From Verrucomicrobia bacterium ADurb.Bin006 (lineage in GTDB: Bacteria > Verrucomicrobiota > Verrucomicrobiia > Limisphaerales > J093), in contig MWFF01000176.1 of the NCBI GenBank assembly GCA_002071485.1, positions 1 through 64,000 of the forward strand: DNA of 64,000 nucleotides, given 5' to 3'. The position numbers and the translations under genes are program-made. Each line of letters starts with the position of its first letter. Position 1 is the first letter of the stretch. The notes under the pieces were generated by a model that had not been told where the DNA came from, did not search any database, and saw only the letters and a program-made list of their open reading frames with translations. Positions 1 through 64,000 of the stretch are shown here, piece by piece.

Positions 1-1
1 G

Positions 2-367
2 CTGCGCACCAAGCTGGCCACCGGCAGAGCGTGGATGCTCAAGGAGACCTTCGAGGACTTCTGGCACTATCGCTCTCTGACCTGGGCCAGGGCGTTCCTG
101 AGTGTCTGGACCGAGCGCGCCCTGCGCAGCCGTATTGAACCCATGCGCAAAGTCGCGCGCATGCTTCGCGCGCACGAACAACTCATCCTCAACTGGTTTC
201 GGGCCAAGGGAGAAATCTCCAACGGCCCCGTCGAGGGTCTGAACAACAAGATCCGAGTGGTGACCAGAAGATCCTATGGATTCCGCACGTATCATGCGAT
301 GGAAACCGCTCTCTACCACAATCTTGGACGACTACCCGAACCGCCACTCACCCACAGATTCTGCTGA
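2..367 (+). CDS. ISL3-family transposase, C-terminal part (cut by window edge)
   Basis: This is the last ~121 residues of a DDE transposase of the ISL3 type; the reading frame is already open at the first base of the window, so the 5' part lies outside. The stretch NGPVEGLNNKIRVV followed by RRSYGFRTY and the terminal LTHRFC are the hallmark end of ISL3-family enzymes. The stop codon sits inside the terminal inverted repeat, as is usual in this family. The element is inserted into an IS630-type transposase on the opposite strand. Whether the whole transposase is intact cannot be seen from here. Confidence 0.85.
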   Translation: MRTKLATGRAWMLKETFEDFWHYRSLTWARAFLSVWTERALRSRIEPMRKVARMLRAHEQLILNWFRAKGEISNGPVEGLNNKIRVVTRRSYGFRTYHAMETALYHNLGRLPEPPLTHRFC

Positions 368-373
368 CGAGAC
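351..373 (+). repeat. Right terminal inverted repeat of the ISL3-type element
   Basis: The 23 bases running from the last codons of the transposase through its stop codon read, on the other strand, as the GTCTCGTC...CTGTGGG type of end known for ISL3/IS204 elements. The next bases are a T run (374-380) that may belong to the 8-bp target duplication; the other copy would lie outside the window. Confidence 0.6.
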
Positions 374-866
374 TTTTTTTATATCGCGCTTGCGCGTCGG
401 GGTCGGCTTGGGCAATCACCGGACGCGGCTTACGCCGACGGAAACCCAACTGCCGGAAAATGCGCTGACATTGTCGAACACCAAGCTCCAGGTCGCACTT
501 CACGCGCAAGTGATGGGCCAGCAACTTGCCGTCCCATAGATTCTGCCCATACCCCAAGGTGCGCGGCGACTGACGCAAGACCCGTTCGAGTTGCGTCCAC
601 TGAGCTGGACCCAGGCGTGTCGGACGTCCAGGGCGTTGCCCTTCGTGCAGCCCGGCGAATCCGTCTTGGTTGAAAGCATGCACCCAGCGCTGCACGGTGA
701 CGGGGTCCTGGCCCAAGTGGTCGGCGACTTCATAGCACGTCATGCCCCGGCTGACCAAGAGCACACCGTGAAGTCGGTGGTCATAGCGCGACTCCTCCGA
801 ACGGAGGATCTCTTGTTGCACCGCAATTTGCATGACTTGGGCATCTTCGATTTGCAGTTTACGCAT
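374..866 (-). pseudogene. IS630-family transposase, N-terminal fragment
   Basis: Starting at the ATG at 866, the frame encodes the winged helix-turn-helix DNA-binding half of an IS630-type transposase: a MTCYEVADHLG / DPVTVQRWVHAF helix-turn-helix, an arginine/glycine linker and a GYGQNLWDGKLL ... LGFRRRKPRP segment that normally leads into the DDE domain. The frame breaks off after QARYKK, exactly at the end of the ISL3-type element, and finishes in the inverted repeat of that element. The catalytic half is therefore separated from it and, if still present, lies left of the window. An upstream in-frame start at 938 exists but adds residues unlike the family. Confidence 0.75.
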
Positions 867-938
867 AGGTACTTCTGGATTGATTTTCGCCGAAAACTGG
901 CAAAAACACCTCCAGAAGTCAAGGCGATTATGCTGCAT

Positions 939-1680
939 TATTTATGTCGCTCTGTATAGAGATGCTTCCGAGGCATTCTACAGCTGCCAGCCTTTACTGC
1001 ATCGAACGGGGCGGCATGCGCGGCGTCCTACACACTGGGGCCGACCCGGAATCGCCGGTCCATAATCGAACGCGACTGAGTCGCTCGAGGACGGAGTTGC
1101 TTGCTGCGGCGGCATCGCGGTATTCACCTGCTTCCGTATGCGACGATCTTGGCTTGGTCGAACAGGCCCCGGCGCTGTGTGTGATCATCGGCAGGCCGGT
1201 CGAGATTGCGGCGTTGTTTAGAGCTCAATGATTGCGGCCAACATTGGATGCGAATCCGCATCCAGCGAGGGGAGGAAGTGGTTCAGAGGGCTGCGCGAGC
1301 CGGCTACGTGCACATCGAGCCTGCGAAACCATGCAAACTGGCCGGGTCGCAGGCTGCTCTGCTGAAGAAGAAAGGCAGTGTCTGGGGACGCCGGCTCGTT
1401 CTGCGTGCCCTTGAATTGCCAGTGACGCGGCTCAGCGGCATGGACCTCCGGTAATGCTGGCGGCTACTAGAACTGATGGGTCGGGTGCGTGCCACGGCCG
1501 CGACTGCTCGGCGGATGATCGCACGGACATTGTACCGGCAATTGCATTTACAGCGAACATCCGGGCGGCGGGTCGGACGGCCTTTCAGACCTGCCGATGT
1601 GAGTGCAGAGTAGCAAGCATGGTCCGAAGTCGCGACGGATTTTCCGAGACCGCACGCGCGTCTCTGCTGTAGGATTCCGA
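939..1680. other. Stretch without a recognisable gene
   Basis: About 740 bases lie between the IS630 fragment and the acetyltransferase. Open frames in both directions are short, rich in Arg/Ser/Ala and show no family motif. The left end may still contain the outer end of the IS630 element. I see no RNA gene, terminator or ordered repeat in it. Confidence 0.5.
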
Positions 1681-2343
1681 ATGAGGTACGGCATGCCAAG
1701 GGCACACCGGTTCGGTGGCTTTCTGTTTGCGTTCTACGCATGTCCTTCTAATAAGATTCGAGCGTGCATCCGGCGAGCCGTCAACCTCCTTGAAGGCGGT
1801 GAATTGCACTCTGTGACCTTGCGACGCATCTTTGCGCACTACCACGCGGTTGTCATCGGACAGTATACGCATGGAGGCTGTTTCACACCTGGAGCAATGG
1901 ACAAATTCACGTCCATCGGACGATACAGCTCGATTGCCCATGGCGTGCGGGTCATGAACCGAAACCATCCGCTGGAGCGCAAGTCCACCCATGCCGCGTT
2001 CTTCAACCCGCAGCTCGGCTATTGTCGGAAAGACACGATCAATTATGTTCCCCTCGATATCGGCAATGACGTATGGGTTGGATTCAATGCGTTGATCCTG
2101 CCCCATACCAGCTGGATCGGCGATGGGTCTGTGATCGCGGCTGGCTCCGTTGTGAACAAAAGCGTCCCTCCTTACGCGGTCGTTGCGGGCAATCCCGCGC
2201 GGGTCGTACGATATCGGTTTCCGCCCGTCATTATCGACCAGCTCCTCGCGTCCCGTTGGTGGGAAAGGTCCATTGAAGAGTTGGAGTTGGATCAATTCAC
2301 CCGTCCGTTGATCGATGAGCACGATCCAGGAGCCGAGTGTTGA
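1681..2343 (+). CDS. Hexapeptide-repeat (left-handed beta-helix) acetyltransferase, CatB/maltose-acetyltransferase-like
   Basis: A protein of about 220 residues of the xenobiotic/sugar O-acetyltransferase type, which transfers acetyl from acetyl-CoA in the cytoplasm. The left-handed beta-helix shows as repeated I/V-G-x-x-x-x hexapeptides: FTSIGRYSSIAHGVRVMN, then IGNDVWVGFNALILPH, WIGDGSVIAAGSVV and PYAVVAGNPARVVRYR. The NHPLERKS stretch carries the histidine expected at the active site. I place the start at 1681 because TAGGA precedes it by six bases; the frame stays open further upstream from a GTG but those residues look non-coding. Next to a surface-polysaccharide region, acetylation of a sugar or glycan precursor is the most likely job. 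The exact substrate is unknown. Confidence 0.8.
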   Translation: MRYGMPRAHRFGGFLFAFYACPSNKIRACIRRAVNLLEGGELHSVTLRRIFAHYHAVVIGQYTHGGCFTPGAMDKFTSIGRYSSIAHGVRVMNRNHPLERKSTHAAFFNPQLGYCRKDTINYVPLDIGNDVWVGFNALILPHTSWIGDGSVIAAGSVVNKSVPPYAVVAGNPARVVRYRFPPVIIDQLLASRWWERSIEELELDQFTRPLIDEHDPGAEC

Positions 2344-2441
2344 AGTGGATCAGCAGACGAGGAGTGGGTCCAAAACACGGTGGTCAAGGCTATATCGATA
2401 GCAAGCAGCAGCCGCCACGAGGATAAGCTCGCACAGAAGGC

Positions 2442-3010
2442 ATGAGTATAATCAGACTATTCGTAATCCCTCTAGCAACATTCGTTCCGGCCATGAGCAT
2501 GATTGCTGGTTGCATCGCGGCGTCGCTCGTGGTAGATCACACTGCTGTTATGCAGGCCACACACATGAGTCCAGATCAGCAGGGCCGCGTGGGGAGACAT
2601 GTCCCACCCCACTGGATAGCGCTACAGCTGTTGTGAGGGAGTATGGCAAGGAAGACTGGTATACGAGTTCGCAAGCTGTGGCCAGTACTAAGGGTTACCT
2701 GAACTATTGGGTACCAGTGTCATCTTAAGAACGAACTGATTCGCCAGTACGTCCCGCCTTCACCGAGAGCACTCCTGTTCGATTACGCGGATATCCTGTG
2801 CTGGGGAAACAGCGGCGCTGAGCGGATGATTACCTGACAGGACAAGTCAGGCGTGGTGCAGCGGTTCGCTGCAATCCACGAGGAGCAATATGTTTGACTT
2901 GAATGGGACTTACGTCGAGGATAGGGAACAAATTGGGGAACGAGGGGCGGTGCAGTTGGCGAAGGCTCTCTGGTCGATGCTGGCGAACCTCCTTGCTGCA
3001 TCCCCTCGGT
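2442..3010 (+). pseudogene. Decayed copy of the SGNH-type hydrolase gene at 4558-5796
   Basis: Pieces of this stretch match the intact gene in order but in changing frames. The head (about 2442-2590) has a signal-like segment and LVVDHTAV. A piece at about 2590-2640 reads WGDMSHPTG and then hits a TAG. A piece at about 2640-2715 reads YGKEDWYTSSQAVASTKGYL. A piece at about 2730-2870 reads LLFDYADILCWGNSGAERMI. The last piece (about 2885-3000) reads LNGTYVEDREQIGERGAVQ. The segment carrying GESHS and the central part are deleted. The C-terminal DGDH motif of the intact gene has become DREQ, so the catalytic Asp/His would be gone even if the frame were restored. It is a tandem, degenerate duplicate about 2 kb upstream of the functional copy. 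Confidence 0.85.
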
Positions 3011-3080
3011 ATCTGCGCGTTGTTGAGGCACCCTAATGCAGTGCGGACGACGGGCATATTGAGTTAGGAAAGGAGCAATT

Positions 3081-3422
3081 ATGGAACTTTCAAACCAATT
3101 ATCTGGTGCTTATCTGCCGCGAGTACGGGCTTTCATCGTCGAGAACTTCCTGTTCGGCGAAGCTGGACAGTTCCAGGACGACGACTCACTGCTCGATCGA
3201 GGAATCATCGATTCGACCGGTATCCTGGAGCTGGTGAGCTGGATCGAGGCCAGTTACGGGGTCCGGATTGAAGATAGCGAGATGTTACCGGAGAACCTGG
3301 ATGCGGTCGTTCGAATCGCTGCTTTTGTGGAAAGGAAGTTGGGCGTGAATACCACAGAGGGGCGGGCGCTATGCCTTGAACAGGCTCCTGCCCCTACTGG
3401 TCCGTCGACAGTTACAACCTGA
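3081..3422 (+). CDS. Acyl/peptidyl carrier protein
   Basis: A 113-residue stand-alone carrier protein. The four-helix carrier fold spans about residues 8-92, and the phosphopantetheine attachment site is Ser45 in GIIDSTGILEL, preceded by DDDSLLDRG, a form common in carriers of AMP-ligase systems. A GGAG ribosome site lies seven bases before the ATG. The ~25-residue C-terminal tail (Pro/Thr-rich) is longer than in fatty-acid ACPs. The NAD-synthase-like gene starts 14 bases after its stop, and an AMP-forming ligase, which probably loads this carrier, lies downstream. A role in building an acyl or aminoacyl decoration, not in fatty acid synthesis, is inferred from that context. Confidence 0.85.
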   Translation: MELSNQLSGAYLPRVRAFIVENFLFGEAGQFQDDDSLLDRGIIDSTGILELVSWIEASYGVRIEDSEMLPENLDAVVRIAAFVERKLGVNTTEGRALCLEQAPAPTGPSTVTT

Positions 3423-3436
3423 ACGACCGAACCACG

Positions 3437-4408
3437 ATGAACGACCTGGACCTGCACATGGATTGCGCGAGAGAGTCGGAGAGAATCACGGGGTTCATCG
3501 CCGAGACCGTCCTGCGACAATTTCGTAAGCGGGGGGTTGTGGTGGGTCTTTCGGGCGGGGTAGACAGCAGCGTGGTGGCAGCGCTGGCGGTTCGGGCCGT
3601 GGGTGCGAACCGGGTGTTGGGTTTGTTGATGCCGGAGCGCGAGTCGTCTGCGGAGACCCTGGCGCTGAGCCGACTCGTCTCGGAGCACCTGAAGATCGCT
3701 TGCGAGCACGAGGATATCACATCGATGCTGGAGGCGGCCGGGTGCTACCGGCGCCGAGATGCCGCAATCCGGCGCATCATTCCCGAGTACGGTGACGGCT
3801 GTCGCTGCAAGATCGTGTTGCCGAGTGTGATCGAGGATGATCAGTATCGGGTCTTCCGCGTTGTGGTCGAGTTTGCCGATGGGCGTCGATCCGAGGCGCG
3901 GCTGGATCTCGATGCGTTTCTGGGCGTTGTCGCGGCGAGCAACTTCAAGCAAAGGACGCGCAAGATGCTCGAGTATTATCACGCGGATCGGTTGAATTAC
4001 GCGGTTGCCGGGACTCCGAACCGTCTCGAGTACGATCAGGGTTTCTTCGTGAAGTTGGGGGACGGCGCGGCGGACCTCAAGCCGATCGCCCACCTGTACA
4101 AAACCCAGGTCTATCAACTGGCCGAATTCCTTGGCCTTCCGGAGGTCATACGCACCCGTCCCCCCACCACGGACACGTATTCATTGCCGCAGAGCCAGGA
4201 AGAGTTCTATTTCTCCCTGCCGTACGACAAGATGGACCTGGTGCTGTTTGGCCATACGCAAGGGCTTTTGGTAGCGGAGATCGCATCGGCGGTGGACCTG
4301 ACACCCGAACAGATTCAACGGGTGATCCGCGATATCGAAGGCAAACGGCGTATGGCGCGGTACCTGCATGCGCCGCCAGTATTGATCGATGGCCTCGGTC
4401 TTGCTTGA
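3437..4408 (+). CDS. NAD-synthase-like N-type ATP pyrophosphatase
   Basis: A 323-residue cytoplasmic enzyme of the NadE superfamily, which adenylates a carboxylate and replaces AMP with ammonia. The ATP pyrophosphatase P-loop SGGVDSS is at residues 39-45. The acceptor region is present as AGTPNRLE (GTGNKSE in true NadE), followed by KLGDGAADLKPIAHLYKTQV and LGLPEVIRTRPPTTDTY. Between the P-loop and the NFKQRTRKM helix the protein has a region that looks longer than in housekeeping NadE, including GDGCRCKIV and a beta-rich VFRVVVEFADGRR. There is no N-terminal glutaminase domain, so ammonia must come from outside, possibly from the asparagine-synthase-type protein nearby. Its place between a carrier protein and an AMP ligase suggests amide formation on a carrier- or sugar-linked acid and not NAD supply, but that is inference. 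Confidence 0.75.
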   Translation: MNDLDLHMDCARESERITGFIAETVLRQFRKRGVVVGLSGGVDSSVVAALAVRAVGANRVLGLLMPERESSAETLALSRLVSEHLKIACEHEDITSMLEAAGCYRRRDAAIRRIIPEYGDGCRCKIVLPSVIEDDQYRVFRVVVEFADGRRSEARLDLDAFLGVVAASNFKQRTRKMLEYYHADRLNYAVAGTPNRLEYDQGFFVKLGDGAADLKPIAHLYKTQVYQLAEFLGLPEVIRTRPPTTDTYSLPQSQEEFYFSLPYDKMDLVLFGHTQGLLVAEIASAVDLTPEQIQRVIRDIEGKRRMARYLHAPPVLIDGLGLA

Positions 4409-4557
4409 GGCGGTGGCTGAGTTCTTATCGACAAAATATGCGTATAAGGTGCAGGGTTTACCCGAGTTCTGTGCTCATGTTCCATCTCGATGAACCTCGG
4501 CGCATGGAGGCGGCTCGTTGAATGCTGAGTAAGGTTGCTTACTACTGGAGGTCTGAT

Positions 4558-5796
4558 ATGAAAGTGTCGAGTGTAGTTTTGTATCGAGCACTGCCAACCG
4601 GGTTGGCTTTGCTGACACAAGGTCTGGCCCAACCGCTGGTGGTGGATCACCATGCCGTGGTGAAAGTCGCCGATATCGGTCAGGCTCTGATCGATCGTGT
4701 CAAGTCTTTTTGGGTCTGCATCCCGGGTGAATCCCACTCGCTGGGGTATCGGAAGGGGTGCGAGTTGCTGCAAATCGTCGATCCACGATTCAGCGTCCAA
4801 GTGACCGAGTCAGGTGTGCCGGAATCGGCAACAACAAACCATCTCCGAATCAGTACCGCTACCTGGGGGGACGTATCTCATCCCACTGGGTGGCGATACG
4901 GCTATGGTGAGGAGGACTGGTATACGAGCGCGCAAGCGGTGGCGCGCACCAAGAGTCACCTCGATTACTGTCATAATACCGGGCCGCAGCTTGCGGCGAT
5001 GGGTTTTGGCTGGTGCTGGGATATGACCTGGCAGAACGCCCCGGGGGGAGGGGTGGACCCTGTGTACTTGGTGCGCTGGGCCGGTTCCTCGGAAGGAGGG
5101 CCGGAGGGGAATCTGCGATGGGGATTGGATGCGGAAGACACGGTCCTGACCGGCAATAGCGTATGTATGGACACCTACCTGGCGGCGACGCAGGAGTACA
5201 TTGACCATTGCCGAGCTAACGGCTATGTGACGGTCGTGTTCTTCACGACAGGGCCGGTGGACAGCGTTGGTGAGCGCGGTTACCAAAGACACCTCAAGCA
5301 CGAACACATCCGCCACTATGTTCAGGCGTCTGCGGATGCCGTTCTGTTCGATTACGCCGACATCCTCTGCTGGAGCGACAGCGGTGAGGAGCGGATCGTT
5401 ACGTGGAAAGATCATGGCGGGACCGTGCGCAGTTTTCAGGCGATCCATGCTGATAACATGCTCGACCTGGACGGAACGTACACCGAGGATGGTGACCACA
5501 TTGGGGAGCGCGGCGCGGTTCGCCTGGCTAAGGCGCTCTGGTGGATGCTCGCACAACTGGCCGATCGAGAGACGCAGGAGGTCCGGTTGAACGTCCGGCA
5601 CGAAGGCGACAAACTCGTCTTCTCATTCGACACCGTGGCGGGATATCGCTACGTACTCGAGAGCACCGACGAAGTCCCAGCGGAAGAATGGCACGCGGCT
5701 TGGGATTCGGTTGTTGGCGATTGCCATGAATGCGTTTTGACCCTTCCCGTACCTGATCCTGAGAGACGCTACTATCGGCTCGTGTGCAGCCGGTGA
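4558..5796 (+). CDS. Secreted SGNH/GDSL-type hydrolase-like protein
   Basis: Encodes about 412 residues. I choose the ATG at 4558 because a GGAGG stands seven bases upstream; it opens a signal-peptide-like segment ending near LAQPLVVDH. GESHS at residues 57-61 fits the nucleophile block of SGNH esterases, and DGDH at residues 311-314 (D-x-x-H) fits the C-terminal catalytic block. Between them lie Trp-rich blocks, GWCWDMTWQ and FDYADILCWSDSG. The last ~75 residues form a separate beta domain (FDTVAGYRYVLEST...RRYYRLV) of the kind often found at the C-terminus of secreted PVC proteins. No PEP-CTERM tail is present. It may deacetylate a surface glycan. Two decayed relatives (2442-3010 and 10129-10300) share its head. 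Confidence 0.65.
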   Translation: MKVSSVVLYRALPTGLALLTQGLAQPLVVDHHAVVKVADIGQALIDRVKSFWVCIPGESHSLGYRKGCELLQIVDPRFSVQVTESGVPESATTNHLRISTATWGDVSHPTGWRYGYGEEDWYTSAQAVARTKSHLDYCHNTGPQLAAMGFGWCWDMTWQNAPGGGVDPVYLVRWAGSSEGGPEGNLRWGLDAEDTVLTGNSVCMDTYLAATQEYIDHCRANGYVTVVFFTTGPVDSVGERGYQRHLKHEHIRHYVQASADAVLFDYADILCWSDSGEERIVTWKDHGGTVRSFQAIHADNMLDLDGTYTEDGDHIGERGAVRLAKALWWMLAQLADRETQEVRLNVRHEGDKLVFSFDTVAGYRYVLESTDEVPAEEWHAAWDSVVGDCHECVLTLPVPDPERRYYRLVCSR

Positions 5797-5927
5797 TCGG
5801 CCGTGAACGCAGACCTCATGGGGTGTCCTCACCTGAGCAGCCTTCCGATCGGACGGGAGGGAGGCTGGAGGACGTGTTTGGGAACACTTTGGAGCAGGCG
5901 GCCGAGGATTGGTCTGCATTGAGCAAC

Positions 5928-7472
5928 ATGGAGAACCTGGTTCGAGACTTCCTCGAGCATACGGCTGAGCGCCTGGGGGACAAGACCGCGCTGGTCTATG
6001 ACGGCGCGCGGTTTACCTATGGCGCTCTTGATGCGAGTGCCAACCGACTCGCGAATGCGCTGATCGGGGCGGGCATCCGGCGCGGAGATCGCGTCGCCGT
6101 CTATCTCAACAACTCGGTCGAAGCCGTTGTGGCGATCTTTGCCGCGCTCAAGGCCAATGCCGCGTTCGTTGTCATCAACCACACCACCAAGCGCGACAAA
6201 CTGCACTACATCCTCAAGAACTGCGCGGCGGCGGCCCTTGTCGCTGATGCCGGAGCCGATCTCGACACTCTCGAGGTTGGGCAAGAGCCTGACTGGACCT
6301 CGCTTCGAACCGTGGTGCTTTGCGGAGCTGCCGCCGAGCAGGTGGCGGGGGGACGGCCCGGTTGGCTGTTGTTTGACGACATTCAACAGGCCTGTCCGGC
6401 TACCCGGCCCCGATCCACGGCGATTGACCTCGATCTGGCCTGCCTCATCTACACCAGCGGGAGCACCGGCGACCCGAAGGGCGTGATGAGCGACCACAGC
6501 AATATAGTTTTCGCTTCGGGATCGATCATCGCGTACCTCGAGAACAGGGAAAGCGATATCGTCATTAACGTGTTGCCGCTGTCCTTCGACTATGGACTGT
6601 ACCAGCTCCTGATGACCTTCCGATTCGGCGGCACGCTGGTGCTCGAGCGGTCGTTCGCTTATCCGGCGGCGCTGCTCCAGGTCATGGTCAGGGAGCGGGT
6701 CACTGGTTTTCCCGGCGTCCCTTCGATCTACTCGAAACTGGTCAGCATGGACCTGTCATCCTATGACCTGTCGAGTCTGCGGTACCTGACCAACACCGCG
6801 GCAGCCCTGCCGGTCGAGCACATTCGCGAGATACGACGCAAGTTCCCCTGGGCGAGACTCTACTCGATGTATGGGTTGACCGAGACCAAACGCACTCTCT
6901 ATCTTCCGCCAGAACAACTCGATACGCGACCGGGCTCGGTGGGCATTCCGATCCCGGGAACGGAGGTCTGGGTCGAAGACGCACAGGGGAACCGCCTCGG
7001 GCCAAACCAGGTCGGCGAATTAGTCGTGCGCGGACGCCATGTGATGCGCGGCTACTGGCAGTCGCCCGAGGCGACCAGCCGGCGATATCGGCCAGGTCCC
7101 ATTTCCGGCGAGCGGCTGTGTTATACAGGCGACCTATTCAGGCAGGACGATGAAGGCTACTTCTACTTTGTCGGACGATCCGACGACATCATCAAAAGCC
7201 GCGGTGAGAAAGTGGCGCCGAAGGAGATCGAGAATGTGATCTATCAATTGGCGGACGTGTCTGAGGTCGCCGTCATTGGTGTGCCGGACTCTTTCCAGGG
7301 ACAGGCGATCAAGGCGATCATCGTGCCGCGCGTCGAATCGTTGTCGGCTGCCCAAGTCCTGGCCCACTGCAAGCGGCATCTTGAGGATTACATGATACCC
7401 AAGTACGTCGAGTTCCGGAACGACCTCCCCAAGACCGAGTCAGGCAAGATCAAGAAGACCGGACTAATATGA
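5928..7472 (+). CDS. AMP-forming acyl-CoA/acyl-ACP ligase, exosortase-locus type
   Basis: An adenylate-forming ligase of about 514 residues that activates a carboxylic acid with ATP and transfers it to CoA or a carrier. The core motifs are all present: YTSGSTGDPKGVMSDHSN (phosphate loop), SMYGLTETKR, YTGDLFRQDDEGYFYFVGR, DDIIKSRGEKVAPKEIE (hinge) and the catalytic lysine in KTESGKIKK at the C-terminus. I start at ATG 5928 (MENLVRDFLEHTAERLGDK), where homology should begin; an in-frame GTG at 5784 overlapping the previous gene is possible but adds 48 residues unlike the family. It resembles the ligases found with exosortase A polysaccharide loci. The likely acceptor is the carrier protein at 3081-3422. 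The acid substrate cannot be told from sequence. Confidence 0.85.
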   Translation: MENLVRDFLEHTAERLGDKTALVYDGARFTYGALDASANRLANALIGAGIRRGDRVAVYLNNSVEAVVAIFAALKANAAFVVINHTTKRDKLHYILKNCAAAALVADAGADLDTLEVGQEPDWTSLRTVVLCGAAAEQVAGGRPGWLLFDDIQQACPATRPRSTAIDLDLACLIYTSGSTGDPKGVMSDHSNIVFASGSIIAYLENRESDIVINVLPLSFDYGLYQLLMTFRFGGTLVLERSFAYPAALLQVMVRERVTGFPGVPSIYSKLVSMDLSSYDLSSLRYLTNTAAALPVEHIREIRRKFPWARLYSMYGLTETKRTLYLPPEQLDTRPGSVGIPIPGTEVWVEDAQGNRLGPNQVGELVVRGRHVMRGYWQSPEATSRRYRPGPISGERLCYTGDLFRQDDEGYFYFVGRSDDIIKSRGEKVAPKEIENVIYQLADVSEVAVIGVPDSFQGQAIKAIIVPRVESLSAAQVLAHCKRHLEDYMIPKYVEFRNDLPKTESGKIKKTGLI

Positions 7473-7748
7473 TCGGCAGACCTGACTGTTCAGGTCTTGA
7501 ACCGCGAATGGCCGCAAATCGAGCGCCTTCGGGTTGGCGAAGCCTTTGGAGTGGGGATGTCCTCGTCCCCGGACAGACTCGATGACCTGTCTTGTTCGCC
7601 AGACGAACTCGTCGTCCGCACCGCCTGTGGACGGGGCGGTCCACGCTCCTGTCCATCGCTGCCCGACACCCTTGGTGGTGCGCGCGGTTCACCGCCGCTT
7701 TGGGATGCGCTGAAGCGCTGGCGCCAACGACTGAACGACTGAACGACT

Positions 7749-9746
7749 ATGTGCGGAATCGCAGGTGTTCTGATCTGTCGCGGTGGCACGCCATCGACCG
7801 ATGGATTGGTGCGGCGCATGCTGGGCATGATCCGCCACCGGGGCCCGGATCAGTTCGGGATTTACCAGAGCGCGGACGTGGCCTTCGGCAACGCCCGTCT
7901 CAGCATCCTCGATCTGAACACCGGACAGCAGCCAATCGGCAATGAGGACCAGACGCTCTGGATCGTCTACAACGGCGAGGTGTTCAACTACCTCGAGTTG
8001 CGCGCGGAATTGCAGACGCGCGGCCACCGGTTCGCGACAGCCAGCGACACAGAGGTCATCTTGCACCTGTACGAGGAGTACGGACCCGACTGTCTGGAGC
8101 GGCTGAATGGCCAGTTTGCGATCGCGATTTGGGACGAGAAGGACCGCTCGTTGTTCCTGGCCCGGGACCGACTCGGCGTGCGCCCGCTCTTCTACACCCA
8201 ACTCGAAGGGACGCTGGTGTTCGGATCCGAAATCAAGGCCATCCTCGCCCATCCCGAGGTTCGAGCCGAACTCGACCCTGTCGCGCTCGATCAGATCTTC
8301 ACCTACTGGTCCACGCTCTCACCGCGCACCTGTTTCCGAGGCATCGTCGAGCTTCCGCCAGGGCATTACCTGGTGGCCAGGGAGGGGCAGGTGCGCGTCA
8401 CACCCTATTGGTGCCTTGCGTTTCCGGAGGATGGCGAGGCACTCGAGGGGGCTGCAGATCGATTGACTGATGATTTCGTCGAGGAACTGCGGGCATTGCT
8501 GGTTGACGCGACCCGGCTTAGGCTGCGGGCCGACGTGCCGGTCGGCGCCTATCTCAGCGGCGGCCTCGACTCATCCACCATCGCTGCCATTATCCGGACT
8601 CTCGGGGTCAGTCAGCTCGACACGTTCTCGATTGCTTTTACCGATTCCCAATTCGACGAAAGCGAATATCAGCGCTGGATGGCGAGGTTCCTTGGCACCG
8701 AGCACCACGTGGTTCTGGCCACGCATGAGGACATCGGACGCGTGTTCCCAGACGTCGTTTGGCACACCGAGACACCGATCATGCGCACGTCGCCGGCGCC
8801 TATGTTTCTGCTGTCGAAGCTCGTCTGCGACCGGCGGTACAAGGTGGTGTTGACGGGCGAAGGCGCCGACGAATTCCTGGCCGGGTACGATATTTTCAAG
8901 GAATCGAAGGTCCGCCGGTTCTGGGCCCAGCAGCCCGATTCGGCGTGGCGTCCGCTGCTCCTCAAGCGGCTCTATCCCGACATCAGCCGCCTGGGCGCGT
9001 CGGGTGCCGGCTTCCTCAAGGCCTTCTTCGGCAACGGCCTCACCGACGTCGACCGTCCAGACTACTCGCACACGGTGCGCTGGCAGAATAACCGTCGGAC
9101 CTGCCGGTTCTTCTCGGAGGAACTCAAGAACAAGGTGGCGCTCGAGCAGGATGAAACCGACAACCACCCCACCTTCCCGCCCGAAATGCCACGGTGGAAT
9201 CCGCTCGCCCGGGCTCAATACTGCGAGATCAGCATCTTCCTGTCGCAGTACCTCTTGTCGTCTCAGGGCGATCGACCCGCGATGGCCCATTCCGTCGAAG
9301 GCCGGTTTCCATTCCTGGACTATCGCGTCGTCGAGTTCTGCAATCGACTGCCGGCGAGATTGAAACTCCGGGCGTTGACGGAGAAATACCTGTTGCGGCG
9401 TGTGGCCGAAAGCTGGCTGCCACCCGAGATCGTCCGGCGCCCGAAACGGCCTTATCGTGCGCCGATTCACCGCAGTTTCTTCCACGCACGCACCCCCGAC
9501 TATGTGCGTGAAGTGTTGGGCGAAACCGCTCTGAAAGGGACTGGACTCTTCAATCCGTCCGCCGTGGCCCATCTGGTGGCGAAGCTCGACGGCGGCAAAG
9601 CCCTAGGCGAGACCGATGACATGGCGTTGGTGGGGATGCTCTCGACGCAACTGGTGAATCGCCTGTTCGTTGAGAGTCCGCGGGCTCGCTCCCCGCTTTC
9701 GGCCGAGGACGACATCAAGGTAGTTGAGCGACGATGCTTTCCATGA
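7749..9746 (+). CDS. Asparagine-synthase-type amidotransferase (glutamine-hydrolysing)
   Basis: A 665-residue cytoplasmic class-II amidotransferase. The mature N-terminus is Met-Cys-Gly-Ile, so Cys2 can act as glutaminase nucleophile. The glutaminase domain covers about residues 2-210 (RHRGPDQFG, NGEVFNYLELR, GSEIKAIL). The synthetase domain follows, with the ATP pyrophosphatase loop SGGLDSS at about residues 269-275 and GEGADEFLAGYD further on. The length and position beside an AMP ligase fit the amidotransferases linked to exosortase loci more than asparagine biosynthesis. It could convert a uronic or carrier-bound acid to its amide, or supply ammonia to the NAD-synthase-like enzyme. The gene is preceded by a short tandem ACGACTGA repeat (7725-7748) that reaches the start codon. 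Confidence 0.85.
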   Translation: MCGIAGVLICRGGTPSTDGLVRRMLGMIRHRGPDQFGIYQSADVAFGNARLSILDLNTGQQPIGNEDQTLWIVYNGEVFNYLELRAELQTRGHRFATASDTEVILHLYEEYGPDCLERLNGQFAIAIWDEKDRSLFLARDRLGVRPLFYTQLEGTLVFGSEIKAILAHPEVRAELDPVALDQIFTYWSTLSPRTCFRGIVELPPGHYLVAREGQVRVTPYWCLAFPEDGEALEGAADRLTDDFVEELRALLVDATRLRLRADVPVGAYLSGGLDSSTIAAIIRTLGVSQLDTFSIAFTDSQFDESEYQRWMARFLGTEHHVVLATHEDIGRVFPDVVWHTETPIMRTSPAPMFLLSKLVCDRRYKVVLTGEGADEFLAGYDIFKESKVRRFWAQQPDSAWRPLLLKRLYPDISRLGASGAGFLKAFFGNGLTDVDRPDYSHTVRWQNNRRTCRFFSEELKNKVALEQDETDNHPTFPPEMPRWNPLARAQYCEISIFLSQYLLSSQGDRPAMAHSVEGRFPFLDYRVVEFCNRLPARLKLRALTEKYLLRRVAESWLPPEIVRRPKRPYRAPIHRSFFHARTPDYVREVLGETALKGTGLFNPSAVAHLVAKLDGGKALGETDDMALVGMLSTQLVNRLFVESPRARSPLSAEDDIKVVERRCFP

Positions 9747-9968
9747 ACCGTGGTTCCGTAGCCGCGGACGTGAGTCCGCGCCATCTCGCTCCGTCAACAG
9801 CAGAAATCAGCGCCGACTCACGTCGGCGGCTACAAATCGGTTCATGGGTCCAATGCGCATTAAACCGTTGAATGTCAATGCTTTCCATGAACCGTGGAAC
9901 GTGGAGTCGAGCGGTTGATTTTCAAGCACTTACAAGTGCGCGGTTCATGGGGGCAATGCGTTCTTAAA
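9734..9968. repeat. Two tandem palindromic units, the first containing a REP-type pair
   Basis: The 20-mer ATGCTTTCCATGAACCGTGG occurs at 9734-9753 and again at 9878-9897. Each is followed about 90 bases later by its partner half CGGTTCATGG...CAATGCG (from 9838 and from 9941). Each unit can fold as a long hairpin. The second has a small inner stem, GCACTTACAAGTGC. The first unit carries the REP-type pair described separately. No coding frame crosses the area. Confidence 0.75.
9758..9833. repeat. REPIN-like palindromic pair
   Basis: A 23-base palindromic word (GTAGCCGCGGACGTGAGTCC...) at 9758-9780 is repeated in inverted orientation at 9811-9833 (GACTCACGTCGGCGGCTAC), with one mismatch over 19 bases, separated by a 30-base spacer. 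Each half is also able to form its own small hairpin. This is the layout of REP doublets that are mobilised by a REP-associated transposase encoded elsewhere. Confidence 0.75.
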
Positions 9969-10128
9969 CAAGAAACCTCGCTTCCCATGAGCCAGAAGGG
10001 GAATTCACCACGACACGACGATCACAAATGGCAATCTCGGCGTTTCTTTGTGCTCTCTGTGACTTCGTGATGAACACACCAGGATCGGTCGTGCATCCGA
10101 GCGGTTTCTTCCTGGCTGCAATCACACG

Positions 10129-10634
10129 ATGACAGCCTCTGGAATCGTCATTTCGTGCGCATGGCTGCTCGCCATGGCGCGGGTTCACCAGGCTATCGCC
10201 GGCGGACTGGTGGTGGATCATACCTCCGTCGCGAAGGTTGCATCGCTCAGCCAAACAGCAATTGACAAGGTCAAGAACCAGTGCAACAAGCGGGGTCGAG
10301 AGTGGCGAGTTCCCCTGGACTCCGACGGAAGCCCACGGCCCGTGCACGTATGCCATCAGAATCCGGGTCACCGACGACGGTTGTCCGCAATGCAGTGATA
10401 CGACGGCGCTCACCGTCGTCGTGAATGAGGCGCCCGAGTGCCGTGTGTTCTATAATAGTGAGCGGGGGCACGCTGGAAGTGATACCAGAACCGTCGGGGA
10501 TGCTGGTGCTGACCTCGCTTGCACTCGGCGCGATGGGCCTCGTGCAGCGTCGCCGTGTGGCGAGACGGGAAGCACTTGCACTATGCGGACAGAGCCCGGA
10601 GCGCACGGATCGTTGCCTTGTCTCTCGGGTTTGA
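10129..10634 (+). pseudogene. Broken surface-protein gene: SGNH-family head, Ig/cadherin-like piece and PEP-CTERM anchor in three frames
   Basis: Three parts of a former secreted protein lie in three successive frames. The head (10129 to about 10280) has a signal-like start and GGLVVDHTSVAKVASLSQ, the same head as the SGNH-type gene at 4558. A middle piece (about 10290-10420) reads YAIRIRVTDDGCPQCSDTTA and VVVNE, typical of bacterial cadherin/Ig-like repeats. The last piece (about 10455-10560) reads [20 protein letters not shown] and then MGLVQRRR, a textbook PEP-CTERM sorting signal: PEP box, membrane span, arginine cluster. It ends 20 bases before rfbA. Large internal deletions as well as frameshifts are needed to explain it. 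Confidence 0.75.
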
Positions 10635-10653
10635 GGTCGAGCCTCGCAAACTT

Positions 10654-11535
10654 ATGAAAGGCATCATCCTCGCAGGCGGTGCGGGATCGCGGTTGTATCC
10701 GCTGACGCTTGTCGCTTCGAAGCAACTCCAGCCGGTTTACGACAAGCCAATGGTCTATTACCCGCTGACTACGCTGATCGAGAACGGCATCCGCGACATC
10801 TGTTTGATTTCGACTCCCCAGGATCTGCCGCGGTATTGGCAGTTGCTCCGAAACAGTCCCTCGTGGGGCGTCACGATCGAGTACCGCGAGCAACCGCAGC
10901 CGGCCGGGATTGCCCAGGCGTTTCTGATCGGCGAGTCGTTCATAGGATCGGACCCTGTCGCGCTGATCCTCGGGGATAATCTCTTCTACGGGGGCGATGT
11001 GTTTCAGCACGCATTCGCCGAGTTCCGGGGCGGGGCAACGATCTTCGGTTACCACGTCCAGGATCCGGAGCGGTACGGCGTGGTCGAGTTCGACGAGCAG
11101 GGTAAAGCGATTTCGATCGAGGAGAAGCCGAAACAGCCCAAGAGCGACTATGCCGTGCCGGGTCTGTACATCTACGATAATCAAGTGGTGGAAATCACAA
11201 AAAACCTCAAACCATCTGCGCGGGGCGAGCTCGAAATCACCGACGTGAACCGGGAGTACCTTCAGCGCGGGCAGTGTCGGGTCTATCGGCTGGGCCGAGG
11301 TTTTGCCTGGTTAGATGCCGGCACGAGCACGAGTCTGCACGAGGCGAGCGCGTACGTGCAAACGATCGAACGTCGACAGGGAATCAAGATAGGGTGTCCC
11401 GAGGAGGCGGCGTTTCGACGCGGCTTTATCAGCGCGGCGGAGTTGGAAGCGCTGGTGGGTAAGATGCCCAAGTGCGAGTACCGAGACTACTTGGCAAACG
11501 AGGTGCTAGCGGAGGCAAGTGGGCGGGCGAGTTGA
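10654..11535 (+). CDS. rfbA: Glucose-1-phosphate thymidylyltransferase
   Basis: Encodes 293 residues that join dTTP and glucose-1-phosphate to dTDP-glucose, the first step of dTDP-L-rhamnose synthesis. The protein begins [18 protein letters not shown], the nucleotide-binding signature, followed by [16 protein letters not shown] and, later, [10 protein letters not shown] and [20 protein letters not shown]. The ATG at 10654 is chosen because homology starts at that residue; the frame is open further upstream through the PEP-CTERM debris. It is the first of four rfb genes on the same strand, followed after 48 bases by rfbC. Length and motifs are complete. Confidence 0.95.
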
Positions 11536-11583
11536 GAGTGCATAGGGCAGAGTGGGGACGCTTAACGTTCAGCCATCAACCGT

Positions 11584-12132
11584 ATGAAGGTTGTTCACGG
11601 TCAACTCGCTGGCCTGCTGATCATCGAGCCGGATGTGTTCGGCGACGAACGAGGGTTCTTTCTCGAGACCTGGAATCGGCATCGGTACGCCGAAGCCGGT
11701 CTGGACGTCGAGTTTGCGCAGGACAACTTGTCATTATCGCGTCGGGGGATTCTGCGCGGGCTGCATTTCCAGAATCCGTCGGCCCAGGGTAAACTCGTGA
11801 TGGTTCTGCATGGCGAGGTGTTCGATGTGGCGATCGATTTGCGGCAAAGCTCCGGCACCTTTGGGCAATGGGCCAGCGTCGTGTTGTCGGGGGAGAATAA
11901 GCGCCAGTTCTATGTCCCGCCTGGGTTTGCGCACGGGTTCGAGGTGGTGAGCGAGACGGCCCTGTTCCACTACAAGTGCACGGCGGGTTACTCCGCCAAA
12001 GACGAGTGTGCTGTGCGCTGGAACGATCCGGAGCTGGCGATTCCCTGGCCCATTCGCGAGCCGGTGGTATCCGCAAAAGACGCGAAGGCGCCCCTGCTGC
12101 GCGAGTTGCCTGTCGACAGGCTGTTTCCGTGA
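11584..12132 (+). CDS. rfbC: dTDP-4-dehydrorhamnose 3,5-epimerase
   Basis: A 182-residue cupin-fold epimerase, the third enzyme of dTDP-L-rhamnose synthesis. It shows DERGFFLETWN near the start, the catalytic histidine in LRGLHFQNP, the KLVMVLHGEVFDVAIDLR strand region and the substrate-binding FYVPPGFAHGF, with the conserved tyrosine region FHYKCTAGYS. Length is normal for the family. It lies between rfbA and rfbD in a same-strand set. A gap of about 160 bases follows before rfbD, in which I see no gene. Confidence 0.95.
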   Translation: MKVVHGQLAGLLIIEPDVFGDERGFFLETWNRHRYAEAGLDVEFAQDNLSLSRRGILRGLHFQNPSAQGKLVMVLHGEVFDVAIDLRQSSGTFGQWASVVLSGENKRQFYVPPGFAHGFEVVSETALFHYKCTAGYSAKDECAVRWNDPELAIPWPIREPVVSAKDAKAPLLRELPVDRLFP

Positions 12133-12295
12133 ATGATCCGCTCACCCGCTCCGCGATTGTGCGTGCTTGTCTATCCAAGATGGGCGAGCTTAGCACAGGC
12201 CCTTAGAGCAACGTGGGCACGAGCGCTGGAGATGACGCGAAGCGTGTGGAGTACGGCGATTCATCGCCGCTTTTTGCTGACAATCATCACTTCTC

Positions 12296-13174
12296 ATGAT
12301 TCTGCGTCCCAAGATTCTCTTGATCGGCCACAACGGCCAGGTCGGGTGGGAACTGCATCACTGCCTTGCGGCGGTCGGCGAAGTTGTCGCGGTGGACATC
12401 CCCGACATCGATCTGACGTGCGGGGACTCGATCCGATACTGGGTGAACGAGTCGCGTCCGGACGTGATCATCAACGCCGCCGCCTACACGGCGGTCGACA
12501 AGGCCGAGAGAGAACCGGACCGTGCGCTCGCAATCAATGGCGCAGCTCCCGGCGTCCTGGCCGAGGCAGCGAAACGCCTCAGCGCTTGGCTGGTGCATTA
12601 CTCGACCGATTACGTCTACGACGGAGCGAAGAACGCGCCGTATGTCGAGACGGATCCGCCAGCGCCTTTGTGTGTGTATGGGCGATCCAAGCTCGCGGGT
12701 GACCAGGCCGTGCAAGCAATCGGGGGACGGCATCTCATCTTTCGATTGTGCTGGGTTTACGGGCTGCGGGGCAGTAACTTCCTGCTGACTATCCAGCGCC
12801 TGGCCCGCGAGCGGGAGGTGCTGCGTGTGGTCAGCGACCAGGTTGGTTGTCCGACTTGGTGCCGTTTGATTGCAAAGAGCACTGTGTGGGCTCTGCGTCA
12901 GGCTTTGGCTGGTCCGGATCCGGAGCTCTTCACTGGTCTGTATCACCTCTCCGCGTCGAGTCACACAAGTTGGCATGGGTTTGCCGAGGCCATTGTGAAG
13001 GCCATGCCGGCCGAGACCCGGACGTGCAGTCGGGTTGAATCTATTACGACCGCCGAGTATCCGACCCCAGCCCGGCGCCCGGCGTGGTCAGTGCTCTCGT
13101 GCGACAAACTTGAACGGGTCTTTGGCCTGCGATTGCCTGGATGGAAAGAAATGCTCGATTTGGCACTCACATGA
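12296..13174 (+). CDS. rfbD: dTDP-4-dehydrorhamnose reductase
   Basis: A 292-residue short-chain reductase that makes dTDP-L-rhamnose, the last step of the pathway. The NAD(P)-binding glycine motif is GHNGQVGWELH near the N-terminus, NAAAYTAVDKAE is a strong family signature, and the catalytic STDYVYDG plus YGRSKLAGD (YxxxK) are intact. The stop codon overlaps the start of rfbB (ATGA at 13171-13174), so the two are translationally coupled. Confidence 0.95.
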   Translation: MILRPKILLIGHNGQVGWELHHCLAAVGEVVAVDIPDIDLTCGDSIRYWVNESRPDVIINAAAYTAVDKAEREPDRALAINGAAPGVLAEAAKRLSAWLVHYSTDYVYDGAKNAPYVETDPPAPLCVYGRSKLAGDQAVQAIGGRHLIFRLCWVYGLRGSNFLLTIQRLAREREVLRVVSDQVGCPTWCRLIAKSTVWALRQALAGPDPELFTGLYHLSASSHTSWHGFAEAIVKAMPAETRTCSRVESITTAEYPTPARRPAWSVLSCDKLERVFGLRLPGWKEMLDLALT

Positions 13175-14253
13175 ATCTCCTCGTCACTGGCGGCGCCGGT
13201 TTCATCGGGTCGAATTTCATCCATCACGTCATTGACCGGCCTGAGATCGAGCGTTTGGTAAACCTGGACTGCCTCACCTACGCGGGGCACCTGGCCAACC
13301 TCGAAACGGTCAGCGAGCATCCGAAGTATGTGTTTGCGAAGGTTGACCTGCGGGACAAGCCAGGTGTGATGCGGGTCTTTGAAGAACAGCGAATTCGTCA
13401 CGTAATCCATTTTGCGGCGGAATCGCATGTGGATCGAAGCATCACTGGCCCCGACGACTTCATCCAGACCAACATCGTCGGGACATTCAACTTGCTCGAG
13501 GCGTGTCGGCACTTTTGGCTGACCACCGATGCACCGGCCACCGACGCACCGACGCACCGACGCACCACCCCCGATCTCCCATCTCCGATCTCCCATCTCC
13601 GATTCCATCACGTGTCGACCGACGAGGTGTACGGCAGCCTGGGGCCGACGGGGTATTTCAGCGAGCTGACGCCCTACGCTCCCAACTCGCCCTATTCAGC
13701 CAGCAAGGCCTCGAGCGATTTTCTTGTCCGCGCGTATCATCACACGTACGGGCTCCCTGCGGTCATCACGAACTGTTCGAACAACTACGGCCCGTATCAG
13801 TTTCCGGAAAAGCTGATTCCGGTTGTCATTCAGAGCGTGCTCGATCGACGGTCGATTCCGGTCTATGGGGACGGCATGAACGTGCGCGACTGGCTGTATG
13901 TGCTCGATCACGCCGAGGCCCTATGGCAGGTGCTGACCCGGGGGAGGCCAGGCGAGACGTACAACATCGGTGGGAACAACGAGTGGGCCAACCTGCGCAT
14001 CGTCGAGCGGATTTGTGATCTGGTCGACGAGTTCCGACCCGAGTTGGGCGGAAACTCACGGAGACTGATCACTTTCGTCAAAGACCGGCCCGGACATGAT
14101 CGTCGGTACGCGATTGACGCGTCGAAGCTGCAGCGCGAGCTGGGCTGGCAGCCGGCGCACACCTTCGACACCGGCATCCGGGAAACTGTCCGGTGGTACC
14201 TTGAACATCAGGATTGGGTGCACACCGTGCTGGACGATGTCCGAGCCGTGTAG
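13171..14253 (+). CDS. rfbB: dTDP-glucose 4,6-dehydratase with an in-frame repeat insertion
   Basis: About 360 residues; the enzyme dehydrates dTDP-glucose, the second step towards dTDP-rhamnose. It has the Rossmann TGGAGFIGSNF, the catalytic FHHVSTDEVYGSL and YSASKASSDFLVR (YxxxK), and the C-terminal RPGHDRRYAID. The start at 13171 overlaps the rfbD stop and matches where homology begins. Between EACRHFW and FHHVSTDEV, where other RfbB proteins have a short loop of about a dozen residues, this protein has a loop roughly twice as long, rich in Thr/Pro/Ala/Asp, encoded by a low-complexity DNA repeat (13521-13604). The loop lies just before the active-site strand. The reading frame is preserved, so the enzyme may still work. 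Confidence 0.93.
   Translation: MNLLVTGGAGFIGSNFIHHVIDRPEIERLVNLDCLTYAGHLANLETVSEHPKYVFAKVDLRDKPGVMRVFEEQRIRHVIHFAAESHVDRSITGPDDFIQTNIVGTFNLLEACRHFWLTTDAPATDAPTHRRTTPDLPSPISHLRFHHVSTDEVYGSLGPTGYFSELTPYAPNSPYSASKASSDFLVRAYHHTYGLPAVITNCSNNYGPYQFPEKLIPVVIQSVLDRRSIPVYGDGMNVRDWLYVLDHAEALWQVLTRGRPGETYNIGGNNEWANLRIVERICDLVDEFRPELGGNSRRLITFVKDRPGHDRRYAIDASKLQRELGWQPAHTFDTGIRETVRWYLEHQDWVHTVLDDVRAV
13521..13604 (+). repeat. Low-complexity repeat inserted in frame in rfbB
   Basis: The stretch consists of tandem copies of a CACCGACG-type word followed by copies of GATCTCCCATCTCC. The same two words occur, on the opposite strand and in the mirrored order, in the intergenic repeat at 17934-17997. It adds a Thr/Pro-rich loop to RfbB without a frameshift. 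Confidence 0.8.
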
Positions 14254-14285
14254 AGGCGGCTCCTGTAGAGACGGCTCCGTACAGA

Positions 14286-14715
14286 ATGGTCTTCAAGAGG
14301 TTGGGCAAGAAGGTGGTGTGGAGTGCCCTGTCGGGTTATACCCTCTATTTGCTCCTTGGCACGCTGGCCCCATTCGATTTTACCCTGGCAGCCGTCGCCT
14401 GGCTTCGCACAGAGAACCGATCGAGTAGGTTCCATTCAGCCATGTCTGCCCCAAGTGTGGATACGATCTTAAGAACAAGGCATTGAGCTTCGTCATGTTT
14501 GTCCCTTTCGGCCTGTGTCTGAGGCTCTGCGTTGCATCCGAGACTAAAGGTCTGTGCCTTTCTTTGTTCTCTCACCAGGCTTCATTTTCAGCCTGACAAT
14601 TGAGACTGACCAGTACTTTATCCCTCAACGCAAACCAAGCGGTTCGGATTTGGTTCTGAATGCCGTGGAGTCCTTGGCGGGCGGTGCGATTGCTGCTGCC
14701 GCGCGGCAAATCTAG
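14286..14715 (+). pseudogene. VanZ-like membrane protein, frameshifted
   Basis: Three pieces of a VanZ-family protein follow one another in different frames. From ATG 14286 the frame reads KKVVWSALSGYTLYLLLGTL and then APFDF, the first membrane span of VanZ. Around 14483-14540 another frame reads LSFVMFVPFGLCLRL. At about 14579-14715 a third reads SLTIETDQYFIPQRKPSGSD and LVLNAVESLAGGAI, the conserved VanZ end, then a TAG. VanZ-like proteins are common near exosortase and polysaccharide loci. As it stands it cannot give a full protein. Confidence 0.75.
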
Positions 14716-14995
14716 AGATCAGAGCGCTTTCGATTCTGTGGGGACTAGATTCAAGGGTTGACCGCCATTGGCACGGCCACGGTTGCGGCGTTTGACCTCT
14801 ATAACGAGCGCCGTCCGCGCATCCGGTTGCCCTTGTGGAGTGATTAGCGGTTCGGACCACAACCTGTAGGCCGCGGGGAATCGAGAAAGTCACCGGAAGG
14901 GTGGTTTTATTATCAGAAATGACGGTGGTGGACGAATCGCATCAATTACATGCGCTGGTCGCAGGCGTGGATGTTGCTTGGGTTGACGTGTTATG
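14716..14995. other. Spacer without a gene
   Basis: Between the VanZ remnant and the first 112-bp repeat I find no motif-bearing frame, RNA or ordered repeat. Confidence 0.5.
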
Positions 14996-15107
14996 TCAGA
15001 GGGCACAGGGCAGAGGTCAGGGGTCAGAGATCAGAGCGTCAGAAGAGGGAGGACAGAATATCAGAAGTCAGAAGTCAGAGAACGGCGAATGGGGATGGGG
15101 GTGGGTG
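14996..15107. repeat. 112-bp direct repeat, left copy (TCAGAGG-word repeat)
   Basis: This 112-base stretch is built from variants of TCAGAGG / TCAGAAG and ends in a G-rich tail, GGGGATGGGGGTGGGTG. It matches 15993-16104 at 107 of 112 positions by direct comparison and in the same orientation. The two copies bracket the first MNT/HEPN gene pair. Confidence 0.9.
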
Positions 15108-15154
15108 GTTTTAGCGGGACAGATTCCTTGTTGTCGAGAGGCGAGCGAAGGCGC

Positions 15155-15493
15155 ATGGTCACCGACATGACTTTGCTCCAGAAACGCGATTTGGCCCGCC
15201 GCCGCCGGCGGCTCGAGGTCTATCTGGACACGCGGGCCCGGCTCCGCGCGGCGCTGGCCCAGTTGATGCCCGGAAACAGAGTCATCGTGTTCGGTTCGCT
15301 GACCCGGCCCGGCGTCTTCAACGACCGCTCGGACGTCGACCTCGCACTGCCCGGTTCGCCGCCACCGGTTGATCCGCTCGAACTGGCGGCGCAACTCATG
15401 GAACGACTGGCTAGGCCCGTGGATGTGGTGCGGTTGGATCGATGCCGGTTCCGCCAGAAGATCCGACTCGAGGGGGAGGAATGGACGATATAG
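15155..15493 (+). CDS. MNT-domain nucleotidyltransferase, antitoxin of a HEPN/MNT pair (copy 1)
   Basis: A protein of about 112 residues with the minimal nucleotidyltransferase fold. The active-site signature is FGSLTRPGVFNDRSDVDLAL: GS, an eleven-residue gap, then D-V-D carrying the metal-binding aspartates. In characterised pairs such an enzyme silences its HEPN partner by adding AMP units to a tyrosine next to the RNase site. The start could be ATG 15155 or 15167; the first is kept because GAAGG lies just upstream. The HEPN gene begins inside its last codons (overlap 15481-15493), which couples their translation. The pair sits between two 112-bp direct repeats. Confidence 0.82.
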   Translation: MVTDMTLLQKRDLARRRRRLEVYLDTRARLRAALAQLMPGNRVIVFGSLTRPGVFNDRSDVDLALPGSPPPVDPLELAAQLMERLARPVDVVRLDRCRFRQKIRLEGEEWTI

Positions 15494-15957
15494 CGCTCCA
15501 AACGTTGCTCGAAGAAATGCGCGACGACTGCCGCGTCGTGCTCGATGCCTTCAACAAGGCGGTCGCTCGGTTCGAGCGCGGCGACGAAGTCGCCTACGAG
15601 AGTTGTGCCCACCAGCTCTGTCGCCTCTATAACGCCTTCGAGCAGATGGCGCTGCGCGTGATCAAGGCATTCGAGAATAACATCGACGACGAACAGGGCT
15701 GGCATAGCGCGCTGTTGAATCGACTCAGCCTCAGTATCCCGGGTGTCCGCCCGGCCCTGTTCGCCCCGGACGCGAAACCGCCACTCCAGGAACTGAAGGC
15801 TTTCAGGCACGTGTTCGTCCATGCCTACGAGCTGACCCTGGATCCCGAGAAACTGGCGCTTTTGATCAAATACGCCCGTCAGGTGACCGACCGCCTGCCG
15901 GCTTGGGTCGAGGCCTTCGTTCACGACGTCGCTCGCGAACAGCGGATCGAGTTGTGA
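15481..15957 (+). CDS. HEPN-domain RNase-like toxin (copy 1)
   Basis: About 158 residues, all helical by eye. The HEPN catalytic motif R-x4-H-x-Y is present as RHVFVHAY at about residues 106-113. The tyrosine is the residue that a partner nucleotidyltransferase modifies in known HepT/MntA systems. The protein overlaps the end of the MNT gene by 13 bases, and a GGAGG stands close before the ATG. The probable role is a ribosome-independent RNase toxin held in check by the MNT protein. The second pair at 17045-17933 is clearly related in organisation and motif (RHLFRHAY) but quite different in the rest of the sequence. Confidence 0.82.
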   Translation: MDDIALQTLLEEMRDDCRVVLDAFNKAVARFERGDEVAYESCAHQLCRLYNAFEQMALRVIKAFENNIDDEQGWHSALLNRLSLSIPGVRPALFAPDAKPPLQELKAFRHVFVHAYELTLDPEKLALLIKYARQVTDRLPAWVEAFVHDVAREQRIEL

Positions 15958-15992
15958 CCATAGTCAGAGGACAGGAGACAGAAGACAGAACG

Positions 15993-16104
15993 TCAGAGGG
16001 CACAGGGCAGAGGTCAGGGGTCAGAGATCAGAGCGTCAGAAGGCGGAGGACAGAATATCAGAAGTCAGAGGTCAGAGAACAGCGGATGGGGATGGGGGTG
16101 GGTG
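15993..16104. repeat. 112-bp direct repeat, right copy
   Basis: Same orientation and length as 14996-15107, with five substitutions and no gap. It begins 35 bases after the HEPN stop, inside a longer run of CAGA-type words (15964-16104). Confidence 0.9.
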
Positions 16105-16503
16105 AATGGTCTTTTTTCGTGTGATTCATGTGTTTCGTGGTTCCTCCCTCCCCCTGAACAGTCACAGAAGATGGGGATGGGGGGGTGAACGGGTTCTTTG
16201 CGTGTGATTCGCGGTTTGTTCTCTGTGATTTTCGGTCGGCGGACAGGATCTGGGCAGTTGGGCGTGGATGCGCAATGTCCTGGATATGAACGCGGTTGCG
16301 GAACTTGGCGGACGGGAAGACTGCGATCTTGTGGGGAGCCACCTGGCAGAGTCTCTCGCCGGACATTTGGCCACCGCCAGGCAACCCGCCGCGGACCGCC
16401 TCATTGGAGCAAAGCGTGAACAGCACCAAAGACGTCAAAGCAGGACACGGCCAGGGCCTCACACCGTTGACGAACCGCCGGTTGCACTGCGTGATTCCGG
16501 AGT
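16105..16503. other. Spacer with short 'GTGTGATTCGTGGTT'-type words, no gene
   Basis: Variants of a T/G-rich word (CGTGTGATTC, TTCGTGGTTC) occur near 16118-16145, 16198-16215 and, further on, 16822-16850. Open frames here have no recognisable motif. Nothing else is visible. Confidence 0.5.
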
Positions 16504-16725
16504 ATGCAGATCAACGTGGATTTAGAGGAAGATGTTCTAAGGGCAGTGCAGGGTTGAGCAAGACAACGGGGGGCCAGCTTGAGCTCGGTACTGAGCGATC
16601 TTGTCCGTAAAGGGCTGGAAGGGCAGCCGCCCACCCAAGGGGGCAAAGAGCGGTTCACGTTCCGTCTGCCGGGCGGCGCCGTGACCTCAGACGACGTGTG
16701 GGCTGCGGAGGATGACGATGAGTGA
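16504..16725 (+). pseudogene. VapB-type (ribbon-helix-helix) antitoxin with an in-frame TGA
   Basis: The single frame from ATG 16504 to the TGA at 16723-16725 reads MQINVDLEEDVLRAVQG, a TGA at 16555-16557, then ARQRGASLSSVLSDLVRKGL and an acidic tail ending DDVWAAEDDDE. This is the pattern of VapB antitoxins of PIN toxins: an N-terminal strand, two helices, then a tail that wraps the toxin. Only the single TGA interrupts the frame. It may be a plain nonsense mutation; recoding is possible but there is no support for it. Confidence 0.7.
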
Positions 16726-16792
16726 GGCCTTGCTCGACGTGAATGTGTTTATGGATGACGGGGCGGACCCGGTATTAGAGTTGATCAGATAA
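16718..16792 (+). pseudogene. VapC-type PIN toxin, truncated remnant
   Basis: Overlapping the end of the VapB frame, the ATG at 16718 opens MSEALLDVNVFMDD, the typical start of a PIN-domain RNase with its first catalytic aspartate in LLDVNV. After about ten further residues the frame ends at a TAA (16790-16792), so more than 100 residues of the domain are missing. Confidence 0.65.
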
Positions 16793-17044
16793 TCTGACGC
16801 AAAGGTTGGCAATTGGCTATTCGTGTGGTTTGTCTGATTCGTGGTTCGAGGCTGGACGGTGAGGGGTAGCCGGTATCGTTGTGGTCCGTGGTCCGCGACC
16901 GGCGATCGGAGATGGTGGCTGAGGGCAGAGGTCAGAGGATTGGACGGGGATGCCGGATCGTAGTGGAAACCGTCCCCCCATCACCCAAGTTGGCTCCGGA
17001 CTTGCCTGGTTCTGTTCCTGAAGCGATACTCGAACACGAAGTCC

Positions 17045-17443
17045 ATGAACGATGCCGTCGGAAAGAGTGCATGCGCCGGCACTTGGAGGCCGGAGGACCA
17101 GCGGCTGCGGTCGGCAACCGAGGCTGTCGAGCACCAGCGCGCTGGCGGGCCCCCCTGGGAGTTGAGCCGGCAGGATTGCCTCCGGCTGGCGACCCTGGCC
17201 GCCGATTGCCTGCGGGCTCGGGGGGCGACCCGCGTTCGGCTCTTTGGCTCGCTGGCACGCGGGCGGGCACCCGGGGTGCACAGCGATTTCGACCTGGCAG
17301 TGGAAGGCCTGCCGCCGGAGGCTTACTTGGGTTCGCTGGGCGCACTGCTCCAGCTTTTGCCGATGCCGGTGGATTTGGTGGAAATGGAATCTGCCTCACC
17401 TGAGTTGCGGGAGCGCATCTTGGGAGAGGGGCTTTTGATCTGA
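17045..17443 (+). CDS. MNT-domain nucleotidyltransferase, antitoxin of a HEPN/MNT pair (copy 2)
   Basis: A 132-residue protein with the minimal nucleotidyltransferase motif FGSLARGRAPGVHSDFDLAV, again GS, eleven residues, then D-F-D. The first ~37 residues before WELSRQDCL look atypical, and the true start may be later, although no other ATG exists before the domain. The product is expected to modify or neutralise the HEPN protein whose ATG follows one base after its stop codon. The gene is preceded by another short run of AGAGGTCAGAGG words (16922-16938). Confidence 0.8.
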   Translation: MNDAVGKSACAGTWRPEDQRLRSATEAVEHQRAGGPPWELSRQDCLRLATLAADCLRARGATRVRLFGSLARGRAPGVHSDFDLAVEGLPPEAYLGSLGALLQLLPMPVDLVEMESASPELRERILGEGLLI

Positions 17444-17444
17444 C

Positions 17445-17933
17445 ATGAGGATAGGCATTGCCGACGCGGCAGCCCTGGCAGCCGTACTGCAAAAGGACCT
17501 GGAAGCCATCGCCCAGATCGAGGCGCATGCCGGTCAGTTGCCGGGAACCGGATTGAACCGCGAGCAACTCGAGTCGCTGGGGTTCGCATTGCACAACCTC
17601 TACAACGCCATCGAGAATTCGTTCGCCCAGATCTCGTTGACCTTCGAGAACCACGTCAAAGATCAATCCCGATGGCACCGCGAGTTGCTCGAAAAGATGC
17701 TTCTGGACGTGCCGCCCCTGCGTTCCCGCGTGCTGCCTCCAGCGTGCCGGCCCTTGCTTGCCGATATGCTTGGTTTCCGTCACCTGTTCCGCCATGCTTA
17801 CGATTTCACCCTGGACGAGGCCAAGACAGTCGCCCTCTGGCAACGCTGGCGCACGGAAGGCGCGGCGGTCAAAGAGGGTCTGCGGGGATTCACCGCGGCG
17901 CTGGCGAGCGTCGCCGCAAGTAAGGAGCGTTGA
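17445..17933 (+). CDS. HEPN-domain RNase-like toxin (copy 2)
   Basis: About 162 residues, helical, with the HEPN active-site motif R-x4-H-x-Y as RHLFRHAY in FRHLFRHAYDFTLDEAK. Other conserved features shared with copy 1 are LHNLYNAIEN / LCRLYNAFEQ and WHRELLEKM / WHSALLNRL, which identify the two as members of one family. It starts one base after the MNT stop. The expected role is toxin or growth-arrest RNase. A low-complexity repeat begins at its stop codon. Confidence 0.82.
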   Translation: MRIGIADAAALAAVLQKDLEAIAQIEAHAGQLPGTGLNREQLESLGFALHNLYNAIENSFAQISLTFENHVKDQSRWHRELLEKMLLDVPPLRSRVLPPACRPLLADMLGFRHLFRHAYDFTLDEAKTVALWQRWRTEGAAVKEGLRGFTAALASVAASKER

Positions 17934-18068
17934 GTTGGAGATGGGAGATGGGGGGCGCGTCGGTAGGCGGTGCGTCGGTAGGCGGTGCGTCGGTGGCGCT
18001 GGGAAATGCTTAACGCGCAACGTTCAACGCTCAACGTACAACCTTCAACGAATGGGTGCGTTGAATGT
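17934..18068. repeat. Two word-repeat blocks after the second HEPN gene
   Basis: 17934-17997 holds GGAGATGG words followed by three copies of a GCGTCGGT(AGGCGGT) word; it is the reverse-strand counterpart of the repeat inserted in rfbB. 18005-18068 holds a different block built from CAACGTTCAACGCTCAACG-like words, with relatives at 26573-26608. The space up to the barrel gene at 18258 shows no gene. Confidence 0.75.
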
Positions 18069-18257
18069 CCGAGTCCGCTGAGCAGTTCAACAAGGAATGG
18101 TGGCTGCCCGTGAATCCTGTAGCCGTGCCGCGTTGCGCATACGCGTCAATCCAATGAGATCTTCCGCGCTGTTAACAGAGAACAGGTGGTCCTTACGCGC
18201 CGCAGCTCGCAGGTCACCCGACAATGCCCGAATGCAAGGCGCACACCGTTTCTGATC

Positions 18258-19658
18258 ATGAATAGACAACGCGAGTATCAGATGGCGCGTCGTCGTCGAC
18301 GGCTCCCGGTGTGGTGGCGGACGCTTTTGCCCTGCCTGGCCGCCGGTCTGCCCGCGGCCGCACAACAGGCGGTCACCACAGAACCGCCAGCGGAGGCGCT
18401 GCCACAGGACAGTGTCCTGACACTTGTGCCTCTGCCATCGCCGTATGTCTCTCAGCCGTACACGAGCGCAGAATCTCAACGCCTTCCGCCGCTGCCCCCG
18501 ACGCCCAATCTGGGCACGGAAGCCCTGGCTGCGCCCGGTCAGATCGAGTCTCTCCGGATGGGTGTGCTGGCTCCGGCTCCGGCCACAGCGGCTGCGCCTC
18601 GGCGCGAACTGCTCCAATGGGGCAATGTGAGCTTTCATCCGCATGTCTCTTACAATCTGCTTTACGGCACGGGGATACTGTCGGGACCGGACCGGGAGGA
18701 GAACACGCTGCAACAGACCGTGTCGCCGGGCCTGACGTTCCAACTGGGTCCGCAATGGACCTTGGATTACACGGCGAGCCTGAAGTTCTACTCGAACGAG
18801 GCGTATGAAGACACCGTGGATCATCATGTGAATCTGAGCGGATGGGCGACGTGGAATCGCTGGCGGTTCACCGCCGGCTACGCCTATGGCTCGACGAGTT
18901 CCCCGTTGATCGAGACGGCGGCGCAAACGGAGCAGGACACCCACAATGCCCGGGTGGGGGCCGATTACGCGTTCAGCGACCGGACCACGCTCGAACTCAG
19001 CGCGGCTCAGGTCCTCCGGTTCACGACGGCCTACACGGACAGTTGCACATGGTCGACCACGGATTGGGTCAATTACCAATGGCAACCGCGGCTTGCGGTG
19101 GCAGTCGGCGCGGGCTTTGCCTATGACCAAGTGGATCCGGGCACCGACATGACCAGCCAGCGTGTTCTGGGACGGGTGCGTGGCGACGTGGCGCGGAAGC
19201 TGTCCTACACCCTCGAAGGCGGTCTCGAGATTCGGCAGTTCCTCGACACCGATGCGTCGTCGAAACTCTCGCCCACCGTTCAAGGCGCGATCGACTACCA
19301 ACTCGCCGAGCAGACGACGGTGTCGTTGTTCGGTTCGCACGAGATCGGCACTTCGTATTACAGCGATCAGTTCACCGAGACAAGCAGCGTGGGCGCGTCT
19401 GTGCGGCAGCGCCTTTTACGACATTTGTCGCTCGGGGTGAGTGGCGGGTACAACTTCACCAGCTACCGCAGCACGTACTCGACCGACACGGTCGAACGCG
19501 AGGACGATCGGGCGTATGTCGGGGTCAGTCTGAGCACGGTGCTGCGCAAACGCATTAGCGTCTCGGCGTTCTATCGGTACACAGACAACTCGTCCGACAA
19601 CGCAGGTTATTCGTCGGGGGGAAACCAGGTGGGTTTGATGATTTCTTACGCGCTGTAG
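18258..19658 (+). CDS. Outer-membrane beta-barrel protein of the exosortase locus
   Basis: About 466 residues (start 18258; an alternative ATG lies at 18282). An Arg-rich n-region and a hydrophobic stretch ending PAAAQQ form the signal peptide. A Pro/Ala/Glu-rich linker runs to about residue 115. The remainder is regular alternating beta-strand sequence with aromatic girdles (FHPHVSYNLLYGTGIL, WRFTAGYAYGSTSS, VSAFYRYTDNSSDN) and a final strand ending VGLMISYAL, as expected for barrel insertion. This resembles the putative porin-like barrels found beside PEP-CTERM/exopolysaccharide genes. It lies 27 bases before the exosortase gene. A role in outer-membrane passage of polysaccharide is inferred. 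Confidence 0.75.
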   Translation: MNRQREYQMARRRRRLPVWWRTLLPCLAAGLPAAAQQAVTTEPPAEALPQDSVLTLVPLPSPYVSQPYTSAESQRLPPLPPTPNLGTEALAAPGQIESLRMGVLAPAPATAAAPRRELLQWGNVSFHPHVSYNLLYGTGILSGPDREENTLQQTVSPGLTFQLGPQWTLDYTASLKFYSNEAYEDTVDHHVNLSGWATWNRWRFTAGYAYGSTSSPLIETAAQTEQDTHNARVGADYAFSDRTTLELSAAQVLRFTTAYTDSCTWSTTDWVNYQWQPRLAVAVGAGFAYDQVDPGTDMTSQRVLGRVRGDVARKLSYTLEGGLEIRQFLDTDASSKLSPTVQGAIDYQLAEQTTVSLFGSHEIGTSYYSDQFTETSSVGASVRQRLLRHLSLGVSGGYNFTSYRSTYSTDTVEREDDRAYVGVSLSTVLRKRISVSAFYRYTDNSSDNAGYSSGGNQVGLMISYAL

Positions 19659-19685
19659 GCCGCGTGGCCTCACGCGGCGCGAATC

Positions 19686-20732
19686 ATGACCTCGGGAACA
19701 GCACAGCGCCGGGTCGGGCCTGCCTGCCGAAGCCTCGGCGCAGGCAGGGGACACGGCCTCCAGAGCGGCGGATGGCGCGGCTTCGCGGTCTGCGGGGCGC
19801 TGGTCACGCTTGCGTTCGCGTGGCCGCTCTGGGATTTGGGCCGGTTCGCCCTGCGGAGCGATTTGTTTTCCCATGTCTTTGTCATTCCGCTGATCAGCGG
19901 CTATCTGATTTGGAAACGGCTCGACTCGGCGTCGCTGCCGCAGTCGACGCGATCGGCCTGGGCATTCGTCCCCGCCGCGTTCAGTCTGTTTCTCCTGGCG
20001 CTGTATTGGACGGTCTTGCGCTCGAGGGGACCGTTGCCTCAAGTCGATGTCCTAAGCCTCATGACCGCGGCGTATTTGGGTCTGATGTTGGCGTGTGCGC
20101 TGGGTTGTCTCGGAACGGGCATCGTCCGCGCCCTGTGCTTTCCGATCACGTTTCTCGCATTCATGATCCCGTGGCCGACGGCCATGATCGATGCGGTCGA
20201 GATCGGTCTGCAGCATGCATCGGCGGAAGCCGCGGCGGTGTTGCTGGCGATGTCGGGGACGCCCTTTGTGCGGGACGGCAAGGTGTTCGATCTGCCCGGG
20301 ATCACGCTCCAGGTAGCGCAGGAGTGCAGCGGCATCCGGTCCAGCTATGTTCTGTCGATTACCGCCGTGCTCGGCGGATATGTGCTGTTGCGGACGGGTT
20401 GGAGGCGGTGGGTGTTGGCGCTCGCAGTGATACCGCTCGGGATCGTGAGGAACGGATTCCGGATTCTGACCATTTCGATGCTGTGTGTGCATGTGTCGCC
20501 CGAGATGATTGATTCGCCGATCCATCGTCGAGGCGGCCCGGTGTTTTTCGTACTGTCGCTGATTCCGTTCTTTCTGCTGCTGCTATGGCTTCGCAAGACC
20601 GAGCGGCGGCGGAAGGCCGAAGGCCCTGACGCATCGCCTCCGATTGGGCAGCAGCAACCGCCGTGTTCGAGGAGTGGTGAGACGCCTTATTCGATGCGCG
20701 CCGCGGCTTCGCTGCCGACTTGTCACTCATGA
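19686..20732 (+). CDS. Exosortase (PEP-CTERM processing membrane protease)
   Basis: A 348-residue polytopic inner-membrane protein with about eight hydrophobic spans. The exosortase active-site residues are present: Cys214 in VAQECSGIRSS, an arginine in GIVRNGFRI and a histidine in SPIHRRGGP near the last span. In the family these cleave proteins carrying PEP-CTERM signals. The first ~35 residues, before WRGFAVCGAL, are encoded partly by a palindromic repeat (19719-19748) and look unrelated to the family; no later ATG exists, so the repeat probably extended the protein. The C-terminal tail after the last span is polar. The stop overlaps the next start (ATGA, 20729-20732), coupling it to the PrsK kinase. 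Confidence 0.9.
   Translation: MTSGTAQRRVGPACRSLGAGRGHGLQSGGWRGFAVCGALVTLAFAWPLWDLGRFALRSDLFSHVFVIPLISGYLIWKRLDSASLPQSTRSAWAFVPAAFSLFLLALYWTVLRSRGPLPQVDVLSLMTAAYLGLMLACALGCLGTGIVRALCFPITFLAFMIPWPTAMIDAVEIGLQHASAEAAAVLLAMSGTPFVRDGKVFDLPGITLQVAQECSGIRSSYVLSITAVLGGYVLLRTGWRRWVLALAVIPLGIVRNGFRILTISMLCVHVSPEMIDSPIHRRGGPVFFVLSLIPFFLLLLWLRKTERRRKAEGPDASPPIGQQQPPCSRSGETPYSMRAAASLPTCHS
19719..19748. repeat. Palindromic repeat within the exosortase N-terminus
   Basis: CCTGCC and GGCAGG arms enclose a second arm pair (GCCGA...TCGGC), giving a nested hairpin about 30 bases long. It lies in the coding region just after the start codon and encodes part of a non-conserved N-terminal extension. Confidence 0.65.
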
Positions 20733-22867
20733 ATATGAACGCATGGGCGGCTTTTGTGGCTGCGGCGTGCGCCGGCGTTCTGGCGCTCACATGGCTGGTG
20801 TTCAAACACCGCCTAGCGACCCACTGGAGCTTCGCCATCGGCTTGTTGCTGGGGGCGGCGGACTCTGCATTGGCCGGGGTTATTGCGAGCAGCGAGTCGG
20901 CGGAGTCGGCGTTTCTATGGCAAGGCCGGAGGATGTGGCTGACGGCGCTGCTGCCGAGCGTGTGGCTGGTGTACAGTCTATGCTACTCGCGAGGCAATTA
21001 TCGCGAGTTCCTCGCCCGGTGGCGATGGGTGCTGGTTGGCGCGGTGCTGATCCCGGTCTCTTTGGCCGCGGGGGCACGCCCGCATTTGGTCGGGGACGCG
21101 ATCGAGCCTGTGTGGGGGCCGGTCCGGTTCATTCCTCTGAGTTGGGGGGGCAAGGCGCTCGAAGTGACCCATCTGCTGGGGTTGTTGCTGGTCCTGATCA
21201 ACCTCGAGAAAACTTTCCGCAGCACGGTGGGAATGATGCGATGGCGCGTCAAGTTCGTCATGCTCGGTCTCGCCGTGATTCTCGGAGGCCGGATGTACGT
21301 CAGCAGCCAGGCGGTGTTGTTCTCGGGAATCCAACTCCCGGTTGTCGGCGTGTTGGGCACGAGTCTGCTGTTGGGAACGCTGCTGCTGGCGTTCTCCTTC
21401 CTGAGGACCGGTTTGAGCGAGGTCGACGTCTATCCGTCGCACGCGTTTCTGTACGGATCGCTGACGATTGTGTTGGTCGGGGTGTATTTGTTGAGCGTCG
21501 GTGTGCTGGCCGAAATCGTCGCGCGGTTTGGGGGCGACCAGGCCTTTGCGCTCAAAGCGTTGCTGTTGCTGCTAACTTTGGTGGGGTTGGCGGTCGTGTT
21601 GATGTCCGACCGCGTTCGGCACCGGACGCAGCAATTCATCAGTCGGCATTTGCGGCGCCCTGTCTACGATTATCGCCGCGTCTGGGCGGCCTTCACCGAA
21701 CGCACGACGTCCCGGCTTGACCAGGCGGATTTGTGCCGCGCCGTGGCGATGCTGATTGCCGAGACGTTCAATACACTGTCGGTCACGGTTTGGGTGGTCG
21801 ATCCGCATCGGCAGCAATTGCGCTTTGGCGCATCGACGGCTTTGACCGAGCAAGCCGCAAACGAACTGCTCGATTTGGGAGACGACAGCGCGGCGGTGAT
21901 CGCGGCCGTGCACGCGGCGCCGACGCCCTTGGACCTCAGTAGTGCCGAGGGCGGCTGGGTTGAGACCCTGAAGCGGTGCAATCCGGACCATTTCAAGAAA
22001 GGCGGGAATCGGGTCTGCGTGCCGCTGGTGGCCGCGGGCGAGGTGCTTGGGCTCATCACGCTGGCCGATCGGGTCAGCGGCGTGCAATTCTCGCATGAGG
22101 ATTACGATTTGCTGAAGTGCATCGGGGATCAAGTGGCCGCGAGTCTTCTCAATCTGCAGTTATCCCGGAAACTGATCGAGGCAAGAGAACTCGAAGCGTT
22201 TCAGTCGATGTCGGCCTTCTTCGTTCACGACCTGAAGAACACGGCGTCGACGCTCTCGTTGATGTTGCGGAACCTGCCGGTGCATTTCAACGATCCTGAG
22301 TTCAGAGCGGATGCTCTGCGCGGGATTGGGGCTTCAGTAGATCGACTCAATGACCTGGTCCAGCGCCTTGCTTTGATCCGCCGCGGGCTCGAGGTGAAGC
22401 CGGTGCTGGCGGATTTGAACCAGTTGGTCAAGGCTGCGCTGGGACAGATCGATGGTGCGGATTCGATCGAGGTGATTCAGGAGTTGCAGTCGGTTCCTCG
22501 ATTGCCGGTCGATCTCGAGCAGTTGCCCAAGGTTCTCACGAATCTGTTGCTCAACGCCCGTGAAGCGATTTCAGGTTCCGGAACCATTCGTGTGGCGACG
22601 ATGGTCCAGGGCGGGCACGCGGTTGTCTCGGTGGCGGACACGGGCTGCGGTATGAGCGCGGAGTTCTTGAGCCGGCGGCTCTTTCGACCCTTTCAAACGA
22701 CCAAGAAGAAGGGGCTGGGGATTGGGATGTTCCAGAGCAAGATGATCATTGAGGCGCATGGCGGGAGAGTCGAGGTCGCGAGCGAGCCTGGTCGCGGCAC
22801 GACGTTCCGTGTGGTGTTGCCGCTGAGTTCGGAGCGCACCGTGGCCGGGAGCGGCTCACTCAGCTAA
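20729..22867 (+). CDS. prsK: PEP-CTERM system histidine kinase, PrsK-like
   Basis: About 712 residues. The N-terminal third has roughly eight to nine membrane spans (MNAWAAFVAAACAGVLAL, then further hydrophobic helices up to LLLLTLVGLAVVLMSD). A GAF-type domain follows at about residues 325-480 (DQADLCRAVAMLIAETFNTL). The phospho-acceptor helix has the PrsK form FFVHDLKNTASTLSLML, and the ATPase domain has LLLNAREAI, VADTGCGM, LFRPFQTTKKKGLGIGM and GRGTTFRVVLPL. The ATG at 20729 overlaps the exosortase stop; a TTG at 20720 is also possible. It presumably senses an envelope or polysaccharide state and phosphorylates one or both PrsR-type regulators downstream. Confidence 0.9.
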   Translation: MNMNAWAAFVAAACAGVLALTWLVFKHRLATHWSFAIGLLLGAADSALAGVIASSESAESAFLWQGRRMWLTALLPSVWLVYSLCYSRGNYREFLARWRWVLVGAVLIPVSLAAGARPHLVGDAIEPVWGPVRFIPLSWGGKALEVTHLLGLLLVLINLEKTFRSTVGMMRWRVKFVMLGLAVILGGRMYVSSQAVLFSGIQLPVVGVLGTSLLLGTLLLAFSFLRTGLSEVDVYPSHAFLYGSLTIVLVGVYLLSVGVLAEIVARFGGDQAFALKALLLLLTLVGLAVVLMSDRVRHRTQQFISRHLRRPVYDYRRVWAAFTERTTSRLDQADLCRAVAMLIAETFNTLSVTVWVVDPHRQQLRFGASTALTEQAANELLDLGDDSAAVIAAVHAAPTPLDLSSAEGGWVETLKRCNPDHFKKGGNRVCVPLVAAGEVLGLITLADRVSGVQFSHEDYDLLKCIGDQVAASLLNLQLSRKLIEARELEAFQSMSAFFVHDLKNTASTLSLMLRNLPVHFNDPEFRADALRGIGASVDRLNDLVQRLALIRRGLEVKPVLADLNQLVKAALGQIDGADSIEVIQELQSVPRLPVDLEQLPKVLTNLLLNAREAISGSGTIRVATMVQGGHAVVSVADTGCGMSAEFLSRRLFRPFQTTKKKGLGIGMFQSKMIIEAHGGRVEVASEPGRGTTFRVVLPLSSERTVAGSGSLS

Positions 22868-22920
22868 TGCGCTCTCGGTGAATCTGGGGGTGACTCGAGA
22901 TCCTGATTCTCGCCGGCGAC

Positions 22921-22970
22921 AGGAGATTACGATTACGATTAGGAATACGATTTAGAATAGGATCAGGAGA
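22921..22970. repeat. ATTACG-word repeat upstream of the first PrsR-type gene
   Basis: The run is built from GATTACGATTACGATTAGGA-type words and ends GATCAGGAG. A shorter relative (GAATACGATCAGGAGCG) lies after the second PrsR-type gene at 26502-26530, so copies bracket the regulator block. No function can be assigned. Confidence 0.6.
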
Positions 22971-23088
22971 CCTCGATGCGAGTTCAGTGGGCTGTTCAAG
23001 CGGGCACTCGTTTTATTGCCTGCGTGCGATCATCCCAAGAACCTGCCGCGGGGTCCTGCGACAGAACCGGATCGAACGACTTTTTTCA

Positions 23089-24477
23089 ATGAAACCCACG
23101 GTATTAATCATCGACGACGACGAGGCTGTCCTCGATCAGTTGAAATGGGCCCTAGCCGACGAATACGAAGTCTTGCTGGCCAAGGACCGGCCGAGCGCCA
23201 TCGAGACATTTCGGGCGCGGCGTCCGGATTTGGCGTTGCTCGACCTCGGTCTGCCGCCGTTACCGAACGATCCACGCGAAGGGATGGCTGCCCTGGCGGA
23301 CATGCGAAATCTGGACCGGCATGCGAAGGTGATTGTCATCAGCGGTCTGAGCGGCAAAGAGACAGCGGCGCGGGCGGTCGGTGAAGGGGCCTGCGATTTC
23401 CTGCTCAAACCGGTGCAAATCGACAGCCTGAAGCTGCTTCTGAGCCACTGCCGCCACGTGGTGACCCTCAAACGCGAATACGAGGAGATCCGGCAGCATA
23501 CCGAGGTCGAGCCGTTCGAGCTTCTTCAAAGTCGAAGCCCGCGGATGGAGGAACTCCTTGAGAACATCCGCAAGGTGGCTACGGCGGAGGCGCCGGTGCT
23601 GATCCTGGGCGAGAGCGGCACGGGGAAGGACGTGGTGGCCCTGGCGATTCACCGGCAGAGCGGGCGTCGGGTCGGACCGTTCGTGAAACTCAACTGCGAC
23701 ATGGCGTCCGAGAGCCTTTTGGAGAGCGAACTGTTCGGGCGCGAGGACGATGCGCGGAGCGACGGGGCGTCCGCGGAAGGTCGGCTCGAGTCGGCGTCCG
23801 GCGGCTCTCTCTTTCTTCAGGATGTGGGCGACTTGCCGCTGAGGTCGCAGGTTCGACTCATGCGGTTGATCGGGGAGCGGGTGGCGGATGGAGTGAAAGA
23901 GCGGCCTTCCGGGGAGACCGCGCCGCGGCTCATTGCTGCATCGAGCAAGGATCTGACCGTCGCAATCGCCAAGGGCAACTTCATCGAGGGCCTGTATTAC
24001 CGACTGGCCGTGCTGGTGATCCGGGTCCCCGCTCTGCGCGACCGCAAGGAGGACATCCGGCAGTTGGCCGAGGCGTTCTTGAAGCGCTTTGCGGCGCAGT
24101 TTGACCGGCCGAATCTGCAATTCGACAGCGAGGCGTTGCGCGCGCTCGATCGGCACGCGTGGCCGGGCAATCTGCGCGAACTTGAGAACTGCGTGCGACG
24201 CGCGGCAATCATGTCGGACACCGACATCCTGAGGGCGGACGATCTTGGGCTGACGCCATCGCACGCACAGCCTGCGGCCGCCGGTTTGCGCGAGGCCCGT
24301 CAAAGCGCCGAGAGGGCGGTGATCATCGGGGCGCTGCGGAAGCACCATGGCAAGATCACGGCAGCCGCGATGGAGTTGGGCATCAGCAGACCCACGTTCT
24401 ACTCGTTGATGGAGAAACTGGGCATCGAACGTCGAAGTCTTATCTGGGACCATTCGGAGGAAACAAGCGAGGAATAG
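23089..24477 (+). CDS. PrsR-type response regulator with a degenerate sigma-54 AAA+ domain
   Basis: About 462 residues. The receiver domain (1-125) has DDDE and the phospho-acceptor aspartate in LALLDLGLPP. The AAA+ domain (about 140-385) keeps Walker A, GESGTGKD. The sigma-54 contact loop GAFTGA is replaced: ELFGREDDARSDGAS stands at residues 214-228. The Walker B end reads LFLQDVGDL (Q244, D245) in place of LFLDEIGEL, and the arginine-finger segment reads FIEGLYYRL in place of FREDLFYRL. The C-terminal Fis-type helix-turn-helix, ITAAAMELGISRPTFYSLM, is intact. The neighbouring paralogue at 25122 has all three features in normal form. This copy can probably receive phosphate and bind DNA but not drive sigma-54 transcription alone. 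Confidence 0.88.
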   Translation: MKPTVLIIDDDEAVLDQLKWALADEYEVLLAKDRPSAIETFRARRPDLALLDLGLPPLPNDPREGMAALADMRNLDRHAKVIVISGLSGKETAARAVGEGACDFLLKPVQIDSLKLLLSHCRHVVTLKREYEEIRQHTEVEPFELLQSRSPRMEELLENIRKVATAEAPVLILGESGTGKDVVALAIHRQSGRRVGPFVKLNCDMASESLLESELFGREDDARSDGASAEGRLESASGGSLFLQDVGDLPLRSQVRLMRLIGERVADGVKERPSGETAPRLIAASSKDLTVAIAKGNFIEGLYYRLAVLVIRVPALRDRKEDIRQLAEAFLKRFAAQFDRPNLQFDSEALRALDRHAWPGNLRELENCVRRAAIMSDTDILRADDLGLTPSHAQPAAAGLREARQSAERAVIIGALRKHHGKITAAAMELGISRPTFYSLMEKLGIERRSLIWDHSEETSEE

Positions 24478-24480
24478 ACA

Positions 24481-25113
24481 ATGAGACAGACAACAACGGA
24501 CGTCGGAAGAGCATCGTTTGCTTGGGCGGTCCTGACTCTGGCGCTGGTCGTCATGCCTTCAGGCTGCCAATCGCACCGCCCCACCTTCATCAGTCCGGCC
24601 GACGCCGAGCCGGACCGGACGATAGTGCTGCGCGAGGGGGATGTCGTGAAGGTCACGTTCCCGGGAAGCCCGAACTTGAACACGACGCAGCAGATTCGGC
24701 GCGACGGCAACATCAACCTGGCATTGGTCGGGGATCTGAAGGCATCCGATTTAACACCGAGTGCCCTCGAGAAGGAGATCCTCAAGGTGTACGGGAACCA
24801 GTTGCTCGCCCCCGAGGTGACCGTCAGTCTCGAGTCCACGGCGTTCTCGGTCTTTGTCACCGGCATGGTGTTGCGACCGGGCAAAGTGACATCGGACCGC
24901 CCGATCACCCTGCTCGAGGCCATCATGGAGTCAGGCGGCTTCGATTACACACGCGCCAACCTGAAGGCCGTGCGGGTGATGCGTCGCGATGGGGAGCGGA
25001 TGAAGACCTTCATCATCGATCTGAAACCCGTGATGGCGGGCGGGCCCGCGCTACCGTTTCACCTTCGCCCGTCGGACATCGTGTACGTGCCCGAACGGTT
25101 TTCGTTGTTCTAA
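24481..25113 (+). CDS. Polysaccharide export (OPX/Wza-like) lipoprotein
   Basis: A 210-residue lipoprotein. The signal sequence ends in the lipobox MPSGC (Cys about residue 29). The Poly_export domain follows as LREGDVVKVTFPGSPNLN, then the SLBB-type domain, VFVTGMVLRPGKV, with LLEAIMESGGF and a final RPSDIVYVPERF. It lacks the large C-terminal helix region of full Wza, as is usual for the short export proteins of exosortase loci. It should form part of the outer-membrane channel for the exopolysaccharide. The gene starts three bases after the degenerate regulator and ends eight bases before the intact one, so all three are likely co-transcribed. Confidence 0.88.
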   Translation: MRQTTTDVGRASFAWAVLTLALVVMPSGCQSHRPTFISPADAEPDRTIVLREGDVVKVTFPGSPNLNTTQQIRRDGNINLALVGDLKASDLTPSALEKEILKVYGNQLLAPEVTVSLESTAFSVFVTGMVLRPGKVTSDRPITLLEAIMESGGFDYTRANLKAVRVMRRDGERMKTFIIDLKPVMAGGPALPFHLRPSDIVYVPERFSLF

Positions 25114-25121
25114 ATGCCGAT

Positions 25122-26507
25122 ATGCAATCCCACCTGCTGATTGTTGACGACGACGACGAAATCCGCTCCCAGCTCAAATGGGCCCTGGGCGGGGCCTACG
25201 CGCTTCTGTTGGCGGGGGATCGTGCGAGAGCACTCGAACAATTTCGAACGTGTCGTCCAATGGTTGTACTGCTCGATCTAGGGCTGCCGCCCAACCCGGA
25301 CTCACCGGAGGAGGGGCTGAGGGTCCTTGCCGATCTGCTTTCGGTCGAGAAACTGACCAAGGTGATCATCGTGACCGGCCAAGGCGAAAAGCACAATGCC
25401 CTCAGGGCGGTCGGGGCCGGCGCCTACGATTTTCTGTCCAAACCGGTCGATCTCGACGAATTGAAGGTCATCCTTCGTCGTGCCTTTCACCTTGCCCGGA
25501 TCGAGCGCGAATACCGGGACCTGCAACGCCGGCTCAATGAGGACGGATTCGAAGACATGCTGGGCGCGAGCCCGTCGATGCAACAACTGTTCACCACCAT
25601 CCGCAAGGTTGCTGCGACCGATGCCCCGGTGTTGATTCTCGGCGAGAGCGGCACGGGCAAGGAGAAGGCTGCGCTGGCGATCCATCGCCGCAGCCAGCGC
25701 AAGGACGGTCCGTTCGTTCCGATCAATTGCAGCGCCATCCCGGAGACCCTTCTCGAAAGCGAGTTGTTCGGACACGAGAAGGGCGCCTTTACCGGCGCCC
25801 ACACCCAGCGCAAAGGCCGGATCCAATCTGCCATTGGAGGCACGCTTTTTCTGGATGAGATCGGCGAGTTGCCGCTGGCGATCCAGGTGAAGCTGTTGCG
25901 CTATCTTCAGGAACACAGGATCGAGCGGGTGGGCGGCCGGGTGCCGATCGAGGTCGATGCGCGTGTGATCGCCGCCACGAACGCCGACTTGGAGCGGGCG
26001 ATTCGCGAGAGCAAGTTTCGCGAGGACCTCTTCTATCGTCTTGCTGTCGTGGTGTTGCATCTGCCGCCATTGCGGCATCGGGGCGGGGATCTGTTGTTGA
26101 TGGGACGGGTCTTTCTGAACAAGTTCGCGGTCGAGTTTGGGCGGGATTCGGCTGGTTTCAGCCCGCAGGCCCTGGCGGCCATGCAGGGCCATTCCTGGCC
26201 CGGCAACGTGCGCGAACTCGAGAATCGCATCAAGCGGGCCGTGATCATGGCCGACGGTCCCCGCATCACGCCCGAAGACCTCGAGTTGACGACTGCGGTC
26301 TCGTCCGGCCAGAGCCCGCGCACCCTTCAGCAGGCGCGGGAGACCGCGGAACGCGAGGTGATCCAGGAGGCTCTGCGGCGCAATGGGGGCAAGATGACCG
26401 CCGTCGCGACCGAACTCGATATCAGCCGTCCCACGCTCTATGAACTGATCGAGAAGCTCGCGATCGAACGCCCGGATCGGAAGGGCGAGTCAACGCCTGC
26501 GGAATAG
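25122..26507 (+). CDS. prsR: PEP-CTERM system sigma-54 response regulator, PrsR-like (intact)
   Basis: About 461 residues, starting at ATG 25122. The receiver domain has DDDDE and VVLLDLGLPP. The AAA+ domain has Walker A GESGTGKE, the sigma-54 loop in GHEKGAFTGAHTQRKG, Walker B LFLDEIGEL and the finger segment FREDLFYRLAV. The C-terminal helix-turn-helix is MTAVATELDISRPTLYELI. It is therefore a complete activator that, once phosphorylated (presumably by the PrsK-like kinase), should switch on sigma-54 promoters of polysaccharide and PEP-CTERM genes. I could not recognise a convincing -24/-12 site in front of the window's genes. It is a close paralogue of 23089-24477, evidently by duplication. 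Confidence 0.9.
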   Translation: MQSHLLIVDDDDEIRSQLKWALGGAYALLLAGDRARALEQFRTCRPMVVLLDLGLPPNPDSPEEGLRVLADLLSVEKLTKVIIVTGQGEKHNALRAVGAGAYDFLSKPVDLDELKVILRRAFHLARIEREYRDLQRRLNEDGFEDMLGASPSMQQLFTTIRKVAATDAPVLILGESGTGKEKAALAIHRRSQRKDGPFVPINCSAIPETLLESELFGHEKGAFTGAHTQRKGRIQSAIGGTLFLDEIGELPLAIQVKLLRYLQEHRIERVGGRVPIEVDARVIAATNADLERAIRESKFREDLFYRLAVVVLHLPPLRHRGGDLLLMGRVFLNKFAVEFGRDSAGFSPQALAAMQGHSWPGNVRELENRIKRAVIMADGPRITPEDLELTTAVSSGQSPRTLQQARETAEREVIQEALRRNGGKMTAVATELDISRPTLYELIEKLAIERPDRKGESTPAE

Positions 26508-26643
26508 AATTACGAATACGATCAGGAGCGGATAGACTCCGGTTGATTGTCCACGCGCGCTTTGCTAAACTATTGAATGTCAACGATCAAGGCTTAACAC
26601 TCAAACCTGAGAGCACCATGCCGCTCCAACCCGAGCACCCTGA
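26502..26643. repeat. Short word repeats between prsR and the TPR gene
   Basis: 26502-26530 repeats the ATTACGAATACGATCAGGA word seen before the first regulator, and 26573-26608 carries a TCAACGATCAAGGCTTAAC block like that at 18005-18068. No gene is present in this gap of 135 bases. Confidence 0.55.
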
Positions 26644-29600
26644 ATGAATAACGCAAATCGAAGTCTCCTGTCCGTGCTGACGATCGCCGCTCTCCTGGGA
26701 GCGGCCGGATGCTCCCGCGAGGCAAAACGCGACCGGCACTACAGCCGGGCGGAGAAGTACTTCGCATCGGAGCAATACGAAAAGGCGATCCTCGAGTACC
26801 GCAACGTGTTGCGGTTGGATCCGACCAATCGCACGGCGCTGCTGCGCGTCGCGCGCATCTTCTTCGAGCAAGGCTCGCCGGTGCAGGCCATGCAGGCCAT
26901 GCAGGCCGCCGATCCGCATCTCGAATCGGACGATCCTGCGCTGCGTTGCCGGCTCGCCGAGTTTCGGCTGGCGATGGGGGACACCGTTCGAGGACGCAAT
27001 GAACTGCTCGATCTGCTGGCGCAGTCTCCAACCAACAGCGATGCCTTGCAATTGCTGGCCGGGCCCGGCACCCCGCCCCAGGAACTGACAAACACGATGG
27101 TCTACCTGGAGCAACTCGACGCCAAGCATCCCAACTCCGCGGCGGTTCTTCTGGCTCGTGCGGCGCTCCTGATCCGGCAGAGGCAGCTCGACACAGCCGA
27201 ACAGTTCGTGCAGCGCGCGTTGCAGTTGGATCCGAATCAGGCGCAGGCGCATGTGCAGATGGGGCAGATTCATCTGCTGCGGACCAACCTGGCTGCCGCC
27301 GACGAAGCGTTCGGAAAGGCTGTCAAACTCGCGCCGCTGCGCTCGCCCGTGCGCACAGCCTACGCCCAGAGCAAGATGGTGTCCGGTAAACCGGACGAAG
27401 CGCGGGCGCTGCTCGAGGATGTGTTGAGCCAGGCGCCCGATTACCTTCCGGCCGCGCTGCTGCTGGCGCGTCTCGATATGCAGGAGAAGAGGCTCGATGA
27501 AGCCCTCGCGCTGACCGGACGCATCGTGTCGAAGGACCCGCTGAACATCGAGGCGCGCCAGTTGCGCACGGAATTGCACAAAGCCAAGGGCCAGCCGGAG
27601 AAAGCGGCGCTCGAATGGGAACAATTCGACCAGAGCGTGTGGCCCAACCCGTTCATCAAGTTGCAGGTCGCGCGTGCTTACCTGTCTGGCGGCGAACGCG
27701 TCAAAGCGGGCGCCGCGCTCGACCAGGCCATCATCGCCGGCTCGAACAGGCTCGATACGGTTGCCATCGAGGCCCGTCTCTTGCGCGCTCAACTGCATGT
27801 CGAAGGCCGCACCCCGGCCGTCGCCGTCGAATCTCTGCAGCGATTGCTCAGCATCACCAACGTCCTCGAGGCGCGGATTCTCCTGATCGATGCCCAGCGC
27901 GGGGCGGGGCGGCTCGACGACGCGGTGGCCACCTGCCAGGGACTGATTCGCGACTATCCGGACAGGCCGGGATTTCCCATGATGCTGGGGATGCTGCTGC
28001 GGGAGCAGGGGGGGGTGGCGGACGCTCGAAACGCGTTCCGCCGTGAACTCGAGCTTTCACCGGGGAACCCGATGGCCCTTTACCAGCTCGTCGATCTCGA
28101 GATTGCCGCCACCAACGCGCCGGCTGCGCTCAAGACGGTGCAGACCGAGCTGGCCCGGACGAACTCGTCGGCTCTGAAGTACCTCGAAGGTCGGGCGCTT
28201 GCGGCCCAGCGCCTTTGGCCTCAGGCGCAGGCATCCCTCGAGGAGTCCATCAGCCTCAACCCACAATTCTCGCTGGCGTACCAATTGCTGGCCGACATCC
28301 ATATCGCCAACACCAACCTGACCGGGGCAGCCCGGCGGCTCGAGGAATTGGTATCGAAGAAGACAAACGATGTTCAGTCGATGGCGATTCTCGGGACGCT
28401 TTACGAGCGGATGGATCAACCCGAACTGGCGCGTGCCAAGTACGAGCAGATTCTCGAAATCAACCCGCAGTTCGTTCCCGCGCTAAACAACCTGGCTTAC
28501 CTGTACACAGAGCGGCTGCCGCAACTCGATCGCGCGCATGAATTCGCCCAAAAGGCGCGCCAATTGGCGCCCGAAGATCCTTCGGTCATGGATACGTTGG
28601 CCTGGGTTCTGCACAAGCGCGGCGAGCACCAGCAGGCCTTGCCATTGCTGCGCGAGGCGGCCCAGAGAGTCCCCGGCAACGCGGAGATTCAATACCACCT
28701 GGGAATGGTCAGCTACATGCTCGGCCAACCGGACGCCGCCCGGGCTGCTCTCGAACGGGCCGTGGCCGCGCCGCAGTCTTTCCCGAGCAAAGCCGAGGCC
28801 CAGCGTCAACTCGCCCTGCTTGCGTCCGGAGCCGCGGCCAGTGGCACGGAGGACAGGGCGACCCTCGAGGCACGAGTCAAGGACCAGCCCAAGAATCTCA
28901 CCGCCCGTTCCAGCCTCGCCGCAGTTTACGAGCAGGAGGGTCAGTTTCCGAAAGCCGCGACTGAATACGAGGAGATCCTTCGGCAGAATCCCAAGGCGGC
29001 GCAGGCGAGTCTGCGCCTGGCCGAACTGAACGCCGGGCCATTGAACGACCCGGCCAAGGCGCTCGAGATGGCCCGCAAGGCGCACGAACTCGCCCCCAAC
29101 GATCCGCGGGCAGCGGGTTTGCTCGGGCGCCTCCTGGCTCGGCGCGGCGATCACGTCCAGGCGTATGGGCTGCTGCAATCCGCCGCGCAGCGAAGTCCGC
29201 AGCAGGCCGATCTGCAATATGACTACGCGTGGGCGGCCTACGCCATGGGACGGGTGGCAGATGCACACCAAGCCATGCGACGCGCCCTCGAAATCCAGCC
29301 GAACTTCCAGGCGGTCGATGCCGCACGCGATTTCGTCGCGATGACGGCCCTTGCGCTCGATCCGCAGGGGCTAGCCCAAGCAGAGCCGCGGATTCGGGAG
29401 ATTCTCGAGGCTGATCCGGATCATGTGCCTGCCTTGATGGCCCAAGCGGCTCTGTTTCGCGCGCGGGCTGACGGCAAGGCGGCGGCGGCGCTTTACGAGC
29501 GGGTGCTTCGGGTGTTCCCGAGGTTTGCGCCGGCCAGTCGCGAGCTGGGGCTGGTGTTGGCGGGCGATCCGGCCCAGGGGCAGAGAGCCTACGATCTGCT

Positions 29601-29886
29601 CTCGAGGACGCGCGAGGCCTTTCCGGACGATGGCGCCGTGGCTCGGGCCCTGGCGTTGCTGAGCTACGCTCGCAAGGACTACCGTTACACAACCACACTG
29701 ATCGAGTCCTATGTCCGGAGGCACCCCGACGACAGCGAGGCCCTGTTCTACCTCGGCATGGCCCAATGCCAAATCAAGCAGACCGATCAGGGCAAGGAAC
29801 AACTTCGGAAGGCGATTGCGGCCGGGTTGAAGGAGCCGCTGCTGGCTGAGGCTAGAAAGGCCTTGGCCGCTCCCTCTTCCCAATAA
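26644..29886 (+). CDS. prsT: Large TPR-repeat lipoprotein, PrsT-like
   Basis: A 1080-residue lipoprotein. The signal peptide ends in the lipobox LGAAGC (about residues 20-25). Almost the entire remainder consists of about twenty-five tetratricopeptide repeats, for example AEKYFASEQYEKAILEYRNV near the start, YEQILEINPQFVPALNNLAY in the middle and FYLGMAQCQIKQTDQGKEQL at the end. The position directly after prsK, prsR and the export lipoprotein, and the length, match the PEP-CTERM system protein PrsT. Such proteins are thought to scaffold polysaccharide assembly or export in the periplasm. A strong terminator follows its stop codon. Confidence 0.85.
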   Translation: MNNANRSLLSVLTIAALLGAAGCSREAKRDRHYSRAEKYFASEQYEKAILEYRNVLRLDPTNRTALLRVARIFFEQGSPVQAMQAMQAADPHLESDDPALRCRLAEFRLAMGDTVRGRNELLDLLAQSPTNSDALQLLAGPGTPPQELTNTMVYLEQLDAKHPNSAAVLLARAALLIRQRQLDTAEQFVQRALQLDPNQAQAHVQMGQIHLLRTNLAAADEAFGKAVKLAPLRSPVRTAYAQSKMVSGKPDEARALLEDVLSQAPDYLPAALLLARLDMQEKRLDEALALTGRIVSKDPLNIEARQLRTELHKAKGQPEKAALEWEQFDQSVWPNPFIKLQVARAYLSGGERVKAGAALDQAIIAGSNRLDTVAIEARLLRAQLHVEGRTPAVAVESLQRLLSITNVLEARILLIDAQRGAGRLDDAVATCQGLIRDYPDRPGFPMMLGMLLREQGGVADARNAFRRELELSPGNPMALYQLVDLEIAATNAPAALKTVQTELARTNSSALKYLEGRALAAQRLWPQAQASLEESISLNPQFSLAYQLLADIHIANTNLTGAARRLEELVSKKTNDVQSMAILGTLYERMDQPELARAKYEQILEINPQFVPALNNLAYLYTERLPQLDRAHEFAQKARQLAPEDPSVMDTLAWVLHKRGEHQQALPLLREAAQRVPGNAEIQYHLGMVSYMLGQPDAARAALERAVAAPQSFPSKAEAQRQLALLASGAAASGTEDRATLEARVKDQPKNLTARSSLAAVYEQEGQFPKAATEYEEILRQNPKAAQASLRLAELNAGPLNDPAKALEMARKAHELAPNDPRAAGLLGRLLARRGDHVQAYGLLQSAAQRSPQQADLQYDYAWAAYAMGRVADAHQAMRRALEIQPNFQAVDAARDFVAMTALALDPQGLAQAEPRIREILEADPDHVPALMAQAALFRARADGKAAAALYERVLRVFPRFAPASRELGLVLAGDPAQGQRAYDLLSRTREAFPDDGAVARALALLSYARKDYRYTTTLIESYVRRHPDDSEALFYLGMAQCQIKQTDQGKEQLRKAIAAGLKEPLLAEARKALAAPSSQ

Positions 29887-29922
29887 AGCCGCTCCCACCC
29901 AACCCCAGACAACCATCCACAC

Positions 29923-29953
29923 AGCCCGCAGGTCCACCTGCGGGCTTTTTTTT
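29923..29953 (+). terminator. Intrinsic terminator after the exosortase-locus operon
   Basis: A GC-rich stem of about ten pairs, AGCCCGCAGG / CCTGCGGGCT with a four-base loop, is followed by eight T. It faces the plus-strand TPR gene and separates it from the convergent helicase gene. Confidence 0.92.
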
Positions 29954-30035
29954 GTCTGATTCCTGCCTTTGACGGAGCGAGATGGCGCGGGCTGATCCCG
30001 CGTCGCGGGACGGCTGCGGAACCGACGGTTCACGG

Positions 30036-33000
30036 TCAGGCAAGCAGATCCTGAATCTCTTCCCAGGTCAGGTCGCCACCCGGTTGGTCCTCGCCCCCCA
30101 GCAGGGCGTCGATGACCTCGCGTTTGCGGCTTTGCAGACCCAGAATCTTCTCCTCGACCGTTCCCCGCGCGATCAAGCGATAGCTTGTCACCACGCGTTT
30201 CTGGCCCAGCCGATGGGCGCGGTCGGTCGCTTGCGCTTCCACCGCCGGGTTCCACCAGGGGTCGAAGTGAATCACAGTATCCGCGCCGGTCAGGTTCAGG
30301 CCGGCCCCGCCGGCCTTGAGGCTGATCAGGAAGACCGGGATATCAGTGTGGTCCTGGAAATGGCGGACGACGCCGCCCCGATCCGGTGTTGCGCCATCCA
30401 GATAACAGAACTCGATCCCTCGGTCCGTCAGCCGATCCCGGATGAGGGCGAGCATCGAAGTGAACTGGCTGAAGACCAGCGCGCGGTGCCCGCCGTCAAT
30501 CACTTCCTCGATCAATTCCTCGAACAAGTCGAGCTTTCCCGAGGGGGCGGCGCCTTCGACCCCAGGCAGGTCGAGAAGCCGCAGGTCGCAGCACACCTGG
30601 CGGAGCCGCAACAACGTGGTGAGGATGATCATGCGGCTTCGAGCCAGTCCCTGGACACCGACTGTCTCGACAATCTCGCGTCGCCCGGTTTCGAGCACCT
30701 GGCGATAAACCGTCGCCTGATCGGACGTCAGGTCACAGAGGGCCACCTGTTCGATCTTCTCCGGAAGGTCCGGCGCCACATCGCGCTTCACACGGCGCAG
30801 GAGAAACGCGCGGACTCTGCGCGCCAGGCGATCCCGCACGGCGGCATCGCGATCGCGCGTGATGGGGATTTCATAGCGCTCGCGGAAGTCCCGCGCTTTG
30901 CCCAGGTAACCCGGCATCAGGAAATCGAAGATCGACCAGAGATCGAGCACCGAGTTTTCGAGCGGCGTGCCGGTGAGCACCAGCCGATGCCGCGCGCGGA
31001 TTGCTTTCACCGCCTGGGCGTTCTGTGTTTCGCGATTCTTGATGTGCTGCGCCTCGTCGAGCACAACCGTGTCGAACTCGAGCGCGCGATAGCGATCGAG
31101 ATCGCGCCGGATCAGCGCGTAGCTGGTGACGACCAGGTCGTGGCGCGGAATCTCCGCGAAGCGCGCCTGGCGCTCGAGCCCGTGCAACGGGAGAACCCGC
31201 AGGCCGGGAACGAATCTGGCCGCCTCGGCGACCCAGTTGAAAACAAGGCTCGTCGGGCAGACCACCAGGCTGGGCAAGGGGCCTGATCCCGGCTCGGTTT
31301 GGGCCTGCGCGGCTGCGACAACAGCCAGCGTCTGAAGCGTTTTCCCCAGACCCATCTCATCGGCCAGAATCCCGCCAAAACCGTGCTTGCGCAGGAACCA
31401 CAACCACGCCACCCCCTGTTTTTGATAAGGGCGAAGCACGGCGTCCAAGCTCCCCAAAGGAGGGCATTCGTGCGCGGCCGCATCGGCGGGTCGAGCGGTG
31501 CGATCGAGCCATGCGCGGGGCGCTTCGAGTTGCCATCCTGCGTGCTCGCGTAATGTGGACTGGACGAAATCCGCCTGCGCATTTGCCAGCCGGTAGCCTG
31601 AGGTGGTTTGTTGGGGCTCGCAATCGAGCAACACCTGTTGCAGTTCCTCGACAGCGCCCGTGTCGATCAACGCCAGTCGTCCGTTGCGGAGGCGGACATG
31701 GCTTTGGCCGGCCAACACGAGCCGCTGAATGTCCGCCGCGGAGAATCGCTCGCCGCCAGCCGACGCAAATGCGACCGACAGATCGAACCACTGTTCGCCG
31801 GAAGGCATGACGAGCAATTCCGGCTCGATCCGTTCGAGCCTGGTCTTCGCCGCCCCATCGAGCCGCGGTTCCAGCTCGATATCCCACTCCCGCTGCAATC
31901 GGGGAAACACGCGCGCGAAAAAGTTCAGGACAGCCGTCTCGCCGTCCAGGAGAAAACGGTTGTTCCGATCCGGCCCGGTGAAACCCCACTGGGCCAGACG
32001 TTCGAGCGCCGCGTGTTCGGCCCCGGAATCGCGCAAGGTGTAGCGCGTTGGGCACGCGGCATCGGGGAAGCAGAGCGGCTCGACGACACCATGGATCGGC
32101 GCCACGGCGTGTCCCGCATAGTCGCATGTCAGCCGGGCTTCAATACGGGCGAGACTGCCTTCGAGGCGCAGTCGGAAGCGCGGCGGCTCTGTTTCGAGAC
32201 CAAAGTCCGACAGATCGAAATCGGCCTGCACGTGACCGTCTGCGACAAGGACTGGCCAGTCCTGTCCGAGGAAGGCAGGCACACGCGATCGTTCGAGGCG
32301 GATCGGTCCGCGCGCCAATCCCCGTGCCGCTGTGGGCAACCGGAGCGGCTGCAGCCGGTTCTCGCGCAGGCACCAGTCCACTTCGCCTGTCGCCAACACA
32401 GTGGGGACCGATCCATCGAGTCGCAGTGTGATCTGGCCCGAGGCCTCGAGCGTCGCCCGCACCGGCCACGAAATCGCATCGAGCGAGATTTCGAGCGGGC
32501 GTCCGCGCCCCAGAGACAACCCGGAATGTCCGGCCAACTTGGGTAGCAACTGTCCCAGGTCGGATCCGCCAAGGAGCAGCATCGCCGGTACCCCGTCTGC
32601 CGTCAGGGTCTCGATGGTATCGAGTGCGGACGCATCGGCTGGACTGAGCAGGAACGGCGCATCGAGCGGCAGCATATTCAGCGGGACGCAACGCCCTGAG
32701 CGAACCGCCTCGAACACCAACATCACTTTCCCTTTCGCCATCGCCTGCTCGAGGTTGGGCGGGAAGATGATCCGGATCTCGATCTCCTCGGCCGCTTCGC
32801 CGGGGGCGGCGCGCCGCAGGGCACGCCGGGGCTGCGGCTCCGTGGCGCGCGAACCCGGATGGCCAGACGCGGCATCCTTTCGAACGGTTGTTGCTGTGGG
32901 CTCGCGTGCGGGAGGAGAGGGGTGGATCGGGTGAGGGGCGGCCTGCCGGGTGGCCAGCCAATGGAGCCCCGCGGCAACGGCATGGATACAGATCGCGCCC

Positions 33001-33257
33001 TCGATGCGGGCGCGCCGACAGGAGCAAAGGGTGTCGACGTCAATCGCGCTGTGCAGCACGAGGCCGGTCCGGTATTTGGTCCCACCCTCGCGGACCACGC
33101 CCTCGAGGCGCGGCGGCGCCCAACTCGACTCCTGGACATTGCCGCCGGCCAGGAGCGCGCGGGCCTCCTGCATCACGCGCCAGCCCGCCACCCGCGCGAG
33201 CAGATCGGATGTCAAATCGACACAACCCATGCGTGACTTTGCTTTCCTTGCCTGCAT
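30036..33257 (-). CDS. SWIM zinc-finger / SNF2-family helicase
   Basis: A 1073-residue cytoplasmic DNA translocase. The N-terminal SWIM finger is seen as LCSCRRARIEGAICIHAVA (C-x-C ... C-x-H). Residues of about 150-560 form the variable middle region typical of this bacterial class. The SNF2 ATPase lobe then shows ILADEMGLGKTLQTL (Walker A), VVTSYALIRRD and DEAQHIKN (Walker B). The second lobe shows LVFSQFTSML, LISLKAGGAGLNLTGAD and TDRAHRLGQKRVVTSYRLI. It is complete and of the usual length. The start at 33257 is supported by GAGAAG seven bases upstream; a second ATG lies at 33230. It is the last gene of a likely three-gene unit with the membrane protein and speA. Confidence 0.92.
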   Translation of the reverse strand: MQARKAKSRMGCVDLTSDLLARVAGWRVMQEARALLAGGNVQESSWAPPRLEGVVREGGTKYRTGLVLHSAIDVDTLCSCRRARIEGAICIHAVAAGLHWLATRQAAPHPIHPSPPAREPTATTVRKDAASGHPGSRATEPQPRRALRRAAPGEAAEEIEIRIIFPPNLEQAMAKGKVMLVFEAVRSGRCVPLNMLPLDAPFLLSPADASALDTIETLTADGVPAMLLLGGSDLGQLLPKLAGHSGLSLGRGRPLEISLDAISWPVRATLEASGQITLRLDGSVPTVLATGEVDWCLRENRLQPLRLPTAARGLARGPIRLERSRVPAFLGQDWPVLVADGHVQADFDLSDFGLETEPPRFRLRLEGSLARIEARLTCDYAGHAVAPIHGVVEPLCFPDAACPTRYTLRDSGAEHAALERLAQWGFTGPDRNNRFLLDGETAVLNFFARVFPRLQREWDIELEPRLDGAAKTRLERIEPELLVMPSGEQWFDLSVAFASAGGERFSAADIQRLVLAGQSHVRLRNGRLALIDTGAVEELQQVLLDCEPQQTTSGYRLANAQADFVQSTLREHAGWQLEAPRAWLDRTARPADAAAHECPPLGSLDAVLRPYQKQGVAWLWFLRKHGFGGILADEMGLGKTLQTLAVVAAAQAQTEPGSGPLPSLVVCPTSLVFNWVAEAARFVPGLRVLPLHGLERQARFAEIPRHDLVVTSYALIRRDLDRYRALEFDTVVLDEAQHIKNRETQNAQAVKAIRARHRLVLTGTPLENSVLDLWSIFDFLMPGYLGKARDFRERYEIPITRDRDAAVRDRLARRVRAFLLRRVKRDVAPDLPEKIEQVALCDLTSDQATVYRQVLETGRREIVETVGVQGLARSRMIILTTLLRLRQVCCDLRLLDLPGVEGAAPSGKLDLFEELIEEVIDGGHRALVFSQFTSMLALIRDRLTDRGIEFCYLDGATPDRGGVVRHFQDHTDIPVFLISLKAGGAGLNLTGADTVIHFDPWWNPAVEAQATDRAHRLGQKRVVTSYRLIARGTVEEKILGLQSRKREVIDALLGGEDQPGGDLTWEEIQDLLA

Positions 33258-33315
33258 GCTGACTTCTCTTGTGGACTCCGGCTTCGCGGTGGCAAAAAGT
33301 GGTGAGAAATACAGA

Positions 33316-34029
33316 CTAGCCCGAGGTGAAGACGCTGGCGAGGATGGTTTCCTTGATCCTCCAGATCAGGGTCATGGTCAGCGCGAGCGGGAGCAGAACA
33401 AGCAACAACATGAGCAACACGCCCACCCGGGTGGCGATGTCGCGCATCATCGACAGCGCAAGAGACGGTTGTTCTATCTGGGTCAGGCCGACCCAGCCCG
33501 CGCCTAGCAAAGCCGAGGCGAGCAGGAGATAAAGATTGAGCGTGGTGAAAAGCCTGGCCTCGATTCGCAGCGTCTCGTCGGGCAGCATGGCCGTCAGGCG
33601 CTGGAGCATTTGATTGACCGTGAAGAGGAGCATCAGACCGGACAGGGCAAGGACCAGGACGGCGAATTGAAAGTGGAGCACATCCGGCACGACACGCCAC
33701 CAATACAGGAAAGGCGAGAGGCCGACGTTGATCGAGGCGAACACGAGGGCGCGCTCTCGGGCGTGCTGCCACACCCGTTCGGAGCGCTGGAAGTGGCGCA
33801 TCTGGTGGAGCGCATAGCAGAGGAGGCCGTTGGCGAGCAGGGGGGGAAGCAGACCCAGACCGGCGAGAAGATTGGTGCGTGCCGTTTGCACCGAGACGAC
33901 CAACGCGAGTGGCAACCCCCAGAAGAGGGCTGACAAGCCGCGCACCAGGCGGCTGAGCGCCACCATCAGATCGGTGGCCGATGCGGATTCGACCGGGCGG
34001 GGCGGGGCATTGACTTCGGGCAGGGGCAC
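33316..34029 (-). CDS. Integral membrane protein of unknown function
   Basis: A 237-residue protein I do not recognise. It has about five to six hydrophobic spans (LSALFWGLPLALVVSV, LGLLPPLLANGLLCYAL, FAVLVLALSGLMLLFTV, LYLLLASALLGAGWV, VLLMLLLVLLPLALTMTLIW) with an amphipathic His/Arg-rich connector, HQMRHFQRSERVWQHARER, after the second. No catalytic motif is visible. It begins six bases after the stop of arginine decarboxylase and is therefore probably cotranscribed with it. A transport or envelope role is a guess. Confidence 0.75.
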   Translation of the reverse strand: MPLPEVNAPPRPVESASATDLMVALSRLVRGLSALFWGLPLALVVSVQTARTNLLAGLGLLPPLLANGLLCYALHQMRHFQRSERVWQHARERALVFASINVGLSPFLYWWRVVPDVLHFQFAVLVLALSGLMLLFTVNQMLQRLTAMLPDETLRIEARLFTTLNLYLLLASALLGAGWVGLTQIEQPSLALSMMRDIATRVGVLLMLLLVLLPLALTMTLIWRIKETILASVFTSG

Positions 34030-34035
34030 GCGCTG

Positions 34036-35976
34036 TCAATGCTTGGCCAGATAGGTGTACTCCTTCAGGCCGTGCTCGTATTCGTCGAGCAGACGCATCG
34101 CTTCCGAAGGTTTGAGGCGGTCCGTGCGAATCGCTTCATCCACCTGGGCCTTCATTTGTCGCTTGAGTTCGTTTTCGTCGTACTGCACGGAGGCCAGGGA
34201 TTGGCCGATGGTGGCGCCTTCGATGATCTCCTCGACGTAATAGCCGCACGGCTCGTCCGGTTCTAGGAAGACATGGACCTCGTTGACGCGGCCGAACAGG
34301 TTGTGGAGATCGCCCATGATGTCCTGATAGGCGCCGAGCAGGAAGAAACCGAGGTAGTACGGCTCGGGCTGGCCGTTGCCGCGGACCAGTTTGTGCAGCG
34401 GCAGGGTGTGGCGGACATCCCGCAGATCGATGAACTTGTCGACCTGGCCGTCGGAATCGCAGGTGATGTCGACCAGGATGGCCTCGCGGGTGGGGCGTTC
34501 GTCGAGCCGGCTGATCGGCATTATCGGGAACAACTGGCCCAAGGCCCAATGATCGAGCAAGGACTGGAACACGGAGAAGTTGCAGAGATACTGGTCGCAG
34601 AGACTGTCTTCGAGCCTGAGGATTTCCTCGGGCACATGGGCGTGGCCGCGGAAGCTCTGCACCACCTTCTCGCCGATCTCCCAGTACAGATTCTCGATCT
34701 TGGCGCGGTCGGGAAGATCGAGCAGGCCGAGTGTGAACATGTTCTGGGCACGCTCTTTGCGGTCGAGGGCGTCGTGGAAGGTCTCGAGCTTGTTGCGCCT
34801 GTCGAGGTTCTCCTTCATGTCGATCAACTCCCGCACCATCGCGTGCTCGTTGTCGCCATAGACCAGATTGGGCAGATCGCATTGTTTGGCGATGGCGCCC
34901 AAGACCTCGACGATCAACACGCTGTGGTGGGCGACAATCGCCCGCCCGCTTTCGCTGACGATGTCCGGATGAGGCACCTGCTCGGCGTTGCAGATGCTGG
35001 CCAGGTAATAGACCACGTCGTTCGTGTACTCCTGCAGCGTGTAGTTGGTCGAACTGTCGAAGGCCGACCGGCTCCCGTCGTAATCGATCCCCAGGCCGCC
35101 GCCGGTATCGAAGTACTGCAGCGGGAACCCCATCTTGACCAGCTTGGCGTAGTAACGCGCCGCCTCCTGCACGGCCTTCTTGATCGTCAGGATATCCGGC
35201 ACCTGCGATCCGATATGAAAGTGCAGCAGTTTGAAACAATGACCGAGATTCTCGGCGCGCAGCAAATCCGCGGCGGCCAGCAGTTCCGTCGTGTTCAATC
35301 CGAACTTGGCGTTCTCGCCCCCGCTCTCGGCCCATTTGCCCCCGCCCTTGCTCGCCAGCCGGGTGCGGATGCCGATGAGCGGATCGACGCCAACCTGCCT
35401 CGAGACCTTGAGAATCTGGCTCAATTCTTCGAGTTTCTCGACGACCAGGATGACGGTCTTGCCGAGCTTCAGACCCATCAAGGCCATCCGGATGTAGGCG
35501 GAGTCCTTGTAGCCGTTGCAGATGATCAGACTGCCGACCTGGCTTTGCAGCGCCAACCCCGCGAAGAGTTCCGGCTTGCTGCCGACCTCGAGCCCGAACT
35601 GGTAGCACTGGCCCGCATCCAGAATCTCCTCGACCACCTCGCGCAGTTGATTGACCTTGATCGGAAACACGCCGCGGTAGGATCCCTTGTACTCGAATTC
35701 CCTGATCGACGTGCGAAAAGCCTGGTTCACCGACTCGACCCGGTGCCTGAGGATGTCCTGGAAACGAATCAACAGCGGCAATTTCAACCCTCGCCCCTTC
35801 GCTTCCTCGATGACATCGGTCAAGTCCACCACCGCGCCGGAATCCTGCTGCGGTTTGGCGATCACGTGGCCCGCTTCGTTGATGTCGAAGTAATTCGCCC
35901 CCCAACGGTCAATGTGATAAAGACCACGCGCGGCAGCGATGTCCCAAGGCCGCTGGTCGTCCCTAAGGTTGCTCAT
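34036..35976 (-). CDS. speA: Biosynthetic arginine decarboxylase
   Basis: A 646-residue PLP enzyme that converts arginine to agmatine, the entry to polyamine synthesis. The PLP lysine lies in GVFPIKVNQLREVVEEIL (about residue 107). The substrate and cofactor regions are HFHIGSQVPD, YFDTGGGLGIDYDG and SESGRAIVAHH. The C-terminal active-site cysteine lies in VDITCDSDG. Length and order match the large SpeA class. Its neighbours on the same strand are the membrane protein and helicase, which say little about it. A spermidine-synthase-fold gene lies about 4 kb away. Confidence 0.95.
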   Translation of the reverse strand: MSNLRDDQRPWDIAAARGLYHIDRWGANYFDINEAGHVIAKPQQDSGAVVDLTDVIEEAKGRGLKLPLLIRFQDILRHRVESVNQAFRTSIREFEYKGSYRGVFPIKVNQLREVVEEILDAGQCYQFGLEVGSKPELFAGLALQSQVGSLIICNGYKDSAYIRMALMGLKLGKTVILVVEKLEELSQILKVSRQVGVDPLIGIRTRLASKGGGKWAESGGENAKFGLNTTELLAAADLLRAENLGHCFKLLHFHIGSQVPDILTIKKAVQEAARYYAKLVKMGFPLQYFDTGGGLGIDYDGSRSAFDSSTNYTLQEYTNDVVYYLASICNAEQVPHPDIVSESGRAIVAHHSVLIVEVLGAIAKQCDLPNLVYGDNEHAMVRELIDMKENLDRRNKLETFHDALDRKERAQNMFTLGLLDLPDRAKIENLYWEIGEKVVQSFRGHAHVPEEILRLEDSLCDQYLCNFSVFQSLLDHWALGQLFPIMPISRLDERPTREAILVDITCDSDGQVDKFIDLRDVRHTLPLHKLVRGNGQPEPYYLGFFLLGAYQDIMGDLHNLFGRVNEVHVFLEPDEPCGYYVEEIIEGATIGQSLASVQYDENELKRQMKAQVDEAIRTDRLKPSEAMRLLDEYEHGLKEYTYLAKH

Positions 35977-36191
35977 TTCTGAATCGTGGGCGGCACTATA
36001 GGAAGACCGCCGCGGTTTTCAATAGGCTGCATCAAGAATCTTATTCTCTCCTCATGCTCGGGGCGCTCTGGCCGCCGCGCCCGAGCACGCGCGCCGGCAC
36101 GATGAGGATTGCCGAATGGACGATGCGCGGCGGAGAAAACAGCGCCGGGTGAGTGCAATTGGGCCTGGCGGAACGAGACGTCGCCGGGTGT

Positions 36192-36992
36192 TCATGCGTG
36201 CCGCGTCGAGTCGGGCAAAAGGCGAGTCAGGACGGTTTTCAAGGCGCGCGCCACGCCGTGGCCGTGGGGGAGATGGCTGACGATGCCGCCTTGCTGCCGG
36301 ACGGCGGCCTTGACCTCGGGCAGGGCATTCGACGGCGCAGCCAGGTACCCGGCGATCTCCTTCTTAAGCATGGGCAGGTCGTTCAGATGATCGCCGACCG
36401 CGAAGATGTTGGCCGATGCGATTCCCAGGCGGCCTGCGATTTCGCTCAGGGCGGTCCCCTTCGAGTACGCGGCGTGACTGAATCGGGCGTAGACGTCGTT
36501 GCGAGTGATCGTCAGGTTCGGCACGGTGCGGCAGTACTCGCGCAGAAAAGCCTCGATGGCGTCGGTGTCCGGATTGGACCGAGCCAGCAGGCAGAGAGGG
36601 GACCAGGGGTCGGCGTAGACCTCGGCGTTGAAGTGCTCGTTGATCCAGGCCGTCAGGCGTGGCACATCGGCGCGCATTCGCTTGTAGAGGGCCGCATGAT
36701 CGCGCGCACAGCGGTCGTTCCAGTCCGTCAGGCCGACATAGCGATGATCCTGATGGATGTAGATCTCACGTTCCACGAGCACCAGGTAGTCCGGCCAAAC
36801 GCCAAGGCCGGACCGCGCCATGGCCTCCATCAGGCTGGTCAGGTCGCGTCCGGTGTTGATAACCCAGCGGGCTCCCCGAGCCTGGAGGTCCTGGAGCAGT
36901 CGCTGCAGGGTTTCGGGCACCGGCGGGTTCTCGAATTCGGCGAAGATTGTGCCATCGAAATCGGTTGATATGAGCTGAACGGGCAATGACAT
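36192..36992 (-). CDS. HAD-superfamily phosphatase, Cof/sucrose-phosphatase-like
   Basis: A 266-residue cytoplasmic hydrolase. HAD motif I is STDFDGTIF, motif II is VINTGRDL, the motif III lysine lies in YSKGTALSEIAGRLGI, and motif IV is FAVGDHLNDLPML. The cap between motifs II and III is of the C2B type. Such enzymes dephosphorylate sugar phosphates or similar small molecules; the substrate cannot be read from the sequence. It stands alone between speA and a divergent small gene. About 215 bases upstream of speA separate the two, with no gene. Confidence 0.85.
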   Translation of the reverse strand: MSLPVQLISTDFDGTIFAEFENPPVPETLQRLLQDLQARGARWVINTGRDLTSLMEAMARSGLGVWPDYLVLVEREIYIHQDHRYVGLTDWNDRCARDHAALYKRMRADVPRLTAWINEHFNAEVYADPWSPLCLLARSNPDTDAIEAFLREYCRTVPNLTITRNDVYARFSHAAYSKGTALSEIAGRLGIASANIFAVGDHLNDLPMLKKEIAGYLAAPSNALPEVKAAVRQQGGIVSHLPHGHGVARALKTVLTRLLPDSTRHA

Positions 36993-37077
36993 GATTTGAG
37001 TCGAGGTCCAAAAGGTTCGGTTGGGCCCTTGCGCAGCGGGCAGAATCGTGTCATATGCGCCTTTGTCAAAACGATTT

Positions 37078-37356
37078 ATGAAGTCAGCTTACGAACTGGC
37101 CATGGAGCGGCTCAATCGAGACTCGCCGATCAAGAAGCTCTCGGACGCCCAGAAGACGAAACTCGCCGAACTCGATTCGATCTACGCGGCCAAGATTGCC
37201 GAGCGTGAGATTGCGCTCACAAACGACATACGCGCCGCCGAAATCAAAGGGGACATCGAAGCAGCCGAGCAGGCCCGGCGCATCCTTGCGGCCGAGCGCG
37301 CAAAGCTCCAGGCCGAACTCGAGACCCAAAAAGACCGAATTCGGGCCCAAGACTGA
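37078..37356 (+). CDS. Small coiled-coil protein
   Basis: A 92-residue protein from ATG 37078, made almost entirely of charged heptad-like helix: DAQKTKLAELDSIYAAKIAE, EREIALTNDIRAAEIKGD and ARRILAAERAKLQAELETQK. No signal peptide, membrane span or known domain is visible. Similar short helical proteins are found in related bacteria with no assigned function. It is divergent from the HAD gene and convergent with the ClC gene, whose stop is 11 bases away. I am fairly sure that it is expressed because of its clean amino-acid composition. Confidence 0.7.
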   Translation: MKSAYELAMERLNRDSPIKKLSDAQKTKLAELDSIYAAKIAEREIALTNDIRAAEIKGDIEAAEQARRILAAERAKLQAELETQKDRIRAQD

Positions 37357-37367
37357 CGGCGTGCGGA

Positions 37368-39188
37368 TCAATCGCGCGCCGCCTGCCGGGCGGCGATGGC
37401 GTCGGTGAAAAGCCTGAGCGCTTCGCCGCGCGAGAGTGCTCCGGTGAGTCGGAATTCGAACAGGTTGTTCACTACGGGGACATTGCGCATTTCGCTCGAA
37501 AGAAGGACGGGGAGGGCGTCCTGGAGCCTCTGATTGGGCGTCAGGCACGGGGGAGGCGGGCGCATGATGTCCAGGGCGATCACGGCCCGGAGCTCCTCTC
37601 CGGCGTTCAGATGCCCCTTCAGATCGTGCAGAGACACCACTCCTACCAGGCGCTGGCGAGCATCCACAACCGGCAGGTAGTTGTTCGGGATCGTGAGAAA
37701 ACGCTTGCCAATCTCCTGGAGCGGCGTGGTTTCGCGCACCGGCGCGACCGGGGCCAGCATGAGGTCGCCGACGGTTCGTTCAATGGCCGCGCCGAGGCGC
37801 GCGCTCTCGGTCTCGACAAACAGTCCTTTGCGCTGCAGCGGTTCGGTGTAGACGGATGCCGGGTGCAGGCTGCGTCCCACCAGCGTGCCGACCGCGCACG
37901 CGAGCATCAAAGCCGGCATCAGTGAGTAATTCAGCGAGATCTCGAATACGATGATCATGGCGAGCAGGGGCGAGCGTGTGGTCGCGGCCAGAACACTGCC
38001 CATGCCGACGAGCGCAAACGCCCCGGCCGGAAGGGCGTCCGCCATACCCAAGGCGTGCAGCCCGTGGCCAAAGAGGCTCCCCATCGCCGCGCCGAGAAAC
38101 AAAGTGGGCGTGAACACGCCGCCCACCGTCCCCGCGCCTACGGTCAAAGCGGTGGCAACGAGCTTGGCGCCGAGCAAGGCCAGCACAAACAACGTGCTGT
38201 AGATGCCCTCGTCGCCGAGGATGCGCGAGGTGACGACGTAGCCGTTGCCCCACACCTCCGGCACCTGGATTGCCAGGGACCCGACCACAAGGCCGGCGGC
38301 CGCCAGCCGGATATGGATCGGCCATCCGGTCCGGTCGAACAGAGTTTCTCCCCACCTCAGCATTTTCAAAAACAGGGCGCCGAGGGTTCCCGAGGCCGCC
38401 CCGAGCACTACAAACCACGGCAGTTGCGTCAGACTGGTGAAGTTGAAGTCGGGCACCGTGTACCAGGGTTCGATGCCGAAAAAGCTGCGCGACACAACCG
38501 CCGCCGAGACTGAGGCGCACACCAGAGGTGCGAACAGGTTCATCGCGAAATTGCCGAGCACGATCTGGGCGGCAAAGACGGCGCCCGCAATCGGGGCGTT
38601 GTAGGCCGCGGCCATTCCTGCCGCGGCACCGCAGGCCACCATCAGCCGCAAGCGATATGGTGGCCAGCGCAAGCGCTGACCCCCCTGCGACGCGAAGGTC
38701 GCCGAAAGCTGGATGAGCGATCCTTCGCGTCCGATCGATGCGCCGGTGGCGATGCTGATCAAGGACGAGAGCGATTTGATGCCGGTTGTGCGAAAGGGCA
38801 ATCGGCCATCGCCGGCCACCACCACCTCGAGCAAGTTGGTCGAGCCCTGTGTGCCTACCACGCGCAGGCCCCAATGCAGCGCCAGCCCCGCCACCAGACC
38901 CCCCAGCGCAGGCCCCGCCAGCCGCGTCCAGGGCCCCAGTCCCTCCGCGATCTCCGTCAGATCACCCAGCCGGTTCAGAGTCAGCCATTTGATAAGTTCC
39001 GTCGCACCGAAGAAGACGAAGTTAGTCAGTCCCGCCACCAGGCCGATCGCGACCGCGAGCGCGATGTGGATGGCGTCTTCGCTGAGACGCAGGTGCTGTC
39101 GCAGGGCGAGCAACCGCTGCCAACGGCGCGCCAAATAAGCCTGGCCGGCCGCCGCGAGTCGCTCCCACGTCAGGCGCCCGAACGCCAT
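37368..39188 (-). CDS. ClC-family chloride channel/exchanger with C-terminal CBS pair
   Basis: A 606-residue inner-membrane protein. The ClC selectivity motifs are present: GASIGREGSLIQLSA (the glutamate of GREG is the gating residue of proton-coupled exchangers) and GGVFTPTLFLGAAMGSLFG. There are about ten hydrophobic helices up to residue ~440. The C-terminal part (about 455-600) has two CBS domains (LQEIGKRFLTIPNNYLPVVD, VVSLHDLKGHL, ALDIMRPPPPCLTPNQRLQD) that may bind adenine nucleotides. The protein is complete. The small lipoprotein gene directly upstream (18 bases) is probably in the same transcript. Confidence 0.93.
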   Translation of the reverse strand: MAFGRLTWERLAAAGQAYLARRWQRLLALRQHLRLSEDAIHIALAVAIGLVAGLTNFVFFGATELIKWLTLNRLGDLTEIAEGLGPWTRLAGPALGGLVAGLALHWGLRVVGTQGSTNLLEVVVAGDGRLPFRTTGIKSLSSLISIATGASIGREGSLIQLSATFASQGGQRLRWPPYRLRLMVACGAAAGMAAAYNAPIAGAVFAAQIVLGNFAMNLFAPLVCASVSAAVVSRSFFGIEPWYTVPDFNFTSLTQLPWFVVLGAASGTLGALFLKMLRWGETLFDRTGWPIHIRLAAAGLVVGSLAIQVPEVWGNGYVVTSRILGDEGIYSTLFVLALLGAKLVATALTVGAGTVGGVFTPTLFLGAAMGSLFGHGLHALGMADALPAGAFALVGMGSVLAATTRSPLLAMIIVFEISLNYSLMPALMLACAVGTLVGRSLHPASVYTEPLQRKGLFVETESARLGAAIERTVGDLMLAPVAPVRETTPLQEIGKRFLTIPNNYLPVVDARQRLVGVVSLHDLKGHLNAGEELRAVIALDIMRPPPPCLTPNQRLQDALPVLLSSEMRNVPVVNNLFEFRLTGALSRGEALRLFTDAIAARQAARD

Positions 39189-39206
39189 GAAGTCACGCTC
39201 CCGAGA

Positions 39207-39368
39207 TCAACCGCCCCGTGCCGGTCCGGATTCGACCGCCGTTGATCTCCAGCCTTTGCCGGGAATGAACTCCTTGCTGCCCGAATCGCTGGCACACCCC
39301 GCGCCGAGCCAGGTTGCCAACGCCAGGAGCAATCCCAGCCATCCAAGTCTTCGTCCGGATGCACTCAT
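39207..39368 (-). CDS. Small lipoprotein of unknown function
   Basis: A 53-residue product from the ATG at 39368: MSASGRRLGWLGLLLALATW followed by the lipobox LGAGC and about 27 mature residues, including KEFIPGKGWRSTA. The clear signal sequence with lipobox makes it a credible gene in spite of its size. It precedes the ClC gene on the same strand and is divergent from yqgE. Confidence 0.65.
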   Translation of the reverse strand: MSASGRRLGWLGLLLALATWLGAGCASDSGSKEFIPGKGWRSTAVESGPARGG

Positions 39369-39522
39369 GGGCGTCAATCTAATCGAGGTTGTCAGACTGA
39401 CAAGCTTGTTGCACAGTCTCGTTGCGCCGCAAATGAGAGCCGGGCGGCTTGCGGGCATCGGCACGCCGCCTCTTCCGGCTGGGCCGCGGCGGGACCGCAG
39501 GCGGTCGACTGAAGATCGGATC

Positions 39523-40083
39523 ATGCCAAAGGCACCCAAATTCCTGGAAGGCCAATTGCTGTTGGACGGTGGCAACCTTTATGGATCGTGGTTTCATCGC
39601 ACGGTCATCCTGATTTGCCAGCACGACGCCGAGGGCGCATTCGGTCTGGTCCTCAACAGACTCAGCGGCAACAAGGTGGGGGACGCGCTCGTGGCCGACC
39701 TGCCCGATCGGATCAAGGAACTCCCGCTCTTTGTCGGCGGCCCTGTTCAGGGGACCGCCATGAGCTTTCTGCACACCGATTCCTACCTCCCCAATGCCAA
39801 CGTCCTCCCCAATCTCAGATTGAGCCACTCGCTCGACGAGCTTGTCGAGTTGGGCGACTCCTTTTCATCCACTCAACAGTTCAGGCTCTTCGCCGGCTAC
39901 GCCGGCTGGAGCCCGGGCCAGCTCGAGAATGAAATGCGTCGCAACGCCTGGCTGGTTCACCCGGCCACAGTCGATCTGGTTTTTCACACGGAACCAGCGA
40001 GGCTCTGGCAACATATCCTGAGAAAGAAAGGATGGCGCTATCGCCTCCTGGCGGAGTCCCCCGAGGACCTCTCGTGGAACTAG
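39523..40083 (+). CDS. YqgE/AlgH family protein
   Basis: About 186 residues of the YqgE/AlgH (DUF179) family, soluble cytoplasmic proteins with no proven biochemical function. The family signature is clear: FLEGQLLLDGGN near the start, FHRTVILICQHDAEGAFGLV followed by LNR, LPLFVGGPVQ, FRLFAGYAGWSPGQLENE and WLVHPA. The ATG at 39523 is chosen since homology begins there; the frame is open 112 codons further upstream but overlaps the divergent lipoprotein. About 160 bases follow without a gene. Confidence 0.92.
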   Translation: MPKAPKFLEGQLLLDGGNLYGSWFHRTVILICQHDAEGAFGLVLNRLSGNKVGDALVADLPDRIKELPLFVGGPVQGTAMSFLHTDSYLPNANVLPNLRLSHSLDELVELGDSFSSTQQFRLFAGYAGWSPGQLENEMRRNAWLVHPATVDLVFHTEPARLWQHILRKKGWRYRLLAESPEDLSWN

Positions 40084-40241
40084 CGGGCACCAGACCAAAT
40101 CCAGTTCTCGTCTGCATGGGGAGTCCCCGTGCTTCCCGACACCTCTCTCCCGCGCCTCGCTCAGTAGCATCCTTGCCCCGTTTAGCGCAGCACAGAAACT
40201 CGACTTGTCTACAGCGGATTTCACCGGTCAAGGCTAGCCGG

Positions 40242-41201
40242 TTACGGTTCCTCGCGAAGCGTGTGAAATAACCGTAAGGGCCGCATGCCTCCCAACAGCC
40301 CGTCCACGGGCGCGTAGTCGTCCGCCAGCAAAGGCGAGTTGATGGAGCTCGAAGGCGGCGCGACGCGCAAGACGCCCAGCCGCTGAAAGAAGGTCGGGAG
40401 CCGCATTCGGCCCGATTGCCAGGCCGGCATGGCGTTGGGCCAAAGCTCGTGAGCCCTCTTCGCCTCGGCACTGTGGGTCCCCACCAGCACGACATTCCAA
40501 CTCTCGCGCGCGGGGAAGAGGTAGACCTGGGGAAACACCGATTTCATTGTCCGATAGATCGCCCCGACCAAATCCGCCTTGTTGTTCTGCAACACGCCGA
40601 TGCAGTTGTAGGCGACGACGCCGTTGGGAGCGAGCCGGTCGTTGACAAGCCCGAAGAACTCCTGCGTGGCGAGATGATATGGGATCGAGGCGCCATACCG
40701 CCCTTCGACATAGGCGTCGACGAGCACTGCGTCGTACTGTCGCCGGCTGCGCCGCAGAAACACCCTGCCGTCCGAAATAACGACTCGCTGCCGCGGCGAT
40801 TGGCGGAAGCCGAAATAGTCCTCCGCCACCTTCAATACGACGGGGTCGATCTCGACCGTCTCGACCGTCACTCCGGGGCAATAACGCGCGTAAGCCTGCT
40901 GCGCGCTGCCGCCACCCAGGCCGATCATCAGGACGTTCGTCATCGCCCCGTTCCAAAGCCACGGCATGAAGAAGTAATCGATGTACTCGAAACGGCCTGC
41001 TTCCGGGTCGGCCAGTGCAATCCGCGACTGCTCGGAGCTGTCGAACAGGAGGGAGCGATATCCCCCCGCCTCGACCACGCGAATATGGTGGTAGACCGAT
41101 GTGGTTTCGAACACAACCGTTCCGCCGTCGGCGATGGTTGTCCAGGCTGCGAGTAACACCAGGACAACAGCCGCCAACACGCCGTGTCTTCGCAGCATCA
41201 T
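40242..41201 (-). CDS. Spermidine-synthase-fold protein with an N-terminal membrane anchor
   Basis: About 319 residues. A hydrophobic segment (GVLAAVVLVLLAAWTTI) opens the protein, then a spermidine-synthase-type domain follows: TSVYHHIRVVEAGGYRSLLF, the nucleotide-binding VLMIGLGGGSAQQAYAR, VETVEIDPVVLKVAEDYFGF, VISDGRVFLRR and the catalytic-region YDAVLVDAYVEGRYG. Such proteins often form the soluble half of larger membrane fusions and are not necessarily polyamine enzymes. The start at ATG 41201 overlaps the stop of an upstream membrane-domain remnant (ATGA), showing that the two once formed, or still form, a coupled pair. Whether the enzyme still works without its missing partner is unknown. 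Confidence 0.8.
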   Translation of the reverse strand: MMLRRHGVLAAVVLVLLAAWTTIADGGTVVFETTSVYHHIRVVEAGGYRSLLFDSSEQSRIALADPEAGRFEYIDYFFMPWLWNGAMTNVLMIGLGGGSAQQAYARYCPGVTVETVEIDPVVLKVAEDYFGFRQSPRQRVVISDGRVFLRRSRRQYDAVLVDAYVEGRYGASIPYHLATQEFFGLVNDRLAPNGVVAYNCIGVLQNNKADLVGAIYRTMKSVFPQVYLFPARESWNVVLVGTHSAEAKRAHELWPNAMPAWQSGRMRLPTFFQRLGVLRVAPPSSSINSPLLADDYAPVDGLLGGMRPLRLFHTLREEP

Positions 41202-41541
41202 GAGCAACTCGTGGAAACGCCGGCAGCAGCCGGCAATGTTCCAGCCCGCATTGGCACACCTTTGGAGGCGTTCGGCTTCGCCGCGGTCACAAGTTCATGG
41301 CACATGCGGGCCAGGTTTCGACCCGCCCTTGATCCGCGGCGATCCCCACACAGGCAACAAATGGCGAGCACTGCGATCAACGCTCCCATGAGCCTGAAAA
41401 TGCTCGATATCCGCATCACGTCCAGCAGAACATACCCTGTGGCGAACACGCCGGCAATTCCGCCCAGCGTGTTGGACGCGACAATCGACGCGCTCGAGCG
41501 TCCGAGCCGATCCATACTGACGGAGACCCATGCGGCCCCGC
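41198..41541 (-). pseudogene. C-terminal remnant of the membrane partner of the spermidine-synthase-like protein
   Basis: The frame ending at 41198 reads MDRLGRSSASIVASNTLGGI, AGVFATGYVLLD and FRLMGALIAVLAICCLCG, the last two or three membrane spans of the transporter-like domain usually fused or coupled to spermidine-synthase-like proteins, followed by a polar tail. Homology stops at about 41541. Upstream there is only a short repeat-like stretch and then the divergent PadR gene, so roughly the first several hundred residues are missing. Confidence 0.6.
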
Positions 41542-41660
41542 TGATACTTGACGGGCCGTTCTGTATTCTGTATTGGGTAATATGTGATACGGAGTAGCTC
41601 GCGATCGAGGGCTGGATCATCCAGTAGCGCAAGGGGCTGATCGAGTACTGCCTGCTGCTC

Positions 41661-41948
41661 GTGCTGTGGCCGGGGGAGAACTACGGGTTTCAAATCGTGC
41701 AGGCGCTCAAACGCATCGAGGATCTCTCGGTCTCGGAGAGCACGGTCTATCCCATCCTGGGCCGGCTGCGCGACGAGGGATATCTCAGGTCGCGGGACGC
41801 GCGTTCGGATGTCGGGCCGCCGCGCCGCTATTTTGCGCTCACGCCGCCGGGCAAGGCGCGCCTGGCGGAGATGAACGCATACTGGCTCATGCTGACGCAG
41901 GCTTCCGAGCGATGGAAATCCGACCATGAGAAAGAAGCCGAATCATGA
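41661..41948 (+). CDS. PadR-family transcriptional regulator, N-terminus damaged
   Basis: The frame encodes the PadR winged helix, GFQIVQALKRIEDLSVSEST, VYPILGRLRDEGYLRSRD, PPRRYFALTPPGKARL and a short C-terminal helix. The usual first helix is readable upstream in the same frame (GWIIQ, then a TAG at 41625-41627, then RKGLIEYCLLLVL), so the normal start is cut off by a stop codon. A GTG at 41661 or a CTG at 41637 would give a shortened protein. The stop overlaps the start of the alpha-2-macroglobulin gene (ATGA, 41945-41948). PadR proteins commonly repress the HAAS-domain gene that follows them, which fits here. Confidence 0.65.
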   Translation: MLWPGENYGFQIVQALKRIEDLSVSESTVYPILGRLRDEGYLRSRDARSDVGPPRRYFALTPPGKARLAEMNAYWLMLTQASERWKSDHEKEAES

Positions 41949-44900
41949 AGTGGAACGAGGCGTCCGCACGGAGCGCCGAGGCGTATCTCGGCGCCGTTGA
42001 GAGGCATCTGGCGCATCGGACCGCGGCGGTGCGCCGGGCTGTCCTGTCGAGTCTTCGGGACCACATCGCCGAAGCGATGCGGCGCGCGGAGGCGGAAGGT
42101 GAAACGAGCCTCGACGCCATCGAGCGGATTCTGGCCGAGATGGATCCGCCGGAATCGTTCGCGGAAGAAGCGTCATCCGGCGCGTCGGCCACCGCTTCTC
42201 CGACGTCCTCTTGCCGTGGGTCGGGACGCTGGTTTGCGCTGGGACTGGCGTTCCTGTTGGTGAACGCCTACGGGGTGTGGAAGTGGACCGCCCAGTTGGC
42301 GTCGCGTGGTGAGCCAGCGGCGGGGCCGGCCCCCGAGCCGGTTCGCCTCGAGAAAACCGCCAAGCCGGCAGACGAGGTTCTGCGGCTCCGGAAGGTGGAG
42401 CAGGCGGACGTGTCGCCGGATCGGGCGGTGACGTTGGTATTCGAGTTCAACGAGACGCCCGTACGGGAGCAGTTGACACGCCATCTGCATCTTTCAGCGG
42501 AGGGACAGGGCGATGTCGAGTATCGGCTGGCAGGGGCAATGGGGCCGAACACGGTGATGGTCGAGACGCAGCCGGTGCTGGCGGAGAAACTCGAATACCG
42601 TCTTGCGCCGGGTTTGCCCTCGGCATCGGACGCGAGACCATTGGACCGCGAGGAGCGCGGGGTTTTGACGATGGAAGTGAAGATGCTGCTTCGCGGCATC
42701 GATGCGGAATGCCCCTCGTTCGAACCGCCGTCGCTCGTCCTGAAGTTCACCGCGTTTCCGGAGGCGAGCCAGGCGAAGGAATTCATCCTGATCGAGCCGG
42801 CGGCGGCCTACACAATCGAGGCGGTCGAGTCCTGGCAGGGCAAACGATTCCTGTTGCGAGGCGATTTCAGCCCAGGCGGCATCTACACTGTCACTCTTCG
42901 GTCGGGGCTGCCGGCGGCCAATGGGTCGAGCCTGCCGGAGACGGTCAAGCGGGTGGTTCAGTTTCCCATGCCTTCACCGGCGGTGCGACTGGACGAACCA
43001 GGGCGGTACCTGGCGCCGGGCGGCGCGCTGAGCGTGCCGGTTCGGGCCGTCAACCTGAAAGAGATGGTTGTGGCGCTGATGCCGGTGTTCGAAAACAACC
43101 TGGTCGAACTGGCCCGCCGCGAGTCGGACTACCACTTGGGCGCCCTGACGACGGACTTGGCGGGCCCCCGCCGGGCCGCTACCAACTCGTTGCCGGCCTC
43201 GACGGGCGGCGCGACGGTGCGTGCGGCGGTCGACCTGCGTGCACTGGCGGGCGCGGAGCCGCGCGGCGTCTACTGGATCGAGGTCGGCGGTCCGCAGGCC
43301 AATGGCGATGGCCGGCTTCTGGTCGTCACGGATTTGGGTATCGTGGCTCGGACATTCCGAGGCGGGGTGCTGGTGTGGGTAAACTCGCTGCGGAAGGCGG
43401 AGCCCGCGGCGGGGGTCGCCGTGCAGGTTCTGGCGCGGAACAATCAGGCGCTGGCCCGCGGCACGACCGACGCACAGGGGATGGCGCGGTTCGAGTGGCC
43501 GGCGGACGACGGCACGGAGCCGTTCGTGATCACGGCGGCGCTCGATGGCGACCTGTCCTATCTCGATCTGGCCGGGACGAAGGTCGATCAGGGCGAGGGC
43601 CTCGCAGGAGCGCGTTACCTGGCGCCAGGCGAGGTGGAAGCGGCCGTATTCACCGATCGAGGCGTGTACCGTCCGGGCGAGACGATGTTCCTCCAAGCCA
43701 TTGCCCGCGACTCGCAGAGCCGCGCACCGGAGCCGTTCCCCGCGCTGGTGCGCGTCCGGAGACCCGACGGGCGCGTCTTCCAGGACGTTCCGGTGGGGCT
43801 GGATGAGTACGGATGCGCGCGGACAGAGGTCAGGCTGCCCGAGTTCCTGCCGACGGGCCGTTACCTCGTGGAACTGGCCCTGCCGGGCACATTCACGGTG
43901 CTGGGCGAAACCTCGGTGGCACTCGAGGATTTCGTGCCGCCACACATCCGAGTCGACGTCCAAGCGCCCAACGAACCGGCCGAGGCGGGTGACACGCTCA
44001 ACTTCGGCGTGCGCGCCGTCTACTTGTTCGGACGCGCGGCTCATGGATTGCGGGTGACCGGAACCGCTACCATCAACCCGGCGCCCTTCGCGTCGCCCAA
44101 CTGGCCCGGATGGTGGTTTGGCGACAGCGAGAAGGAGTTTGCCCCTGTCCACCAAAAGCTCGGGGCGGGTTGGCTGGATGCCCAGGGCCGTTGCGGGTTC
44201 GACGTGGAGAGCCTGCGGGCCTGGCGACCGCCGGCAAGCCTTCGCGTGGTGCTGGGGGCGACCGTGATGGAACCGAACGGACGGGCCGTGACGGCCTACG
44301 GCGCAACGCGACTGGATGTCTACCCCTTCTACGTCGGGCTCAAACAGGCCTGGGAGGGTGCGGTTCGCACAGGCGAGACGCAGCGGGTGGCGGTGGTCGA
44401 GGTGGCGCCCGACGGCACGCCAGTGGCGGCAGGCACGCCGTTGGTCTTGACGCTGTCGCGCGTGACGTGGAACTCGGTGCTGCGGAAGAACAGTCAGGGC
44501 CGTTATGAGTGGCAGTCGCAACGCCAGGCCGTCGTCATCCGCCAGGATACCCTGGGCGCAGGCGGCACGCCGACGGACTGGGCCTTCGCGGTGGACAGCG
44601 CGGGGGAATACCTGCTGTCGGCGTCCGATCCCGCCTCGGGCGCCTCGAGTAGTCTCTCGTTCGCCGCCGGTGCAACCGATTCCCGCTGGCTCGCCTGGAG
44701 CCGCGAGCGGCCAGGCCGCGTCGAACTGTCGTGGGACAAGGAGCGTTACCGTCCCGGCGACGTGGCGCGTTTGCAGGTGCGCGCGCCCTTCGCCGGCACG
44801 GGGTTGCTGACAGTGGAGACGGATCGCGTGCGCGAGGCGCGCTTGGTGACGCTGGACAAGAACACCGCCGAGATCGAAGTGCGTGTGGACGCGGACAGTA

Positions 44901-47356
44901 TCCCCAATCTGTATTGCACGTTGACACTCATTCGCCCCGCGCGCCCGGAGGCGGTCTGGAGCGCGCACCGTGCCCTGGGGGCGATTGCACTGCCGGTGGA
45001 TCGGCCCGGTCACCGACTCGATCTTCGCTTGGACGGGCCGGCCGCGGCACGCCCCCAGACACAGTACCACGGCACCGTGACCGTGCGTGCTGAAGACGGC
45101 AAGCCCGCGCGAGGCGCGGTGACAGTGTTGGCGGTCGACGAAGCCATCTGCCTGCTGACCGAGTTCAAGACGCCCGATCCAGCGAACGTCTTCGAGGCGC
45201 AGCGGGCGCTGGGTGTGGACGCCTTCGATCTCTACAGCGAGCTGATGCCGTTGATCGGCGACGAACTCGAGAAGGCGGCTGCGCCGGGCGGCGACAGTGG
45301 AAGCCTCCTGCGGCGGCGACTCAACCCGATTCAGGCCAGCCGGTTCAAGCCGGTGGCGATGTGGCAGGCTGCTCTGCCATTGGATGCCAACGGACAGGCC
45401 CGCTTCCAACTGGATTTGCCCGAGTTTGTCGGTGAGCTGCGGTTGATGGCCGTGGCCTACAATGAGGCCCAGACCGGTTCGACCGCAATCCCCGTGCGGG
45501 TCAAACGCAACCTGGTCGTGCAGCCCGCACTGCCGCGGTTCTTGGCCATTGGCGATGCGTGCGCGGCGTCGGTTTCGCTTTACAACGAGAGCGGGACACC
45601 GCTCACGGCGACGCTGCGTGCGACCTGTGGCGGCCCGTTGCGAACCGACCGGGCAGAGCAAACGATCGAAATCCCGGCGGGCGGCTCGACCCAGGCGCCG
45701 CTGCCGCTGGCGGCGGGACCAGGACCGGGCAAGGCGTTTTGCACGATCGAGGTCGACGCCGGCGCTGAATCGTTCCGGGACACCATCGAACTGGCGGTGC
45801 GTCCGCCGTCCGGCAGTCGTGTCCAAGCCGTAAACCGTGTGCTGGCGCCCGGTGAAAGCGCCACCGTGGCCGCGCCGGCAGACTGGATCGAGGCGTCGCT
45901 GTCGGTCTCGGGTGTGCTCTCGGCACTCCCGTCGCTGCAGATGGGCCGTGCGCTCGATCACGTGGTGCACTACCCGTACGGTTGTCTTGAACAGACGGTG
46001 TCGGGCGCCTTTCCGCTGCTGTACGCAGCCGAGTGGGCGACGCGCCTGTTGCCTTCCGACCGATCGATTGGCGATGTGTCGGCTTGGGTGCCCGGGGCGA
46101 TTGCGCGCGTGCTCTCAATGCAGCAGGAGGACGGCGGCTTCGCGCCGTGGCCGTTCTCGCGCAGTGTGGCGCGGGAGGCTTCTCTGTATGCCACTCATTT
46201 CCTGGTCGAGGCGAAGGCGACCGGTTTCCGGGTGCCTGCCGATCGCCTCGATCTGGCGTTGGCCTGGGTGCGGAGTTGCCTCGATTCGCCGGTGTCCAGC
46301 GCAGCTAGCGAAGCTGACTGGACTGTCGCGATGCAGGACCGCGCCTATCAATGCCATATCCTCGCTCTCGCGGGACGCGCGGATGCAGGCTGGAACGCGC
46401 GCCTGAACGAGCAATCCGCTCGCCTGAATTTCGCGGCCCGCGCTCACCTTGCCGCCGCGATGATCCTCGCTGGAGAGCCGCGTCGGGCCCTTGCGCTGAT
46501 TGAATCGATGGGCCTGCCGGCGGCGCGGGCGCGCGTGCCGGGGCGACTGCTGGACAGCGATGTGCGCGACGCTGCGCTGCTGCTCGCCGCCTGGATCGAT
46601 GTGAATCCGCAACATGAGGCCGTGACGCGGCTGGCCCAGCGTTTGCGCGATTGCCAGCGAGACGGACACTGGGGCAACACGCAGGATAACGCCCTGGCGC
46701 TCTTGGCCTTTGGCAAGCTGGCGCGACATCTCCCCGCCGCGGAACAGCCGTTCGCCGGAACCCTGACGCTGCCGGACGGCTCGGTGCGCGCATTCTCGGG
46801 CACAAACGACGTCGCTTGGTCGCTCGGCTCCGGCCAGGGCGGCTCCGTGACCGTGAAGAACGATGGTCCGGGCACGCTCTATCTGCTGATGCGCCACGAG
46901 GGAGTCTCGTCTACGCCCGAAGTGGCGTCGGAACAGGGAGTTTCAATCCGGCGGGAATTCCTCGATCTGGGCGGGGACCCGATCGATCCCTCGGAGCTGC
47001 CCCAGGGAGAGCTGATCGTCGTGCGATTAACAGTGGACACGAAGGGGCGCAGGCTCGACCAACTGGTCATCGAAGATCTCCTGCCCGCCGGGTGGGAGAT
47101 CGAAAACGCGCACTTGGCCACCTCGCAGTTATGCGACTGGATCAAGCAGAAGGACGAGGGCGACGCGCACCGCGATGTCCGCGACGATCGGATGCTCGTG
47201 TTCACCGGGCCGATCCGGGACAGAGCAAGCTTCCACTATGCCGTGCGCGCCGTGACACCAGGTCTCTATGCGCTCCCCCCGGTTACCGTGTCCGGAATGT
47301 ACGAGCCGGAAATCCGGGGTGTGGCTGCCGGCGGTCAGGTGCGGGTGATTCCATGA
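41945..47356 (+). CDS. Alpha-2-macroglobulin-like protein with N-terminal HAAS-like domain
   Basis: An 1803-residue protein. Residues 1-75 form a helical HAAS/DUF1700-like domain (YLGAVERHLAHRTAAVRRAV, SLDAIERILAEMDPPESFAE), which normally belongs to PadR-linked membrane proteins. One membrane span follows (WFALGLAFLLVNAYGVW, about 95-112), then a long periplasmic macroglobulin body. The body includes FTDRGVYRPGETMFLQAIAR, the bait-type region and the thioester motif CLEQ at residues 1347-1350 in YPYGCLEQT, with the complement-like helical domain after it. The protein would stay anchored in the inner membrane by the span, not by a lipid. Bacterial macroglobulins trap foreign proteases and pair with PBP1C, which is the next gene (ATGA overlap). 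Confidence 0.9.
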   Translation: MKWNEASARSAEAYLGAVERHLAHRTAAVRRAVLSSLRDHIAEAMRRAEAEGETSLDAIERILAEMDPPESFAEEASSGASATASPTSSCRGSGRWFALGLAFLLVNAYGVWKWTAQLASRGEPAAGPAPEPVRLEKTAKPADEVLRLRKVEQADVSPDRAVTLVFEFNETPVREQLTRHLHLSAEGQGDVEYRLAGAMGPNTVMVETQPVLAEKLEYRLAPGLPSASDARPLDREERGVLTMEVKMLLRGIDAECPSFEPPSLVLKFTAFPEASQAKEFILIEPAAAYTIEAVESWQGKRFLLRGDFSPGGIYTVTLRSGLPAANGSSLPETVKRVVQFPMPSPAVRLDEPGRYLAPGGALSVPVRAVNLKEMVVALMPVFENNLVELARRESDYHLGALTTDLAGPRRAATNSLPASTGGATVRAAVDLRALAGAEPRGVYWIEVGGPQANGDGRLLVVTDLGIVARTFRGGVLVWVNSLRKAEPAAGVAVQVLARNNQALARGTTDAQGMARFEWPADDGTEPFVITAALDGDLSYLDLAGTKVDQGEGLAGARYLAPGEVEAAVFTDRGVYRPGETMFLQAIARDSQSRAPEPFPALVRVRRPDGRVFQDVPVGLDEYGCARTEVRLPEFLPTGRYLVELALPGTFTVLGETSVALEDFVPPHIRVDVQAPNEPAEAGDTLNFGVRAVYLFGRAAHGLRVTGTATINPAPFASPNWPGWWFGDSEKEFAPVHQKLGAGWLDAQGRCGFDVESLRAWRPPASLRVVLGATVMEPNGRAVTAYGATRLDVYPFYVGLKQAWEGAVRTGETQRVAVVEVAPDGTPVAAGTPLVLTLSRVTWNSVLRKNSQGRYEWQSQRQAVVIRQDTLGAGGTPTDWAFAVDSAGEYLLSASDPASGASSSLSFAAGATDSRWLAWSRERPGRVELSWDKERYRPGDVARLQVRAPFAGTGLLTVETDRVREARLVTLDKNTAEIEVRVDADSIPNLYCTLTLIRPARPEAVWSAHRALGAIALPVDRPGHRLDLRLDGPAAARPQTQYHGTVTVRAEDGKPARGAVTVLAVDEAICLLTEFKTPDPANVFEAQRALGVDAFDLYSELMPLIGDELEKAAAPGGDSGSLLRRRLNPIQASRFKPVAMWQAALPLDANGQARFQLDLPEFVGELRLMAVAYNEAQTGSTAIPVRVKRNLVVQPALPRFLAIGDACAASVSLYNESGTPLTATLRATCGGPLRTDRAEQTIEIPAGGSTQAPLPLAAGPGPGKAFCTIEVDAGAESFRDTIELAVRPPSGSRVQAVNRVLAPGESATVAAPADWIEASLSVSGVLSALPSLQMGRALDHVVHYPYGCLEQTVSGAFPLLYAAEWATRLLPSDRSIGDVSAWVPGAIARVLSMQQEDGGFAPWPFSRSVAREASLYATHFLVEAKATGFRVPADRLDLALAWVRSCLDSPVSSAASEADWTVAMQDRAYQCHILALAGRADAGWNARLNEQSARLNFAARAHLAAAMILAGEPRRALALIESMGLPAARARVPGRLLDSDVRDAALLLAAWIDVNPQHEAVTRLAQRLRDCQRDGHWGNTQDNALALLAFGKLARHLPAAEQPFAGTLTLPDGSVRAFSGTNDVAWSLGSGQGGSVTVKNDGPGTLYLLMRHEGVSSTPEVASEQGVSIRREFLDLGGDPIDPSELPQGELIVVRLTVDTKGRRLDQLVIEDLLPAGWEIENAHLATSQLCDWIKQKDEGDAHRDVRDDRMLVFTGPIRDRASFHYAVRAVTPGLYALPPVTVSGMYEPEIRGVAAGGQVRVIP

Positions 47357-49602
47357 GCCGGGCGGCTACAACACCATGTCGTCGATGCTGCCCGCGCGGG
47401 AAACGCGCGTGGGCGTGGCGGACGGTCCTTGCCGGAGCCGCCTGCGCCGCCGCGTTCGAAGGGGCGGTGCGCTGGACGCCATTTCCGATGGACACATTGA
47501 CACGCTCCACCCCCTCGGTCGTGCTGACGGACCGCGGTGGCGAGCCGCTGCGGGTGCGGCTGGCCGTGGGCGGACTCGACCGACGCCCAGGCTACGCACC
47601 TGCCCCCGAGCACTGGATCGTCAAGGCCATCGTCGCTGCCGAAGACCGGCGGTTCTGGTCGCATCCCGGCGTCGATGGTCTGGCGATCGCGCGTGCGGCA
47701 GCCCAGAACCTGTTCTCTGGACGCCGCCTCTCGGGGGCCTCGACGATCTCGACGCAGGTCATTCGGATGATTGAGCCGCGCCCGCGGACACTCCGAACCA
47801 AGGTGATCGAGGCCTTCCGCGCACTGCAGATGGAGCGCCGCCTGGGCAAGCGCGATATCCTGGCGCATTATCTCGATCGCGCGCCCTTCGGCGGCAACAT
47901 CGTCGGCATCGAGGCCGCGGCCCGCCGCTACTTCCACAAAGGAGCCGATGAACTGTGCCTTGCCGAGGCAGCCCTGCTAGCCGGTTTGCCGCAATCCCCA
48001 TCGCGTTTGCGGCCCGACCGACATCCGGAGCGGGCGAGAGAACGTCAGGCCTGGGTCCTCGACCGCATGCAAGCCCTGGGGATGATTACGGCACGGGAAC
48101 GGGCGGAGGCTATCGCCCAACCGATCCAGGTGCGCCCCGGTTCCTATCCGTTCAGCGCGCCGCACTTCTGCGACCTCGTCGGGGTGCCCGCGCGCCCCGC
48201 GTGCGGGTCCATCGTCCGCACCACCCTGGATGTCGATCTGCAGCGCCTGGCCGAAGGCAGTCTGCGACGTTGTCTGCAGGGCGGCCCCGTCGACTGCGGA
48301 GCCGTGGTCGTGATCGAGGTCGGAACCGGCGCGGTGCGCGCCCTGGTGGGTTCCCCCGACTACGCGCGGCCTCGCGCGGGACAAGTCAACGGCGCGGTCG
48401 CGCGGCGCGCGGCGGGATCCACGCTCAAGCCCTTCGCATACGCGCTGGCCCTCGACTGCGGGCTCGTCACCCCCGCCACGGTGCTGACGGATGTGCCGGT
48501 GCGCTTTCGCGATTTCGATCCGCGGAATTTCTCGCTCGATTTTCTGGGTCGGGTCAGCGTGCGCGACGCCTTGGTGCTCTCGCTGAATCTGCCGGCCATC
48601 GATATCGAGCAGCGGGTGGGACAGGAACGGTTCCACGCCATCCTCCGCGACGTCGGGTTGTCCTCAATCTCCCAACCGGCATCTCACTATGGACTTGGCC
48701 TGGTGCTGGGCAATGCGGAGGTGCGGTTGCTCGACCTCGCCAACGCCTATGCCTGCCTGGCGCGGGGCGGCGGTTGGGCTCCCCCGCGCTTCGTCGAGTC
48801 CCCGAATCCGCCTGCGACGCGGCGGGTCTTCTCGCCCGAAGCGTGCTGGTTGATCAGCGATATGCTCGGCGGAGAAGAGCGCGCCATGGACGCCACGGGC
48901 CATGCCGCCGACGTGCGCCTGCCGCCCATGGCCTGGAAGACCGGGACCTCCGCGGGTCTGCGCGACGCCTGGACGGTTGCCTGGAATCCGGAAGTCGTCA
49001 TTGCCGTTTGGGTGGGTAACTCGGACGGATCCGCCTCCGAACATCTCGTCGGGCGCAGGATCGCCACGCCCATCGCCTGGGACCTGCTGCGGCGGCTCTA
49101 TCCGGACAACCGTGGGCCGTGGTTTGCCCGTCCGGCGGGTATCGTGACGCGCGCCGTGTGCGCCGAGAGCGGCTGCGCGCCGGGACCGCATTGTGAATGT
49201 CGCGGCGAGGACTGGGCCATCGCGAGTGTCTCCCGGCACGCGCTCTGTCCGGTGCACCGCGAGGGAACCAAAGCGGCCTGGCCTCCGTCCGTGGCGGCGT
49301 TCCTGAACCGGGGCGCGGCGCCGGCAGCGGGGGAGTCCGCCGGCTCGTTGCGCATCCTCTCACCTGCGCGCGGGTGCACCTACCGCTATGTGCCGGACCT
49401 CGACGTCGATGCCCAGCGCATTGCATTCGACGCCGCTACCGACCGGGCGGGCGATCCTCTGCATTGGTTCGTGGACGATCGGCCGGTCGGAAGATCGCGT
49501 GTCGGACAGCCCATGTTCTGGCCGATCCAGCGGGGCCGGCACCGGATCGTTTGCAGCACGCTTGGGGGGGCGAGCGACTGCGTGCAGATCACGATCGAGT
49601 GA
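47353..49602 (+). CDS. pbpC: Penicillin-binding protein 1C
   Basis: A 749-residue bifunctional peptidoglycan synthase. After a short Cys/Arg-rich start there is a hydrophobic anchor, then the glycosyltransferase domain (AAEDRRFWSHPGVDG, GASTISTQVIRM, ERRLGKRDILAHYLDRAPFG). The transpeptidase domain has the nucleophile in GSTLKPFAYAL (S-x-x-K), SLNLPAI and KTGTSAGLRD. The C-terminal ~90 residues are the PBP1C-specific beta domain (LRILSPARGCTYRYVPD). The start at ATG 47353 overlaps the macroglobulin stop, so the two are translated together. The pairing with a macroglobulin is the usual one and suggests periplasmic repair and defence. Confidence 0.95.
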   Translation: MSRAATTPCRRCCPRGKRAWAWRTVLAGAACAAAFEGAVRWTPFPMDTLTRSTPSVVLTDRGGEPLRVRLAVGGLDRRPGYAPAPEHWIVKAIVAAEDRRFWSHPGVDGLAIARAAAQNLFSGRRLSGASTISTQVIRMIEPRPRTLRTKVIEAFRALQMERRLGKRDILAHYLDRAPFGGNIVGIEAAARRYFHKGADELCLAEAALLAGLPQSPSRLRPDRHPERARERQAWVLDRMQALGMITARERAEAIAQPIQVRPGSYPFSAPHFCDLVGVPARPACGSIVRTTLDVDLQRLAEGSLRRCLQGGPVDCGAVVVIEVGTGAVRALVGSPDYARPRAGQVNGAVARRAAGSTLKPFAYALALDCGLVTPATVLTDVPVRFRDFDPRNFSLDFLGRVSVRDALVLSLNLPAIDIEQRVGQERFHAILRDVGLSSISQPASHYGLGLVLGNAEVRLLDLANAYACLARGGGWAPPRFVESPNPPATRRVFSPEACWLISDMLGGEERAMDATGHAADVRLPPMAWKTGTSAGLRDAWTVAWNPEVVIAVWVGNSDGSASEHLVGRRIATPIAWDLLRRLYPDNRGPWFARPAGIVTRAVCAESGCAPGPHCECRGEDWAIASVSRHALCPVHREGTKAAWPPSVAAFLNRGAAPAAGESAGSLRILSPARGCTYRYVPDLDVDAQRIAFDAATDRAGDPLHWFVDDRPVGRSRVGQPMFWPIQRGRHRIVCSTLGGASDCVQITIE

Positions 49603-49767
49603 GCGAGCCGCGCGCCTCTCCTTCCTTCCACTTCGTTCGGCGGCCAGCCCGCATGTTTCATGGACTAGTGACCACTGTGAAACCAACGCCCCCCAAAAAA
49701 TGCGGACCGCTGCAGGCCGGAACGCGCCCGGAGATCGGTGTCCTCGTCCCGGCATGGAATCTCCGGG

Positions 49768-52700
49768 CTAGTAGAAGGCCACGATAGTCAACAGATGCTC
49801 CGCTTTCGGCAGTTCGACCCATTCTTTGTCCGTATCGAACCCCGTCCAGGGCTGGCCGTTGACCTCGACGCGCCGGAAGGGCTTGGCCTCCGGATGGCGG
49901 AAGCGGAGCAGGACGCGGTCCGGCGTCCGGCGCCTTGGCGGGTCGAGGACTGCCGTGATCGAGGCGGCATTTGCCCTGGACTCGTACCGCAGGCTCATTG
50001 GGCCGAAGTGCGTCGCGGCGCGTTCGATGGCCGGACTCTGGCCGTCCGCCAGCCACGCGCGCGGCAGGGCCATGCCGAGTCGCAGGACATTGTCGTCCCG
50101 ATCATCTTCGATGAACATCAGGCGCAGCCAGTAGGTTGAGTTCGACTCGTCGCTGGCTTTGTAGTGGTCGCCGCGCCAATCGCCAAGGTCGGGCAGGGGA
50201 TGCTCGCACATCATCTGGGTGTCCGGATAATAGCAAGAGGCAAACGCGTTGAAGTAAGCGCGCAGGAAGTGTTTGATCTCGTCTCGCAACAAGTACGGAT
50301 GAGGCGAGCAGAGCAGGTTGGGCTGCATCGAAATGCCGCCCCGGCTGAACCAATGGGCGCCGTGTTTCTCCCACGAGTACCCATACCGTTCGGACAAATA
50401 CAGATTGTCCTCGAAATCCTGCATGATCGGAACTGCCATGGGATCATTCGGCGCCATCAGCCCGGTGCGGAGAAAGTAGATCGATCCTTCGAGCGTGACA
50501 GTGATCCAGCCGAACGTCCGCCCACGCCGATGGACCTCGGACGGGATTTGCGGAATCCACGTGCCGTCGCGCAGCGCCACGAGCGGCGAACGCACCCGCG
50601 CCTCGCGGAACGCGTCGAGAATATCGCGTCGATAGGCCATCGCTTCAGCCCTCAACGCCTGCGCCTCGGGATGGTGAATGTCCGCCAAGGCGCCCGCGAC
50701 GGCGTTCAAGCCCCACCAACTGAATCCGTTGTTGGACATCCAACAGCGCCAATCGCCGATGTCTTCGAGCGATCCGGGCGGCAAGAGGCCGCGCTCGATG
50801 CGTCTGAGGCCGTCGAGGTTCCGGGTCCGGGCGCGCTGACTGGTGATCCAGTGGCAGGCCTTGACGAGTTTGTCCGCGTGCCGGGCGAGCCAAGGCTTGT
50901 CGCCGGTGAACCAGTAGTGCTCGGCCATCGCCCACATGATCCATCCATGATGCTGGTTGTATCCGCCCTGCTCCCAGCCGAATGCGCCGTTGAAGACTCC
51001 TTCCTGCGAGGTGTAATCGCCCGGCAAGCACACCGTCCCCTGGTAGTCCAGGAAGGTGTCCAGGCAGCGTTCGGCTTCCCCGTGCAGCCCGCGGCGGTCC
51101 AGGTCCGTGATCATCATGCACGATTCGTTCCCGAACACGCCGTAGGAGAAACCGCCGACCCGCGCAGCGAGCCGATTCGCCCCAGGCTCGCGCCCGCAGT
51201 TGATGAGCAGATGCGACACGTGAGCGCGATGGAAGTTGTTCAGCTCCGGGATGGGCGTGGTGATGCGGGTCGCGGCCGCGACCCGGCTCCTCCAGAACCG
51301 CCTGGTCCGATCGAACTCGCGGTCGAATTCGAGATTGCGCAAACGCTCGATTTCATCCGGCGCGTTCAGTGTAATGAACGGAATCTTGACCACAATGAAG
51401 CCATCGGTGCCGGGCGGCATGTTCCCGAAGTACTGGATCGTTCCATCGACCTCAGGCGGATAGACCTGACCCTGCCCTTCAATCAATGCCCGGATCACTT
51501 CGCCGTCAGCGAGCTTCGCCCGAACCAAACCCTCTTCGAGGTGAAGCGGCACGCGGCGTCCGTCTGCGCGCAACGACAGCGCAACGCGGGCGGGCTTGTA
51601 CTCCTGGGCCAGGTTGCGCCCGGCGATCTTGACCATGAGAATCGTCGTGTCGTCGGCTTGCGTGTCAGGGTAACCCAGGCTGCCTGGGTCAAGCCGGGTC
51701 GCAAAGGCGGTCTGGCTGTAGCGGATGCCCTCGCATTCCCATTCGGCATGCTGGATGGGGAGGCAATCGTCCTCGATCCAGCGCCTGGTCAAGCCTGACC
51801 GGGGAAGGCCGAAGTCGTAGTCGAGCCGCTGACTGCCCCATCTCCGTCGCACAGTGTCTTTGCCCGGCGGCGCGTCGATCCGATCGTTGACGCAAAACAC
51901 GGAGCCGCTCGGATTGATGCCGAAGCGCTGGCGCCCGCCTTCGAGCCCGACCGGCAGGTACATGCGACCTCGCTTGGGCGGTTGTTCGGCCAGGGCCCGT
52001 TCGAGCGATTGCTCAGGTTCGTCGAAGACCCGAGCATAGAGGGTCGGCGTGCCGTTGGTCCTGGCCCGCTCGGCGGCTGCGCGAAAGGCGGAACACCCGA
52101 CGCCCTGACTTCTCGTTTGTCTGAGATGTTCGAGGGCGATCTGATCGGCCGGGCCGACGACTGCATCGTGCATTGGCGAGAGAATCGTCGCGCCTTTCGC
52201 CACTGCCGCCGGGTCGAAGCTGAAGTCGCCTGAGGCGGTACGGAGCGTCACGACGGTCGAATCAAACGTGTTGACATTCGGACTGTCGGCGAACCAGACA
52301 CGGCAGCGCACGCCATCCGGCAAATCTCGGACGCTGGACCTCCACTGAGCCGGGCCGGTGATTTCAACGCGGCTTCCCCCAGGGCCGCTAACCAGGGGCG
52401 CGAGGGCTTCGACGTAGCCGTTGAAAACGCTGAGTTGTCCGTCCCAGCATCGCTCGCCAGTGCCTTCGCCGCCCCACTCGATGCCGACCTCGACGGACTT
52501 CCATACCGAGTCTGTGAAGGCCTCGATTCTCTCGATCTTGGGAGCCGTGTCTTCGAACAGGAGGCGCAGCCGCATCGTGGTCCGGTGCCTGGCCTTGAAG
52601 CTCTCGAGTTGGCTGAACTCCTTCTGGTGAATCGGGCGGAAGGTGTACTCCCAGGTCGTCCCGGTTGACTCGATGTCCGCGTCGGCTTCCAACCATTGGC

Positions 52701-53046
52701 CCTGATAGAGATCCCCCAGGTGCCCCCAGCCGGACTCTCCGGCGCCGGCGGGTTGGTCTCGGGGAATCCGCCGCTCCGGCCACTGGGATTGCCACCACTC
52801 GAGCCTGGCCTGGTAGGGCGGTGGCGGGGTCTCCGCAAATGCCACGACGACCCGCAGGATGTCTCGAGGATCCTCCCACCAGACGCCGACGTCGCGTCCG
52901 TTCTCCCAGGAAGCACGCTCTCCCCAGGGCGCCACATCCACGTTTGCCCCGGGGGCCAGGCTCGGAGACGGATGTCCGGGTTCCGCTGCCCATATCGCCA
53001 TGCCGAGGATCATGCAAGGGAGTGCCCAGCCAAAATAAGGAAGCAT
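49768..53046 (-). CDS. Secreted six-hairpin glycosidase-like protein
   Basis: About 1092 residues; ATG 53046 follows an AGGGGTG ribosome site, and a GTG at 53055 is also possible. A signal peptide (up to about AIWAAEP) leads into beta-rich N-terminal regions to about residue 550. Then comes an (alpha/alpha)6-type core with repeated helix-hairpin features: GNESCMMITDLDRRGLHGEA, GAFGWEQGGYNQHHGWIMWA, EHYWFTGDKPWLARHADKLV and WCWMSNNGFSWWGL-like segments (written here approximately). A C-terminal beta domain closes it. This is the outline of large bacterial glycosidases of the six-hairpin superfamily; I cannot assign a CAZy family or the catalytic pair. It ends a long minus-strand block. About 165 bases between it and pbpC hold no gene. 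Confidence 0.6.
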   Translation of the reverse strand: MLPYFGWALPCMILGMAIWAAEPGHPSPSLAPGANVDVAPWGERASWENGRDVGVWWEDPRDILRVVVAFAETPPPPYQARLEWWQSQWPERRIPRDQPAGAGESGWGHLGDLYQGQWLEADADIESTGTTWEYTFRPIHQKEFSQLESFKARHRTTMRLRLLFEDTAPKIERIEAFTDSVWKSVEVGIEWGGEGTGERCWDGQLSVFNGYVEALAPLVSGPGGSRVEITGPAQWRSSVRDLPDGVRCRVWFADSPNVNTFDSTVVTLRTASGDFSFDPAAVAKGATILSPMHDAVVGPADQIALEHLRQTRSQGVGCSAFRAAAERARTNGTPTLYARVFDEPEQSLERALAEQPPKRGRMYLPVGLEGGRQRFGINPSGSVFCVNDRIDAPPGKDTVRRRWGSQRLDYDFGLPRSGLTRRWIEDDCLPIQHAEWECEGIRYSQTAFATRLDPGSLGYPDTQADDTTILMVKIAGRNLAQEYKPARVALSLRADGRRVPLHLEEGLVRAKLADGEVIRALIEGQGQVYPPEVDGTIQYFGNMPPGTDGFIVVKIPFITLNAPDEIERLRNLEFDREFDRTRRFWRSRVAAATRITTPIPELNNFHRAHVSHLLINCGREPGANRLAARVGGFSYGVFGNESCMMITDLDRRGLHGEAERCLDTFLDYQGTVCLPGDYTSQEGVFNGAFGWEQGGYNQHHGWIMWAMAEHYWFTGDKPWLARHADKLVKACHWITSQRARTRNLDGLRRIERGLLPPGSLEDIGDWRCWMSNNGFSWWGLNAVAGALADIHHPEAQALRAEAMAYRRDILDAFREARVRSPLVALRDGTWIPQIPSEVHRRGRTFGWITVTLEGSIYFLRTGLMAPNDPMAVPIMQDFEDNLYLSERYGYSWEKHGAHWFSRGGISMQPNLLCSPHPYLLRDEIKHFLRAYFNAFASCYYPDTQMMCEHPLPDLGDWRGDHYKASDESNSTYWLRLMFIEDDRDDNVLRLGMALPRAWLADGQSPAIERAATHFGPMSLRYESRANAASITAVLDPPRRRTPDRVLLRFRHPEAKPFRRVEVNGQPWTGFDTDKEWVELPKAEHLLTIVAFY

Positions 53047-53329
53047 CGCGGTCACCCCTGTATTAGATCACTCATCGAGACAACGGGCAATCAATGCGCG
53101 CAGTCTATCCTTTGCTCATGATTGAATAACTCGCCCGGACGTTTCGCCAGACGGCGCTGGAAACGGGGATGAGCTGCGCCGAAGTGACGCGCCATCCACT
53201 GACGGTGGGGCTCTCGAAGGTGCGCTGACCCGGTTCCGTTGTCCCTCGAGGATGCGGGGCGCAACCAGTGTGGTTGCCAAGCGCGGGAGTGAAATATCAA
53301 CTATTTAGATGCGACCCCATTGTCCATTG
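53047..53329. other. Spacer without a recognisable gene
   Basis: About 280 bases between two minus-strand genes. No motif-bearing frame, terminator or repeat is evident. Confidence 0.45.
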
Positions 53330-56020
53330 TCAATCATTCGCAACGGTCATCTTCTCCGACTTGCGGCGCTTCTCGAGGAAGCGGATGTACTTGCTCTGCT
53401 CCTCGGCGGTCCAGGTGTTCGCCTCGGCGTAGTCGCCGCAGAAGGGGACCAGCAGGTCGATCCAGCAGGCTATTTTCTCGAATTCCATGCGCGAGAGCGC
53501 GACTCCGTGGTGGCCCTCGGCCAGCATGTCCATCAGCCCGCTGCACGCGGCGCCGCGGTGATAGGGCGGCAGCAGGTCCGGCGCGGATTGGGCGCCGATC
53601 CAGTTGACCAAGGCCGTCGGAATGCCGACGAAACACTCCGCACCGGCGATCCGGGTCCAGCGGGCCTGGGCCAGCGCAAGGTAACCCTCCGTCCAACGCC
53701 GGCCAGCCCCCAGTTCGGTCACCGGATCGTCCTTGAGACTGAAAGCGATCTCGATCGGGTGTGCGGCGGCGGGCGGGTCGGCGTCGGCCACCGGATTGAG
53801 CGGCAGCGAGAGGGCCTTGACGGGCTCTGCCGGGTCTCTCCCGGGGGCTGACCAGGGCAGTGCGGCGTCGGCCGGGCCATTCACAATGGCGTTAAAGCGG
53901 ACGGAATCGCTGTGGCAGCGGACGCAGTGTCGGTTGAGGATCGGCTGAATCTCGCGTTGGAAGCTGAAGCCGCGCGGCGGTCCATGGAAGGGGGTCAGCG
54001 GTTGGGGGCCGGCCCGTGCAGCCAGGGGCATGGCGCCGTGAGCCGGAGGGGTTTGGTTCTTCGATTCGTGACACCCGACACAACTTGCGATCTCGCCGGG
54101 CTGAAGGGTGCTCCAACTGCGCATGGTCTGGACGGCGCATCCGCGGTCGTCGATGGCCTGGAAATAAACAGGCGTCCGGGCCGGGACTTTGAAGCAGGCT
54201 GAACCGTCGGGGAACAAGTCCGCGTCGCCGAGGACGATCTTCACGTCCCAGGCGCCGTTGCCGATGGCGATGGGCGTGCTCACCAGGGCGTTGCCGGCCG
54301 GCCCCGCGTTGTAGTTTTGTCCGATCCCGGCCGCGCGATAGTTCAGGGCAATCACGCGCAGTTTTTTGATTGTGCCGCGCGGCACGCCTTCGAGCCCCGG
54401 TCCGGCATAGACGTCTTGCAGGGCAAAGACGCCCGTGTCCTGGGTCGGATCCAATGTGCTTTGCCTCTCGGGCGGAGTGGCGCGCGGGACGAGCGGAATC
54501 GCCTGGTGGCAGGAGATGTCAGGGTCAGAGGCGAGCAGTTCGCGCCGTCCGTCGGCGTGGAACCAGTAGAGTTTGAAGAACGCGGGGTCGACGGCCCAAC
54601 CGTCGGGGGTGTAAGACACGAGGAACTCGGCGGCACTGAGCGGATAGGGATACGCGAAGAGTTCGCCTTCCTGTCCGTAAGCGTCGATGCGCTCGGCCGC
54701 GGTCTCGCGAACGGGTGCAATGAGGCGCGCGCCCTGATTCTCCTGGCGTCCGCGGGCCGGATTGATGATCCCGAGTTTGCCGACCTGGAGGGTGTGGTGT
54801 CCGGAGAAGACGGCGACGACCTCCTGGCTCTTGGGAATGCCGCGCGCGTGGAGGAGCGCGGTCGGGAACCACGAATTGTTGCCGTAGAACTCGGTCTGCC
54901 CGGTGCCGTCGGCATGCATCTGGAAGAGCCCCTGCACGAAGACCTGGCCGCGATCGCTGTATTCCCAGCGCGTGTACAGGATGCGTCCGTCGGGCATGAC
55001 CGTGGGGAAGTTGTTGTGGACCTGGTCAAAGGTCAGACGGCGCAGACGCCCGCCATCGCGGTCGCAGGTGTACAGGTTGCTGACCTCCGTCCACCAGCAA
55101 TCGACCGTCTGCACGCAGCGTGTCGAGTTGAACAACAGATCGCCGCTCGGCAAGTACACGCTCTCGTAGTCCGCAAAGCCGAGCCCGGACGTGATCTGGC
55201 GCACGCGCGAGGCTTCGAGATCGTACTCGTAAAGGTGGAAGTCGTCGTCGCGATCGGACCGTTTCCAGGAAAAGAGGATTCGGCGCCCGTCCCACGAGAC
55301 GTCGGGGTCGCGGATGACCCCCCGCGGGTCCTCGATCAACGTGCGCACGCGCTCGGCGGGCCCATCGAATTCGAGGACACAGAGCGCCGCGCCCGGGACA
55401 AACGTGCGCTCGTGTTGGGCATCGGACTGGCCTTCGGTGTAGGCGTAGTGGGAACCGCCCAGGTTGGAGTGTTTGGTGAAAACGATGCGCGGCCAATTCT
55501 GCCGGAGCGTCGCCAGCCGCAGGTTGCGACGCAGGAGGCAGGCTTGGGTGTAGAGGTGAAGCCAGGCCGGATTCTCGATCGAGGCGGATGCGTCGCGCAA
55601 ACGGCGCCATTCGTTTTCCAACTCGCGACTGTTCAGCCCGTCGGTGGCGAGCACTCGCTGAATGAGAGCCGACTCCAGATCGGCCGTCCGATTGGTCTCG
55701 AACCAGCGCAGTCTGTCGCGTCCGCTGTCCTGTCGCCACCAATCCCAGGCCATCGGGAAGTCCCGGTTGAAGCCCGCTTGGATCTCCCGGGCGACGTTGC
55801 TCCGGACATCGTCGGCGATCGGGGTCGAGTGCAGGGCGGCGCGCGTGGCGAGCATGGTGTCCACCCACGTCTCGCGATGGACGTAGAGATCGGCGGCAGC
55901 CGACGTGAGTGCCAGACAGAAAACCGCCAATGCACGGCGCGGCAGGGCTGCAACCAATTGTCGAAGAGCCGATCCCGCGGCCGCGGGAGAGGGCCGGATT
56001 GGTGACACGGATTTGTTCAA
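53330..56020 (-). CDS. Hydrazine-synthase-alpha-like PD40 protein with two haem-c motifs
   Basis: About 896 residues, secreted (hydrophobic ALAVFCLALTSAAADLY). Beta-propeller (PD40/WD-like) repeats dominate: GVIRDPDVSWDGRRILFSW, YESVYLPSGDLLFNSTR and NNFPTVMPDGRILYTRWEY. The segment resembling the middle domain of hydrazine synthase alpha (LQDVYAGPGLEGVPRGTIKK) follows, then two haem-c sites, CVGCH (C647) and CVRCH (C699). No ATG fits the true N-terminus; TTG 56020 or GTG 56008 are likely starts, since the frame upstream lacks protein-like character. Homologues are widespread in PVC bacteria that do not make hydrazine, so a periplasmic oxidoreductase or sugar-linked role is more likely than anammox chemistry. 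Confidence 0.8.
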   Translation of the reverse strand: MNKSVSPIRPSPAAAGSALRQLVAALPRRALAVFCLALTSAAADLYVHRETWVDTMLATRAALHSTPIADDVRSNVAREIQAGFNRDFPMAWDWWRQDSGRDRLRWFETNRTADLESALIQRVLATDGLNSRELENEWRRLRDASASIENPAWLHLYTQACLLRRNLRLATLRQNWPRIVFTKHSNLGGSHYAYTEGQSDAQHERTFVPGAALCVLEFDGPAERVRTLIEDPRGVIRDPDVSWDGRRILFSWKRSDRDDDFHLYEYDLEASRVRQITSGLGFADYESVYLPSGDLLFNSTRCVQTVDCWWTEVSNLYTCDRDGGRLRRLTFDQVHNNFPTVMPDGRILYTRWEYSDRGQVFVQGLFQMHADGTGQTEFYGNNSWFPTALLHARGIPKSQEVVAVFSGHHTLQVGKLGIINPARGRQENQGARLIAPVRETAAERIDAYGQEGELFAYPYPLSAAEFLVSYTPDGWAVDPAFFKLYWFHADGRRELLASDPDISCHQAIPLVPRATPPERQSTLDPTQDTGVFALQDVYAGPGLEGVPRGTIKKLRVIALNYRAAGIGQNYNAGPAGNALVSTPIAIGNGAWDVKIVLGDADLFPDGSACFKVPARTPVYFQAIDDRGCAVQTMRSWSTLQPGEIASCVGCHESKNQTPPAHGAMPLAARAGPQPLTPFHGPPRGFSFQREIQPILNRHCVRCHSDSVRFNAIVNGPADAALPWSAPGRDPAEPVKALSLPLNPVADADPPAAAHPIEIAFSLKDDPVTELGAGRRWTEGYLALAQARWTRIAGAECFVGIPTALVNWIGAQSAPDLLPPYHRGAACSGLMDMLAEGHHGVALSRMEFEKIACWIDLLVPFCGDYAEANTWTAEEQSKYIRFLEKRRKSEKMTVAND

Positions 56021-56057
56021 GACGAGAGCATTTCCTGGTTCAGGATGCGCGTTGGCG

Positions 56058-56444
56058 TCATGGACTCGAGCTGGTCCGTACGGTGTCGTAGGCGTGACGG
56101 CCCTCGTGCATGGCAGTCCGGTGACGCTGTTCCATTTGGCGGCGCGTTCGATAGAGTTCCTCCCTCGAACGATCGGCTTCGCAGGCGACGAAGCCGGGGT
56201 GGTCGGCACCGGGGCGATCGAGAGGATACGGGTCCTCGTACTTAAGGCGGACCTGACTGAAGGTGTCGAACAGCTCCCAGCCTTGATCTTTGACGAGATC
56301 GATGGCCTCTGGCGGCCAGGTGCGCACGACGGCCTGTCGTCCATCGAGGCCTAGGCGCCGGTCGATAATGGCCAGGGCGCCCCAGGGACGGTCGTGGCAT
56401 GAGCCGAACACGCAGGCTGGGGAGCGAGGAGCATGGGGAGTCAT
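56058..56444 (-). CDS. Small protein of unknown function, coupled to the upstream Cys-rich gene
   Basis: 128 residues that I do not recognise. Visible features are ACVFGSCHDRPWGALAIIDR (a Cys-x4-Cys pair followed by His), the acidic/aromatic AIDLVKDQGWELFDTFSQVR, LKYEDPYPLDRP and a basic helical end, ELYRTRRQMEQRHRT. There is no signal peptide. Its ATG overlaps the stop of the gene before it (ATGA, 56441-56444), which supports real translation and a shared task. Confidence 0.55.
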   Translation of the reverse strand: MTPHAPRSPACVFGSCHDRPWGALAIIDRRLGLDGRQAVVRTWPPEAIDLVKDQGWELFDTFSQVRLKYEDPYPLDRPGADHPGFVACEADRSREELYRTRRQMEQRHRTAMHEGRHAYDTVRTSSSP

Positions 56445-58000
56445 AACAACTCGCGAAGTCCCAGTTCCTCGAGGGCCCAGTCGAGTGTGAGGTTCAAGCC
56501 TTGATCGCGATTCCGTTGTTCAAGGATGACCAGGTGCTGTTTCATCAACTCGATCAACCGCGGACGCTTTTCCGGATCTGCCGCCGCCGCGCGCGGGCTC
56601 AATCCGTCCAGGGCAGCGATGCCGGCGTCGAGGAACCCCCGATAATCACGAAGATGCTGTTCCGCCAGCGCTTTTTGGGCCGCATCCGGATTCTGAGGGG
56701 CGGGATCGGCTGCGGCGGGCGCCGCTTGGGCGGCGTCGCCGAAAGCCAGATGTTCCGCGAAGGCCAGAATGCGTCCGCGTCGTTGGCGCTCGTCCATGAT
56801 GGCGGCCAAGCTCTTTACCGTTTCCCGTTCGAACGCGAGCAACGATCCGAAATCGCGCTCGACGATTTGGCGAAGGAAGGCCTGTTTGCGTTTTGAAAAC
56901 GTGTCGAATGCCACCAATCCCTCGAAAAGTCGCGCGGTTCCGAACACCGGCACCGATTCAGCCGAGGAGTCCGTCCCCGCGGCCGCATCGCCCCGTGTCC
57001 CCTGGGCGAGCGTGGCGGATTCGCCCCGGCCCACCCAGTTGTAGGCGACGAGTGTGCGATCGGCGTGGGATCGCTCGCCTTCATCAATCCGCTCGAAATC
57101 CGGTTTGGCGTCGAAGACACGCTCGAGATCGGCTCGTGGGCAGGTGTAGCGGAAGAGGGTCAAGCAGTGCTCGACATCGAGACTGGCGAGCATTCGGGCG
57201 CGATGGGCGTCGTTCAGTTCCCCCACGAGCATGGTGGTTTCGACGATGGTCTCGGCCAGGAAGTCCTTGAGGGTCAGGTCCGGACGCGTTTCTCGAGCGG
57301 TTTGATGGCGTTGCTCGACGGTGGCACGCCATTCGGGCCAGAGGGCGTAAGGCATTTCGATGGCGCTGGCTGATACGCGGGAGAAGTGCGGATACGGGAT
57401 CAGCCAGGTGAGAATGCGGCTGAAGCGGACCATTCGAGCGGCCAGCCCGCGATCGAGAACGCGGAACGGCCCGGCCGCGGGGTCGAGGACATCCAGGCAC
57501 TCGACGCACCACGCGTCGACGATGCGCTGGACCTCGATCACTGTCGGGCGCCCGCGGAGTCGGCAGCGCATCATCACCTGCTCATCGTTGTTCAGGCCCG
57601 CCCAGTTTTCGCTCTCCCACTTCTGGGCGAGGGTACTGCCCGCGGCGTCCCGCTGGATGAACAGGACCGTGTAGAGCGCGTTCTGGACAGCGCATTCGAG
57701 TTCCAGTTGCTCGCTCGGCATCGGGATGCGCTGGCGCTGGACGATCTCCTGGAACCGCGCCAGTTTCATGTGTCTTTCAACGTACTCGAGCGCTTTGGCC
57801 GTCCAGGCATTGTCCACCTTCACCCAGAGATCGAAACCGGCGCGGGCGAAGGGAAAAAAGGGGCAATCGTCGGGGCAATCGAGCTTGCTGCCGCGTTTGG
57901 CTCCGCAGTCCGCCGGGGTGATCACCCCATCGAGCGCGGGGCAATGCCGGGTGTTGTACTTGCCGCCCGGGGGGCGGCTTGGATTCAATGTTGTGGGCAT
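56441..58000 (-). CDS. Uncharacterised protein with an N-terminal cysteine cluster
   Basis: 519 residues from ATG 58000; the frame is open far upstream but overlaps the GH5 gene and changes character there. The N-terminus has six cysteines within about 30 residues (RHCPALDGVITPADCG, LDCPDDCPFFPF), which look like a metal- or iron-sulphur-binding site. The rest is mainly helical, with no known catalytic motif: RQRIPMPSEQLELECAVQNA, FDAKPDFERIDEGERSHADR and a Pro/Ala-rich linker before the last helical segment. No signal or membrane span. I cannot name the family. It is translated together with the small protein after it. Confidence 0.7.
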   Translation of the reverse strand: MPTTLNPSRPPGGKYNTRHCPALDGVITPADCGAKRGSKLDCPDDCPFFPFARAGFDLWVKVDNAWTAKALEYVERHMKLARFQEIVQRQRIPMPSEQLELECAVQNALYTVLFIQRDAAGSTLAQKWESENWAGLNNDEQVMMRCRLRGRPTVIEVQRIVDAWCVECLDVLDPAAGPFRVLDRGLAARMVRFSRILTWLIPYPHFSRVSASAIEMPYALWPEWRATVEQRHQTARETRPDLTLKDFLAETIVETTMLVGELNDAHRARMLASLDVEHCLTLFRYTCPRADLERVFDAKPDFERIDEGERSHADRTLVAYNWVGRGESATLAQGTRGDAAAGTDSSAESVPVFGTARLFEGLVAFDTFSKRKQAFLRQIVERDFGSLLAFERETVKSLAAIMDERQRRGRILAFAEHLAFGDAAQAAPAAADPAPQNPDAAQKALAEQHLRDYRGFLDAGIAALDGLSPRAAAADPEKRPRLIELMKQHLVILEQRNRDQGLNLTLDWALEELGLRELL

Positions 58001-58116
58001 GCGAAACGAGACAACAGAATTCCTCAGACTTGGGCGGGAAGCAAACGACGCAGATGGCCCGATGCCGCCCCGCCCCGGAGGGCTGGGGGGCTTTGGCTCG
58101 CTGGCTTCGTTGCTCC

Positions 58117-59217
58117 TCAGCCCTGCCGCAGCAGTTCGAGCATGGCGCGGTCGAGCCGGTGGCCGTTCCAATCCTCGTACTTCACGTCGGAACGTGCGCT
58201 GTCGAGGATGCCGAACGAGCCGCGGAAGTTCCACAGGGCCCAGCCCCAGCCGGCTTCCTTCCAGAGGTCGAGGTTGTCCTTCATCCAGGCCAAGGCGACG
58301 GCATGGGGTGTGAACTGATAGGCGCCCCATTCGCCGACATGCACGCCGACGCCCATTTTCTCGAGCGCCTTCCAGGGCGCGATCTGCTCCCGGCGCAGGC
58401 GTTCCTTGTCCCAAGTGTTGCCCGGCCCGAGTTCGAGCGGCCAGCTCGGTTCGGGCCAGTTCTGGCCGTTGACCCAACTCGCCTTGTGATGGCTGACGCG
58501 CATCGGCTGGTAGCCGCGGGTGCTTTGGGCGATGCCCAGCGGAGCCAGGGCAGGCACGGGCTTGTTCCCCCACCTCAAGCCGTCGGCGATGATCAGGCGG
58601 TCCGGGTCTTCGGCCCGGATGGCCTCGACAAGCCGTTGCGCAATGCGGGCGTAATTGTCCTCAGCCTGGTCGTCGGGCTCGTTGAAGAGGTCGAAGCTGA
58701 TGTGGCGGTTGGGGATGCCTTTGTAGCGGCGAGCGAATGCGGTCCAGTGGTGGGCGCAGGCGTCGAGCGCTTTCTGGTCCTTCCACAAATCGAGCGGTTC
58801 CGGCGGCGGGTTGACGCAATAGCCGGGGGCGCGGTGGAAGTTGAGGCAGACATGGACGCCGTGGCGTTTGCCGAACTCGATCGCCTCGTCGATATGCTTG
58901 AGTTCGTCCTCCTGCAATCGCAGCCAATCCGTCGGATCGGTCCAACAAAGATACGACATGGGCAGACGGACGAAGTCGAAGCCCCAGGCGGACATCCACT
59001 CGAAATCCTGTTCCAGGAAGGGCGGGTTGCCCCCTTCGCGCTTGACGAACTTCTCGAGCAGGTTGAAGCCGCGCCAGCGGGGCAGCTTCCTGGCTGAGGG
59101 CTCCAGGTCCGGGCCCTTGGGGAGGTCCGCGGGCAACGCGGGAACGGCGCTGAGCGCTGCGGCGCTCAGCGTAGCCCCGGCCGTGCGCGCGACGAATTGG
59201 CGGCGGGAGATGCTCAT
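58117..59217 (-). CDS. Glycoside hydrolase family 5 enzyme with a twin-arginine signal
   Basis: 366 residues from ATG 59217. MSISRRQFVARTAGATLSAA is a twin-arginine export signal (S-R-R-Q-F). The (beta/alpha)8 barrel of GH5 is recognised by RGFNLLEKF, WGFDFVRLPMSYLCWTD, the catalytic acid/base glutamate in FDLFNEPDD and the nucleophile glutamate in VGVHVGEWGAYQ. ALWNFRGSFGILDS closes the barrel. Members of this kind cleave beta-glucans or mannans; the subfamily cannot be decided by eye. It is preceded by a broken sugar-aminotransferase gene whose stop lies 13 bases upstream. Confidence 0.9.
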   Translation of the reverse strand: MSISRRQFVARTAGATLSAAALSAVPALPADLPKGPDLEPSARKLPRWRGFNLLEKFVKREGGNPPFLEQDFEWMSAWGFDFVRLPMSYLCWTDPTDWLRLQEDELKHIDEAIEFGKRHGVHVCLNFHRAPGYCVNPPPEPLDLWKDQKALDACAHHWTAFARRYKGIPNRHISFDLFNEPDDQAEDNYARIAQRLVEAIRAEDPDRLIIADGLRWGNKPVPALAPLGIAQSTRGYQPMRVSHHKASWVNGQNWPEPSWPLELGPGNTWDKERLRREQIAPWKALEKMGVGVHVGEWGAYQFTPHAVALAWMKDNLDLWKEAGWGWALWNFRGSFGILDSARSDVKYEDWNGHRLDRAMLELLRQG

Positions 59218-59230
59218 GGGTGTGTGAATG

Positions 59231-59625
59231 CTACTTGCAGCAGGCGCAGGCGGATTCGCGCTGAGCGGGGCCCTTGCCCGCAGGGGCCTGGGCGGCGAAC
59301 ATCGCGTCCCACTCTTTGACCTTCGCAATAACGTAATCGACTTCGTCCTGGCGGAGTTCGGGGAACATGGGGAGGCTGATGCAGCAGGCCGCGTTGGTCT
59401 CGGCGTTGGTGAGCGGGCCGACGCTGCGGGCGGATTTGCCCCACGGGTAGCCTGGCTGCTGATGGATGGCGATCGAGTAATGGGTCTTGGCGTCGACGCC
59501 GTTCTTGACCGGGAAATCGACGAGCTGATCGCGCCACTCGGGCTTCTTGGTCTCGATCACGTAGAGAGAGATGGACCCGCACGATCGCCTTGGTCTTCGA
59601 CTTGATGTTCTCGTATTGCCGGACG
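59231..59625 (-). pseudogene. DegT/DnrJ-type sugar aminotransferase, remnant with a large internal deletion
   Basis: Two segments of a DegT-family PLP aminotransferase are joined across a frame change. At about 59583-59625 a frame reads YENIKSKTKAIVRVHL, the strand that normally precedes the cofactor lysine region. From about 59577 another frame reads SLYVIETKKPEWRDQL, then GVDAKTHYSIAIHQQPGYPW, ARSVGPLTNAETNA and SLPMFPELRQDEVDYVI, the typical C-terminus. The ~130 residues between, including the catalytic lysine, and the whole N-terminal domain are missing. The stretch from 59626 to 59829 holds nothing recognisable. Confidence 0.75.
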
Positions 59626-59829
59626 TGTCCGTAAAACGAAACGTTCACCGGGCGCGACGCTATTCGGCAAGCGCAAGTCCTGACAAGCACATTTGCATCC
59701 CGAGATCGCCGCTTGCACGAGGTTCTTGGTTTTTCGGTCTGGGCGCGGCTGTGCTTCTCCAGCCTGCATAGCAGTCTTCCTGCGAAGTCTGAGTGCCCTG
59801 TGCACAGACGGGGGTGCGAAATATGCGGG

Positions 59830-60933
59830 CTAGGCGCGGACGAAAATCTTGCCCGGCAACTGACGGGCAAGATGTTTGAGTTCGAGGCCGAAAAGAGTGG
59901 CGGAGACGGCCGAGGCTGGCAGCCCGCTCAGACGGATCAATTGGTCGAGGTTCTTCTCGTCCGAACCGAGCAGGTCGTAGAGGCGCTGCTCGTTGTCCGT
60001 CAGGACCAGGGCGGGAAGGGTGGTGGACTCGTCAGGCCCGGTCGTTCGTTTGGTCGACGGGAAAAGGTACTCGAACTCGGTCAGGATGTCCTCGACCCCT
60101 TCGCAGAGCTTTGCGCCCTTCTTGATCAGGTCGTGACAGCCCCGGCTCTGGGGCGAGTCGATCCGGCCTGGGACGGCGCAGAGTTGGCGTCCGTAATCGA
60201 CCGCCATGTTGGCAGTGATGAGGGCGCCGCTGTGCAGGTCGGCCTCGACGACGACGGTGCCGAGGGACATGCCGGCGACGATGCGGTTGCGGATCGGGAA
60301 CGCCTGTTTGTCGGCGGGTCGGTTGAAAGGGAACTGGGTCAGGACGGCGCCGCTGGCGGCGATGCGGCGGTAGAGTTCGATGTTCTCGGGCGGGAAAACC
60401 CGGTTGATGCCGGTCCCCAGGACGGCGATTGTGCGTCCTTTGGCCGAGAGGGCGCCCTGATGGGCTGCGGTATCGATGCCGCGCGCTCCGCCGCTGACGA
60501 CTGTGACCCCGACATAGGCGAGTTGGTAGGCGAGCTTGCGGGCGACTTCCTGGCCGTAGTGTGTGCTGCGGCGCGAACCGACGATCGCCACGGCGTTGTG
60601 ATCGCGTTCGATCATGCCGCCCAGGACGTACAGGACGATGGGCGGATCATAAATCTGGCGGAGCAGGGGCGGATACGAGTCGTCGGCCATGGTCAGCACC
60701 TGGCAGCCAAAATCGCGAATGCGTTCGAGTTCGCCGGTAAGGTCGACAGTCTTTTCCCAGGAGGCAATGGCCGCCGCGGTCTCGAGTCCGATGCCTGGCA
60801 CCCGTTCGAGTTGGGCGCGGCTTGCTTTCAGGATCGAGGGGGCGTCACCCAGGTGATCCAGCAGTTGGCGCAAGCGGACCGGACCGACGTGCTCGACCAT
60901 GTTCAAAGCAATCAGGGCTTCCTTGGCGTCCAT
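59830..60933 (-). CDS. dprA: DNA-processing protein A
   Basis: 367 residues from ATG 60933 (MDAKEALIALNMVEHVGP). An N-terminal helix-hairpin-helix part (RVPGIGLETAAAIASWE) is followed by the Rossmann-like DprA domain with VAIVGSRRSTHYGQEVARKL, VTVVSGGARGIDTAAHQGAL, TIAVLGTGINRVFPPEN and SGALITANMAVDYGRQ. A winged-helix-like C-terminal domain (about 305-367) ends in LPGKIFVRA. DprA protects incoming single-stranded DNA and loads RecA during natural transformation. The frame is open upstream to 61263 but those residues are not DprA-like. Confidence 0.95.
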   Translation of the reverse strand: MDAKEALIALNMVEHVGPVRLRQLLDHLGDAPSILKASRAQLERVPGIGLETAAAIASWEKTVDLTGELERIRDFGCQVLTMADDSYPPLLRQIYDPPIVLYVLGGMIERDHNAVAIVGSRRSTHYGQEVARKLAYQLAYVGVTVVSGGARGIDTAAHQGALSAKGRTIAVLGTGINRVFPPENIELYRRIAASGAVLTQFPFNRPADKQAFPIRNRIVAGMSLGTVVVEADLHSGALITANMAVDYGRQLCAVPGRIDSPQSRGCHDLIKKGAKLCEGVEDILTEFEYLFPSTKRTTGPDESTTLPALVLTDNEQRLYDLLGSDEKNLDQLIRLSGLPASAVSATLFGLELKHLARQLPGKIFVRA

Positions 60934-61012
60934 GACGGAGCATGTACCCCAGAAAACGCGCGATCGCAAGGGGTGAAGTGCAGCGGAAAGGCCTTGCGCG
61001 ATGTGATCGACG

Positions 61013-62203
61013 TCAAGGCTTGCGGGGTGGCGGCGGTTTGAGGATGGCGTCGCGGCGCAGAACGCGGAAGCGGTTGTAGACCTGGTCCTCGAGGTCCTGG
61101 GCGCGTTGCCGTATGTCCGGCTGGACGGGTTGGAGGACGGCGCAGGCTCGAGCGATGCTGTTGGTGATGCGTTCGAGTTGGAAGACGTTGGTGAAGAGTT
61201 CGCGGCAGCGGGCCTCGTAGAGCGTTTGGGCGACTGGAATATCGAACAGTGCCCAGGCGACACTGCCCGTCCAGCTCACGTCGAGATCGAGGTAGGACCG
61301 CTGAAACAACTGGTCCATGCCGTGCGGCATGAAGACGGCGCGGCCGTCGTCCGGGCGAAAGTAGACCCGGTAGTTGTTGCGGTTGAGGGGGTAGCCGTCC
61401 CAGTCCACAAGCATGACCGACAGGGCGGCATACGAGGCGAACCGGTCGACATCCAGCAGCGCTTCGAGCCGTTCCCAACGGCGATCTCGATCTTGTTCCT
61501 GCACGGCGGCGGCCAGGGCCTTGAGGTCGGAGCGATCCTTTGGGCCATCGCCCGAATCCAGTTCGAGGTCGTTCTGGATGTCCTGGACGAAGCCGCCGTC
61601 GTAGAGGTTGCCTTTGGCGCTTCCGAAGTAGATTCTGAGGAACTCCGTCTCGAACGCTTCCTTGAGCACGTACAGGCCGAGCTTCCGGTCGTTCAGTTCC
61701 ACCGTGGCCCACGCGACCCGCGTGGTGGGAACTCCCGCCGCCCGGAACAACTCGCTGCCCAAGTACTCGTTGAGAAAGGATGGGTCCTGCACCGAGTTGT
61801 TGAGGTGCAACCGGCGAATCCCGAAAAGACGCCGCCCGTCGACCCACTTGCTGAAATGCAGCGTCAAGGCCGGTTGGTCGTCAATAGGACGAAAGCTCCC
61901 GGCGGCTCCCTTGAGTTTGGCGGCCACATTGGTGAAGACTTGTCCGTTGACGACCGCCGTCATGGGGACGTACTCGCGCGGCTGTTCGCGCAGGGCGCGC
62001 AGATGCGCGGCGCGCAGGTGCAATCGAAATTCGAGCAGGGTCGGTGCGTCGAAGATTTCGCCACCGGGGACCAGACTGGGTTTGAGAGGCGGTTGACGGG
62101 TTGGGGAGGCCGTATCGCCGCCCAGGGTTGGCGGAGTGAGCAGTGCGAGGCAGATCAGAAAAGCCCTGCACCTGGCCGCAAGCGGTATGGGACCTTCCTT
62201 CAT
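61013..62203 (-). CDS. CotH-kinase-family protein, secreted
   Basis: 396 residues from ATG 62203. The signal peptide ends near LTPPTLGG. The CotH fold is shown by VNGQVFTNVAAKLKGAAGSF, DDQPALTLHFSKWVDGRRLF, LHLNNSVQDPSFLNEYLGSE, RAAGVPTTRVAWATVELN and GLYVLKEAFETEFL, with GNLYDGGF after it. The catalytic part is DWDGYPLNRNNYRVYFRPDD followed by MPHGMDQLFQ. CotH proteins are atypical protein kinases; in Gram-negative bacteria with many secreted proteins their targets are unknown. It stands between dprA and infA on the same strand. Confidence 0.85.
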   Translation of the reverse strand: MKEGPIPLAARCRAFLICLALLTPPTLGGDTASPTRQPPLKPSLVPGGEIFDAPTLLEFRLHLRAAHLRALREQPREYVPMTAVVNGQVFTNVAAKLKGAAGSFRPIDDQPALTLHFSKWVDGRRLFGIRRLHLNNSVQDPSFLNEYLGSELFRAAGVPTTRVAWATVELNDRKLGLYVLKEAFETEFLRIYFGSAKGNLYDGGFVQDIQNDLELDSGDGPKDRSDLKALAAAVQEQDRDRRWERLEALLDVDRFASYAALSVMLVDWDGYPLNRNNYRVYFRPDDGRAVFMPHGMDQLFQRSYLDLDVSWTGSVAWALFDIPVAQTLYEARCRELFTNVFQLERITNSIARACAVLQPVQPDIRQRAQDLEDQVYNRFRVLRRDAILKPPPPRKP

Positions 62204-62345
62204 CGCTGGGCGGTGTGGCCTCGAGAGGCTTCGGAGTGTCGAGGCGTCATGGTGCCAGGGACCAAGAGGGGGATGGCCGAGTCGAACCAGGTCGAATTGG
62301 GGTGGGTTCGACGCTTGTCGCGGAGATGCAGCGGTATGCGGCGCG

Positions 62346-62558
62346 CTACCCGATGCGCCAGACAATGCGGGCCTTGTTGAGGTCGTAGGGCGACATCTCC
62401 ATCTTCACGCGGTCGCCAGTGGTCAGGCGCACGAAGCGCTTGCGCATGCGTCCGGCGATCGTGGCCAGGACAACGTGGTTGTTGTCCAATTGCACCCGGA
62501 ACATGGTTCCTGCAAGCACCGTGATCACGCGGCCTTCCACTTCGATATGTTCTTGCAT
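62346..62558 (-). CDS. infA: Translation initiation factor IF-1
   Basis: 70 residues from the ATG at 62558: MQEHIEVEGRVITVLAGTMF then RVQLDNNHVVLATIAGRMRK and SPYDLNKARIVWRIG, a complete S1/OB-fold IF-1. It binds the ribosomal A site during initiation. An in-frame ATG five codons upstream exists, but the chosen start gives the family length. No ribosomal-protein operon surrounds it. Confidence 0.93.
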   Translation of the reverse strand: MQEHIEVEGRVITVLAGTMFRVQLDNNHVVLATIAGRMRKRFVRLTTGDRVKMEMSPYDLNKARIVWRIG

Positions 62559-63253
62559 GCAGCAGTTAAACACTCACCGCTCGGCGGCCTTGGCTTTGCA
62601 CTCGCATTGGCGTGCCGGCACCGTCGGAAACGAAAGCGGAGCTTGGTCCGTCAAGCCCCGCCCAATGCCAAGGCATGCCGCATTATCCGTTGTTGTGACG
62701 TGCCGATCGACCCGATTCGAGACGAGTCAACGCCTTCCGAAATTCGACATCTCACCTTTCCCCTCCGCGTCATGATTCGGTCATGGAACAAGTCTCTTGT
62801 CTTTGGAGCAGCGCATGATCCGGAAGACGCGGTGCCAGGGAGAATGCCGGGCGACACGGATTTGGCAAGCCCAATTGTGCCCGGTGTGGTGTGCTGGTGT
62901 GCTTTTCAATACTGCATTTCTGCGGAGCATTCGAGTTGCGCTCGGGCAACGGCTCAGGCCTGCGCCGGAAGAACCCACCCGGCTGCGAAGGCGAGCGACC
63001 ATAGCCTGGAACTTCAATCTCGCACAACGTACGCAGAGGCCGTCGGCGTCCTCGGGAACGGCGGCTTGCTGCCGACCGCTGCCCGCTTCGAGTTGAAGAA
63101 TCTGGCGGTTGAGAAGTTTAGTCTTCTTCGATGGCGCTTTTTTCTCAGGGTTCGTCCAGGAACCTTCTTCCTTATTGGGTTTCCTCTCCCGGTCGGGGGC
63201 GTGAGCTGGGACTGAATCAGCCCTGACCAAATAATGACTCAAAATGTTTTATG
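62559..63253. other. Stretch without a recognised gene
   Basis: About 700 bases. Open frames exist on both strands, the best being the minus frame at 62781-63242 with a Lys/Glu-rich start (WTNPEKKAPSKKTKLLNRQI), but none has a motif that I recognise and the second half of that frame looks like random Arg/Ser-rich translation. No RNA gene signature was seen. Confidence 0.45.
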
Positions 63254-63283
63254 TTGACATTTGTTGATATATAGCGTCATGAT
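63254..63283 (+). promoter_or_regulatory. Putative sigma-70-type promoter
   Basis: TTGACA at 63254-63259 matches the -35 consensus fully. CATGAT at 63278-63283 is a moderate -10, with an 18-base spacer. The surrounding sequence is the most AT-rich of the area. It points to the small helix-turn-helix gene that starts 36 bases further on. Confidence 0.45.
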
Positions 63284-63341
63284 ACCCGCAGACATTCACA
63301 CCAACATGACCGCATCCAATGAACGACGATATCATGACGCT
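63273..63341. promoter_or_regulatory. Perfect 11-base inverted repeat around the start of the helix-turn-helix gene
   Basis: AGCGTCATGAT (63273-63283) is matched by its exact reverse complement ATCATGACGCT (63331-63341). One arm overlaps the putative -10 element and the other lies just inside the coding region. Each arm contains the small palindrome TCATGA. This would suit a dimeric autoregulator that binds both sites. Confidence 0.4.
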
Positions 63342-63540
63342 GCCTGAACTGGCTGCTTACCTGAAGCTGGCGGAGCGCACGGTTTATGGCTACGCGCAGC
63401 GCGGGATCCTCCCGGGGATCAAAGTGTGTTCGGCCTGGCGGTTCAGGAGAGCCGATGTGCAGGCCTGGCTCGAGCAGCAGCGCCAGTTGACCGAGACGAG
63501 CACCTCCAAGCGATCCCGCAAGGAAGGAGCGAAGCCATGA
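63319..63540 (+). CDS. Small helix-turn-helix (excisionase/MerR-like, HTH_17) DNA-binding protein
   Basis: 73 residues. The fold is recognised by IMTLPELAAYLKLAERTVYG, then YAQRGILPGIKV, WRFRRADVQAWLEQQ and a basic tail, KRSRKEGAKP. Such proteins bind DNA as excisionases of mobile elements or as small regulators. Its stop overlaps the start of the next gene (ATGA, 63537-63540), so the two are translated as a unit. An inverted repeat spanning its start suggests self-regulation. No integrase is visible within the window. Confidence 0.8.
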   Translation: MNDDIMTLPELAAYLKLAERTVYGYAQRGILPGIKVCSAWRFRRADVQAWLEQQRQLTETSTSKRSRKEGAKP

Positions 63541-64000
63541 ACCATCGGGACGCCAAGCAACACTTGTTCGACAAAACGTTCCTGCTGGGTGCTGGGCGGC
63601 GACGAAGAGCCCTGAAGTTCCTCTTTGAAAAGGGCGACGCCGATGCGGTCCAGATCCTGATCGATGCCGTGGACCGGAATCATGTTTCGTCTTCCACGAT
63701 TCAGCAGTTCCTGGCGCAGCTCTCAGACCGCGAATCCGTCGAACTTCTGGTGGCGAGTTGGACTGCAAAACGCCAGCCGTGGCTCGGCCCGATCGCCGTC
63801 GATCGGGCCTTGAGCACTGGTGCCGCTTCCGCATTGCCGCTGGATCGTCAGACGGCCTGGCTGGTGGTGCCGCACGTGTCGGCCGGCGGCCAAAGGGCGG
63901 CCGCCGCGGAAGCCTATGTGCAACGTGCGATTCAGCAGCAACCCGACTTCGTGCCGGCGCTGGTTCTCAAACTGGGACGCAGCAACGCCCTGGCTCGCAG
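63537..64000 (+). CDS. Unknown helical protein, cut by the window end
   Basis: The frame is open from ATG 63537 to the last base (154 residues so far) without a stop. It begins MNHRDAKQHLFDKTFLLGAG and continues with helix pairs, including DADAVQILIDAVDRNHVSSS, TIQQFLAQLSDRESVELLVA and AYVQRAIQQQPDFVPALVLK. The last of these looks like a TPR or HEAT-type helical repeat. No catalytic motif or membrane span has appeared yet. Its translational coupling to the helix-turn-helix gene points to a joint function, which cannot be named. Confidence 0.7.
   Translation, partial: MNHRDAKQHLFDKTFLLGAGRRRRALKFLFEKGDADAVQILIDAVDRNHVSSSTIQQFLAQLSDRESVELLVASWTAKRQPWLGPIAVDRALSTGAASALPLDRQTAWLVVPHVSAGGQRAAAAEAYVQRAIQQQPDFVPALVLKLGRSNALAR

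Follow-up and report, generated by a model that had tools for sequence, protein, structure and literature searches.

A PrsR paralogue without sigma-54-activating motifs is retained in tandem with a canonical PrsR in a verrucomicrobial exosortase locus

INTRODUCTION

Among kinases, it is well established that a pseudo-enzyme can control its active counterpart. In exosortase loci, the regulator described is PrsR, and Haft et al. reported in 2006 that a 17-base motif ending in TTTACA precedes a sigma-54 motif, an arrangement they saw only in Proteobacteria (PMC1569441). NtrC-type regulators devoid of the GAFTGA loop are also on record, the cited portions of two reports naming VpsR, HupR, R. capsulatus NtrC, Caulobacter NtrC, TyrR and DhaR (PMC10274813, PMC3162934). 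Finally, the part of a further report cited here lists VnfA1/VnfA3, HrpR/HrpS and FleQ/FleT as paralogous sigma-54 activators that are thought to form mixed oligomers (PMC9542535).

Here, we describe an uncultured Verrucomicrobiota bacterium whose exosortase locus contains two PrsR-type regulators, PrsR1 and PrsR2. On the best reading of its sequence, PrsR1 would be the product of a prsR duplication, turned into a retained pseudo-activator.

RESULTS

The window, i.e., the whole stretch of 64,000 nucleotides that was analyzed, contains the order prsK-prsR1-export lipoprotein-prsR2-prsT within the exosortase locus. The genes are the following.

18186-19658, plus strand: putative outer-membrane protein of the exosortase locus (weak TIGR03016 match; conserved in the sister species)
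19686-20732, plus strand: exosortase, nearest to the VPDSG-CTERM-specific XrtC (TIGR04151, 260.7 bits, missing the cut-off of 300; TIGR02602, the general exosortase model, passed)
20720-22867, plus strand: prsK, histidine kinase, likely partner of both regulators (TIGR02916, 399.5 bits, passing the cut-off of 300)
23089-24477, plus strand: prsR1, disarmed PrsR paralogue with receiver, pseudo-AAA domain and Fis-type HTH (translation, PrsR equivalog model, Pfam, motif table)
24481-25113, plus strand: export lipoprotein gene (TIGR03027, 80.7 bits, below cut-off)
25122-26507, plus strand: prsR2, canonical sigma-54 activator and live twin (TIGR02915, 605 bits, above cut-off; all motifs intact)
26644-29886, plus strand: prsT, TPR lipoprotein (TIGR02917, 386 bits, above cut-off)

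The two regulators flank the export lipoprotein gene and the second is canonical, as the preliminary description of this DNA had it. Between prsK and prsR1 lie about 190 bases that contain GATTACGATTACGATTAGGAATACGA repeats (22868-23050), and a stretch resembling this segment comes after prsR2, at 26508; in the sister species, the end of prsK is close to prsR1. Shortly before the exosortase locus are two copies (14993-15957 and 17045-17933) of a gene pair, a nucleotidyltransferase gene and then a HepT-like gene, both resembling MNT-HEPN toxin-antitoxin pairs.

The prsR1 frame encodes 462 amino acids with no internal stop. A start at GTG 22987 was rejected, as the in-frame extension falls in a segment that cannot be aligned with the sister species; ATG 23089 is the correct predicted start. 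Against the PrsR equivalog model TIGR02915 (curated cut-off, 502.6 bits), PrsR2 passes with 605 bits and PrsR1 misses with 437.9 bits, the scores being 436.9 bits for PrsR1 of the sister species and 357.9 bits for its counterpart in a second genus, PrsR1'. Despite this score, PrsR is still the best family for PrsR1, and the gene lies beside prsK in an exosortase locus, the neighborhood of the PrsR equivalog. Response_reg, Sigma54_activat, AAA_lid_14 and HTH_8 domains were detected by Pfam in both proteins, with Sigma54_activat scoring much weaker in PrsR1 (154 bits) than in PrsR2 (239 bits).

Comparison of PrsR1 with 44 canonical PrsR rows in an alignment located changes in three motifs named in the preliminary description, all of which had been read correctly.

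23743-23763, plus strand: L1 loop, KGAFTGA replaced by DDARSDG (residues 219-225 and neighbors; alignment with the 44 canonical rows)
23818-23823, plus strand: Walker B, DE replaced by QD (residues 244-245; alignment and motif table)
23983-23985, plus strand: first arginine finger, R replaced by I299, or by L in the sister species (motif table)

In the L1 stretch, PrsR2 reads ELFG-HEKGAFTGAH-TQRKGR and PrsR1, shorter by one residue, ELFG-REDDARSDG-ASAEGR; the L1 lysine and GAFTGA are thus lost, with K and G (44 of 44 canonical rows) replaced by D, F by R and G by D. The canonical Walker B LFLDEIG has become LFLQDVG (Q244, D245), and the arginine-finger segment FREDLFYRL has become FIEGLYYRL, in which R299 is replaced by I while the second finger, R305, is kept. 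Two losses come in addition to those noted earlier: sensor I has changed from TN to SS (285-286), and the acid of the recognition helix (E or D in 44 of 44 canonical relatives) has been replaced by a serine, S439. Retention of Walker A, the receiver aspartate and the Fis-type HTH, which had also been claimed, was confirmed by the motif table: the receiver has D9-D11, the phosphoacceptor D52, S85 and K107, the central domain has Walker A GESGTGK, switch Asn 202 and sensor II R363, and the HTH has S433-R434-P435-T436..Y438. The view of PrsR1 as a PrsR paralogue in which the sigma-54-activating machinery is gone and receiver and HTH remain is therefore upheld.

Among the features of a functional bEBP, PrsR1 possesses Walker A but neither GAFTGA, nor the Walker B DE, nor both fingers. 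The equivalent residues of PspF are D107/E108 for Walker B, N64 for the switch and R162/R168 for the fingers (PMC12054792). By itself, the altered Walker B would be no proof of inactivity, since the E108Q variant of PspF, in the cited part of the source, fails to hydrolyze ATP and yet still remodels (PMC4132715). It is the loss of GAFTGA together with the remaining losses that makes the case for inactivity, and a protein with this set of residues should not carry out normal sigma-54 activation.

The preliminary description had proposed to look for the same pair in related genomes. A second species of the genus (G001, contig JAKLFY010000033) displays an identical gene order and a PrsR1 that is 95% identical and bears the same motif losses, and a chance, assembly or frameshift artefact in prsR1 was rejected on this ground; dS between this orthologue and that of the present genome (G000) is about 0.16-0.18. 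In a second genus of the family (G009), the order is prsT-prsK-prsR1'-lipoprotein-prsR2, and the losses of PrsR1' are different but equivalent: GAFTGA has become AGGTVG, the Walker B DE has become SE, sensor I is SC and the recognition-helix acid is N, while the fingers are the reverse of those of PrsR1, the second being lost and the first kept. The receiver acids D9/D10 of PrsR1' are A/G, so that the claim of a kept receiver holds in the genus studied here and fails in the second one. A PrsR1' that is 92% identical occurs in another species of that genus (G011), where it ends at the contig end after residue 213; the receiver loss is therefore seen in two species, and the AAA losses in one.

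In a survey of 320 genomes from the order, with at most 5 candidates scored per genome, two PrsR matches close together on one contig were found only in these two genera, each sampled by two species and all by draft assemblies. Two other members of the family (G002 and G013) have prsK-prsR-lipoprotein with a single canonical PrsR, and the disarmed copy therefore occupies the position that prsR seems to have had ancestrally. In L035 (Zixiibacteriota; 6001-8612) and L048 (1682-4541), PrsR likewise has a second NtrC-type regulator next to it, a distant one, but in the tree these two regulators form a long-branched group of their own and are not PrsR1. In a further family member (G010:C5:7542-8890), a PrsR-like sequence is split over two frames, possibly a broken or misassembled gene.

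In a joint tree, the PrsR1 lineages are united (97/95), as are the PrsR2 lineages (100/97), a result that carries a warning of long-branch attraction, and leave-one-out trees did not settle the attachment of each long PrsR1 branch. PrsR1 and PrsR1' share 13 rare residues, while either shares 0 to 8 with other rows and one outgroup pair shares 12. The identical gene order, the shared rare residues and the joint-tree clade speak for a common origin, and it is likely that a single duplication predated the split of the two genera and that the losses were completed separately.

We then considered selection. For PrsR1, omega between G000 and G001 is 0.152 (95% CI, 0.089-0.238), compared to 0.166 (0.106-0.252) for PrsR2 and 0.12-0.22 for neighboring genes. 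The pseudo-AAA domain is also kept, as its own omega is 0.163 (0.071-0.327), and PrsR1' of the second genus has a value of 0.13 across 213 codons. That the full-length frame is kept by selection, as had been suggested, agrees with 462 amino acids free of internal stops and this non-neutral omega. Replacements in the receiver and AAA domains number 2 and 13 in PrsR1 versus 10 and 6 in PrsR2 (Fisher p=0.009, for a domain split chosen post hoc), the PrsR1 receiver being strongly constrained (2 replacements in 120 codons); the contrast at the C terminus is weaker than apparent, since the PrsR2 changes there lie mostly in linker and tail. R223Q and I299L fall on dead motif positions of PrsR1, in the former GAFTGA and the former finger, respectively, which would be expected of positions that have become free to change.

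Of the columns with a conservation of 95% or more in the canonical rows, PrsR1 is changed in 28 of 79 in the AAA domain, 4 of 34 in the receiver and 3 of 32 in the lid and C terminus, and PrsR1' in 30 of 79, 18 of 34 and 4 of 32, respectively. Both lineages have thus retained lid, DNA-binding domain and nucleotide pocket, and both are without Walker B, GAFTGA and sensor I. The stem branch of PrsR1 measures 1.15 changes per site in the tree, compared to 0.29 for PrsR2, while the present divergence between the two species (0.055 versus 0.066) reveals no excess rate in PrsR1. Such a burst followed by constraint fits a new role better than decay.

With regard to possible targets, the genome encodes one RpoN, about 20 PEP-CTERM genes and also VPDGG-CTERM genes. 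A -24/-12 promoter, TGGCAT-N6-TGCT, lies 29-88 bases before the start in 7 of 7 VPDGG/VPDAG genes (G000, G001 and G009), and motif discovery yielded a 20-base element upstream of it, consensus RTGTCGG-N4-GYTTACA, with a total of 129.8 bits versus 102-110 in block-shuffled controls. In other genomes of the order, matrix matches of at least 12 bits precede 16 of 25 VPDSG-type genes. Upstream of the ordinary PEP-CTERM genes that were scanned, no box reached 12 bits (best, 11.6), and these genes were therefore rejected as the PrsR regulon. Genomes in which PrsR is single carry these boxes too, so that the predicted box would be the site of the canonical protein, which very probably drives VPDSG-CTERM cargo. 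Compared to the proteobacterial motif of 2006 (PMC1569441), the 3' end is alike, but the element lies farther from the promoter. The box and its sigma-54 promoter precede VPDSG/VPDGG-CTERM genes in L103, L107, L104, L106, L112, L105 and L220-L249, and boxes are often paired, about 90-100 bases apart.

The exosortase locus itself, which the preliminary description had proposed as the target of a two-regulator switch, is not an obvious one: boxes are absent from the intergenic regions of the exosortase/prsR operon and sit before distant VPDSG-CTERM genes. In a scan of the window, the best box match was 13.9, at position 1570, and the rest were at most 10.3; the top sigma-54 matches look like chance, none being convincing before operon genes. 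For Verrucomicrobiota, these data provide a predicted PrsR regulon, consisting of a box and a sigma-54 promoter before VPDSG-CTERM cargo, an architecture that the survey of 2006 had reported from Proteobacteria only (PMC1569441).

DISCUSSION

Our tentative reading, which we hold at slightly short of even chances, is that PrsR1 may modulate, and probably brake, PrsR2 at shared boxes or in mixed rings. PrsR1 keeps its DNA-binding domain and its nucleotide-binding pocket (Walker A, switch Asn and sensor II), and its phospho-acceptor receiver is complete in this genus, while normal ATP hydrolysis and sigma-54 engagement would not be expected of it. Together with its place in the prsK operon, these retained features agree with a protein that sits on DNA, holds a nucleotide and responds to a signal. 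We infer that it could occupy PrsR boxes before the sigma-54 promoters of VPDSG-CTERM genes, enter PrsR2 rings as a dead subunit, or both, so that output would be set by the ratio and the phosphorylation of the two proteins. This reading is favored because the tandem and its losses are conserved, omega is low, the rate is no longer raised, and pocket, lid and HTH are kept; because the live twin has a predicted operator and sigma-54 promoter before VPDSG-CTERM genes; and because interacting paralogous activators that share promoters are known, as the cited part of PMC9542535 reports. Against a brake, PrsR1 may bind other sites, since the recognition-helix acid is lost, and phosphorylation would not be general to the mechanism, since the receiver of the second genus is broken. 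It also counts against a brake that the layout of box and promoter shows no visible difference between genomes that have PrsR1 and those that do not. A more specific form strikes us as rather unlikely, namely, that PrsR1 would be a natural dominant-negative, a dead but phosphorylation-competent bEBP subunit that sets the gain of the sigma-54 regulon from within the rings of its twin, reached in two genera through a common duplication with different finger and receiver losses.

The main rival, possible although we doubt it, is that PrsR1 would act like VpsR or HupR, as a phosphorylation-controlled activator or repressor that is independent of sigma-54 and of ATP hydrolysis and works with changed DNA specificity at sigma-70 type promoters of its own. 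Relatives without GAFTGA do work on sigma-70 promoters (PMC10274813, PMC3162934), PrsR1 of this genus has an intact receiver, and both PrsR1 lineages have another residue in place of the recognition-helix acid. However, in both genera PrsR1 is the immediate neighbor of its live twin, an arrangement suggestive of linked function, the recognition-helix core SRPT..Y is retained, and a second class of box was not found.

We consider it improbable that PrsR1 is a phosphate sink, taking phosphoryl groups from PrsK and thereby damping PrsR2: complete and strongly constrained receiver residues in this genus would suit such a role, but a sink has no need to keep HTH, lid and nucleotide pocket, and the receiver acidic pair of the second genus is A/G. 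Very improbable is a productive mixed ring, with PrsR1 as a needed structural subunit raising PrsR2 activity. The nucleotide-binding residues, the lid and one arginine finger are retained in each lineage, and hetero-oligomeric activators exist according to the cited part of the source (PMC9542535); however, PrsR2 is complete, a single PrsR suffices in other genomes with the same boxes, and a ring should become weaker with a subunit devoid of GAFTGA and Walker B. Simple decay of a duplicate, equally remote in our estimate and tied in the preliminary description to an unconserved pair with neutral dN/dS, neither of which was found, could explain the many near-invariant AAA residues altered and the long PrsR1 stem branch, but was rejected given an omega of 0.15 for the whole gene and 0.16 for the AAA domain, conservation of the copy in another species and also in another genus, a present rate not above that of PrsR2, and a frame with neither stop nor frameshift. 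Retention in related species suggests a brake or a re-purposed regulator rather than a dying gene. The two adjacent genes form a compact and conserved pair for which an operator and a promoter are predicted, so that reconstitution in vitro would be feasible.

PrsR1 matches the PrsR of exosortase loci (PMC1569441) in domain order, best family match and position directly after prsK; it differs in falling below the curated cut-off and in having lost GAFTGA, Walker B, sensor I and one finger. With the VpsR/HupR group it shares an NtrC-type architecture in which the sigma-54 contact loop is missing and the Fis HTH is kept (PMC10274813, PMC3162934), but in PrsR1 Walker B, sensor I and a finger are also gone, and its lineage is that of PrsR. 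The cited portions of these two reports do not describe members of that group as disarmed copies in tandem with a live paralogue. VnfA1/VnfA3, HrpR/HrpS and FleQ/FleT are co-activators, and, unlike for PrsR1, the part of the source cited reports no catalytically disarmed partner among them (PMC9542535). In the literature searched, no pseudo-enzyme regulating an active twin is described among sigma-54 activators. Activators lacking GAFTGA were already known; what is new is that the disarmed paralogue and its live twin stand in tandem.
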